Virus record (IMG/VR): IMGVR_UViG_3300042567_000190
Location: 1-36,710 of that record
DNA length: 36,710 nt
Source: a virus
Direction: 5' to 3' (one strand)
How positions within the stretch are numbered: the first letter of the stretch is position 1; each line of letters starts with the position of its first letter. Positions 1 to 36,710 of the stretch are shown in pieces. The notes under the pieces were generated by a model that had not been told where the DNA came from, ran no database searches, and worked only from the letters and a program-made list of their open reading frames with translations. Both the position numbers and the translations under genes were made by a program.

Positions 1-2153
1 GTAGCCATTGTGTTAGCGACATCTTTTAAAGCTGCGTTATTGCCAGTGAGTGCAGTTTGCATACCTTGACCAGCTATCTGCGAAATGGTTGCAGAAGCTG
101 TTTTGGTTTTCTTCAGCATACCGCCAAGAACACCGCCCAATATGCTACCAGCGATAGCACCAATGGGGCCAAATGCAGCACCACCGATAGCACCGCCAAC
201 CTGTGCGCCCATCTTGGAGGACTTAACACCTAAGCCCTTAAATATGGCATCCACAGATGTTCCCACTTGAGCGCCAGCGGATGCCGCACCAAATGTTTTA
301 CCCAATTTACCTAAATCAAAGCCAGACTTTTTTAAGGCATCGCCTAATGTTTTTCCTATTGGGCCAAATGCCTTCTTCAATTCTTCTTTGTCAAAATTAG
401 CTTTAAGCGTGACCACAATATCTTTTAATCCGCTGGCTGCGCCACCAGCAATATCATCCAATAATCCTATAACGCCTTCCAGTTGCTGCTTTAACCTTTC
501 AGCTTCTTTGCGCTCCTTTTCTAATGCGCTTTCTCCAGCAATGATTTTGCCTTTGGCCGCAGAATAACGCTCCCAAGCAGCAGTCGCTTCATCAAGGCCA
601 AGGGCTGTAACATACTTAGCAATGAAGCCTTCGCGCTCCAATGCCAGTGCCGCCCTATCGCGCTCTGCCCCTGTCAGGCCAAGCAAGGATAGTTCGTCTG
701 CCAAAGCCTTTATGGTTTCATCAATTTGCTTGTTTGCATCTGCACGCTCTTTGGCACGCATTCCCTCAAGAAGCGCAGCGCCCAATGCCAGCGTTTCATC
801 CTTTAAACCAACCTTAGCCGCCGCAGCCGCCTTTTCAGCAATCTCCATTTCTTTCAATTGAATGGTAGTCTTGCCAATAGCCGCAGCTTGCTTTTCCAAT
901 GAAACCAAATAATCTTGAGCGGACTTCAGGTCACGTTCAAACTGCTTTTGCTCATCCGACAAGCCAGCCTTCTTGGGCTTACCTTCATTGCGCTTTTCGA
1001 TAAGTGCAGCAGCCTGTGCTGCCAAACGGGACTTGGTTGCATCTATTGTGTTTTGTTTAATCTGAAGGCCAATAGACTTCATGCCAGATAACGCTTCGTT
1101 GTAACGGCTGGAATAGGCATCAAAGACAGCCACAGTCGCCTTTGCAGCAGCGCCAGCATTTTCGTTGGCAACTCTGCCCAACTTGACACTTTCGACCTGT
1201 GCAAAAACAGCAGCCATGCCCATTGAGGTCAAGACACCATTGGCTTTCGTGGTTATAAAGTTGATACTGTTAACCGCTGCATTTATTAATATTTCAATGG
1301 TTCCAATTGCGGAATTGGTTGCTTGGACAAACAGGTCACCCAAAACTGCTGGAAGATTTTTCCATACGACTTTGATGGCATCAAATGAACCAGCAAAAGC
1401 TGCGTAGATGCCAGCAGTCGCCATGCCAGCGCCTTTTAATATCACATCAAAGGCTTGAACGGCAAATTCGCTTATGGATTGCCAAACCTTATCCAGCCCA
1501 AGCCCTTCGCTGATTGTTGTCCATACTCCTGATAGCACATCGCCAAACGTAACATGGACGCTTTCAAGTTCGCGCATTTCCTTTTTGGTCAAGCCAAGGG
1601 AATTGGCGTAATCTTTAATCTCGCCAGTTTCGCCAACGGCAGATTGAAATTGCTTAAACGCAACATAAGCAACAGTTGCCGCCGCAGCTATGCCCAGCAA
1701 GATAGGGTTGGTTACGATTGCCAGCGTTGCCGCAGCGACCATTGAACCCAAGGCGCGGACAACGCCGCCGATGCCGATTTGGGCTTGCGTCATAATGCCG
1801 CCAATTTGAGCGCCCTGCTGGATAAAGGCGGTCAAAGGATTTGCACCGCTGGCAATCTGAACGCCCAAATCCTGAAACTGGAAGCCAAGGTTCATCATGT
1901 GATGCCGAGCAAGTTGACCAGTTTGACCAACTGCACGGTTGGCATTTGCGGCAGCGATTTGCGCTTTTTCGCCCTGCTGAATGATATTCGTCATGTTACG
2001 CATTGCCGAACCCGTGCTTTGGGCGGCAGTGCCTACATTGCGAACATCTCTTTCAGCATTTCCAGCAGCCGCACCAAGCGCATCTAGGTCTTTGGCAGCG
2101 GTCTTTACCTCACGGCTATCGACGCCAACTTTTAGGGTTGCTAAATCTGCCAC
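1..2153 (-). CDS. Tape measure protein, cassette version A (C-terminus cut by the window edge)
   Basis: Open from a GTG at 2153 to the left edge, about 717 codons visible. The GTG follows an AGCGAGG ribosome site, and the same GTG-GCA-GAT start is used by the other tape measure protein at 35717. The N-terminus reads VADLATLKVGVDSREVKTAA; near residue 80 is NLGFQFQDLGVQIASGANPL, typical of the lambda-H-like prophage tail-length protein family (TMP_2). A hydrophobic stretch follows (about residues 110-160), then charged helical sequence. The last ~100 visible residues, including KSSKMGAQVGG and LKKTKTASATISQIAGQGMQ, closely match residues ~710-805 of the 31062-35717 protein. The middle does not resemble that protein. 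It sets tail length and is threaded through the tail tube. Confident in the family; the missing end is unknown. Confidence 0.93.
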   Translation of the reverse strand, partial: MADLATLKVGVDSREVKTAAKDLDALGAAAGNAERDVRNVGTAAQSTGSAMRNMTNIIQQGEKAQIAAANANRAVGQTGQLARHHMMNLGFQFQDLGVQIASGANPLTAFIQQGAQIGGIMTQAQIGIGGVVRALGSMVAAATLAIVTNPILLGIAAAATVAYVAFKQFQSAVGETGEIKDYANSLGLTKKEMRELESVHVTFGDVLSGVWTTISEGLGLDKVWQSISEFAVQAFDVILKGAGMATAGIYAAFAGSFDAIKVVWKNLPAVLGDLFVQATNSAIGTIEILINAAVNSINFITTKANGVLTSMGMAAVFAQVESVKLGRVANENAGAAAKATVAVFDAYSSRYNEALSGMKSIGLQIKQNTIDATKSRLAAQAAALIEKRNEGKPKKAGLSDEQKQFERDLKSAQDYLVSLEKQAAAIGKTTIQLKEMEIAEKAAAAAKVGLKDETLALGAALLEGMRAKERADANKQIDETIKALADELSLLGLTGAERDRAALALEREGFIAKYVTALGLDEATAAWERYSAAKGKIIAGESALEKERKEAERLKQQLEGVIGLLDDIAGGAASGLKDIVVTLKANFDKEELKKAFGPIGKTLGDALKKSGFDLGKLGKTFGAASAGAQVGTSVDAIFKGLGVKSSKMGAQVGGAIGGAAFGPIGAIAGSILGGVLGGMLKKTKTASATISQIAGQGMQTALTGNNAALKDVANTMA

Positions 2154-2193
2154 GCTGTAACCTCGCTGAATGGTAATTGCTTATAGCGCAAAT

Positions 2194-2638
2194 TTATGCC
2201 CTTGTCTTGCCAACATTGATTTTATCTGCCCATGATGACATTGCGTCTGCAATTTTCTGCCGCCGTTCGTTTGTTATGATAGATGGGTCTACCCAAGGTG
2301 GCGGACAACTGGCTTCACTGGCCTGTCCCAACATATAAGCATATTCTTTGGATAGCGTGCGGACAGCCTTGGCTTCCCACGGTGTTAAGTTGATGCCTTG
2401 GTTAAATTGCCAAGCTACAAGGTCAATTTCATCAATACCAACTTGCCCACCCATTCCAGATGATTTAGTTGGGCCAACTTCAAACAGGACTTCAAGCAAG
2501 TGAGCGCCAGCCTCAATAGGAGGCATGGCGTCCGACTTGGTTTCGCGTCTTGGGCGCTGGGCTTTCGACGGTATTGTGTTAAGCCACGCTGACTGTTTTA
2601 CGAACAGGGCTAGTTGTTGGAGCGTCTGTGCGAAAAAA
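2194..2638 (-). CDS. T extension of the tail assembly chaperone (GT, made by -1 frameshift), copy A
   Basis: This frame lies -1 to the G gene and is joined to it at the slippery run near 2633-2639. After the shift the product reads FAQTLQQL and continues through TIPSKAQRPRRETK to a TAA at 2194. It supplies the T domain, which in lambda-like phages binds the tape measure protein and recruits tail tube subunits. No good independent start with a ribosome site is seen at the beginning of the frame. The same arrangement recurs at 35778-36216, where the frame is conserved although many bases differ. That supports real translation. The tape measure GTG follows 40 bases downstream. Confidence 0.85.
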
Positions 2639-3019
2639 GTTGGCGCGATTACCGACAAACTCCTGCACTTGCTCTTTAATCCATGACCATTCGGTATAAA
2701 CCATGCGAGCATTGTCAGGCGTAAGTTCAAGGTTTTTGCCATCAAGAGCAAAGCCAGCCCATGCAGTCGTAAGCTTGACCAAATCTTCAATGCTATCTTC
2801 AGACAGCTTTTCAGCGTCAAGGTCGATAGCCTTTTTGCCCTTAGCCATTCGGTTCAATGCGGTTTGTTGCTTGCCCATTTGAAGCTTGCGATACACTTTG
2901 CTATCTTGACCAAGCAAAGTAATCGTCATTCCCTCAATAACTTCTTCACTTTCGGGGTGAACAAGGTTTAGAACAGCGCCATCGTCAGCCATTAAAGGCT
3001 TTAAGCTATTTAAATCCAT
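2579..3019 (-). CDS. Tail assembly chaperone G, copy A
   Basis: 146 residues, starting MDLNSLKPLMADDGAVLN and ending RKTVSVA. Position between the major tail protein and the tape measure gene, plus a -1 overlapping frame, identifies it as the G part of a G/GT tail chaperone pair. By hand count about 80% of residues match the copy at 36157-36597. The ATG at 3019 is preceded by AAGGA in the loop of a small hairpin (TTAGAA/TTCTAA), just below the large RNA fold at 3039-3090. G should be made in excess and GT as a minor product. Family assignment rests on context and architecture more than on motifs. Confidence 0.88.
   Translation of the reverse strand: MDLNSLKPLMADDGAVLNLVHPESEEVIEGMTITLLGQDSKVYRKLQMGKQQTALNRMAKGKKAIDLDAEKLSEDSIEDLVKLTTAWAGFALDGKNLELTPDNARMVYTEWSWIKEQVQEFVGNRANFFRTDAPTTSPVRKTVSVA
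2633..2639 (-). other. Programmed -1 frameshift site C-TTT-TTT (chaperone copy A)
   Basis: In the G frame the codons read AAC TTT TTT CGC. A -1 slip on the six-T run changes the reading from FFRTDAP to FFAQTLQQ and opens the T frame to 2194. The heptamer and both downstream frames are preserved in the second copy at 36211-36217. The heptamer differs from the lambda GGGAAAG site. Efficiency cannot be judged from sequence. Confidence 0.75.
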
Positions 3020-3132
3020 TAGAAACTATCCTTCTAAATATCCGACTTTTGTCTTGGGTAGGCAAGTCGGATAGTGATTGCCTACCCAAGTTCTTCTAGC
3101 GTTCTAGCTAATTAGACTTTGATAATCGAGTT
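3006..3132. repeat. 127-bp exact repeat, left copy (assembly junction)
   Basis: Identical base for base to 36584-36710, at a constant offset of 33,578. The identity stops at 3005 (G here, A in the other copy), and the right copy ends with the window. It spans the first codons of chaperone G, the intergenic RNA fold and the last six codons plus stop of the major tail protein. The exact length of 127, a standard assembler k value, points to a graph branch point and not a biological repeat. Confidence 0.95.
3022..3090 (-). promoter_or_regulatory. Large RNA fold (hairpin with possible pseudoknot) upstream of chaperone G
   Basis: Read on the minus strand, CTTGGGTAGGCAA (3090-3078) pairs perfectly over 13 bp with TTGCCTACCCAAG (3065-3053), leaving a 12-base loop. 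Eight loop bases, TATCCGAC (3073-3066), are also complementary to GTCGGATA (3046-3039) just downstream. This allows an H-type pseudoknot or a competing hairpin. The AAGGA ribosome site then sits in a third small hairpin ending at the ATG. No uridine run follows the main stem, so a plain intrinsic terminator is unlikely. A role in limiting chaperone and tape measure expression relative to the tail tube protein is inferred. Confidence 0.7.
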
Positions 3133-3564
3133 GTCAATTTCAAGCGTAACTTCTGCCATCGTGATAGCATCAGCATTGCCAACATTGACCTTGTAGGACA
3201 TAACTTGAGCGGTGAAATACTGAATTTCGCCGTTAACAAGAACAACCTTAACCGAAACTAGAGCATCCGTGCCAGCAGCAGCTTCAGCAGCATCCTGCAG
3301 AACAGTTTGACCAGTATCCGCATCAGATACGGCCATCGTCAAAGCTACGGAACCGTAGTTAAGCGAACCACGGCGCTTGGCAACAATGCCAGTAGCAAGC
3401 GGGGTGTGCGTAGCAAGGGCAGCTTCAGCACCGAACGAAGGCAATTCAGCCAATTCGCCACAAGGTGAAAAAGTAAGCGCACCAAATCCAGCGGCATTAT
3501 AAGTTGCTGGTGCGGTGGTCGAAACGGAAACAACAGTCCCTACGGACGAAACAATATCAGACAT
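3112..3564 (-). CDS. Major tail (tube) protein
   Basis: 150 residues, MSDIVSSVGTVVSVSTTAPAT to EVTLEIDNSIIKV, rich in Ala, Val, Thr and alternating beta-type sequence. It fits the lambda V-like tail tube family. It polymerises as hexameric rings around the tape measure protein to form the tail tube. It lies directly upstream of the G/GT chaperone and downstream of the tail terminator and completion genes, the usual siphovirus order. GGAG stands eight bases before the ATG. A -10-like TATAAC lies about 33 bases upstream. Its last codons recur at the right end of the window, because the sequence wraps around. Identification is by size, composition and position. Confidence 0.8.
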   Translation of the reverse strand: MSDIVSSVGTVVSVSTTAPATYNAAGFGALTFSPCGELAELPSFGAEAALATHTPLATGIVAKRRGSLNYGSVALTMAVSDADTGQTVLQDAAEAAAGTDALVSVKVVLVNGEIQYFTAQVMSYKVNVGNADAITMAEVTLEIDNSIIKV

Positions 3565-3595
3565 TTAAATTACTCCAATTGCAAGTGGTTCGATT

Positions 3596-3624
3596 GTTAT
3601 AGCATTTTTTTTATTACAAAGTAA
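3596..3624 (-). promoter_or_regulatory. Possible promoter for the major tail gene
   Basis: On the minus strand TATAAC (3601-3596) lies 17 bases after TTACTT (3624-3619). The -10 is good but the -35 is weak, so a phage activator may be needed or the match may be chance. It would start a short leader for the major tail protein in the only sizeable gap of this gene block. Confidence 0.3.
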
Positions 3625-3626
3625 GC

Positions 3627-4004
3627 CTATGTTAGCTGCCTTGTAATGTCGTTGACTGTGACGCGAACCATCCCAGCAGGGGCTTGTCTTGACCAGCCCT
3701 CAAATTCAAGTCGATAGATATACGGCAAGTTATTTGTAATCCACAAAACATTGCCCGTTGCTTTAGATATTGCGCCTAGTGAGCCAGCAATAGTTGAAGA
3801 ACCGCTTGCGTCAGTCGACTCTGTTATGTTGTCAGTTGGGCTACCAATGCTGGTAAACCAGTTAGCTCTTGCACGGCCAGTGTCTACAGGCGTTTTAAGC
3901 ACGATGCCTGTAACTAAGTCCAAGCATATTTTACGCACTTGAGCGTCAGCAGTCTTGCTGGTCTTGTCAATGAATTTGCTTATGTCTAATTTAAAGGTGC
4001 TCAT
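3627..4004 (-). CDS. Tail completion / HK97 gp10-like protein
   Basis: 125 residues with the hallmark TPVDTGRARANW at about 37-49, seen in HK97 gp10-like and lambda Z-like proteins at the head-tail interface. A later aromatic stretch, NNLPYIYRLEFEGWSRQAP, is also typical of the family. The start overlaps the end of the gene at 4001-4396 by four bases (ATGA), so translation is coupled. It sits in the order connector, terminator, completion, tube. A role in finishing the top of the tail before joining the head is expected. Confidence 0.85.
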   Translation of the reverse strand: MSTFKLDISKFIDKTSKTADAQVRKICLDLVTGIVLKTPVDTGRARANWFTSIGSPTDNITESTDASGSSTIAGSLGAISKATGNVLWITNNLPYIYRLEFEGWSRQAPAGMVRVTVNDITRQLT

Positions 4005-4396
4005 ACGAACGCCCGATAAGCAATGCTGACAGGGATAACAAATCTATCGCCAGATACAAATGCAGCCGATTGTGATACGCTTTGAATGGTCACTGTAACG
4101 CTACTGTAAGTGAACCTATCGCCACGTTGGAATGCAGCGGCCACAGTATCAGCAACAGTCCTGCCAGCGCCCTTGCCAGCGTCCACAGGTGCATAAACAA
4201 GCACTTGGTATATACCGCCCAGTTCATCGCTTGAACCTGTGGCAATGCCTATAGGAATGGTTGCGCCTTGCAACAGGCTTTCAGACACATAGATTTGCCC
4301 AGCAACAGGCGTGAATTTGGTATTCTCCCAATGCGTAGGAAGGTTTAGCGTGTCTAATTGTGTAGCCAACGCAGCGGCTATTTGCGAGTTACTCAT
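4001..4396 (-). CDS. Tail terminator-like protein (DUF4128 type)
   Basis: 131 residues, beginning MSNSQIAAALATQLDTLNLP. The central part, IYQVLVYAPVDAGKGAGRTVAD followed by RGDRFTY, looks like the DUF4128 / lambda U-like tail terminator family, whose ring caps the tail tube and stops its growth. It lies directly before the gp10-like gene and overlaps neighbours on both sides (8 bp upstream, 4 bp downstream). The assignment rests on family resemblance and on position in the head-tail joining block. Confidence 0.75.
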   Translation of the reverse strand: MSNSQIAAALATQLDTLNLPTHWENTKFTPVAGQIYVSESLLQGATIPIGIATGSSDELGGIYQVLVYAPVDAGKGAGRTVADTVAAAFQRGDRFTYSSVTVTIQSVSQSAAFVSGDRFVIPVSIAYRAFV

Positions 4397-4577
4397 CTAA
4401 AATGTCCACAAGTTGCATATCTATAGCCACCTTTTTGCCGTCATCTAGCTTGATTATGTAAGCTATTACTTGGTTATGCGTATCATATAGAACGCTGTCC
4501 AGAATACCTGAGTCCCATTGTGATGGAAAAAATACGCGCTCGCCCATAGGTATCATTAGTTTGCCCTTATTTGACAA
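4389..4577 (-). CDS. Small conserved-looking protein in the head-tail joining block
   Basis: 62 residues, MSNKGKLMIPMGERVFFPSQ to VDILDE. No family recognised. The composition (beta-rich, one Trp, acidic end) suggests a small SH3-like or OB-like fold, but that is a guess. It overlaps the upstream gene by 22 bases and the downstream gene by 8, which favours a real coupled gene. It could be a minor head-tail joining component. Confidence 0.6.
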   Translation of the reverse strand: MSNKGKLMIPMGERVFFPSQWDSGILDSVLYDTHNQVIAYIIKLDDGKKVAIDMQLVDILDE

Positions 4578-4909
4578 ATGTAAATTACATCCTCACCAGT
4601 AAGGCGAATAGGCTGCACATTCATTATGCGATATGTTGTGCTGTCAACCAATGCCAAGCAACCAACATCAGGGGGCGTGCTTATCAATTCAAGGATTAAA
4701 CGTATATCACCAGCCTTGATGCTTGTGCCGTCTACATCCTTTTTTTGATAAAGTGCTGGATAACCTTTGCCCGTTATCGTCGTGCTAGTGTTGGTTCCAG
4801 TAACTGCGCCTGTTATTGGGTCTGTCCCGCCATACACAGGAAAGATAATGGACACCGCTTCGCCATATTTAGCAAGCAGCCGTGATGCTGTTTGCGCTTG
4901 GCTACTCAT
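4556..4909 (-). CDS. Head closure / head-tail joining protein candidate
   Basis: 117 residues, starting MSSQAQTASRLLAKYGEAVSI. The pattern of a short N-terminal helix, then KGYPALYQKKDVDGTSIKAGD and a C-terminal strand ending VIYICQIRAN, resembles small beta-barrel head closure proteins that plug the connector before tail attachment. It lies between the DnaT-like adaptor and the tail terminator. It overlaps the upstream gene by four bases. Position is the main evidence. Confidence 0.65.
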   Translation of the reverse strand: MSSQAQTASRLLAKYGEAVSIIFPVYGGTDPITGAVTGTNTSTTITGKGYPALYQKKDVDGTSIKAGDIRLILELISTPPDVGCLALVDSTTYRIMNVQPIRLTGEDVIYICQIRAN

Positions 4910-5418
4910 GTGCGAAGTGGCCTAACCACAGCAAACCCGCTTTCAGATGCGGAAATTAGGTATGGCATAACCATGCGATTGACTAATGGGTAACGCTGCG
5001 TTGGGTCTGAATAATCTTGGTATTCAACCTCAATTACATCAATCTTTTCGCGCCTTACCCTTTGCCCTTGGTCGGCAAGCAAAGTCTCGCCAAGTGAAGC
5101 CCGTATAGCCATTTCGATGCAAGCATTTATTACTTGTGTTGGCACGACATTGGCGGGGAAATTAAATCCATCAACAATTACGTTATATCGCGGCCACGAC
5201 AGCGACTGCGTTTCACTAACGCGATTGCCTTTCCAAGCACCGCGATATGTAGCTTCCAGATAATCTGTAGCGTTTACCAATGATTGCTGCTTGATTGTGG
5301 AGCTTAATGCTGTCCAACCCGCTATCCCACGGTCAGCAACATAGCTATCCGCAGCCGAAACGCTGGCGTAGCTATTAGCATTAGAAAGCCCTGCACCTGT
5401 TTCGACTACGAATGCCAT
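4906..5418 (-). CDS. Head-tail adaptor, annotated in related phages as DnaT-like ssDNA-binding
   Basis: 170 residues. The start MAFVVETGAGLSNANSYASV with AADSYVADRG, then ATDYLEATYRGAWKG and TQSLSWPR, is characteristic of a phage family often labelled DnaT-like ssDNA-binding protein. The family sits consistently just after the capsid gene and is thought to be a connector/adaptor. Here it follows the capsid and a small acidic protein, so a structural role below the portal is more likely than DNA replication. The end overlaps the next gene by four bases. Confidence 0.8.
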   Translation of the reverse strand: MAFVVETGAGLSNANSYASVSAADSYVADRGIAGWTALSSTIKQQSLVNATDYLEATYRGAWKGNRVSETQSLSWPRYNVIVDGFNFPANVVPTQVINACIEMAIRASLGETLLADQGQRVRREKIDVIEVEYQDYSDPTQRYPLVNRMVMPYLISASESGFAVVRPLRT

Positions 5419-5422
5419 TTAA

Positions 5423-5713
5423 TTAACCCTTTTTAGAGCGTTTGTATTTTGAAGCAACTTCAGCAATATATTCCTCAACGGCTTCGTCAAGTTTCTCAGC
5501 GGCTTCTTCAATTTCTGCTTCTGGCTCATACGCTACTAGCGTATCTTCTGGCTTTGCTTCTGGTTCAATAGAGGCTTCTTCTGTATCCAGTTTTTGATGG
5601 ATAGGTGTGCCAGCAGGAGCAAAGATTGCATCAATGATTTTGTATCCATCAGCTTGCAACTTAGCTTTGCGTGCGGAGCTAACTGGATGCGGTTCGTAAA
5701 TTATTTTAGCCAT
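5423..5713 (-). CDS. Small acidic protein after the capsid gene
   Basis: 96 residues. The N-terminus has a basic segment, VSSARKAKLQADGYKIIDA, that looks like a small helical domain. Residues 45-85 are strongly acidic (EPEAKPED, EAEIEEAAEKLDEAVEEY), with a basic tail KYKRSKKG. No firm family. Location one gene downstream of the major capsid protein suggests a head-associated accessory protein. Its transcript follows the hairpin at 5733-5760. Confidence 0.7.
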   Translation of the reverse strand: MAKIIYEPHPVSSARKAKLQADGYKIIDAIFAPAGTPIHQKLDTEEASIEPEAKPEDTLVAYEPEAEIEEAAEKLDEAVEEYIAEVASKYKRSKKG

Positions 5714-5732
5714 AAAATACTCCTAATAGATT

Positions 5733-5760
5733 GGGGGCCAGCACTTTACTACCAGCCCCC
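5733..5760 (-). terminator. Hairpin after the capsid gene (attenuator-like)
   Basis: GGGGGC (5760-5755) and GCCCCC (5738-5733) on the minus strand form a 6-bp GC stem with a 16-base loop, 11 bases after the capsid stop codon. Only AATCTATT follows, so termination would be partial. Such a site would make capsid mRNA more abundant than the downstream connector messages. Confidence 0.5.
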
Positions 5761-5770
5761 TTACTATGGT

Positions 5771-6742
5771 TTAGGCGTCAGCTTGACCGACAGCAATAAC
5801 ACCAGCAGTGTGCTTGATGGAAGTGGCAACCTTATCCCAGTTGGTTCCAGTTGCTAGTTCGTTATCGGTAGGCGACTTGCCACCGTTCGTAACATCCCAG
5901 CTATAACCCTTCAAAGCCAAGCCAAAGGTGTAATCGACTTGCATCGTTGTTTCGATGCGGGTCTGACCGTTGTTGGTTTCGATGTTGCTGATAACGTCAC
6001 CGCCGTCATAAACGATGGCTGCGCTATCAACCAAGCCAAGAGCCAAGGCCTTATTCGTAGCACCAGCTTCATACAAAGCAGGGGCATCAGTTACGATGAC
6101 AGGACGGCCAAGGATGTCAACAACCTGAACATTCTGTGCAACAAACAACTGAGCGCCATTGGTCAGGTTCTGACCAATTAGCTTGTGGAAGGTTGAGCCG
6201 TTGATGACGTTAGCAACAATGCTTGACGAATGGTCACCAAACAAAGCATTGGCGCTGTTCATCGTGCCATAAGTGATAGGGCCAGTTCCCGAAACGTCTA
6301 CGACTGTTGCAGCGCCTTGGTTTACGATTGCAGCACGAAGGGCAGCGATTGCAGTGTTCAACTGGTCAGCCATCAGTGCTTCAGCAAAGTTACGCGATGC
6401 AACTTCAATGCCTTCCGATGTTGGCTTCTGCAACCAAGTAAGCTGCGAAGGCTCAAAGCGGATTGGGCCGAAACCACCAGCAACCTTGACGCCGTTCAAC
6501 TGAAGCTGGGTAAGGTCAGTTGCAGTAGGCGTGCCCTGTGCAGCATAACGGTCAACTCGACGCTGTGCAGAGTGGATGGCAGCGAAGAACGACTCTTGAT
6601 AGAAATCGCCGTCAAAGCCAGTTGTGGTCAAACGGATTGCGCCGTTCGATGCTGCGTTAAACTTGTCAACCATTTGAGCCAGTGTCTCAATGGTGGCTGG
6701 CATTACGTATTCATTGAATACTTTCATTTGCGAAAGTGACAT
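5771..6742 (-). CDS. Major capsid protein
   Basis: 323 residues, MSLSQMKVFNEYVMPATIETLAQ to VIAVGQADA. Order (scaffold upstream, adaptor downstream), size and composition fit an HK97-fold capsid protein. Residues about 185-245 contain STFHKLIGQNL, VQVVDILGRPVIVTDAPAL and a later VDYTFGLALKGYSWDV, the strand-rich ending expected for an A-domain and P-domain protein of this kind. AAGGA lies eight bases before the ATG. It should be the most abundant virion protein, and the GC hairpin after its stop fits that. No separate N-terminal protease or delta domain is seen; a dedicated scaffold is encoded instead. Confidence 0.85.
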   Translation of the reverse strand: MSLSQMKVFNEYVMPATIETLAQMVDKFNAASNGAIRLTTTGFDGDFYQESFFAAIHSAQRRVDRYAAQGTPTATDLTQLQLNGVKVAGGFGPIRFEPSQLTWLQKPTSEGIEVASRNFAEALMADQLNTAIAALRAAIVNQGAATVVDVSGTGPITYGTMNSANALFGDHSSSIVANVINGSTFHKLIGQNLTNGAQLFVAQNVQVVDILGRPVIVTDAPALYEAGATNKALALGLVDSAAIVYDGGDVISNIETNNGQTRIETTMQVDYTFGLALKGYSWDVTNGGKSPTDNELATGTNWDKVATSIKHTAGVIAVGQADA

Positions 6743-6754
6743 AACTTAAAATCC

Positions 6755-7348
6755 TTATTGAAGGTCAGGGAACATTTGTTTAATTGCGTTTGCTCGCTGC
6801 ACCTTGTCGCCACCAAGGTTGCCCTTGGGTGCAATAGGAATGCCATTGCCTGTTCCGCCAGTGGCTCCACCACCAGAGTTAGCGGGTGCGGAAACAAAGT
6901 GCTTACCTTCATCGCCAGCGGCCCATTCAGCAATTGCATCATTCAGCGGCTTATCACCCATAAGTGCAGAATATTGACCATTCTCCGCCGTTAGCTTGGT
7001 TTGAGACTTTAACATGGCTTTTGCAGCGGCCATGAATTCAGCTTTAATACCAGCTTTAAGCATTGCATCGTTTAGCCCGTTGTCGATTAAGTAAGATTGC
7101 AGTGCGCCGTCCTTTTCTGTCAGGCTTGTCTGCAATGTTTCAATCGTTTTAGTGCTATCCTTGGTCGTTTTATCGAGTTGCAATTTAAGCGTTTCATTTT
7201 CAGTTTGAAGCGCCATAAAATCGTTTGGGTCTATTTCAACTCCCTTTGCTTTCGCTCTGGTAATTTTAACTTCTCCTAGAAGTTCGCGGTTTTTGGCACT
7301 CAGCGCCTCCATTGCGGCTTCTAACTCTGCTATCCGTTCTTCACTCAT
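6755..7348 (-). CDS. Capsid scaffolding protein
   Basis: 197 residues from the ATG at 7348, chosen because GAGGA stands eight bases before it. A longer in-frame start at 7414 lacks such a site and would cover the hairpin at 7374-7386. The sequence starts MSEERIAELEAAMEALSAKN and is coiled-coil rich to about residue 100. It continues with SYLIDNGLNDAMLKAGIKAE, a pattern common in siphovirus scaffolds, then a Gly-rich linker and a short C-terminal helix (KVQRANAIKQMFPDLQ) that probably contacts the coat protein. It lies immediately before the capsid gene. Confidence 0.85.
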   Translation of the reverse strand: MSEERIAELEAAMEALSAKNRELLGEVKITRAKAKGVEIDPNDFMALQTENETLKLQLDKTTKDSTKTIETLQTSLTEKDGALQSYLIDNGLNDAMLKAGIKAEFMAAAKAMLKSQTKLTAENGQYSALMGDKPLNDAIAEWAAGDEGKHFVSAPANSGGGATGGTGNGIPIAPKGNLGGDKVQRANAIKQMFPDLQ

Positions 7349-7373
7349 AGTGTTTGTCCTCTGGACTAATGTT

Positions 7374-7386
7374 GCCCCTCGGGGGC
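7374..7386. promoter_or_regulatory. Short GC hairpin before the scaffold gene
   Basis: GCCCC and GGGGC flank a three-base loop in the leader of the scaffold message, 26 bases before its start. No uridine run follows on the minus strand. It could stabilise a processed 5' end or simply be chance. Confidence 0.35.
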
Positions 7387-7447
7387 GGTTAATGCTTTGG
7401 CACGGCCTCCGCATATTTCTTTTATTATCATGCTACAGACAATAATA

Positions 7448-8473
7448 CTATAGCCGTGATAATTGTGTCAGTGTAAGTGGATTGCCACGCTGGTCTAATA
7501 ATTGTGATAGCGTTATTTTACCAGCACGCCACAATTCAGCCTTACCTTTACCAAGCATCTGGTCAGCGAATGATGCTGGCTTATTTTTTAAGAATTGGTC
7601 GAATGATAAATCAGCAGCAACTTGCCCGTTCATACTAGCACGGGTTGTTTGCGCTATTTCTTTTGCCACGGGCTCATTGCGTATTTCAGCAAATGATTTT
7701 GTTATTGGCACATAGCTTGACCTACAAGACCAATGGGCAGGAGGGCCACCATTCCAAGGTATAGAATGTCCTATTGGCTTAAACTCTGGAAATGTCCACG
7801 TTTTGCCAGAGCGTGCAATACATATTTCACTGGTGCGGCTATCTAATGTCGATACCCATTGCACTGCTTTAATAATGTCTTGATTTTCCATAAGGCCAGC
7901 CATGCGAGCCTCATTTGCAATTGTTTGAACACCAGTGCGGGTTATAGCCATTGCATCGCGCCGTGCCTTAGCAAGTGCCTGTGGGCCTTTGTCAGAGCCG
8001 TTGCCGACAATGGCCTTAGCTATTTCTCTGTTGGTCTGCCCAAGCGTTACGCCATTCTTAATGGCACGCTCAATGTCAAACCTTGCCGACTCGTTTAATC
8101 TGCTAAACCATTCGCCTATTGTCGCGCCCTGTATGAGCGCAGACTTAGCAATCGTATCAACAACAGATGCTGGCGGTATAACCGTGTCTATTCCTACCGA
8201 CACAAACGCGCTTTGCAGGAATGATGCTTCAGCCTTTGCTAAGTCCGAAAGGTCTGGTGGCGTTATAGAAACCATAGCCTTTAGCTCATCAATGGCTTTT
8301 GCTAGGCGCTTGCCTTTGTAAGTAGTAAGGTCATCACCCTTTAGCGCCTTTTCAATTGACGCAGCTAAGGCGTCCAATTGCTTGTTTATAGACGCATCCT
8401 GCCCACCAATAATCCGCTGCAAAAGCAGTTGCCGAATGATTATTAGGTCATGCAGTTGGTCTGATACGCTCAT
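7448..8473 (-). CDS. Head morphogenesis protein, Mu F / SPP1 gp7-like
   Basis: 341 residues. The C-terminal half carries the Mu F-like minor head protein signature: WVSTLDSRTSEICIARSGK, then IPWNGGPPAHWSCRSSYVP with paired Cys and His residues (about 205-260). The N-terminal 150 residues are helical. Proteins of this family bind the portal and enter the procapsid in a few copies, sometimes being ejected with DNA. Here it sits between the portal group and the scaffold. AAGG precedes the ATG. Confidence 0.92.
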   Translation of the reverse strand: MSVSDQLHDLIIIRQLLLQRIIGGQDASINKQLDALAASIEKALKGDDLTTYKGKRLAKAIDELKAMVSITPPDLSDLAKAEASFLQSAFVSVGIDTVIPPASVVDTIAKSALIQGATIGEWFSRLNESARFDIERAIKNGVTLGQTNREIAKAIVGNGSDKGPQALAKARRDAMAITRTGVQTIANEARMAGLMENQDIIKAVQWVSTLDSRTSEICIARSGKTWTFPEFKPIGHSIPWNGGPPAHWSCRSSYVPITKSFAEIRNEPVAKEIAQTTRASMNGQVAADLSFDQFLKNKPASFADQMLGKGKAELWRAGKITLSQLLDQRGNPLTLTQLSRL

Positions 8474-8495
8474 AGCGCCTTAAGCCAGACAGTCA

Positions 8496-8843
8496 TTATT
8501 TACTATCTTTCATAAGTTGAACGCCACGCCACGTTGTGCCACCATCGTCAGTAATAAAGCCCAGAACGTCAACACCTGATGCCGTAAGCGAAGGGGCTGT
8601 GCCGCTAGGCCACTTAATGCCACTAAACCAAGTTTGCGTGCCAGTGCCGCCGTTGGTTAGTTCAAGGATAAAGCTGTAAGAGCGCGATGCAGGGACGTTT
8701 GTTGCAGTCCATGTAAGAGCGCCAGATGCAGTCTTTATGAAGTAATTCCCAGAGGAGCAATTGATGGCACTTGCCGCTACTGTGGTGACGCTTCCACGCA
8801 CTGAACCAAGAAGGTCGGCGGTTGCCGCTGTAATTGTGCCTGT
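8496..8843 (-). repeat. Shared fibre C-terminal domain, head-cluster copy
   Basis: Encodes the last ~115 residues, ending GTTWRGVQLMKDSK. The protein sequence is about 85% identical to 29099-29446, while synonymous positions differ widely. It is a reused module kept by selection and not a recent duplication. It is probably a trimerising or binding head domain. Confidence 0.85.
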
Positions 8844-9923
8844 AAACGTAGGTGAGTCCAGTGGCGCTGCTCCTGTGACATCAGCCACTGGGATTGCAGC
8901 CGAAGCCGTCATCGCACTTGTGCCACTACCCTTAATGTATCCAGTAAGGGTTGTTGCGCCCGTGCCTCCGTTTGCGACAGGCAATGTGCCATTAACGCCG
9001 ATTGCTAGAGATACAGTGTTCTTTTCCCAAAGCCCATTAGTGCTGTTGTAAACGATAGTTTGACCGTTGCTTGGGTTTTGAGCCGCCACATCGTGTAGCT
9101 CATCCATCTCATAGCCGTTTTGCACTTTGACGAATAATTTACCCTGCGTAGGGTGAGCGTGTTCAACAATAGCAACGTAAACCAAATGCTGTGGCGCATG
9201 GGGCTTGGTTGCTGTCAGTGTTCCAGCCGTTGTGGGGCTTAGATATAATTGAGCGCCATCCGTGTAGGCAGATGTATTAATGTTAGTGATGGTTCCAATT
9301 AGCGTCACATTGCCATTTGAATTGTTGGAGATGTTGGCTGTGACCAAGCCAAGCGTTTGCGCTGACGTTGCATCGCTGGTAGCAAGTGCCTTGCTGACAG
9401 TAGAAAGCTGACCAGTAGCGCCGCTAATATATACAGCCGTGCCTTTTGTTAGCGTTGCGCCCGTATTATTGCGGATTGGCAAAAGCACATTGGTTGTTGA
9501 ACCAGCAACGGCAACCGATAGGTCTATCTCCGTTGTTCCAGTAATAGTTACAGAGCCATCAGCAGATGCAATGGTTTGAACAGCCGTATCAGCCTTAGTT
9601 CCTTGCGCCGCTGTTGCTGGCGTGTAGCCTAAAGCATCTGTGACGTTGGTTGACGTAAGGGAAAGCGTTCCGCCAAGCGTCAGTGAACCAGATGTTGTTA
9701 CTGTGCCTGTTAAAGTTAATCCACTAACGCTGCCTGTGCCTGATACGCTTGTAACAGTTCCAGCACCATCAGCGCCGACTTCAACGATGCTCTGTGTGCC
9801 GTCATCTTTCTTAGTGTATACCTTGCCATCATAAGTATTGATAGCAAGTTCACCCAACACAAGGTCGCCTACGCTTGGAATCTTTGCTGGAACCGCGCTA
9901 CGTTTAAACTTCATTAGTGCCAT
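8496..9923 (-). CDS. Fibre protein encoded in the head gene cluster
   Basis: 475 residues. The N-terminus MALMKFKRSAVPAKIPSVGD, continuing LVLGELAINTYDGKVY, resembles the N-terminal attachment segment common in phage fibres. Next comes a low-complexity Thr/Ser/Gly region (GTVTSVSGTGSVSGLTLTG), a beta-rich middle, and repeats of the SPTFTGTI kind. The last ~115 residues are about 85% identical to the end of the tail fibre at 29099-30169. GAGGG lies nine bases before the ATG. Position between the collagen-like gene and the Mu-F gene, far from the tail fibres, suggests a head fibre or decoration. Tail attachment cannot be excluded. Confidence 0.8.
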   Translation of the reverse strand: MALMKFKRSAVPAKIPSVGDLVLGELAINTYDGKVYTKKDDGTQSIVEVGADGAGTVTSVSGTGSVSGLTLTGTVTTSGSLTLGGTLSLTSTNVTDALGYTPATAAQGTKADTAVQTIASADGSVTITGTTEIDLSVAVAGSTTNVLLPIRNNTGATLTKGTAVYISGATGQLSTVSKALATSDATSAQTLGLVTANISNNSNGNVTLIGTITNINTSAYTDGAQLYLSPTTAGTLTATKPHAPQHLVYVAIVEHAHPTQGKLFVKVQNGYEMDELHDVAAQNPSNGQTIVYNSTNGLWEKNTVSLAIGVNGTLPVANGGTGATTLTGYIKGSGTSAMTASAAIPVADVTGAAPLDSPTFTGTITAATADLLGSVRGSVTTVAASAINCSSGNYFIKTASGALTWTATNVPASRSYSFILELTNGGTGTQTWFSGIKWPSGTAPSLTASGVDVLGFITDDGGTTWRGVQLMKDSK

Positions 9924-9962
9924 TTGGCTTTCCCTCTGCGCTATATAGCTGGGCTACTTTAT

Positions 9963-10652
9963 TTAATAAGTTCCGCCGTCAAATACGCCAGCAGTGTTAG
10001 TCCATTTTGATGTTGAAAGATTATATTGCAAAATGTCAAGGTCAGCAGCATCTGCGATTGCAACATCTTCTAAATCAGATAATTCATTTGCACCGCCGCC
10101 ACTACCTCCGCCGCCAAAAAATCCGCTCATTTTTGCAATTGGCAAGTCAATCTTAAACTCTTGCCCATCCGTTAGTGTGATATAGAATGAGTTATCCTCG
10201 CGCTGCTCAATAAGGGCTATGCCTACGCCAGCAGAACCATCAACTCCGTCCTTGCCATTAATGCCATCTTTGCCGTCTTTGCCATCGACGCCATCTTTTC
10301 CATCCTTGCCGTCTTTCCCAGCCTGTCCGATTAACGTATCACGGTTAATGGCGAACCATATTTCTACGGCAACTTGTATTTCATCATCTGTAGGCGTGCG
10401 GCCATCAACGCCATCTTTACCATCTACGCCGTCTACGCCATTTATAGGTTGCTCAAAGTTTTCGCGCAGCCATAATTCAGCAGCGTTTTTTATTTGGCTA
10501 TCAATGATAACGTCTATTTTCTGCTCAATAATACCATTGGCTTCATTTGTCGCACTTTGAATAAGCTGCTTAGACGCAACACCATCTACGCGCACGTTTA
10601 AAGCGGCAATGGCCTCAACCAGAACGCCGACAATCTCACCACTAATAGCCAT
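9963..10652 (-). CDS. Collagen-like repeat protein (probable virion fibre)
   Basis: 229 residues. After a helical N-terminal region (VEAIAALNVRVDGVASKQLI), two Gly-X-Y tracts occur: about 5 triplets near residue 75 and about 12 near residue 120 (GKDGKDGKDGVDGKDGKDG). Between them is a short helical insert; after them IALIEQREDNSFYITLTDG and a Gly-rich loop. Such tracts form trimeric collagen-like stalks in phage fibres. It lies directly after the portal and before the fibre at 8496-9923, so the two may form one appendage. Confidence 0.8.
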   Translation of the reverse strand: MAISGEIVGVLVEAIAALNVRVDGVASKQLIQSATNEANGIIEQKIDVIIDSQIKNAAELWLRENFEQPINGVDGVDGKDGVDGRTPTDDEIQVAVEIWFAINRDTLIGQAGKDGKDGKDGVDGKDGKDGINGKDGVDGSAGVGIALIEQREDNSFYITLTDGQEFKIDLPIAKMSGFFGGGGSGGGANELSDLEDVAIADAADLDILQYNLSTSKWTNTAGVFDGGTY

Positions 10653-12167
10653 TTAAAGTCCTAGCTTTTGCCGTATCGCGCTCATCATAGATTGTTCTTC
10701 TACATCGCGGCTGTTGTCATCTTCCTCTGGCTCGACCAAAGCATCTTGTGTGAAAGATGGGCCAGAGTCATCCAACTGCGCTTCGTATTCTTCAAACTCC
10801 ATGTCTGGCGAGATAAGCTCACCGCGCTGGAAGTTATCGAACAAGACCGAAAGCGGCATTGCATCGCCTTGATATGCGCCAAGCAATGCGGTTACCATCT
10901 GTGGAGCCATACGCGCTGCGCCAAAGTCAGTGTTGAGGTTAAATTCAACGTCCTGTGGTGCGCCTACCCATTCAGCCATCCAGTTTAATGCACGGGTAAT
11001 GCTATCAGATGCAGAGCGGCTTATTGACGCAAGGATAGAGCGTTCGCCAGCAGTCTTTAATTCTACCGTGCCAAAGGCTTCAGCAGTGCGCTTATCGTCG
11101 GCAAGCATCCGTGCGCCCAATACAGCCATGCGCTGTTCTTTGTCCTTCAGGGCTTCGCGCAATGTCTTTAGGCCATCGCCCTTAAACTCAAGATAGCCAG
11201 CATTAGCTGAAGGGTCAGGGAATACCCATGCGCTCATTGAGCCTACAGCAAGCGTTGCGCCTTCTGGTAGCTGCACGCCAGCAACGTATGGGGTTGGCAA
11301 TCCAGTAAAGTGCAAGCCATGCTCATAGTCTGCACTGTTGCGGTAGTGAGCAAGGTTAGTGTCCACAAGGTCAAGCAATGGTGGCTTCTGCACTGTTGAT
11401 GTCGCGCTGTTAGCACCAAGGATAACGAACGGAATATACGATAGCGGCCCACCGTTCTGTATCGGATACATTTCGCTAATGAGTGCATTTGCGTCATCCA
11501 TAACGCGCACGCGATAGCCCTGTTCCGTAAGGTCAAGCACTCTGTATTGCACAACTTGATTGGATGTAAATTCATCTTCAGCAACATCAACGGTTTCTTT
11601 AAGCACAACCATTGTCAGAACCTGTGCGCCATTAATGTAGCTAGTGCGCCAGTTAATGATGCTTTCGGCAGTGTAATACCGCAAGAATGGGCGGATGTTC
11701 AAAGCTTCAGCGGCGGCAATCGTAATGTTTGTTGGTGCATTGGCTGGATAATCAACCATGATGCCAACGCGACCTACGGCAATCTGTTGTTCAACAACCT
11801 GTTCCGCAAACTCACGCAAGTTATCGCCAGAAAGCGTAATGTCATTAGCGTAAGGCTCAATGGCAGTCGGTAGTCTATACACTGGGTCTTTAGAGAATAT
11901 CATGCCTGTGAAGGCGTCAAGTGTTCGTGCGCTTGCGTTAAAGAAAGCAGCACGCTCTTGATAAGTGATATACTCAACATCTGTTTGGCCTGTCAGCCTT
12001 GGCAGATAATTATTAGTATCGAATGACGGATTATAAAGGCTACCAGAATAGCGTGTATTGCTAACGTAGTTCTGGATTAAAGCATCGCGGCCAGATATAA
12101 CATCGCGGCAACGCTTCCATTTAAAGCGATTAGCATCGTATTCGGTGTTCGTGTTGGAGACAGACAT
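10653..12167 (-). CDS. Portal protein (DUF4055 type)
   Basis: 504 residues directly after TerL. The N-terminus KWKRCRDVISGRDALIQ and YLPRLTGQTDVEYITYQERA, then AFFNASARTLDAFTGMIFSK, match the DUF4055 family of siphovirus portals. The C-terminal part has a long helical stem (ALKDKEQRMAVLGARMLADD) and an acidic end. Portals form the dodecameric ring through which TerL pumps DNA. The start lies one base after the TerL stop, giving tight coupling. Confidence 0.9.
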   Translation of the reverse strand: MSVSNTNTEYDANRFKWKRCRDVISGRDALIQNYVSNTRYSGSLYNPSFDTNNYLPRLTGQTDVEYITYQERAAFFNASARTLDAFTGMIFSKDPVYRLPTAIEPYANDITLSGDNLREFAEQVVEQQIAVGRVGIMVDYPANAPTNITIAAAEALNIRPFLRYYTAESIINWRTSYINGAQVLTMVVLKETVDVAEDEFTSNQVVQYRVLDLTEQGYRVRVMDDANALISEMYPIQNGGPLSYIPFVILGANSATSTVQKPPLLDLVDTNLAHYRNSADYEHGLHFTGLPTPYVAGVQLPEGATLAVGSMSAWVFPDPSANAGYLEFKGDGLKTLREALKDKEQRMAVLGARMLADDKRTAEAFGTVELKTAGERSILASISRSASDSITRALNWMAEWVGAPQDVEFNLNTDFGAARMAPQMVTALLGAYQGDAMPLSVLFDNFQRGELISPDMEFEEYEAQLDDSGPSFTQDALVEPEEDDNSRDVEEQSMMSAIRQKLGL

Positions 12168-13421
12168 TTACACCCCAGATATTTGAGCGAAGGAAACCGT
12201 TCCTCTACCAATAGCATACTTATATGCAATAAAATAGCCAATGGCATCGTTTAAGTGGTCAAGCCCAGCCGTTTTATCTGGTTCACCTGATTTATTGTAG
12301 GCTTGCCGCTCTAATCCTTCAATTAGGTTAGGGCATTTGTCGGGGTTTACCAGTAATCGTCTTACGCCTTGATTGTGAATAATTTGGTTGAGCGCAATCA
12401 CTCTGTCCTTAACGGCGGGGTTCTTATTCGGGGCAAGCACTGTGAAATTAGCGGAGCGCAGCAAAGTTATATCCGATAAGCTGGCATTAACGCTCTTGGT
12501 AGCCCCGCCTGACGCATCTGGGTAAACTGTTATCTGATGCCCTTGGTAACGCTCTAGTAGCGCCCTAATCATCGTTGGCGTGTCTCTAACGCCTGTTAGC
12601 TCATCAAGTGCCAGCGGGTTGTTGTTACGGATAACGCAGACAATGGCGCTCATGTTGTTGACGTTAAAGTCTAGCCCGATATGTAAATTTTCTCTTGGCT
12701 GTATGCGCTCAAGGGTATAATTTAGTTTGCGGTCAAACTCTGGGTAGACGCTGCCAGCCGTAAGGTTGACAAACTCGCCATCCAGATATGCGGCTAATAG
12801 GCTTGACGAATAGCTGTTCTGCAAGTTCTTGATGTAATCGGCTGGTAGGTTGGCTGCGTTGTCAGCAGTCTTAGCCCTATAAAGCGCATAGCCCTCTGCC
12901 TTGTTCTTTACCCAGCGGTCATAGACAAAACGAAAGCCTTCTGGTGTTGTAGCTACACCAACAGTGTTTTGAACAGGCTTGCCAGATACCGTGAATGCCT
13001 TCTGCCGATTACGGGCAATAATCTTATTCCAAACGGCACGGGCCTTGTCGAGTGGCAGCGTATCGAGTTCATCAACCACGCTATGTGCTACCTCATAACC
13101 AACAATGCGGTCAGGTTGTTCCATGTTGCGAAAAATAATGCGGCCCAGTTCTGTTTCCATTACCGCCTTTTGCTGGTTTAGCTTGAATGGGATGTTGTTC
13201 TTTTCAAACAGGGCGGGGAAGCGTTGGAAGGCAATGTCTTCAATCAGCGGATATGTAGGCAAGTAATATGCAACATCCTGATACGGGCAATATCTCTTAA
13301 GCCGCATAATGCGTGCAATGCCAGCAGCAGTCTTTCCCGAACCAAAGCCGCCGACAAAGGCAGGGAATGGCTCTTGGCTAAATACGAACTCTCTCTGGCT
13401 TTCAGTAAAGGTCAAAGCCAA
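12168..13421 (-). CDS. Terminase large subunit
   Basis: 417 residues with a full packaging motor and nuclease. Walker A is GGFGSGKT near residue 24 and Walker B VVDELD near 114. The RNase H-like nuclease has acidic residues in IGLDFNV (about 245), YPDASGG (about 300) and a C-terminal DHLNDAIGYF (about 390). It cuts concatemers and drives DNA through the portal. It overlaps the small subunit gene by 10 bases. Headful packaging would fit the circular permutation implied by the window ends, but type cannot be fixed from sequence alone. Confidence 0.96.
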   Translation of the reverse strand: MALTFTESQREFVFSQEPFPAFVGGFGSGKTAAGIARIMRLKRYCPYQDVAYYLPTYPLIEDIAFQRFPALFEKNNIPFKLNQQKAVMETELGRIIFRNMEQPDRIVGYEVAHSVVDELDTLPLDKARAVWNKIIARNRQKAFTVSGKPVQNTVGVATTPEGFRFVYDRWVKNKAEGYALYRAKTADNAANLPADYIKNLQNSYSSSLLAAYLDGEFVNLTAGSVYPEFDRKLNYTLERIQPRENLHIGLDFNVNNMSAIVCVIRNNNPLALDELTGVRDTPTMIRALLERYQGHQITVYPDASGGATKSVNASLSDITLLRSANFTVLAPNKNPAVKDRVIALNQIIHNQGVRRLLVNPDKCPNLIEGLERQAYNKSGEPDKTAGLDHLNDAIGYFIAYKYAIGRGTVSFAQISGV

Positions 13422-13798
13422 TCTTCGTCCGTGATGGGCTTAAACTGCAAATCAACCGAAACCTTGGTAGGCTGGTTGAAGCCGTGCATAATGTTTAGCT
13501 CTTTTACAGCCCCTGTCATGCCTGATGGTGACTTCTCTGCATTAGCTACCTCAAATGCTTGAATGAGGCCCAGCACCGACATTTCGCGTGTCCATAGGTG
13601 CTGTTGAGCCACTTCAGCCTTTAATTCATCCACCCTTAGGGTAATCTTAGGGTCTTTGATTAGCCTTGATGCTTGAATGTAAACGCTTGCGTCTTTCATA
13701 GTCGCGGCATCGTAGGCTGTGCGATAGGCAGTCGCTTGGTCATCGCCATTGGCAATGCACTGAGCAAATGTTTCCTGCTTTGCCGTCAGCTTACTCAT
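13412..13798 (-). CDS. Terminase small subunit
   Basis: 128 residues from the ATG at 13798; an upstream in-frame start at 13822 is less likely. AAGGG stands nine bases before 13798 and the ATG overlaps the previous gene's stop. The sequence SKLTAKQETFAQCIANGD with AYRTAYDA and RLIKDPKITLRVDEL is the Terminase_2 helix-turn-helix pattern. It recognises phage DNA and regulates TerL. Order TerS, TerL, portal is standard. Confidence 0.92.
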   Translation of the reverse strand: MSKLTAKQETFAQCIANGDDQATAYRTAYDAATMKDASVYIQASRLIKDPKITLRVDELKAEVAQQHLWTREMSVLGLIQAFEVANAEKSPSGMTGAVKELNIMHGFNQPTKVSVDLQFKPITDEDWL

Positions 13799-14042
13799 TA
13801 GCTTCTGCCCTTGCTTTGTCATAGCTCTCTAGCATTTCAACACCCTTCTCTATCGCACAAAAAAGGGACTTGGTGTATGTGTCCATTTTGTCTCCATACG
13901 GCGAAAGATGTTTGAGAACCATAACAGCTTCTTTGGGCGTATAAAAAATATTAGCAATTCTGTCCTTGCTTAGTAATGCAATTTGCCCATGCCAAATTTC
14001 GATTATGCTAATGTCATCAACAGATTGCTCAATCATTGGCAT
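13791..14042 (-). CDS. Hypothetical protein upstream of the terminase
   Basis: 83 residues, MPMIEQSVDDISIIEIWHGQ to KARAEANE. No family recognised. The N-terminal half looks beta-rich and contains IANIFYTPKEAVMVLKHLSP; the C-terminus is helical. It overlaps the DUF3310/DUF5681 gene by 14 bases and TerS by 8, so it is part of the same translationally coupled string. Function unknown. Confidence 0.65.
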   Translation of the reverse strand: MPMIEQSVDDISIIEIWHGQIALLSKDRIANIFYTPKEAVMVLKHLSPYGDKMDTYTKSLFCAIEKGVEMLESYDKARAEANE

Positions 14043-14544
14043 CTGCCTTTACTTGGTCATAGCCTTTTAGCCAATCTTTGCTGCGCCGTGTATCCCGTGA
14101 AAGCCCAAATATTGCAGCTTCACGGCCATCTTGGAATTGCAATATGTTCTCAGCTATCATGTTCCTTTTAACCTCTAGCTCAATTAGTTTGGTAAGGTTA
14201 CTTTGACCTTTGGGACGGCCCTTTGGGTTACCTGACTGTCCAGCCTTAAAGCGACTATGCTTTGGTGGCTTACCATAGCCCACCTTGCCATCGTCTTTGT
14301 CGGCTGCGTCATCTATAATCTTGCTGCCTTCCTCTATTTCAATAAGCTTTGCGAGATAATGTTGACACTTCTTTAGGTCTTGCACCCCGTTCTTGTCGAG
14401 ATACCTTGCTAAGTATTTTATACAATTACCGTGCAAATAGCCAGCAAATGCTTCTTTGCTCATCCATGCTTCCATTGCATCCCAAGGTTGCACAGCCTTT
14501 AATGCGTAATGGTCACCGCCGACTTGATAGTCATTCGTCTTCAT
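14029..14544 (-). CDS. DUF3310-DUF5681 fusion protein
   Basis: 171 residues from the ATG at 14544, which has GAGGA nine bases upstream; a longer start at 14595 lies inside the previous gene and lacks support. Residues 1-70 (YQVGGDHYALKAVQPWDAME, then GNCIKYLARYLDKNGVQDLK) are DUF3310, a small phage family sometimes called nucleotide-kinase-like. Residues ~85-110 (GKPPKHSRFKAGQSGNPKGR) are the DUF5681 signature, a basic segment often found beside phage terminases. The remaining C-terminal region is helical. Joining the two in one protein is uncommon. A DNA-associated role near packaging is only inferred. Confidence 0.85.
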   Translation of the reverse strand: MKTNDYQVGGDHYALKAVQPWDAMEAWMSKEAFAGYLHGNCIKYLARYLDKNGVQDLKKCQHYLAKLIEIEEGSKIIDDAADKDDGKVGYGKPPKHSRFKAGQSGNPKGRPKGQSNLTKLIELEVKRNMIAENILQFQDGREAAIFGLSRDTRRSKDWLKGYDQVKADAND

Positions 14545-14746
14545 AATAATCATCCTCAAACGGGTCATAGCCCTTAAGCATGGCATCAACTGCAACCATT
14601 ATAGGGCCAGTAATGTTTATCTTGCCAGCTTCCATCTTGCGAATGGTTGTGCCGCCATTGGCTTCAGACAGGCGCAATGCAGCGGCCATGTCGTTTATGC
14701 TAAAGCCCATGCGGTAACGGGCCAGTTTAAGCTTGTCGGGGGTCAT
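14531..14746 (-). CDS. XRE-like helix-turn-helix protein
   Basis: 71 residues: LKLARYRMGFSINDMAAALR followed by GGTTIRKMEAGKINITGPI, the five-helix lambda-repressor-type DNA-binding domain. The tail is acidic (DPFEDDYYEDE). It overlaps the DnaA-like gene by four bases and the DUF3310 gene by 14. It may regulate the leftward operon driven from 15958-15986. No dimerisation or protease domain is present. Confidence 0.8.
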   Translation of the reverse strand: MTPDKLKLARYRMGFSINDMAAALRLSEANGGTTIRKMEAGKINITGPIMVAVDAMLKGYDPFEDDYYEDE

Positions 14747-15042
14747 GCCTCTGCCCTGCTCTTTTGCAGGGAATGAACAATGGTGCTGTGGTCGCGGTTC
14801 ATAATACGTCCAATCTCTGTAGTAGAGTAGCCCTTTTCACGCAGCATAACAGCACATTTACGCCGCACTGCAACAAGCTTTTTCATGCGGTTCTTACCTA
14901 TTATGTCTTCCGCTGTGTAGCCATACTGTTTAGCAATGGCCTCCATTTCCATCATATTTGATTGCCTTGGCGTCATGCCGCGACTGTCAACAAGCACTAT
15001 TTCTTCTTCTTCCCAGATGAAATCGTCTTCAAACATTTCCAT
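14743..15042 (-). CDS. Free-standing DnaA domain IV-like DNA-binding protein
   Basis: 99 residues. The C-terminal half reads MKKLVAVRRKCAVMLREKGY then TTEIGRIMNRDHSTIVHSL, matching the DnaA C-terminal helix-turn-helix including the DHST box-reading motif. The N-terminal 40 residues are acidic (EMFEDDFIWEEEEI). No ATPase domain is present, so it cannot load helicase alone. It could recognise DnaA-box-like sites, compete with host DnaA, or act as a transcription factor. It overlaps both neighbouring genes. Confidence 0.85.
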   Translation of the reverse strand: MEMFEDDFIWEEEEIVLVDSRGMTPRQSNMMEMEAIAKQYGYTAEDIIGKNRMKKLVAVRRKCAVMLREKGYSTTEIGRIMNRDHSTIVHSLQKSRAEA

Positions 15043-15349
15043 ATCCTAAACCTTCTAACAATTCACTAGAGCGCATTTCTTCGTAGCGGTAATCCGCTTC
15101 GTTTGCGCCAGCATTATCTTCAAACTCAAATGCCAGTTCCTGCAATGTGCCAGCAGGGTCTTCGTCATAATCGACAATAGCTGTTAGCAATTCAATCTCT
15201 TGCTCATCGCTAATGCCAAAAGCCTTGCCGTTAAAAGCCATAGCATAGCGCGATGCTACCCATTGGGCTTTCTGGCGCTTATGCTCTGCGTTGTAAGCGT
15301 TTAGAGCGTCGATAGCGGCTTGCGCTAGGTCTGTGAGGTTCTGGCTCAT
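15029..15349 (-). CDS. Hypothetical acidic protein
   Basis: 106 residues, MSQNLTDLAQAAIDALNAYN to ELLEGLGYGNV. A helical N-terminus with several Lys/Arg is followed by an acidic C-terminal half (DYDEDPAGTLQELAFEFEDN). No family recognised. It overlaps the DnaA-like gene by 14 bases and the gene upstream by 4, so it belongs to the leftward operon. Confidence 0.65.
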   Translation of the reverse strand: MSQNLTDLAQAAIDALNAYNAEHKRQKAQWVASRYAMAFNGKAFGISDEQEIELLTAIVDYDEDPAGTLQELAFEFEDNAGANEADYRYEEMRSSELLEGLGYGNV

Positions 15350-15576
15350 GCTGCAAACTCCTTATCAACCCATGCCTGACGGCGAGCATCAGCACGTTTG
15401 TTGTATTCATATACTTCGTATTCATCAGCGGACAAACACGCATCAATGTGGCTTTCGTCAGCGTATGTCAGGAAGCCATTATCCAGTAAAATAAGCATAT
15501 TACCGTCAGTGTGTCGCACTTCGTGCCAAGCGCCATCCGCTCTTGTTTTAACGTAGTCTCCAACAAATATAATCAT
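15346..15576 (-). CDS. Small hypothetical protein, possibly beta-barrel
   Basis: 76 residues, MIIFVGDYVKTRADGAWHEV to AWVDKEFAA. The first 40 residues (VGDYVKTRADGAWHEVRHTD, then NMLILLDNGFLTYADESHID) resemble a small SH3-like barrel; the rest is helical and charged. No defined family. It is the first gene after the UUCG hairpin in the leftward operon and overlaps the next gene by four bases. Confidence 0.65.
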   Translation of the reverse strand: MIIFVGDYVKTRADGAWHEVRHTDGNMLILLDNGFLTYADESHIDACLSADEYEVYEYNKRADARRQAWVDKEFAA

Positions 15577-15616
15577 TTTACATCTCCGTATTGGCGAGGC
15601 TTGGCCTCTGGTGGAT

Positions 15617-15632
15617 GGGGGCCGAAGCCCCC
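15617..15632 (-). promoter_or_regulatory. GGGGGC-UUCG-GCCCCC hairpin in the leftward operon
   Basis: On the minus strand a perfect 6-bp GC stem is closed by a UUCG tetraloop, a very stable RNA fold, 7 bases after the stop of 15640-15912. No uridine run follows, so it is more likely an mRNA stability or partial pausing element than a full terminator. Confidence 0.55.
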
Positions 15633-15639
15633 GTTGGGT

Positions 15640-15912
15640 TTATGCTAACTCTTTAGTCCATACATTTGCATACAATGGCAAGCCATTCATTTTACGGCGG
15701 CGGTTCATTGTTTCAAGAAACTTGTCACTGCAATGAGCGCAACGGTCAGAAGCTGGTGCAGCGCGAAAATCGTCTGGGTTTACTTTGTGGCTATCAGGAA
15801 TAAATTCCATCGCTTTACGCGAATTAAAAATCATCTTGCCATTTCCAATTGCGCTGGCGTTGCAAGCAGTCTTGCCTTTTACCGAAACAAGAAGGTGAAT
15901 TTTGTAAGCCAT
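15640..15912 (-). CDS. Small protein with paired cysteines, first gene of the leftward operon
   Basis: 90 residues from the ATG at 15912, which has AAGGA eight bases upstream; an earlier in-frame start at 15999 would lie above the promoter. The sequence includes MAYKIHLLVSVKGKTACNAS and later SDRCAHCSDKFLETMNRR. The CAHC pair plus an earlier Cys and His suggests metal binding, but too few ligands are clear to name a fold. It lies just downstream of a near-consensus promoter, so it is likely expressed early. Function unknown. Confidence 0.7.
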   Translation of the reverse strand: MAYKIHLLVSVKGKTACNASAIGNGKMIFNSRKAMEFIPDSHKVNPDDFRAAPASDRCAHCSDKFLETMNRRRKMNGLPLYANVWTKELA

Positions 15913-15957
15913 AGTCGTTTCCTTATGTGGCGGGGCGCTGCCCCTTGCTGATGCCCC

Positions 15958-15986
15958 CTTATATGAGCATCGATTTTTTCTGTCAA
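15958..15986 (-). promoter_or_regulatory. Leftward promoter, near-consensus sigma-70 type
   Basis: Minus strand TTGACA (15986-15981), 17-base spacer, TATAAG (15963-15958). This is the best promoter match in the window. It would give a leader of about 40 bases to the gene starting at 15912 and could feed the small regulators, the terminase and beyond. It is divergent from the promoter at 16034-16062. Confidence 0.8.
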
Positions 15987-16033
15987 ATTCTTTTTTCAAT
16001 GTATGTCATTTTTCTTTGGGATGAAAAAAGCGT

Positions 16034-16062
16034 TTGACATTATGTTTAAACTTTGGTAAAAG
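16034..16062 (+). promoter_or_regulatory. Rightward promoter for the small gene at 16135
   Basis: TTGACA (16034-16039), 17-base spacer, TAAAAG (16057-16062). The -35 is perfect and the -10 fair. The start would lie near 16069, giving a leader of about 65 bases. The two divergent -35 boxes are 47 bases apart, so a shared regulator could act on both. Confidence 0.6.
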
Positions 16063-16134
16063 GATTTTGTCAGCAGCAAAAGGCTGTTGATGGGGCCACG
16101 CCCCGCTCTTTGACAATTGAATAGGAGAATACCA

Positions 16135-16431
16135 ATGGAAAAAGACATACTTGCAGTCTGTTTTATTATGGGCGGTTCATCGTTTGGTAGAGCAGACAAC
16201 ATTCCAGAAGCTGTAAGGTTATGCAAGATTAGCCTAGAGCGAGATTGGGGTAGCGTTTTTATGCTTGATGGCAAAACAATGCCAATTAACTGCTATGATG
16301 TTACTGGAAATGACGTTTGCTATTTTCAAGACCATGAAATTATTGGAGACAACAAAGATGAGTTTCCAGTGCAATACCTTGAATGTCGTGAAGTGGTATT
16401 GAAGCCTTACAAGCACCCAATGGCTTACTGA
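16135..16431 (+). CDS. Small isolated early protein, function unknown
   Basis: 98 residues from the ATG at 16135, chosen for the AGGAGA seven bases upstream. Begins MEKDILAVCFIMGGSSFGRA and contains AVRLCKISLERDWGSVF and a C-terminal VQYLECREVVLKPYKHP. It looks like a compact alpha/beta domain, with no family recognised. It has its own promoter and terminator and is flanked on both sides by leftward genes. That monocistronic arrangement is typical of host-takeover or moron-type genes, though no such function is shown. Confidence 0.75.
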   Translation: MEKDILAVCFIMGGSSFGRADNIPEAVRLCKISLERDWGSVFMLDGKTMPINCYDVTGNDVCYFQDHEIIGDNKDEFPVQYLECREVVLKPYKHPMAY

Positions 16432-16438
16432 TAAAAAC

Positions 16439-16474
16439 ATGGCCCTGCCTTAACTGGTGGGGCCATTTTTATTT
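16439..16474. terminator. Bidirectional intrinsic terminator
   Basis: ATGGCCC (16439-16445) pairs with GGGCCAT (16460-16466) and is followed by TTTTTATTT on the plus strand. On the minus strand the same stem is followed by GTTTTTATC. It ends the rightward gene at 16431 and the leftward replication operon, whose last stop codon at 16469 lies in the T-run. Confidence 0.88.
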
Positions 16475-16642
16475 CTGCCGCCTTGCGTGCGCTATGGCTT
16501 CTAACGCCCATGCCTCTGGCGCTCCTGCATACTGGCCTTTGGCCCAATGCTTGCGGATGTCATTCATTGTTAACCGCCCTGATTGATACCGCATAAGGTC
16601 GCACATTAATCTGGTGGCCGCGCTATTTGTGGTTTGTGCCAA
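16469..16642 (-). CDS. Small basic protein at the end of the replication operon
   Basis: 57 residues if started at the TTG at 16642, which has AAGGAG eleven bases upstream, or 45 residues from the ATG at 16606. The sequence contains MNDIRKHWAKGQYAGAPEAW and ends EAIAHARRQK, which looks like real protein-coding sequence. It overlaps the end of the preceding gene and stops inside the terminator. No family recognised. Confidence 0.55.
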   Translation of the reverse strand: MAQTTNSAATRLMCDLMRYQSGRLTMNDIRKHWAKGQYAGAPEAWALEAIAHARRQK

Positions 16643-17153
16643 TTTCCAAATTGCTCCTTAGGTCTGCCAGTTCCTCTGGCGTAACATATTCAAGCAGCGG
16701 CACATACTCGCGCTTGTGTATCTGAATAAGATATTTTGCTCTGCCTATTCTTCGCCGCCTTCCGTAACCTTCCTCTTGCACTACCGTATCAATTTCGGCT
16801 GGCGTTGGCATAAACTTGCAAGTCCGTAACAGTTTAATGAATGCACTACGTAAATCAACCAAGGGATAAATGCGAAGGGTTATCCAATAAAGTTCTAGCC
16901 GTTCGGTTTCTTCCTGAATGCTGCGCTTCTGATTTGCAGTCGCCAATGATAGCTTGGCAATCATCACTTCAACCTGTTCGCGCTCTGGCATGGGTGGCCG
17001 TGCGGCATCCACAAACTGTTGCAATACCTCTGCGGTTTTAGGCCCAATCGTCGGCAGATGGTCGCCCATTAGAAGTTCGTCTAGCTTGGCTGGCAAATAC
17101 GGCTCTAACCATTGGGTTGGTTGGCTCTGCTGCGTGTTGGCTATTTCCTGCAT
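16623..17153 (-). CDS. Replication accessory protein candidate (helicase-loader-like)
   Basis: 176 residues, MQEIANTQQSQPTQWLEPYL to NLEIGTNHK. Helical throughout; the stretch YPLVDLRSAFIKLLRTCKFM followed by PTPAEIDTV resembles the region seen in phage replication P / loader-like proteins. A basic cluster GYGRRRRIGRAKY follows. It overlaps the winged-helix replication protein by 116 bases in a different frame, an O/P-like gene order. No Walker motifs, so it is not a DnaC-type ATPase. The loader role is inferred from order. Confidence 0.6.
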   Translation of the reverse strand: MQEIANTQQSQPTQWLEPYLPAKLDELLMGDHLPTIGPKTAEVLQQFVDAARPPMPEREQVEVMIAKLSLATANQKRSIQEETERLELYWITLRIYPLVDLRSAFIKLLRTCKFMPTPAEIDTVVQEEGYGRRRRIGRAKYLIQIHKREYVPLLEYVTPEELADLRSNLEIGTNHK

Positions 17154-17760
17154 TTTTCAGACCTTTCGGTTCGTATATATCAAGCCAGCCGTTAATTGTC
17201 GAACGGTCTAGCAATTCAGCTATGTCATGCCCAGCGGTGTGCAGAGCCTCGAGTTTATTGATTGCCCTTGTCTTGGCCCTATCGGTCAATGGTCTCTTGC
17301 GCTGCTTCCGCATTTCTACCCAACCCTGCCAAGCATCTATCGGCATCCAAAGCGGATATCCCTCTATAATTATATCTGGTTTATTATTTGTGTTTATATC
17401 TGGTATTGGTTTGCCCTTTTGGGCCAGTTCATTTGACTTTTTGGGCAAATGGGTTTTCAGGTTAAGGCAAGTCGGTGAATACCATTTTGTGCGGTCATAA
17501 GCGGACTTGTTATAACACCCGCTGACTATCAATCCGCTGCTCTCAAGCTTATCTAAAGCGGTTCGAATTTGCTTGCCAGTGAGGTATGGGAACAGTTCAG
17601 CAAATGCCGTGATGCTGTTGTATGTCCACCATCTACCGTCATAGAAATGCCTATCATTGGCGGCATTCTTTTCGGCCCAGTAAAACAGGTTCTGATAAAT
17701 CACGGCGGCGTTGCAGCCTACCTGTGCAGCAATGTTAGGGTCAAAGTGATGGGCGCTCAT
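17038..17760 (-). CDS. Phage replication initiator / O-like winged-helix protein
   Basis: 240 residues. The N-terminal 100 residues (GCNAAVIYQNLFYWAEKNAA, then WTYNSITAFAELFPYLTGKQ and IRTALDKLESSGLIV) form a winged helix-turn-helix of the kind found in phage replisome organisers. A Pro/Asn-rich linker follows and a C-terminal part with DIAELLDRSTINGWLDIYEP. AAGGGG stands seven bases before the ATG. It probably binds the origin and recruits replication proteins. The structured region 17757-18017 upstream is a candidate control region or origin. Confidence 0.8.
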   Translation of the reverse strand: MSAHHFDPNIAAQVGCNAAVIYQNLFYWAEKNAANDRHFYDGRWWTYNSITAFAELFPYLTGKQIRTALDKLESSGLIVSGCYNKSAYDRTKWYSPTCLNLKTHLPKKSNELAQKGKPIPDINTNNKPDIIIEGYPLWMPIDAWQGWVEMRKQRKRPLTDRAKTRAINKLEALHTAGHDIAELLDRSTINGWLDIYEPKGLKNAGNSQHAAEPTNPMVRAVFASQARRTSNGRPSADDWA

Positions 17761-17804
17761 TTCAAAGCCCCTTGCACAATAGTTTTGTGGCGTGTATTAC
17801 TCAT
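17757..17804 (-). CDS. Possible 15-codon leader peptide
   Basis: ATG at 17804 with AAAGG about ten bases upstream, 15 codons (MSNTRHKTIVQGALK), and a TGA that overlaps the replication gene ATG as ATGA. Such a short leader could couple translation to the hairpin upstream. It may be chance; only the overlap and ribosome site support it. Confidence 0.3.
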   Translation of the reverse strand: MSNTRHKTIVQGALK

Positions 17805-17838
17805 TACAGCGATGCCTTTCTTGTCTAGGCGTTGTTAG

Positions 17839-17878
17839 AGCGGGTTGAGTGCCTTTCCTCTCTTGGGCACTCCCCGCT
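17839..17878 (-). promoter_or_regulatory. Long bulged hairpin in the replication operon leader
   Basis: On the minus strand AGCGGG-GAGTGCC pairs with GGCACTC-AA-CCCGCT: 13 bp with a two-base AA bulge and a 12-base purine-rich loop (CAAGAGAGGAAA) that contains a ribosome-site-like AGAGAGGA. It lies about 80 bases before the replication protein start. Likely a regulatory RNA or protein-binding fold. Confidence 0.6.
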
Positions 17879-17904
17879 TGCTCTTTATAAGCCAATTTAG
17901 TGAT

Positions 17905-17956
17905 TTATAAAAGCGATTTTTATCGAGCATTGACGGATGATACGCTGATAGCGTAT
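17905..17956. promoter_or_regulatory. AT-rich stretch with palindromes and a promoter-like motif
   Basis: Contains ATACGCT-GAT-AGCGTAT (17940-17956), a perfect 7-bp inverted repeat; CGAT-TTTT-ATCG; and, on the minus strand, CGCTTTTATAA, a motif also present at 21875-21885. TTGACG at 17930 could serve a rightward promoter across the palindrome. The palindrome looks like an operator for a small dimeric regulator such as the HTH protein at 18357-18563. An origin role is also possible. Confidence 0.45.
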
Positions 17957-17991
17957 TAAGCGTGTCAGGTATTCTCCTTACCAACGGACTT

Positions 17992-18017
17992 GGGTGGCTT
18001 CGGTCACCCATTTTTTT
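17992..18017 (+). terminator. Rightward intrinsic terminator
   Basis: GGGTGGC-TTCG-GTCACCC followed by ATTTTTTT: a 7-bp stem with UUCG loop and a seven-T run. No rightward gene is seen to its left, so it would stop antisense transcripts or a short RNA starting near 17960. The T-run overlaps the stop codon of the leftward DUF1064 gene. Confidence 0.75.
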
Positions 18018-18360
18018 ACTTTGTTTCGCGCAAAAAGTAATTTGGGAATAGCGCAATAAACACAGCGCGGCGCAGAGGCCAATCCCGAACGATTACCCCT
18101 TTTACATCCTCAGTGACCCATATGCCATTTTCGTTATATTCAAAGTCAGACTTGTAGCCCACGCGCCTACCATTGGGATGCTTTAGCTGACGGCCATTGA
18201 TGACAAACCAGTATTGAGGATGCACCGTCAGTTCAGTAATCTCACCAGCCGCTTGCATTAGATGCAGTTCATTACACCTAATGGCTTCCCGTTTGCTGTC
18301 ATGAGTATGACCAGCATTGCATTGCGACTTAACTGCCCGATACTTGCCGAAGCGTTTCAT
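18016..18360 (-). CDS. DUF1064-like nuclease
   Basis: 114 residues: HDSKREAIRCNELHLMQAAG then EITELTVHPQYWFVINGRQL, YKSDFEYNENGIWVTEDVKG and a C-terminal RRAVFIALFPNYFLRE. This matches DUF1064, a phage family with a PD-(D/E)XK-type core; the D of SDFEY and the E and K of TEDVKG are the expected catalytic residues. It probably processes branched DNA during replication or packaging. It overlaps the upstream HTH gene by four bases. Confidence 0.88.
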   Translation of the reverse strand: MKRFGKYRAVKSQCNAGHTHDSKREAIRCNELHLMQAAGEITELTVHPQYWFVINGRQLKHPNGRRVGYKSDFEYNENGIWVTEDVKGVIVRDWPLRRAVFIALFPNYFLRETK

Positions 18361-18563
18361 GCGTTTAATTTGCTCTCAATCAAACGGTCCAGTGCGTCAT
18401 TGGCTTGCAACCATGCAGCCAGAGTTGGTTCGCACCTGTCAGTTTTCCAGTTTGATAGCGTGACACGGGTAATGCCAGCTTCGTTGGCTATCTGGTAAGC
18501 CCTGATTTTATGCAGCTTTGCTACGGTAAAAAAGTCGGCAATCGTTTGTTGAACAGTGGTCAT
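18357..18563 (-). CDS. Cro/CI-like helix-turn-helix protein
   Basis: 68 residues: HKIRAYQIANEAGITRVTLS then NWKTDRCEPTLAAWLQANDA, a compact lambda-repressor-like DNA-binding fold with no extra domain. It is transcribed divergently from the recombination operon at 18655, with 91 bases between, which is the usual place for an early-gene switch protein. It overlaps the DUF1064 gene by four bases. No integrase is encoded, so it may tune replication timing and not lysogeny. Confidence 0.8.
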   Translation of the reverse strand: MTTVQQTIADFFTVAKLHKIRAYQIANEAGITRVTLSNWKTDRCEPTLAAWLQANDALDRLIESKLNA

Positions 18564-18654
18564 ATTAAACTTTCTTTCGGCTGATAATAAAAAGAGCTTT
18601 TAATCTTATGCAAATTGATTACAAGGGGTTTGGCAAATAAAAGGAGATACCACA
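18564..18654. promoter_or_regulatory. Divergent early control region
   Basis: A leftward promoter candidate is TTGCAT (18613-18608), 18-base spacer, TATTAT (18589-18584). Inside its spacer lies AAAAG-AG-CTTTT (18590-18601), an operator-like inverted repeat. No clear rightward -10/-35 pair was found for the gene at 18655. Autoregulation by the HTH protein is inferred. Confidence 0.4.
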
Positions 18655-19215
18655 ATGCCAGTGCATAAAAAAATCAATGAGGCACGAGTTGCCTTCCATG
18701 CTTTACCGCTTAAAAAGTCAGGTCATAACACGTTTGCGGGTTACAAATATTTTGAGCTATCGGACTTTGTAATTCCCGCCCTTCGCATTTTTAACGATGT
18801 CGGGTTGTGCGCTATTATCAGTTTTTCCGAAACCACAGCTTCAATGCACATTGTCGATGTTGAAGATGGCACGCAAGTTATCATTCATAGCCCAATGGGT
18901 TCTGCTAATCTTAAAGGTTGCCACGAAATACAAAACATTGGTGCTTGCGAGACATACAGCACCCGATACCTCTGGACAGCAGCCCTTTGCATCGTCGAGC
19001 ATGACGCTTTAGATGCTACGACAGGCAAGAGCGAACCAGCGCCACGGGATAAGTTTATTAGCAAAGCGCAGTTTGATGAATTGCAAGCCTTAGTAGACAA
19101 GACCAACACCGACAAAGCCTTACTCTGTAAGCATTATAAAATCGACGCACTTGCGGAATTGCAAGAAAGCCGCTTCGATATAGTTAAGTCTGCATTAGAA
19201 AAGAAGCTGGCATGA
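18655..19215 (+). CDS. erf: ERF-family single-strand annealing protein
   Basis: 186 residues. The core ALPLKKSGHNTFAGYKYFEL followed by SDFVIPALR, and the signature IGACETYSTRYLWTAALCIV ending EHDALD, are those of the ERF superfamily (P22 Erf). The family anneals complementary single strands during phage recombination and end-joining. The C-terminal ~50 residues form a separate helical part. AAGGAG lies seven bases before the ATG. It overlaps the exonuclease gene by four bases, forming an Erf/Exo pair. Confidence 0.92.
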   Translation: MPVHKKINEARVAFHALPLKKSGHNTFAGYKYFELSDFVIPALRIFNDVGLCAIISFSETTASMHIVDVEDGTQVIIHSPMGSANLKGCHEIQNIGACETYSTRYLWTAALCIVEHDALDATTGKSEPAPRDKFISKAQFDELQALVDKTNTDKALLCKHYKIDALAELQESRFDIVKSALEKKLA

Positions 19216-19841
19216 CAGACGCAGCTATTATCCAACGCAGCGCAGAATGGTTTGCAGCACGTTGTGGAAGCCTTGGCGCTTCCCAACTAGCAGACGCTCT
19301 AGCTAAGACAAAATCAGGCTGGGGAGCGTCACGCGCTAACCTTCGCGCCAAGCTGGTGGTCGAACGGCTAACAGGCCAGCAAGAAGAAAGCTTTACCAGT
19401 GCAGCAATGTTATGGGGAGTGGAAAAAGAGGAAGAAGCCAGAATAGCCTATAGCTTTCTTACAGGGCGTAATGTGGTTGAGGTGGGCTTGTATAAGCACC
19501 CGACCATTATTGGCTCTCACGCCAGCCCTGACGGGCTTGTGGATGATAATGGGTGCTTAGAGATTAAGTGCCCTAATTCAGCCACGCATATCGAAACGCT
19601 AAAAAGCAATCAGGTTGCCCATAAGTATCTTTTGCAGATGCAATGGCAGATGGCCTGTGCTGACCGCCAGTGGTGTGACTTTGTGAGTTTCGACCCACGA
19701 ATGCCAGACCACCTTACGCTTTATGTGCAGCGGGTAGAGCGTGACAACGATATGCTGGCAATCTTGGAAGCGGAAGTCAGCACGTTTCTTTCAGAGGTAG
19801 AAGCTGACGTAAAAAAACTAAATGAAATTGGAGACGCATAA
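19212..19841 (+). CDS. YqaJ / lambda Exo-like 5'-3' exonuclease
   Basis: 209 residues. The start QRSAEWFAARCGSLGASQLA is the typical opening of the YqaJ family. Catalytic residues are seen in IGSHASPDGLVDD (Asp) and CLEIKCP (Glu, Lys), near residues 98-118, and a later QMQWQMACADRQWCDFVSFD. Lambda Exo-type enzymes resect double-strand ends to give tails that the adjacent ERF annealase uses. Its start overlaps the erf stop and its stop shares a base with the next ATG. Confidence 0.94.
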   Translation: MTDAAIIQRSAEWFAARCGSLGASQLADALAKTKSGWGASRANLRAKLVVERLTGQQEESFTSAAMLWGVEKEEEARIAYSFLTGRNVVEVGLYKHPTIIGSHASPDGLVDDNGCLEIKCPNSATHIETLKSNQVAHKYLLQMQWQMACADRQWCDFVSFDPRMPDHLTLYVQRVERDNDMLAILEAEVSTFLSEVEADVKKLNEIGDA

Positions 19842-20062
19842 TGGCACAAATGGATAGAGTTTTATCGCACCTTAAAGAAAAAGGCACAATTCAACCATTA
19901 GAAGCATGGCGCGACCTTGGCATTTATCGCCTTAGCGCCGTGATTTATGACTTGCGGCAGGAAGGCCATAAAATAGATACCAAGCGAATTGAAGTGGTTA
20001 ATAGATTTGGTGAGCCACTTCTTATTGCTGAATATACCTTAGAGCTAGAAAATGCTGCCTAA
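19841..20062 (+). CDS. HTH_39-type helix-turn-helix protein
   Basis: 73 residues, MAQMDRVLSHLKEKGTIQPL then EAWRDLGIYRLSAVIYDLRQ and EGHKIDTKRIEV. This is the compact winged helix seen in many phage recombination operons (HTH_39 pattern). The function of the family is not settled. It is tightly coupled: it shares one base with the exonuclease stop and overlaps the next gene by 11. Confidence 0.85.
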   Translation: MAQMDRVLSHLKEKGTIQPLEAWRDLGIYRLSAVIYDLRQEGHKIDTKRIEVVNRFGEPLLIAEYTLELENAA

Positions 20063-20381
20063 CCGCATTGCCAAGAAGCCAAGGCGCACGGCAAGGTGGC
20101 GGTCACAAGGGCATCTAAATTTTATTAGGTCATTTCATTGCTGTATTAATGGCTGTGAAGAAATGCCTATTGAATGCGCCCATGTCCGCTTTGGAAGCAG
20201 CACAGGCATGGGACAAAAGCCAAATGATTGGCGAGTAGTTCCATTATGCCGCAATCATCACAATCAACAGCATACAGTTGGTGAGCAGACCTTCTGGAAA
20301 GGCATTGACATTGAAGGCTTGATTGAGGCGTTTTGCAAAGCTAGTCCAAAAGCAAAAGAGATTAAGGAGGCGCAATCATGA
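20052..20381 (+). CDS. HNH-type nuclease, DUF968/Ref-like
   Basis: 109 residues. CCINGCEEMPIECAHVRFGS gives the zinc-type cysteines and first His; DWRVVPLCRNHHNQQHTVGE gives the HNH core. This pattern matches the DUF968 / YbcO / Ref group of phage nucleases that work in recombination. Its place between Exo and NinB supports such a role. It overlaps the HTH_39 gene by 11 bases and the next gene by 4. Confidence 0.85.
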   Translation: MLPNRIAKKPRRTARWRSQGHLNFIRSFHCCINGCEEMPIECAHVRFGSSTGMGQKPNDWRVVPLCRNHHNQQHTVGEQTFWKGIDIEGLIEAFCKASPKAKEIKEAQS

Positions 20382-20578
20382 ATATCGCAGAACAAGAACG
20401 TGCAGCCATTGTTGCTTATTTGCGAGAAACAGAAATTATTCATAAAAGCTGGGCTAAATTTTATGGCACAACCAAGGGTAAGCACGACTGGCACGCAGAA
20501 GCTTGTAAGTATGCAGCGGATGCTATTCAGAACGGGGCTCATTTAGTTCCGCATAGTGGCGAAAGTCCACCTGTATGA
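20378..20578 (+). CDS. Hypothetical protein in the recombination operon
   Basis: 66 residues, MNIAEQERAAIVAYLRETEI to SGESPPV. A helical protein with HDWHAEACKYAADAIQNGAH; no family recognised with certainty. Four-base overlaps with both neighbours and an AGGAGG-like site upstream support real expression. Confidence 0.7.
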   Translation: MNIAEQERAAIVAYLRETEIIHKSWAKFYGTTKGKHDWHAEACKYAADAIQNGAHLVPHSGESPPV

Positions 20579-20955
20579 CTCAAACAGTCTGGCTTCGCGG
20601 TGAGCATCAAAGACGATTAGCCCACCAGCTTATCGACCATGCTCCAGTAGATGCAGTTGTCAAAGTCAGTGCCGCCAAGCGCAGCGATGACCAGAATGCA
20701 AAAATGTGGGCCATGCTATCTGATATTAGTCGAGCAAAACCAGAAGGCAGAATGCACATACCAGAAGTGTGGAAATGCATCTTTATGGCAGCACTAGGGC
20801 ATGAAGTTAAATTTGAGATGGGGTTGGATAACCAGCCCTTCCCGATAGGGTTTAGAACATCAAGGCTAACCAAGCCAGAGATGTCAGACTTGATTGAGTT
20901 TATTTACGCATACGCAAGCAAGCATAATATAAAATGGAGTGAAGAATATGAGTGA
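20575..20955 (+). CDS. ninB: NinB-like recombination protein
   Basis: 126 residues. [20 protein letters not shown] then [20 protein letters not shown], ending [20 protein letters not shown], match NinB (lambda Orf), which binds ssDNA and SSB and helps load annealase. It is expected in an Erf/Exo/SSB operon. Length is slightly below that of lambda Orf. It overlaps the GapR-like gene by 8 bases. Confidence 0.9.
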
Positions 20956-21181
20956 TAATACCGACGATATGTTGCGCCTGTTGATTGAGCGCATTGAACG
21001 CATGGAAATTGAAAAGAAAAGCGTTACAGATGACATTAAAGACATTTACGGCGAAGCAAAATCGCACGGATATGACGTTAAAATCTTGCGTGCCGTTATA
21101 CGCCTTCGTAAGATGGAAAACCACGAACGGGCAGAATACGAAGCCCTGCTTGAAACATACATGAACGCACTAGGCGGCTAA
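20948..21181 (+). CDS. GapR-like nucleoid protein (DUF2312)
   Basis: 77 residues from the ATG at 20948, with GGAG eight bases upstream; an in-frame GTG at 20939 is weaker. [20 protein letters not shown] then [20 protein letters not shown] and a final [11 protein letters not shown] match the GapR family closely. GapR binds over-twisted, AT-rich DNA ahead of polymerases in Alphaproteobacteria and assists replication. A phage copy could organise phage DNA or aid topoisomerases. It is the best host clue in the window. Confidence 0.9.
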
Positions 21182-21191
21182 GGGGAATATT

Positions 21192-21554
21192 ATGCAGAAT
21201 ATCACAATATCTGGAAACATTGGCAAGGATGCTGAGTTGCGCGACACTCGCGACAGCAAGGTTCTTAGCTTTAATGTTGGCGTAAAGAATGGCTTTGGCA
21301 AAGATGCTGGCAGTGTTTGGTATCGTTGCAGCTTGTGGGGCAAGGCAGCGGAAGTGTTTGCTGGCAGCTTAAAGAAAGGCACTAAGGTTTTTGTATCTGG
21401 CGAGCTTACGCACGACGAATATGAAGGCAAGCCACAGTTCAATGTGCGAGTTGGCAGCATTGATACAGCGCCACGTTCTGAAGCTGGTGCGCCTGTTGCA
21501 ATCAAGCATACGGATGGCTCATCATGGGATGAGTTAGACGATGCGCCATTTTGA
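21192..21554 (+). CDS. ssb: Single-stranded DNA-binding protein
   Basis: 120 residues with an OB fold: NITISGNIGKDAELRDTRDS, VWYRCSLWGKAAEVFAGSLK, and KVFVSGELTHDEYEGKPQFN. The C-terminus ends DELDDAPF, an acidic tip with terminal Phe like bacterial SSB (DDDIPF), used to recruit partner proteins such as NinB and nucleases. The AAGGGG site precedes the ATG. It closes the set annealase, exonuclease, NinB, SSB. Confidence 0.94.
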   Translation: MQNITISGNIGKDAELRDTRDSKVLSFNVGVKNGFGKDAGSVWYRCSLWGKAAEVFAGSLKKGTKVFVSGELTHDEYEGKPQFNVRVGSIDTAPRSEAGAPVAIKHTDGSSWDELDDAPF

Positions 21555-21565
21555 GGTTAGCAAAT

Positions 21566-21796
21566 ATGATAACTAAATCGCGCCCTGAATTGCCAAAGCG
21601 CATGAGGAATATTCCAGCTCCGTCTGAATATTTAGAAACTCGTTACAGGCAAAGCAATCAGGCTATCATACATGGTTCTGAAGCATTGTTGAAAGCGCAA
21701 TTAAAGGCTGGGCATCATACGCTAACTAAAGAAAGCCTAATGGCGGTTATCAAAAAATACGGGTGGCAATATTCTTTGCAACCCACGTTATTCTAA
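21566..21796 (+). CDS. Hypothetical protein, last gene of the recombination operon
   Basis: 76 residues from the ATG at 21566, with GAGG nine bases upstream; an in-frame TTG at 21551 overlaps the SSB stop. Starts MITKSRPELPKRMRNIPAPS and ends KKYGWQYSLQPTLF. Basic and helical, no family recognised. The operon ends six bases later at a terminator. Confidence 0.65.
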   Translation: MITKSRPELPKRMRNIPAPSEYLETRYRQSNQAIIHGSEALLKAQLKAGHHTLTKESLMAVIKKYGWQYSLQPTLF

Positions 21797-21801
21797 GCCA
21801 G

Positions 21802-21837
21802 ATGGCGGGTGGCAATGCGCTTCCCGCCATTATTTTT
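21802..21837 (+). terminator. Intrinsic terminator of the recombination operon
   Basis: ATGGCGGG (21802-21809) and CCCGCCAT (21823-21830) give an 8-bp stem with a 13-base loop, followed by TATTTTTG. It starts six bases after the last stop codon. Confidence 0.88.
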
Positions 21838-21854
21838 GCATAATATGAAAAAAA

Positions 21855-21886
21855 CGCTTTTATTTTACAAAATGCGCTTTTATAAG
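21855..21886 (+). promoter_or_regulatory. Promoter-like region with CGCTTTTAT direct repeat
   Basis: CGCTTTTAT occurs at 21855-21863 and 21875-21883, exactly 20 bases apart (about two helical turns). The second copy ends in TATAAG, the same -10 hexamer as the strong promoter at 15958. No good -35 is seen, so an activator binding the repeats is possible. It would drive the small genes from 21931. Confidence 0.5.
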
Positions 21887-21930
21887 AGGGCATCAGCAAG
21901 GGAATAATCCCGCCATTTAGGAGACTGATA

Positions 21931-22125
21931 ATGACATACGATATTCCACAAACAGAAGTCCAAGCTCTTACTGGCTTATGCAAAAACGCGCTGGCAATGT
22001 ATTTTCTTTCGCCAAATCAAATCGCAAAAAATATTATTGCGCTTGATGGCCGCACAATTCAAGTAAAGCGTCCTTGGCATGGTGATGCTGAAATGCGCGG
22101 CGTTTATGTGGAGTATGCAGCATGA
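21931..22125 (+). CDS. Small hypothetical protein
   Basis: 64 residues, MTYDIPQTEVQALTGLCKNA to YVEYAA, starting eight bases after AGGAGA. Contains SPNQIAKNIIALDGRTIQVK. No family recognised. It overlaps the next gene by four bases and is the first gene after the 21802 terminator, so it belongs to a second rightward unit. Confidence 0.65.
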   Translation: MTYDIPQTEVQALTGLCKNALAMYFLSPNQIAKNIIALDGRTIQVKRPWHGDAEMRGVYVEYAA

Positions 22126-22373
22126 TTAAGCCAACCATTAATATTAACGGCTCAAGCAAAGAAGATTTAATGCGAGGCCGCATTGATGCAATCGACGCAC
22201 TGGAAAGCGCCATCAAAATTCTCAAGCTGGTAACGCCAAATGGCCGTGACTATCCAAACGACCTTAGCCAATGCATTGCAGACCGCGATAAGCACTACGC
22301 ACGGCTTAACCAATTACGCGACATTCAAAACGAATTGCTTGAAGAAGCACTTTACATTCAACGGGAAGCATAA
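22122..22373 (+). CDS. Hypothetical helical protein
   Basis: 83 residues, MIKPTININGSSKEDLMRGR to EEALYIQREA. A short N-terminal strand is followed by two long helices with heptad-like spacing (ALESAIKILKLV and LNQLRDIQNELLEEAL). It may dimerise. No family named. Coupled by a four-base overlap upstream and two bases from the next small gene. Confidence 0.65.
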   Translation: MIKPTININGSSKEDLMRGRIDAIDALESAIKILKLVTPNGRDYPNDLSQCIADRDKHYARLNQLRDIQNELLEEALYIQREA

Positions 22374-22374
22374 A

Positions 22375-22464
22375 ATGACTAAAGTAACAAAGCTTCAATT
22401 TTGGGCAGTGACCGCATGGCTCACGCTATTGATAATTATGCTGGTAACAGAAAAGGTATTTTAA
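22375..22464 (+). CDS. 29-residue membrane peptide
   Basis: ATG at 22375 with GGAAG seven bases upstream. MTKVTKLQFWAVTAWLTLLI then IMLVTEKVF: one transmembrane helix with a short basic N-terminus. It lies between two coupled genes and ends one base before the next start. The length makes it easy to miss; expression needs proof. Confidence 0.5.
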   Translation: MTKVTKLQFWAVTAWLTLLIIMLVTEKVF

Positions 22465-22465
22465 A

Positions 22466-22654
22466 ATGACATTGGTAGAGCTTAGAAGTGTAGTTGCTGA
22501 CCATGTAGAGATGACGCACGGCAATGTAGAATTTATCCGCCAGATTAGAGATGGTGAGCAGGATGATGGCCCATTCATAAAAGGCGCTTTAGCAGTGTGG
22601 GCAAAGTTCATGGAAGGCTTGCAACCAGCACCAGAGGTATTGGCAGATGATTAA
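22466..22654 (+). CDS. Small hypothetical protein
   Basis: 62 residues, MTLVELRSVVADHVEMTHGN to APEVLADD, acidic and helical, with FIKGALAVWAKFMEGLQPAP. No family recognised. It overlaps the following 45-residue gene by eight bases. Confidence 0.6.
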   Translation: MTLVELRSVVADHVEMTHGNVEFIRQIRDGEQDDGPFIKGALAVWAKFMEGLQPAPEVLADD

Positions 22655-22784
22655 GGCAAAACAAGCAGCCCCTATGGGCAAGACCTACCGTGTATCATCA
22701 GACAGCGCATGGCCGCTTAGAGGCTTAGACGGCAAGACATATGCCGAAAGACGCGCAGAGCAAGAAAAGGCACAGAGCAAATGA
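22647..22784 (+). CDS. 45-residue hypothetical protein
   Basis: ATG at 22647, sequence MIKAKQAAPMGKTYRVSSDS through RAEQEKAQSK, basic. It overlaps the gene before by eight bases and the gene after as ATGA, a coupling pattern seen throughout this operon. No family recognised. Confidence 0.6.
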   Translation: MIKAKQAAPMGKTYRVSSDSAWPLRGLDGKTYAERRAEQEKAQSK

Positions 22785-22966
22785 GCCGCCCAATGACATA
22801 CCCAATGGGGAGAATGGTTGTCGGTGATGTAGAAACTATGCCAGCCACCGAAAAGGGTTGGGCAAAGCGCACTAGCCGAAATGTGTCACAGTATGCGATA
22901 CGACATGGCAAATGCTTTAAGTGCCGCACTGTGAATGGTGTTACGTTCATAACCAGACTTGGATAA
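22781..22966 (+). CDS. Small basic protein
   Basis: 61 residues, MSRPMTYPMGRMVVGDVETM, ending KCFKCRTVNGVTFITRLG. The segment RNVSQYAIRHGKCFKCRTVN looks like a short helix-turn-helix followed by a strand, but no family is certain. Overlaps the upstream gene by four bases. Confidence 0.6.
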   Translation: MSRPMTYPMGRMVVGDVETMPATEKGWAKRTSRNVSQYAIRHGKCFKCRTVNGVTFITRLG

Positions 22967-22978
22967 AGAGTAAGGCAA

Positions 22979-23185
22979 GTGAGAGAAACCGCACAACAGC
23001 ATATCATGCGTATAGGCAAAATGGTAAACGAAAGTAGAAATAAAGGGAAAAAGCAAATGACTAGCGATACGCCATTACTCTTTATAATCATGGGGCTGCT
23101 GGGCTTAACGGCTTATTTACTTGCAACCGCACCAAAAACAACCGCGCAAGAGCGCAAAGAGATGGAAGATGATTGGTGGGGTTAA
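22979..23185 (+). CDS. Small single-span membrane protein
   Basis: 68 residues from GTG at 22979, or 42 residues from the ATG at 23057, which has AAGGGA upstream. Both contain a transmembrane helix, PLLFIIMGLLGLTAYLLATA, followed by an acidic tail EMEDDWWG. The stop codon overlaps that of the convergent metallophosphoesterase gene within TTAA. It could be an inner-membrane accessory protein; function unknown. Confidence 0.6.
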   Translation: MRETAQQHIMRIGKMVNESRNKGKKQMTSDTPLLFIIMGLLGLTAYLLATAPKTTAQERKEMEDDWWG

Positions 23186-24360
23186 TTTACGTCAAGCATT
23201 TCGGTGGTAATCATTACGCGACCAACAGCGCCGAACCTTTTATGATAAGTTATAGCCCATGCCGCACGGTCTGCAATCCAGCCACCACGGGCGGCATAAG
23301 CGTCCCTAGCAGCTAAGGTTGGATGCTGCACTACCGTGACACCGTTATACTCTTTTTCGTCCCTGTGGTGGCGATGTCCGCAATGTATCTCACGGCGGGT
23401 AGTCCTGCCCCATTCTTGCGGAAACTGTGCCGCAAACAGCAGCGGTAGGCTCTCGTTCTTGACCTTGTGCCCATGATGAACGCCAAGCATGGTAGCGCCC
23501 CATTCAAAGACGTAGAAGGGCAAGACAGCATCGCTAACACTAATGCGCGGTTCTTCTTCGTAATGCACCGCAAACAAGTCTGACAGCCAGCCAGCACTTT
23601 CTTCGTCGTGATTGCCTTCTGCTATAATCAAATGCACTTCCTGATGGCGCTGCAAAGACATTGCTACCAGAGAGCGGATAACGCGAATTGCCGACTTGCG
23701 TATCTTAGGGAAGCGGCTGTCAGCATCCAGAACGTGCTTTGACGCTGGCGTTACTGGCGTCTTGCCATCAGTATGCAGAAAGTCGCCTTGGATGTTTAAG
23801 ACAGCCGTGTGAGCCTTTGGGCTTTGATTTATCATTTGTGCCAAAGCAGCAACGATAGTTTTTTCTGCAATAGATACATTCCAATCACTGCCACCCTCTT
23901 TATGCCATGCCAGCATCCCAAGGTGATAATCAGTGAACGTATAAAGGTTGCACAGATGCTCGTCAGAAGCCGATGGAGCAACGATAGGGCTTGCTGGGTC
24001 TATCTCACCCTTAAAGCCCTCTACTGCCTCCTTCATGGCCTCCACAAGCGCCTCATGGCTTAGTGACGCCTTTACCCATTGTCCTGCCGCTTTGCCTTCA
24101 GCATTATAATAGGTGCTGACGCCCTTAGCTACATAGCCTTCAGGGACAGGTCGGGTGAAATCATGCTCTGGTGCATAGCCAAAACGCGCTGCTTTCTTTT
24201 TGACTGCAATGTAAGCGTCACTTGCCGCACCCACATTAATGCCTAAAGCTAGTGATGCAGCCTTTGCGCTTCCATGTAGGTTAATTGCTTCCAGCATCTC
24301 GCGTTGGCGAGGCGTGCAATATTCAAACAGCTTTTCGTCAACTTGTAATGCAAAAGCCAT
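23182..24360 (-). CDS. Metallophosphoesterase with N-terminal HTH
   Basis: 392 residues. Residues ~15-60 (CTPRQREMLEAINLHGSAKA, then ASLALGINVG) form a helix-turn-helix like that of sigma or recombinase DNA-binding segments. The calcineurin-like core has TDYHLGM (about 142), GDFLHTD (about 190), GNHDE (about 250), HHGHK and CGHRHH (about 315 and 340), giving the full set of metal ligands. Phage members have been seen near lysis or replication genes; the substrate is unknown. The combination suggests a DNA-related phosphodiesterase. Confidence 0.9.
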   Translation of the reverse strand: MAFALQVDEKLFEYCTPRQREMLEAINLHGSAKAASLALGINVGAASDAYIAVKKKAARFGYAPEHDFTRPVPEGYVAKGVSTYYNAEGKAAGQWVKASLSHEALVEAMKEAVEGFKGEIDPASPIVAPSASDEHLCNLYTFTDYHLGMLAWHKEGGSDWNVSIAEKTIVAALAQMINQSPKAHTAVLNIQGDFLHTDGKTPVTPASKHVLDADSRFPKIRKSAIRVIRSLVAMSLQRHQEVHLIIAEGNHDEESAGWLSDLFAVHYEEEPRISVSDAVLPFYVFEWGATMLGVHHGHKVKNESLPLLFAAQFPQEWGRTTRREIHCGHRHHRDEKEYNGVTVVQHPTLAARDAYAARGGWIADRAAWAITYHKRFGAVGRVMITTEMLDVN

Positions 24361-24396
24361 TGGCTTGCCTTTCGGACAATCATGTTTGCATCTAAG

Positions 24397-24741
24397 TTAT
24401 TTTATAGATGCAGCATCAATCCATGCCTTAACTGTCAAATGGTGCTTTACACTACAATCTGTATACTTTGCAATGATATCAGCCTCCCAAAGCGCACGCT
24501 CTGGGTCAATCAATACCATTGGTGGATTTTGCAGTGCTTGGCACTTTGACGCTAGGTTCGCTGGCGGCAGTGGCATTGGCGTCACGGACACTGCTTTCGA
24601 GCAACCCGCGCAAAGCATCAGGAGCAGAGCAATCAGGAGCAATGGCAGGAACCGTTTTGTATATTTCACGAATGGTGTTGGTTCGTTCGGTTGCCACGAC
24701 ATCGGCTTGATTTCGTTCGGATTCGTAGGTTTGTGAAACAT
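24397..24741 (-). CDS. Outer-membrane spanin (Rz1-like lipoprotein)
   Basis: 114 residues from ATG at 24741 (GAGG ten bases upstream) or 101 from 24702. The hydrophobic segment FLPLLLIALLLMLCAGC has a lipobox with Cys at about residue 47. After it the mature part is Pro-rich (VTPMPLPPANLASKCQALQN). The gene overlaps the inner spanin by 236 bases in another frame, the classical embedded Rz/Rz1 layout. With Rz it fuses the membranes at the end of lysis. Confidence 0.85.
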   Translation of the reverse strand: MFHKPTNPNEIKPMSWQPNEPTPFVKYTKRFLPLLLIALLLMLCAGCSKAVSVTPMPLPPANLASKCQALQNPPMVLIDPERALWEADIIAKYTDCSVKHHLTVKAWIDAASIK

Positions 24742-24907
24742 TGTCTACTACCTCTTGTTTTTTGACACGCAGCTTTTCAGCCTTTTCCAGCGCCTTTGCA
24801 AAAGCTGCATCGCACTGCCAATCACGGACTTTGTAGCCAGAGGCTGCACCAAGAATAAGAGCGCCGCCTAATGCGTAAAGCATTACTGGATTAGGAATTA
24901 AAGCCAT
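24506..24907 (-). CDS. Inner-membrane spanin (Rz-like)
   Basis: 133 residues: a short N-terminal membrane anchor (VMLYALGGALILGAASGY) then a periplasmic coiled coil (AFAKALEKAEKLRVKKQEVV, and continuing heptads) and a low-complexity C-terminus. Overlaps the endolysin gene by 10 bases and carries the outer spanin gene in a second frame. Position after endolysin fits Rz. Confidence 0.85.
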   Translation of the reverse strand: MALIPNPVMLYALGGALILGAASGYKVRDWQCDAAFAKALEKAEKLRVKKQEVVDNVSQTYESERNQADVVATERTNTIREIYKTVPAIAPDCSAPDALRGLLESSVRDANATAASEPSVKVPSTAKSTNGID

Positions 24908-25509
24908 TGCTTATACTTCCTTGTTTTCAACTTGCGGTCATCTAGGCCATGCGTTCCGCCGTTAATGCGCTTTGTCAACGCAAGTATTGCGCCGTCCCCT
25001 GTGCCTTGGTCGCAGATGCCCCAAAGCTTGTTGCGGTCAAAAAACCAAAGGGCGCTCTCAAAGCAAAGCTCGGTTGCCACAATGTCTGGGTTGGTCATGA
25101 TGTCAGGACGGCCAATGTAATCAGCAAATGCCTGATACGAAAATTTTCCAGTTAATTGGAGCGCCCCCCGTCCTCGGAATTTCCACCCGTCCCCAGACGC
25201 TTCATCACCATTGCCCATGCGGTTTGCATATACCCGATTAGCAATCTTTTTTGGCTGGCGTTCATACGCCCTAGCCATTGCTTCAGTCGGGAAATACTTC
25301 CTAAAGATGCTGCGTAAACCTTTCGCGCCATAGTTAAGGTTTTCGCTAAAAGCTTTGAAGCCGCCACTTTCATGCGCTGTTTGAGCGAAGAAATGCGCTG
25401 CACGATTAGGCGATAATTTATAGAAAGCCGCAGCTTTCTTAAATGTTGTAGGGCCGAACGCACCATCTGCTGTTATTCCTATCTTTTGTTGAAGGTTTAC
25501 AAGGCTCAT
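24898..25509 (-). CDS. GH19 endolysin (lysozyme/chitinase-like)
   Basis: 203 residues. Residues 1-25 (LQQKIGITADGAFGPTTFKK) look like half of a peptidoglycan-binding repeat. The catalytic core has AHFFAQTAHESGGFKAFSEN with the catalytic Glu, and YANRMGNGDEASGDGWKFRG then GRGALQLTGKFSYQ, as in glycoside hydrolase 19 phage endolysins. It cleaves cell-wall glycan. No signal peptide, so a holin is needed for release. It overlaps the 56-residue membrane gene by four bases. Confidence 0.94.
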   Translation of the reverse strand: MSLVNLQQKIGITADGAFGPTTFKKAAAFYKLSPNRAAHFFAQTAHESGGFKAFSENLNYGAKGLRSIFRKYFPTEAMARAYERQPKKIANRVYANRMGNGDEASGDGWKFRGRGALQLTGKFSYQAFADYIGRPDIMTNPDIVATELCFESALWFFDRNKLWGICDQGTGDGAILALTKRINGGTHGLDDRKLKTRKYKQWL

Positions 25510-25676
25510 TTATCGTCCTTCCGATTATTCCATAGCTCAAAGAGCGTCTTGATTTTCTCCTCAACCACGGCGAGGCGAACGTCCATTTTGGCGAGAATGA
25601 TAACCAGCGTGATGAACGCAAGAACAAGAGGCCAAAGCTGCCCAATTAGCTCAACGGTAGAGAGGTCACCCGCCAT
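25506..25676 (-). CDS. 56-residue single-span membrane protein (holin candidate)
   Basis: ATG at 25676, stop overlapping the endolysin start as ATGA. MAGDLSTVELIGQLWPLVLA then FITLVIILAKMDVRLAVVEE: one hydrophobic helix followed by a charged helix (KIKTLFELWNNRKDDK). Short length, one span, and tight coupling to the endolysin make it the most natural holin or holin partner here. It also overlaps the end of the preceding gene by 11 bases. Expression is likely; function inferred. Confidence 0.75.
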   Translation of the reverse strand: MAGDLSTVELIGQLWPLVLAFITLVIILAKMDVRLAVVEEKIKTLFELWNNRKDDK

Positions 25677-26178
25677 TTACGCCACCAGCATTGCGCCAAT
25701 CTGGAAAGTCATCTTCATTAACTACGCCATCACCATTGGCATCATAGCGCAAGTCATTGCGATACTTTTCCCAAGGCTCCATATCGTCATCTTCGTCTTC
25801 GTCTTTTTCAATGTCGTCATTAGGGAAAATTGTCCCAGCAGGTCGAACAAACGGCACGGGATTATACTCACCGACTTCTGGCTCTGGTGTAGGTTCTTCA
25901 GGCTCAACAGCCCCTGCCTTGTCACGCGCATTGGCGTTAAGGCTCAAGCCACCAAGCAGCCCAACAAGAGCGCCAATAATTGTTTGAAAGGCGGGGTTGA
26001 CCGTTTCAAGGATAGCTGCGCTGCTAACAACGTCATTTGAGACAAACAGGCCAACGGCAAGCGCCAGAACAACCACAAGAATAACGGCAGACAAGGTGAC
26101 AATAGCCACGCGAATGACAAACTCAACGGTATCGTTGACACCTTCTTGAGTGCTTTCAAAATTATTCAGGAAGTTCAT
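25666..26178 (-). CDS. Two-span membrane protein with acidic, EF-hand-like tail
   Basis: 170 residues. Hydrophobic spans lie at about 20-48 (VTLSAVILVVVLALAVGLFV) and 60-82 (AFQTIIGALVGLLGGLSL). The C-terminal half is Pro/Glu-rich and very acidic (EKDEDEDDDMEPWEKY), and ends with RYDANGDGVVNEDDFPDW, which fits the 12-residue calcium-binding loop D-x-N-x-D-G-x-x-x-E-x-x. A holin-class or cell-envelope role is possible; the loop suggests calcium sensing or binding. Overlaps both neighbours. Confidence 0.75.
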   Translation of the reverse strand: MNFLNNFESTQEGVNDTVEFVIRVAIVTLSAVILVVVLALAVGLFVSNDVVSSAAILETVNPAFQTIIGALVGLLGGLSLNANARDKAGAVEPEEPTPEPEVGEYNPVPFVRPAGTIFPNDDIEKDEDEDDDMEPWEKYRNDLRYDANGDGVVNEDDFPDWRNAGGVNGG

Positions 26179-26446
26179 CTTGTTTAATCTCCTTTTCTTT
26201 GGGCTTTATTGAGCCGCTACCTTGCCCAGCCATAAGTCCTGCCAATGCACCTACGATAAACGTAGCTATCGGATTTATGAGCTTAAAGAATTCAGCATCG
26301 TTAGGAGACTGACCTTCCATTGGCTGTGAAACAAATATTAGTGAGTATAGCACAGTTGCCACGATAAACATCAACGTAAACGACAGCACAACGCCAACGA
26401 TAAAACGCAATAGTTCTTCAGGTGACCAGTATTTAGGGGGCCGCAT
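26162..26446 (-). CDS. Two-span membrane protein (phage holin-like)
   Basis: 94 residues: WSPEELLRFIVGVVLSFTLM then FIVATVLYSLIFV as the first span, QPMEGQSPNDAEFFKLINPI as a loop, and ATFIVGALAGLMAGQG as the second span, with a basic tail. This pattern occurs in many environmental phages near lysis genes. Two spans and a charged tail would suit a class II holin. Overlaps the EF-hand-type gene by 17 bases. Confidence 0.75.
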   Translation of the reverse strand: MRPPKYWSPEELLRFIVGVVLSFTLMFIVATVLYSLIFVSQPMEGQSPNDAEFFKLINPIATFIVGALAGLMAGQGSGSIKPKEKEIKQDELPE

Positions 26447-26618
26447 TTTCAGCCTCGCCAGTTCTAATTAGCCATTCGGTGCAATAACCCATAGCAATGC
26501 ACTTGGGCTTTTTGCATTCCGCTTCCTGCCAGTTATCAGGGTCTTGGCAATCATAACGGTATCGGTCTTGACAGCCCATTAAGGCTATTGATGCCAGCAA
26601 TAAAAGAGCTAGTTTCAT
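26433..26618 (-). CDS. Small cysteine-rich lipoprotein
   Basis: 61 residues from ATG at 26618 (GAGG six bases upstream); an in-frame start at 26645 is less likely. MKLALLLLASIALMGCQDRY has a clear lipobox (ALMGC). The mature part has four further Cys and charged residues (YDCQDPDNWQEAECKKPKCI, then GYC). It is probably anchored in the outer membrane. Similar small lipoproteins occur beside lysis genes in environmental phages; a role in host surface modification or superinfection exclusion is possible but unproved. Confidence 0.7.
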   Translation of the reverse strand: MKLALLLLASIALMGCQDRYRYDCQDPDNWQEAECKKPKCIAMGYCTEWLIRTGEAENAAP

Positions 26619-26704
26619 AAATGCCTCACCATGACAATATCTCATTGCCGTAGCAGAAATTTAATTTATACACAACAAAGTCTGTATTAGCAAAAGGCAA
26701 GACA

Positions 26705-26848
26705 ATGAAATTGGCAGAATGGTTTGGAATAATTGGCGCAAGCTTGGCTGTGGCTATCAGTTGGAGCGTTAACCAAAGCATTATGTGGGCTATATTTCAC
26801 GGCTTTTGCGCTTGGCTTTATGTGATATATTACGCCATCTGGGGTTAA
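26705..26848 (+). CDS. 47-residue rightward membrane protein
   Basis: ATG at 26705 with AAGG eight bases upstream; MKLAEWFGIIGASLAVAISW then SVNQSIMWAIFHGFCAWLYV and IYYAIWG. Two hydrophobic spans with Trp-rich ends. It is the only rightward gene in the late region and its TAA overlaps the stop of the convergent gene. A TTGCCG-16-TATACA promoter-like pair starts near 26643. Function unknown. Confidence 0.65.
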   Translation: MKLAEWFGIIGASLAVAISWSVNQSIMWAIFHGFCAWLYVIYYAIWG

Positions 26849-26988
26849 CGCTTTCTGCGTTTCTTTTTGGCTTCTTCTGCAACAGATAGCGCAATGGCAA
26901 TGGATTGCTTTTGGCTTTTGCCGCTTTTCATTTCGCGCTTAATGTTTGTGGATACGCTTTTAGATGAGTAACCTTTAATTAACGGCAT
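26845..26988 (-). CDS. DUF6496-like small basic protein
   Basis: 47 residues, MPLIKGYSSKSVSTNIKREM then KSGKSQKQSIAIALSVAEEA and a final KKKRRKR. This matches DUF6496, a short family found widely in phages, with a conserved MPLIKG start and the QxxAIAL helix. The function is unknown. AGGGG lies eleven bases before the ATG. The stop codon overlaps the stop of the rightward gene within GTTAAC. Confidence 0.8.
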   Translation of the reverse strand: MPLIKGYSSKSVSTNIKREMKSGKSQKQSIAIALSVAEEAKKKRRKR

Positions 26989-26989
26989 A

Positions 26990-27298
26990 TCATAACGCCC
27001 CTAGTTTAGTTCCAAGAAAGCCCATTGCGCCTACAATGATGGCGAGAATGAACCTGTCCATCCAGCCTGACGTTTCTGCTGTCTTTGGTGCGGCCATTTC
27101 TAGCATAGACAGGCGGTCATCAATTTTAGAGATAGTCTTAAATGCACGCTCTAATGCTTCAGCCGTTTGCGTTTGCTGTTGCTCAACCAGTGCCAATTTG
27201 GTGATTGCCTCCGACAGTTTATTGAGCGCAGTTTTAACCTCCACAACATCGCTGTGAAGCATTTCTAGTTTAAGCGAAAGAACGTCAGGAGCGGCCAT
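26990..27298 (-). CDS. Coiled-coil protein with C-terminal membrane helix
   Basis: 102 residues. The N-terminal 70 residues are a coiled coil (KLEMLHSDVVEVKTALNKLS and following heptads), and residues ~78-100 (SGWMDRFILAIIVGAMGFLG) form one membrane span. Similar to XhlA-like and other phage lysis accessory proteins in layout. It overlaps the tail fibre assembly-like gene by one base. A holin or antiholin role is possible. Confidence 0.7.
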   Translation of the reverse strand: MAAPDVLSLKLEMLHSDVVEVKTALNKLSEAITKLALVEQQQTQTAEALERAFKTISKIDDRLSMLEMAAPKTAETSGWMDRFILAIIVGAMGFLGTKLGAL

Positions 27299-27747
27299 TA
27301 TTCAGGCTTTTCGGGCCAAGTAATGTTGAACGGGTCTGCTTGGTCTGTAATATCCCGCAACGCTTGACGGTATGTAGCCCATTCTGCTGTCTGAGTGTTA
27401 GTCAGCGGCGCATCAGGAAGCTGCGTCCAATCGCATTCAGCCAGTTGAGTGTTGCGCTCACCCCGAACAGACATCCACTGCTGCTCGGTTCGCGCCTCAA
27501 TTTCTGATGGGCTTGCATCTGTCACAACCCAATTTTGCGTCCATACGCCAGCAATCAATAGTGGCATCCCCTCGCTTATATTCTTTGTGTAATCAAAAGC
27601 AGGGAATTGGGTTTGCTGAACAAGCTCATACCCGTCTGGCGCAACAAACGGAGTTGGGAAGCTGCAATTTGGATAACGCAGACGAATGTCACCTTCTGCG
27701 ACAGGATATTCAACAAGAGCGCCGTTTTCAATTTTTGCATAAGTCAT
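27298..27747 (-). CDS. Tail fibre assembly-like protein
   Basis: 149 residues. The C-terminal part, VRGERNTQLAECDWTQLPDA then TNTQTAEWATYRQALRDITD and NITWPEKPE, matches the chaperone-like family found beside phage tail fibres. The N-terminus YAKIENGALVEYPVAEGDIR is a fibre-type strand domain. It follows the fibre genes and overlaps the beta-propeller gene by four bases. It likely helps folding or attachment of the fibres. Confidence 0.85.
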   Translation of the reverse strand: MTYAKIENGALVEYPVAEGDIRLRYPNCSFPTPFVAPDGYELVQQTQFPAFDYTKNISEGMPLLIAGVWTQNWVVTDASPSEIEARTEQQWMSVRGERNTQLAECDWTQLPDAPLTNTQTAEWATYRQALRDITDQADPFNITWPEKPE

Positions 27748-29099
27748 ATCTGGGTCACCACTGAAGTTAGAGATAAGTTTCCATCCGTAAGATTTGTATT
27801 TTGCTGACCAGTATTGCTAAGGTTTCCGCCAGCAGCAAAGGCTTCTGCGTCATGAGTATAAGTAGGTGTGGTATCTGTTAAAGAAGTAATAGCGTAAGTA
27901 AATGATGTCCCATTTACGCTATATGTTCCCATTCCAGAACCGTCTGATGGCAAGTTAGCAACCAACATATCTCCATTGTTAGTTGAAATGCTTGAGCAAA
28001 AATACAAATTTCCATCGCTATCTACAGTTAAACCATTACAATAATCACCAGCACCACTACGTCCAAATCTGCGTTGCCATTGCAGCGCCCCAGACGAATT
28101 ATATTTTGCTAAAAGAATGTCGGCATCACTAGTAACATTGCAATAGCCAGCGCAATAAACATTCCCGCTTCCATCAATAGCAATTTTTTGCCACCCTTGG
28201 TCTTTTGATGGGTCGCCAAGTTCTCGCTGCCATAGCAAAGAACCAGAAGTATTATATTTCAAAAGAAGGCATTGAGTTGTGCCACTATAGCCTGTTTGAC
28301 CTGCAACATAAATATCGCCACTACTGTTTAACGCATTATCATTCCCATAAGCGTTAGGCCCTGACATAAGTTTTTTAAGCCACAAAAGGTTGTTTGCGCT
28401 ATCAAATTTCGCCGTAACAATAAAATTCCAAGTATTAGGATAGCGGCTTGGAAAGTAATTGGGTGGCCTATAGTCCGAAGTGTAACCTACGGTAAAAATA
28501 TTCCCGCTATTATCAACTTTAATAGAAGCCATGCCATCTGAACGCACTTGGTCGTTGGTGTAGACTTTTAGGTTTTTGATAACTTGGAAAGTTCCAGAAG
28601 AATTATATTTTGAATAATATCCTGTATCGTAACTTGAATTTCCCGTCCAAGGGCCTTGGCCGCAAAAATAGATGTTACCGCCGCTATCTGTTGTAACCCC
28701 TGATGTGTATACATCTCTTGAAGCTTGGTCAAAACCGCGCTGCCATTGAAGTGTTCCAGACAAATTATATTTTGCCAAAACTGGGCTTCTGCTTCCTCCA
28801 ATTAGTGAGGCATACCCGATAGCATAAAGGCTATTATTATTTTTATCGACAGTAACACTGGAGCCAAAGGCATTATAACTAACAGAAAGTTTTTTCTGAA
28901 ATTGTATTACACCAAGATTGCTTAATTTAATAACAGCATAACCATAAGGGGTGCTTGGGTTAGTTGTATAGCCGTTGAGATAAATATTTTTATCGTTATC
29001 CAAGGTTATGCCGTTGGGTTCGTCAATTTGTCCAGATGTAAGAATACCAATCCATCCACCGCCGCCAGAGCCGCCATTTAGAAAAACTCTATCCAACAT
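27744..29099 (-). CDS. Beta-propeller tail protein (SBBP-like repeats)
   Basis: 451 residues. Starts MLDRVFLNGGSGGGGWIGIL. Then about seven repeats of a ~50-residue unit with DSGGNIYFCGQ, DNSGNIFTVGYTS, SSGDIYVAGQTG, DGSGNVYCAGYC and DSDGNLYFCSS, each followed by a segment like LAKYNSSGALQWQRRFG. That is an SBBP-type beta-propeller. The C-terminus is beta-rich. Located next to the tail fibre, it is a candidate receptor-binding tip. The base composition is visibly richer in A+T than the flanking genes. Confidence 0.85.
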   Translation of the reverse strand: MLDRVFLNGGSGGGGWIGILTSGQIDEPNGITLDNDKNIYLNGYTTNPSTPYGYAVIKLSNLGVIQFQKKLSVSYNAFGSSVTVDKNNNSLYAIGYASLIGGSRSPVLAKYNLSGTLQWQRGFDQASRDVYTSGVTTDSGGNIYFCGQGPWTGNSSYDTGYYSKYNSSGTFQVIKNLKVYTNDQVRSDGMASIKVDNSGNIFTVGYTSDYRPPNYFPSRYPNTWNFIVTAKFDSANNLLWLKKLMSGPNAYGNDNALNSSGDIYVAGQTGYSGTTQCLLLKYNTSGSLLWQRELGDPSKDQGWQKIAIDGSGNVYCAGYCNVTSDADILLAKYNSSGALQWQRRFGRSGAGDYCNGLTVDSDGNLYFCSSISTNNGDMLVANLPSDGSGMGTYSVNGTSFTYAITSLTDTTPTYTHDAEAFAAGGNLSNTGQQNTNLTDGNLSLTSVVTQI

Positions 29100-29446
29100 T
29101 ATTTGCTATCCTTCATAAGTTGGACGCCGCGCCAAGTGGTTCCACCGTCATCAGTGATAAAGCCTAGCACATCAACGCCAGAGGCAACAAGTGTTGGTGC
29201 TGTTCCTGTGGGCCATTTAATCCCACTCATCCAAGTTTGTGTTCCTGTGCCGCCATTTGTAAGTTCAAGAATGAAGCTATAGGCGCGAGTGGCAGGGATA
29301 TTGGTAGCAGTCCAAGTCAGAGCGCCAGATGCGGTCTTAATAAAGTAGTTGCCCAAAGAGCAGTCTACTGCACTTGCCGCCACGGTTGTGATGTTACTGC
29401 GAACCGAACCAAGGGCATCAAGCGTTGCAGTTGTAGCAGTGCCAGT
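29099..29446 (-). repeat. Shared fibre C-terminal domain, tail copy
   Basis: Encodes the counterpart of 8496-8843. The protein is about 85% identical, while the third codon positions differ widely. In both genes it is the final domain. Confidence 0.85.
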
Positions 29447-30169
29447 AAAGGTAGGTGATGCAATGTCAGACTTGGCATTTATCTGCGTTTGGATTGCGCT
29501 TGTGACGTTATCCAAATAACCAATTTCGGTTGATGTTACTGTGCCAATGCTTGTGGTTGATGGCAAAACGACAGTGCCTGTAAAAGTTGGGCCACTAAGA
29601 GGCGCATAGGCCGACAGACTGCCGCCATCCTTAATCACCTTACCCGTTGTGCCATCAAACAAAGCGATATTGTCTGCCGTGGCTGATGCTGGGCCTTGGA
29701 CATACGCAGAGGCTGGCAAATAAGCAGCTTCCCATGCGCTGCCATTATAGACGCGCATTTGGTTTGATGTCGTGTTAAAATAAAGCGCACCCGTCAAAAG
29801 CGCACCGCCATCGTTATCAACGCTTGGGTTACTGCTTTTTGCACCAAGGTAGCGGTCATCAAAACTATCAAAACTTGCAGCGGCAGCGTTTTCGCTCACC
29901 AAAGCGGCGGCAGCAGATACAGCGGCGGCAGTTTGAGATGCTAAAGCGGCATTCTTACTTGACAGGGCAGACGCAGCATCAGCATCAGCCGCAACAGCAT
30001 CCGCATCAACCGCAATTGCCAACGCATCTAAATAATCAGCTTGGTCATTAGCTTCTTCCTGAAAGTCAGGTAAAGCGCCCAGAAAGGCATCAGCATCTGC
30101 GCTGAATGTCTCAGGTGATTGCGAACGAGATGGAGGATTAGGAAGCGGGGAAATCTGTGGTGCGGGCAT
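29099..30169 (-). CDS. Tail fibre protein
   Basis: 356 residues. N-terminus PAPQISPLPNPPSRSQSPET then a long helical segment rich in Ala, Asp and Ser (DAVAADADAASALSSKNAAL). Middle repeats of the PTFTGT kind, then a C-terminal ~115-residue domain nearly the same as in the head-cluster fibre (ending GTTWRGVQLMKDSK). It overlaps neighbours by one base. It most likely projects from the tail tip and carries the beta-propeller or a receptor-binding domain. Confidence 0.88.
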   Translation of the reverse strand: MPAPQISPLPNPPSRSQSPETFSADADAFLGALPDFQEEANDQADYLDALAIAVDADAVAADADAASALSSKNAALASQTAAAVSAAAALVSENAAAASFDSFDDRYLGAKSSNPSVDNDGGALLTGALYFNTTSNQMRVYNGSAWEAAYLPASAYVQGPASATADNIALFDGTTGKVIKDGGSLSAYAPLSGPTFTGTVVLPSTTSIGTVTSTEIGYLDNVTSAIQTQINAKSDIASPTFTGTATTATLDALGSVRSNITTVAASAVDCSLGNYFIKTASGALTWTATNIPATRAYSFILELTNGGTGTQTWMSGIKWPTGTAPTLVASGVDVLGFITDDGGTTWRGVQLMKDSK

Positions 30170-31062
30170 TATACCAATCCTTCAACTTCAATGGAGCAAT
30201 CTGATATGCTCGGTGTAGATAGCACTATATTAAATTGCTTGTAAAATCCATAGACTACAGTTTCAGGTCGGTTTTCATCGCCAACGAAAACAGTCGGTGT
30301 TGTGCGAATATCGGCAAGCGCCTTCTGAACGGCAGCAACAGCCGAAGTTTCAACCGTAACGTCATAATCCGCACGCTTACTATAAGCACGCTGCACAATG
30401 ATTGTATTGCCAAAATCATCAGTAGATTTGATTGAATAGTCTAGAATGCTAACACTACTGCCAAAATTGGTAACGCCAATCCTACGCTGTTTACCAATGA
30501 CAACTTCACCAACCTTTGCATTACCAGCACCGCCATCAATTACAGCGTTTAATGTCGCGCTTCCATATGCAGGAAGATTAAGAAAAACGGTGTCAGGTAA
30601 ATAAGCAATTTCTTCAAAAAAGTAAGGATACCAGTCAATAATTAACGTGTTATCTTGTAGGCTTCTTGTTTCAGTATAGACCAGCCCGTCAACTGGGTCG
30701 GTCATTGTGAGCGTGATTGAGCTACCCAACATTCCAAAAAATGCAGCAGAATTGACAACTGCCGCTGGCGTAATTTCAACGTCAATCTCAGCGGCATAGA
30801 CTGTCTGGGTGCTGATAACTTGGTCAAACATCTTGAAGCGATTGGTCGCCCCAAGGTCTAGCCATGTAGGTGGTGTTGCAACTGCACCAATGTCAGGACG
30901 GGCAGTCGTGCTGCTTACAATCACCTCATAGACACGATGGTCATAAATGCGTTGCTGTCCAATTGTATAAGTGCCAGCCGTCCAAGCAGGGGCATCTGTC
31001 TCAGGGACGTTAGATGCCGTCAGCATTGCCGCAGTGATAGGGACGGGCTGAATAATAATCAT
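30169..31062 (-). CDS. Minor tail protein (tail tip / distal tail)
   Basis: 297 residues. PDIGAVATPPTWLDLGATNR then FKMFDQVISTQT is a motif recurring in phage tail proteins that follow tape measure genes. The rest is beta-rich, including a strand set ending ISDCSIEVEGLV. Position after the tape measure and before the fibre, with one-base overlaps to both, suggests a tail tip or hub protein. The exact role is not known. Confidence 0.78.
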   Translation of the reverse strand: MIIIQPVPITAAMLTASNVPETDAPAWTAGTYTIGQQRIYDHRVYEVIVSSTTARPDIGAVATPPTWLDLGATNRFKMFDQVISTQTVYAAEIDVEITPAAVVNSAAFFGMLGSSITLTMTDPVDGLVYTETRSLQDNTLIIDWYPYFFEEIAYLPDTVFLNLPAYGSATLNAVIDGGAGNAKVGEVVIGKQRRIGVTNFGSSVSILDYSIKSTDDFGNTIIVQRAYSKRADYDVTVETSAVAAVQKALADIRTTPTVFVGDENRPETVVYGFYKQFNIVLSTPSISDCSIEVEGLV

Positions 31063-34000
31063 TAGCCAACATTCCTTTCAGGCGGCAATCCGTCACCATT
31101 CCAACGGTTTATAATGTCATAGCTCTTACCAGTATTTTTGGCAATTTGATACATTGCAACTTTCATTTCGTCGCGCAGAGCTTTTACCTCATCAGCAGTT
31201 GCGCCGTGATTTAGCATATTGCCTAGCTGATTGCTGTTGTAAATGCGCGATGGCCCAGTGGCTTCAATTTCAGGGCCATTTTCACCAACAATGCGGAGGC
31301 CACCACTATGGAAGCCGCCATTGGCAAATAGTTGCACATTATTATCAAGGCCAAATTCTCTGCCGCCGCCGCCATTAAAGTTTTGAGGAAGTGACAAGCC
31401 GTCAAAATTGCCAAAAATAGAACCAAAACCGCCATCCATGATAGGCTGGGCTGGGAATGGAATAACATTGGTTAAGTCAGGCAAGGTTGGGCCAACTGGG
31501 GGAGTAGTAGGCGCAACAGCCACAACAGGAGGAGTAACAGGAGGACGAACAGCCGCAGCCGCCGTAGCCGCCGCTATAGCAGCTTGCGCTTGTGCTGCCG
31601 ATGCTTGTGCATTGCTGATTGCAGACATGGCAATGCTTGCCATTTGAGCGGCTGATTGCTGTGTAGCCGCAATTAGGTCTGCAAAACCGCGCTGAGTAAT
31701 ATCGGCCAGCACTGTATCGCGCTCTGCCTTTGCCACATCTAATTCGCGCTGGGCCTGTTCAACACTCATCACGCTTGCATCAACGGCAGCTAGAGCATCA
31801 ATCTGGCCTTGAAAATAAGCCTTCTGTTGCTCTGCGCTAAGGGCTGCTTGCTCTGCTGTTTGAAGCTGACGGATAGCTTCATCAAGCGATAAGTTGGTTT
31901 CAGTAAGTTGGATAAACTGACCAACCAGCGCAGTAGTCGCGCTCTTTTGCGCTTCAAGCTGTGCAATAGCCTTATTTTCAATGCTGATAAGGTGGTCACT
32001 TTGCAGCTTTGCTTCTGCAAGTTGCCTCTCAGCAATAGTCGCTTGGTCTTCTGCACCGCTGACAACCGTGTTGGTTTGGGCCTGTAGTGCATAAAGCTGA
32101 CGCAGCATGGATGTGCGGTCAGAAGCGTTTGCGATTATGCTTTCGCGCAATTGCCCACCAACGCCAACTACTTGGCTCATTGCCCCTGTATCACCACTAA
32201 GAGCAGCCTGTGTAACATCTGCAAAGCGGCGGCGTAGGGCTTCCAAAGATTGTGGGCCAGTGCCATTCATAGGAATAATGGTTGATGCAAATTCGCGCAG
32301 TGATGATGCAAAGTCGCGGAATTGGTCAATCGTGCCTTGCAGTATACTAGCTTGGCTTGAATATGCTTCTTCAAGCGATTGAATGTTGCCATTACGCTTG
32401 CTAATCTCATCGTCAATGCGAGCAATTTCAGCATCATAAGCGCGGCGCAATGCTGCCTGTGCCTCATCACGCTTGGCAATGATAGCATCAAGGTCAGCCA
32501 TTTGCGCCCGATAGCTTTCTATTTGACGCTCACGCTGCGCCCGTAATGCTTCAGCAAGGTTAGCCTCTGCTTCAGCAACATTAGAATTAAGCATATCAAC
32601 AGCAGCGCGAAGGTCTGAAATTGCGCTCTGCTCTGCTTCACGGGCAGCGGCCAATGCTTCAGTGCCAGCTTTTAAGTCTTCTTGCGCGAAGATTAGGCGC
32701 TGGATACCGCGAAGGCTTGCATCCATGCTTTCAAGTTCAAGGTCACGCTTTGCAGCAAGAGCGCCAGCGGCATCACCCTGCGCTTCCATAAGTTGAATTT
32801 CCAACTCACGGCGCGGCCTGTTGGCGTCAAATATCGCCTTGGCTTGCTTGATTGCATACAGTTCTTCTAGCTTGGCATAATCAGCAGCAGACGCACCAGC
32901 TTCTTTAAAGATAACCTTTAGCTTTTCCATCTCAACAGATAGCTCATCAAGGCTTGAGCGCAGCGGGTCGCTTTCTTTGACCAAATCCTTAAACACTTGG
33001 TCAAACTTTAATGCCTTTTGCACTTGCTCGTTTAGGTCATTGCCAGCGCGAATAAGGGTCTGCGCTCCAGCACTGATACCCGTGACAATACCTTGTTGGA
33101 TTGCCAGTTGCGTGACGTATGCAACCGCAGCCGCTTCATCTGTGCCAAAGTTCTTAACGCCAGCGCCTTTAGTGCGACCACCGCCAGTAGGGTCAACCAC
33201 AAAGTCCTTTTTACGCATACCAAGGCTGACCTTGACGTTGCCACCCAAAGTGCCGCCAAGCTGTTCTGCGATGTTGCCAAGGCCTTTCAGCAAGCCATTA
33301 GCCATTGTGTTTGCAACATCCCTCAGCGCCGCACTGTTACCAGACAATGCGGTTTGCATACCTTGACCAGCTATTTGAGAAATGGTTGCAGAACCCGTCT
33401 TGGTTTTCTTTAACATACCGCCAATAACACCACCCAAGATGCTTCCAGCGATAGCACCAACAGGGCCAAATGCAGCCATCCCAATAGCGCCGCCGATTTG
33501 TGCGCCAGCTTTGCTTGATTTAATACCAATAGACTTAAATAAGCCATCAACACTTTGACCAATTTGTGCGCCAGCTAACACAGCAGATAAAGCTGAACCA
33601 AGTTGCGGGAATGTAGATGCAATAGCCTCGCTTATTTTTTTGGTTTCGCCATCCTTCATGGTTATTTCTGTTTTTAAAATACCTTGGATACTACGACCAG
33701 TTTTGCCACCAATCATGCCAGCGGCAGTTTCAAGATTGTTCGTAAGAGTTTGCAGGGCTTCAATGTCTTTATCTATAACGCTTTTTGCGTCGATGTTAGA
33801 GAGCCGCGCTGCGTGATACTCTTTCCAAGCATCAGCGCCAAATTTGAGTGTGTAGGCTTCTTGCTCTAAAGCCAAAGCAGCCTTTTCACGCTCAACACCC
33901 ACAAGGCCAAGCAGAGTTGCTTCGCCCTTTAATGTAGTCATGGTATCATTATGCGCTTTGTTAGCTTCAACAATAGACTTAGCGTAGTCTTTAAGTTTCT

Positions 34001-35717
34001 CTGAAACCTCTTGACGTATGTCTGCCGCTTGTTGCGTTAAGGCATTAAGCATACCTTGTTGACGAATTTCATTGGCAATATTGTTACCAGCGCCTTCTTG
34101 CGAAGCTTTATTGTATTTTTTGCGCCCAGCAGCAGCAGCCTCTAAAGCTAATTTCTCAACGTCAAACGCCTTGATTTGCTCTGGCGTCATGCCAATTTTT
34201 TTGCCTTCTTCGACCATATCAGCCAAGGCATCACGATATTTCTCAAGTGGGTCAATGGCTTCTTTTGCTTTTTTACCAGTTTTTTCAATAGCAGCAGAAA
34301 CATTTCGCAAAGGTGGCTCTACTTGATTGTAGACTTTTTTGCTTTCAATTATAGCATTGCCGTTCTTTATCAAAAATTCATTAGCTTCTTTGATAGCCGC
34401 AGCATTCTTCTTATATTCAATTGCAACTTTGCCCACCATACCGCTTTTTGCGGTATATGCTTCTATATTTTTATTGCGCTCCATGAGAACATTTCGTTCA
34501 CTTTGAACTTGAAGCAAGCCTTCATAACCTCTTTTAGCCGCCGCTGCAAAATTCTTATCTTGCGTTGCAGCCAGCCGACCAAGGTCATTGATAAGGTTCT
34601 GTGTTTCTCCCCTAGCTTCTGATTGAGCGGTTATAAGCATATAAATAGCGCCAACAACAGCGCCGATAGCGACAACAGCTAATCCCCAGCCAGTTGATGC
34701 AAGAATGGCTTGTAGGCCCCTAATTCCAGCACCAGCTATTGCCGCCGCCGTTGTTGTTGCTCCTAATGCAAATTGAGCGGCAATTAGTTGAGCAATATAT
34801 GCGGCGATTGCTTGAACGGCTAATGCAGCACGAAGCGCAAGAAAAGCAGCGGCCATTCCAGCAACGGCCACTATTACAACTTCAGCAACTCGCGCAATTT
34901 GATTTAGGTTGTTTGATAAATAAACTATTCCATCAGCTAATGCCGCCGTGAAGCCAGTAGCTCTATCAGCTTCAGCAATAAACAGCATAAGAGAATTGCT
35001 TAACACTGTCATAGATTGGCTGACAGTCATTGGCATTCTGGTAAATTCACTGTCAATGTCATCGCCCATTTTAAGCAATGCCGCATAAACTTCTGCGCCA
35101 GTTAATTTGCCTTGAGCGCCAAGTTTGCGTAGTTCACCAACGGTTATGCCCATGCCCTCAGCAATCGCTTGAGCAACGCGAGGCATACCCTCCATTACGG
35201 AATTAAGTTCGTCGCCGCGCAATGCACCAGATGCAAAGGCTTGACCTAATTGCATAAGCGCACCAGATGCCTGTTCAGCACTGGTTCCAGATACAATCAT
35301 TGCTTTGTTAATGGTTTCCGTTACGCGCATAACGGACTGTTGGCTCACGCCTAAATTTTCTGTTGACCGTGCAAGACGCGAGAAAAGCGAAACAGTTGTT
35401 TCATATCCAACGCGAGTATTTTGCGACATTGTAAATAACTGCTTTTCAGCAGCAGCTAATTGCTGTGCGCTATTTGTAACCAAAGCAAGCTGGCCGCTCA
35501 TGCGTGTAAATGTATCAGCCATTAAAATAGCTTCGCGTGCTATAAGCCCAATGCCTAGCGATGCCAAAACAGCACCAAAACCTCTAAGTGCAGAAGATGC
35601 TTTGGTAACGCCCTGCTCAACCCCAGTTGACGAGCGATTAAGCTGGTCTAAATCTGTGGCAGCTTTCTTCACCTCACGGCTGTCAACTGAAATTCTGAGA
35701 TTAGCTAAATCTGCCAC
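31062..35717 (-). CDS. Tape measure protein, cassette version B
   Basis: 1551 residues from the GTG at 35717 (AGGA nine bases upstream). A TTG six bases earlier is too close to that site, and GTG-GCA-GAT matches the start of the other version. Residues 70-245 hold the tape_meas_nterm domain (LMQLGQAFASGALRGDEL and RKLGAQGKLTGAEVY). A hydrophobic block follows (about 280-370), then a block shared with version A (KSSKAGAQIGG, LKKTKTGSATISQIAGQGMQ, about 710-800). Long coiled coils span about 1010-1340, and a Gly-rich end has GGLRIVGENGPEIEATGPSR. At ~0.15 nm per residue the tail would be about 230 nm. It spans the tail lumen and sets its length. Confidence 0.95.
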   Translation of the reverse strand: MADLANLRISVDSREVKKAATDLDQLNRSSTGVEQGVTKASSALRGFGAVLASLGIGLIAREAILMADTFTRMSGQLALVTNSAQQLAAAEKQLFTMSQNTRVGYETTVSLFSRLARSTENLGVSQQSVMRVTETINKAMIVSGTSAEQASGALMQLGQAFASGALRGDELNSVMEGMPRVAQAIAEGMGITVGELRKLGAQGKLTGAEVYAALLKMGDDIDSEFTRMPMTVSQSMTVLSNSLMLFIAEADRATGFTAALADGIVYLSNNLNQIARVAEVVIVAVAGMAAAFLALRAALAVQAIAAYIAQLIAAQFALGATTTAAAIAGAGIRGLQAILASTGWGLAVVAIGAVVGAIYMLITAQSEARGETQNLINDLGRLAATQDKNFAAAAKRGYEGLLQVQSERNVLMERNKNIEAYTAKSGMVGKVAIEYKKNAAAIKEANEFLIKNGNAIIESKKVYNQVEPPLRNVSAAIEKTGKKAKEAIDPLEKYRDALADMVEEGKKIGMTPEQIKAFDVEKLALEAAAAGRKKYNKASQEGAGNNIANEIRQQGMLNALTQQAADIRQEVSEKLKDYAKSIVEANKAHNDTMTTLKGEATLLGLVGVEREKAALALEQEAYTLKFGADAWKEYHAARLSNIDAKSVIDKDIEALQTLTNNLETAAGMIGGKTGRSIQGILKTEITMKDGETKKISEAIASTFPQLGSALSAVLAGAQIGQSVDGLFKSIGIKSSKAGAQIGGAIGMAAFGPVGAIAGSILGGVIGGMLKKTKTGSATISQIAGQGMQTALSGNSAALRDVANTMANGLLKGLGNIAEQLGGTLGGNVKVSLGMRKKDFVVDPTGGGRTKGAGVKNFGTDEAAAVAYVTQLAIQQGIVTGISAGAQTLIRAGNDLNEQVQKALKFDQVFKDLVKESDPLRSSLDELSVEMEKLKVIFKEAGASAADYAKLEELYAIKQAKAIFDANRPRRELEIQLMEAQGDAAGALAAKRDLELESMDASLRGIQRLIFAQEDLKAGTEALAAAREAEQSAISDLRAAVDMLNSNVAEAEANLAEALRAQRERQIESYRAQMADLDAIIAKRDEAQAALRRAYDAEIARIDDEISKRNGNIQSLEEAYSSQASILQGTIDQFRDFASSLREFASTIIPMNGTGPQSLEALRRRFADVTQAALSGDTGAMSQVVGVGGQLRESIIANASDRTSMLRQLYALQAQTNTVVSGAEDQATIAERQLAEAKLQSDHLISIENKAIAQLEAQKSATTALVGQFIQLTETNLSLDEAIRQLQTAEQAALSAEQQKAYFQGQIDALAAVDASVMSVEQAQRELDVAKAERDTVLADITQRGFADLIAATQQSAAQMASIAMSAISNAQASAAQAQAAIAAATAAAAVRPPVTPPVVAVAPTTPPVGPTLPDLTNVIPFPAQPIMDGGFGSIFGNFDGLSLPQNFNGGGGREFGLDNNVQLFANGGFHSGGLRIVGENGPEIEATGPSRIYNSNQLGNMLNHGATADEVKALRDEMKVAMYQIAKNTGKSYDIINRWNGDGLPPERNVG

Positions 35718-35777
35718 GCGCAATATCCTATGAGGCCCAGAGCGTTATCGCTGAATTCAGGTCATAGCACAAGTCTG

Positions 35778-36216
35778 TTATCTTGTCTTGGTATTGATGC
35801 GATTACTCCAATCAGACATTGCATTGGATATTTTTTCGCGCATTTCGTCAGTTATTATTTCAACATTAGACCAAGGCGCTGGCGTATTAGGTTCAGAACC
35901 AGCAGAAAGCATCGCTGCGTATTCATGCGATAAAGTTCTGATAGTTCGTGCTTCCCAAGGTGTTAATTGCACATTTTGATTTGACATCCATGCGGCCAAA
36001 TCAATCTCATCTATCGCTATGTTCCCACCCATGCCAATAGGCTTGGCAGGGCCGACCTCAAAAAGTATTTCAAGAAGGTAGGCTCCGCCAAGCACGGGAG
36101 GCATCGCATTTGACTTGGTTTCCCGTCTAGGGCGCTTTGCCTTTGACGGGATTGTGTTAAGCCACGCTGCTTGTTTTACGAACAGTGTTAGTTGTTGGAG
36201 CGTTTGTGCGAAAAAA
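35778..36216 (-). CDS. T extension of the tail assembly chaperone, copy B
   Basis: The -1 frame joined to G at 36211-36217; reads FAQTLQQLTLFVKQAAWLNT then TIPSKAKRPRRETKSNAMPP to a TAA at 35778. The first 30 residues are highly similar to copy A; the later part is more diverged. It ends 60 bases before the tape measure GTG. Expected to bind this tape measure protein as the GT fusion. Confidence 0.85.
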
Positions 36217-36597
36217 GTTAGCGCGTTCCGCCACAAATTCAGCAACTTGTTCTTTAATCCAAACCCATTCACCATAAACTTTGCGGACGTTATCTGGTGT
36301 GCAGTCTAGCTTTGCGCCATCAAGCGTAAACCCAGTCCAAGCAACAGTAAGTTTAACAAGGTCATCAATGCTATCTTCAGCCAGCTTTTCAGCGTCAAAA
36401 TCGACGGCTTTCTTGCCTTTTGAAATGCGGTTCAATGCGGTCTGTTGTTTGGCAAGTTGAATTTTGCGGTAAACTTTGCTGTCTTGTCCGAGCAAAGTAA
36501 TCGTCATTCCCTCAATAACTTCTTCGCTTTCAGGGTGGACAATGTTTAGAACAGCGCCATCGTCAGCCATTACAGGCTTTAAACTATTTAAATCCAT
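36157..36597 (-). CDS. Tail assembly chaperone G, copy B
   Basis: 146 residues, MDLNSLKPVMADDGAVLNIV to RKTSSVA. About 80% of residues match copy A at 2579-3019. The first 4 codons plus the whole upstream region are identical in bases to copy A, after which changes are spread throughout. The two copies are the chaperone halves of two alternative tape-measure cassettes. Confidence 0.88.
   Translation of the reverse strand: MDLNSLKPVMADDGAVLNIVHPESEEVIEGMTITLLGQDSKVYRKIQLAKQQTALNRISKGKKAVDFDAEKLAEDSIDDLVKLTVAWTGFTLDGAKLDCTPDNVRKVYGEWVWIKEQVAEFVAERANFFRTNAPTTNTVRKTSSVA
36211..36217 (-). other. Programmed -1 frameshift site C-TTT-TTT (chaperone copy B)
   Basis: Same AAC TTT TTT CGC context as at 2633-2639, opening the T frame that runs to 35778. 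Preservation in two diverged copies supports function. Confidence 0.75.
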
Positions 36598-36616
36598 TAG
36601 AAACTATCCTTCTAAA

Positions 36617-36668
36617 TATCCGACTTTTGTCTTGGGTAGGCAAGTCGGATAGTGATTGCCTACCCAAG
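36617..36668 (-). promoter_or_regulatory. RNA fold upstream of chaperone G, copy B
   Basis: Same 13-bp stem (36668-36656 with 36643-36631) and loop-to-downstream pairing (36651-36644 with 36624-36617) as at 3039-3090. The identity lies wholly inside the assembly overlap, so it is not independent evidence of conservation. Confidence 0.65.
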
Positions 36669-36689
36669 TTCTTCTAGCGTTCTAGCTAA

Positions 36690-36710
36690 TTAGACTTTGA
36701 TAATCGAGTT
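36690..36710 (-). CDS. Major tail protein, last codons (wrap-around fragment)
   Basis: Six codons and the stop (NSIIKV) of the major tail protein, identical to 3112-3132. It is the same gene as 3112-3564 seen again at the circular junction, not a second gene. Confidence 0.9.
   Translation of the reverse strand, partial: NSIIKV

Follow-up and report, generated by a model that had tools for sequence, protein, structure and literature searches.

Genes and features of the locus

The window analysed here, 36,710 bp long, is an entire IMG/VR virus record and is listed there as linear. Near each of its ends lie genes for a tail assembly chaperone, G and the T part of GT, and for a tape measure protein (TMP), all on the minus strand (Table 1). 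In keeping with a chaperone of the lambda type, G/GT sits between the tail-tube and TMP genes and has a second, overlapping reading frame. The G protein of the first copy matches the profile phrog_313 (E = 8.8e-12); a search of Pfam gave no match for G.

Table 1. Features of the window discussed in the text (positions in the 36,710-bp window)
Feature	Position	Strand	Remarks
TMP allele A, TMP_2-class N-terminus	1–2153	-	717 aa, runs off contig start; PF06791; extended to 847 aa by contig L005
Chaperone GT, T part, allele A	2194–2820	-	frame +1/−2 relative to G
Tail assembly chaperone G, allele A	2579–3019	-	phrog_313; chimeric: B-lineage 5′ end, A-clade remainder
Predicted slippery site AACTTTTTTCGC in G, allele A	2630–2641	-	allele B counterpart at 36208–36219
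Recombination joint inside G of allele A	2860–2990	-	97–100% B lineage above; 92–97% L006/L011/L012 below
127-nt block, copy 1	3006–3132	-	equals 36584–36710; assembly k-mer overlap; A/B-shared tract reaches 3141
G RNA leader	3025–3090	-	13-bp hairpin 3053–3090, loop 3066–3077, P1 3039–3046, P2 3025–3031 (ribosome-binding site)
Major tail (tube) protein	3112–3564	-	phrog_158; haplotypes w (window, L018) and x (L005, L019)
Shared remainder of genome	3133–33298	.	head, replication, recombination, lysis and tail-tip genes
Phage recombination genes	18016–21554	.	Holliday junction resolvase, Erf-like annealase, RecE-like exonuclease, NinB/Orf, SSB
TMP allele B, TMP_3-class N-terminus	31062–35723	-	1553 aa; PF20155
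Chaperone GT, T part, allele B	35778–36275	-	overlapping-frame ORF
Tail assembly chaperone G, allele B	36157–36597	-	slippery site 36208–36219
127-nt block, copy 2	36584–36710	-	includes G RNA leader at 36603–36668

The earlier note described bases 1–3005 as a diverged version of 33301–36583 in the same gene order, and 1–3132 does align collinearly with 33299–36710. Its figure of 267 bp for the shortfall of the first version needs correcting, as the two intervals differ by 278 bp (3005 vs 3283). In the same orientation, 2076–3132 is 74% identical to 35640–36710, and 2–307 is 75% identical to 33299–33604; between these end blocks, gapped nucleotide identity is approximately 32–63% (mostly 40–55%), as for unrelated sequence. 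Bases 1–3005 (A) and 33299–36583 (B) are alleles of one locus, comprising chaperone G/T and the N-terminal half of the TMP.

TMP A matches Pfam TMP_2 (E = 1.4e-11; 44.9 bits vs a gathering score of 30.2) and TMP B matches TMP_3 (E = 4e-65; 219.6 bits vs a gathering score of 41), while an N-terminal ADLA/NL..VDSREVK box and a glycine-rich block (residues 616–669 of A and approximately 707–760 of B) are common to both. The note's picture of a shared start, a shared later block and an unrelated middle – together with the peptides it named – is thereby borne out, with the offset between the two proteins corrected to 91 residues. It had also proposed tails of different build. If the C-terminal part of A is colinear with that of B, TMP A would have approximately 1462 residues vs 1553 in B, an expected difference of only ~91 of 1553 residues, which is judged small because complete TMPs in the group range from 1134 to 2023 residues (one 297-residue truncated frame left out). 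The two alleles would thus build tails of slightly different length.

As in the G/GT system of phage lambda (PMC5009743, PMC4493119), tail tube, G, GT and TMP follow one another in that order, the G and T frames overlap, and G contains a putative slippery site. However, the lambda shift is −1, whereas the G–T frame relation here is +1 or −2, the shift being predicted on a T6 run, and a 92-nt structured leader precedes G. The run AACTTTTTT stands in phase 0 of G in 56 of 85 relatives.

Two alleles on one contig

The presence of both versions on one contig is explained by the exact identity of its last 127 nt (36584–36710, the longest identical suffix) with 3006–3132. An exact end overlap of this sort is what de Bruijn graph assemblers leave at a node of k = 127. 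The ends of a circular relative, 3300042549_002156 (34,315 bp), likewise repeat over exactly 127 bp, and a B-carrying contig of another dataset (L020, 3300042888) terminates at exactly window base 36710. The assembled path would then have run from allele A through the shared genome to allele B, halting where B re-enters the node at 3006 – in other words, one circuit of a siphophage genome with a circular map, written out as a line that starts in A and ends in B at the same chaperone–TMP locus. Closed with allele B, the circle measures 33,578 bp. The co-occurrence of A and B on the contig is the work of the assembler, not of the phage. Terminal redundancy that is heterozygous within single virions could occur in a headful phage, but there is no need to invoke it, the k-mer overlap being enough to account for the ends.

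Each allele can be followed upstream into the shared genome on other contigs. L018 (dataset 3300042324) joins B to window 3133–3661 with 0 mismatches, and L005 (3300042888) joins A to window 3499–4974 at 100%, its 26 differences from the window being confined to 3142–3498 (tail-tube haplotype x). B is joined to the same haplotype x in L019 (3300042519), and dataset 3300042888 holds A (L005) and B (L020) as separate contigs. Beyond window 3661, where L018 ends, it is the present contig that connects B with the shared head genes, and the downstream continuation of A is known over 390 nt, ~94% identical to B. Independent contigs tile 3133–33298 at 99.5–100%, with a gap at 4975–5685. The joins in L005 and L018, with the separate A and B contigs of dataset 3300042888, uphold the view of A and B as alternative cassettes that occupy a single locus in closely related genomes. 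Each of 15 relatives of 30–40 kb carries a single cassette, with two chaperone loci found only in the window.

Across the contigs, window included, all four combinations of A or B with tail-tube haplotype w or x (3142–3498, 26 differences) occur. A switch by the assembler could account for some of these links, as the tract between variable sites is 136 nt, and we are unsure which haplotype truly adjoins A, since this tract, shared by A and B, barely exceeds k.

The same tract lends some colour to the idea that allele A derives from another phage and is attached to this genome solely through an assembly join. The tract (3006–3141) just exceeds k = 127, the other end of the contig halts exactly there, and the TMP continuation of A is 94%, not 100%, identical to B. 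Yet L005, from another dataset, joins A to 3499–4974 at 100% through a different tail-tube haplotype, and the parental switch at ~2860–2990 lies inside G, away from the k-mer block; because the sequence of the switch region has diverged from both parents, the recombination is old rather than an assembly join. We consider a foreign origin of A unlikely.

Far less credible is a tandem arrangement of both cassettes on one molecule, whether in a phage with two tail modules or in tandem prophages. Both cassettes do stand in the same orientation on one contig, but they are separated by one complete single-copy genome, the contig ends in an exact 127-nt k-mer overlap, the locus is single in the 15 relatives, and there is no integrase among the ORFs scanned. 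Least probable of all, and barely worth entertaining, is a programmed switch, invertible or driven by a retro-element, that alternates the cassettes to vary the tail. Two alternative versions of one locus are what such a switch would offer, but flanking inverted repeats, a recombinase and both versions in one genome – the marks of programmed tail phase variation – are not found: the locus lacks flanking inverted repeats, the sole long pair lying at 15942/21876; no invertase or reverse transcriptase was seen among the scanned ORFs (which did not include every small ORF); and none of the 15 relatives carries both versions. A walk round a circular genome, with A and B as natural recombinant alleles at one locus in near-identical phages, is by a wide measure the reading we favour and hold to be highly probable.

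Megablast against named phages returned no match, and MCP matches in named bacterial genomes do not identify the host. Elsewhere in the shared genome, a tail-fibre-like C-terminal segment of ~120 residues is duplicated (8494–8855 and 29097–29458; 75%). One copy belongs to a gene within the head module, between the portal and head morphogenesis genes, possibly encoding a head fibre that shares the tail fibre tip. The head module also encodes a weakly collagen-like protein (9963–10652, below the Pfam cut-off), and a beta-propeller (SBBP repeat) protein (27744–29099) follows the tail fibre.

Recombination joints and chaperone–TMP pairing

In sliding comparisons with relatives, allele A matches the B lineage at 97–100% across the tail-tube gene and the leader, as far as ~2990; by ~2850, it is 92–97% identical to L006/L011/L012 and 80% identical to B. 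Judged by these identities, A is an older recombinant that combines a B-lineage tail tube and leader with an L006/L012-like lineage, entered within the first ~50 codons of G, so that the chaperone of A is itself chimeric. Further along, L070, whose TMP N-terminus is of the TMP_3 class, is the nearest relative at 2193–2134 (97%); by 2073, beyond the N-terminal box, it is down to 30%, and L006/L011 stand nearest at 90–92%. The T part and TMP start of A thus show a further switch of parentage.

Similar joints recur among the relatives. In chaperone-matched pairs, 83–95% nucleotide identity ends 55–133 nt past the TMP start codon and, where it resumes, mostly does so 1.4–2.2 kb further on; L026 and L028 both depart from B at +2030. 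Such sharp changes at joints shared between homologues are those of mosaic (modular) allele exchange. The first joint coincides with the conserved TMP N-terminal box and lies downstream of the chaperone, which most such exchanges therefore leave behind. One further candidate, a different joint at the TMP end in L235 (window 31116), was rejected as an end artefact, bases 1–28 of L235 repeating, in inverted form, sequence that lies nearby in the same contig.

Joints at shared blocks in relatives and the parentage switch in A bear out the suggestion that shared blocks are the recombination points. A and B arose by homologous recombination where short stretches are conserved – in the tail-tube/leader/G 5′ region, in the TMP N-terminal box, and at sites 1.4–2.2 kb into the TMP – probably driven by the phage’s own Erf/RecE-type system, whose gene set is suited to short-homology exchange and may have made these joints. 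The recombination genes are flanked by a 27-nt inverted repeat (15942–15968 and 21876–21902; 89% complementary, 5.9 kb apart).

The further claim that chaperone and TMP are exchanged as a matched pair does not hold as a rule among the relatives. In the dereplicated set, TMP N-terminal class shows no association with chaperone clade (2 × 2 counts of 6, 8, 10 and 9, with all four combinations present; Fisher p = 0.73). For 85 contigs with G, dereplicated to 44, distances of G and T agree closely with each other (rho 0.91), and those of G and T, respectively, correlate with tail-tube distances at 0.49 and 0.53, with the TMP C-terminus at 0.46 and 0.42, and far less with the TMP N-terminus at 0.20 and 0.21, the last pair being lowered by the saturation of distances between unrelated N-termini. 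When 36 contigs are placed on trees, the G+T tree needs a minimum of 5 changes of N-terminal class, compared with 12.2 after shuffling and 10 for the tail-tube tree; for nine finer N-terminal clusters, the counts are 16, 25.5 and 20.

Individual re-pairings can be seen in both directions. L034 and L076 have chaperone distances of 0.01–0.02 and TMP N-termini at 0.92, and L021 and L027 carry near-identical chaperones beside unrelated TMP N-termini; in the reverse case, like TMP N-termini accompany differing chaperones in L008 and window A (N-termini at 0.10, T at 0.30) and in L033 and window B. Chaperone type does not predict TMP N-terminal type, and linkage on the trees is only partial: the honest reading is that these neighbours are loosely linked and repeatedly re-paired. 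Joint movement of chaperone and TMP N-terminus, as between A and B, is possible without being obligatory. As chaperones serve unrelated TMP N-termini, recognition is either loose or aimed at conserved parts.

Exchange that leaves the chaperone behind agrees with the finding that lambda G binds multiple TMP regions (PMC5009743), and with a DMS3 hybrid, isolated as a plaque-forming phage, that had received from JBD16C no more of the TMP than its first 856 residues (PMC10884400). There too, an N-terminal segment was exchanged and the rest of the TMP retained, although the hybrid is a laboratory product of a Mu-like phage, whereas exchange here is natural and in an unrelated siphophage group. A 2023 survey of TMP mosaicism by sequence could not confirm genuine recent cases (PMC10684548); the sharp joints it considered, within the TMP gene between closely similar and unrelated segments, resemble those described here, but pairs at 93–97% identity here break abruptly inside the TMP.

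An RNA leader before G

The block at which the alleles join contains a leader with a perfect 13-bp hairpin on the minus strand. Its loop motif ACTATCC complements GGATAGT at the G ribosome-binding site (P2), and TATCCGAC complements GTCGGATA directly after the hairpin (P1). The fold has a z-score of −4.9. Across 16 distinct block sets, pairing in the stem reaches 99.5% and two-sided changes number 60, vs a mean of 16.6 and a maximum of 26 in shuffles; these rows are related, making this and the following figures counts, not probabilities, and the diverged L124, L125 and L192 were left out of them. Loop–P2 pairing shows 12 two-sided changes (shuffle mean 4.7, maximum 10) and is 87.5% paired vs a maximum of 85.7%; loop–P1 is weaker, with 5 (mean 1.4, maximum 5) under a crude site assignment. 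In a scan of 5.18 Mb of fetched loci, the arrangement is almost confined to the position before G. The covarying hairpin occurs in most of the ~43 distinct leaders of relatives, and the exact leader in ten contigs (one A, nine B or B-like).

A plain transcription terminator was rejected, no U run following the hairpin. Rfam gave no match to the window at gathering scores and none for 2900–3300 up to E = 5, and a literature search found no title or abstract on such a leader. Nor do named phages with similar capsid proteins provide an example: GJ44 leaves just 3 nt between its tail-tube gene and the one that follows, and Klebsiella phage 37P2 has an additional gene separating tail tube from chaperone. 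On balance, we think it probable that this is an undescribed RNA switch, its loop pairing with P1 or P2 to set the chaperone:tail-tube ratio, retained whichever cassette follows. Pairing with P2 would mask the G ribosome-binding site, and pairing with P1 would release it.

Our verdict is that the alleles are real, recombinant and ordinary in kind, and that the leader is the more novel lead. The contig itself serves as a warning, its two versions being an assembly-graph product. For these phages, one chaperone can serve TMPs with unrelated N-terminal halves, and natural, sharply bounded TMP exchanges at 93–97% identity represent a class of event that the 2023 survey could not confirm. The leader before G, if it acts as proposed, would be a new kind of tail-assembly control.
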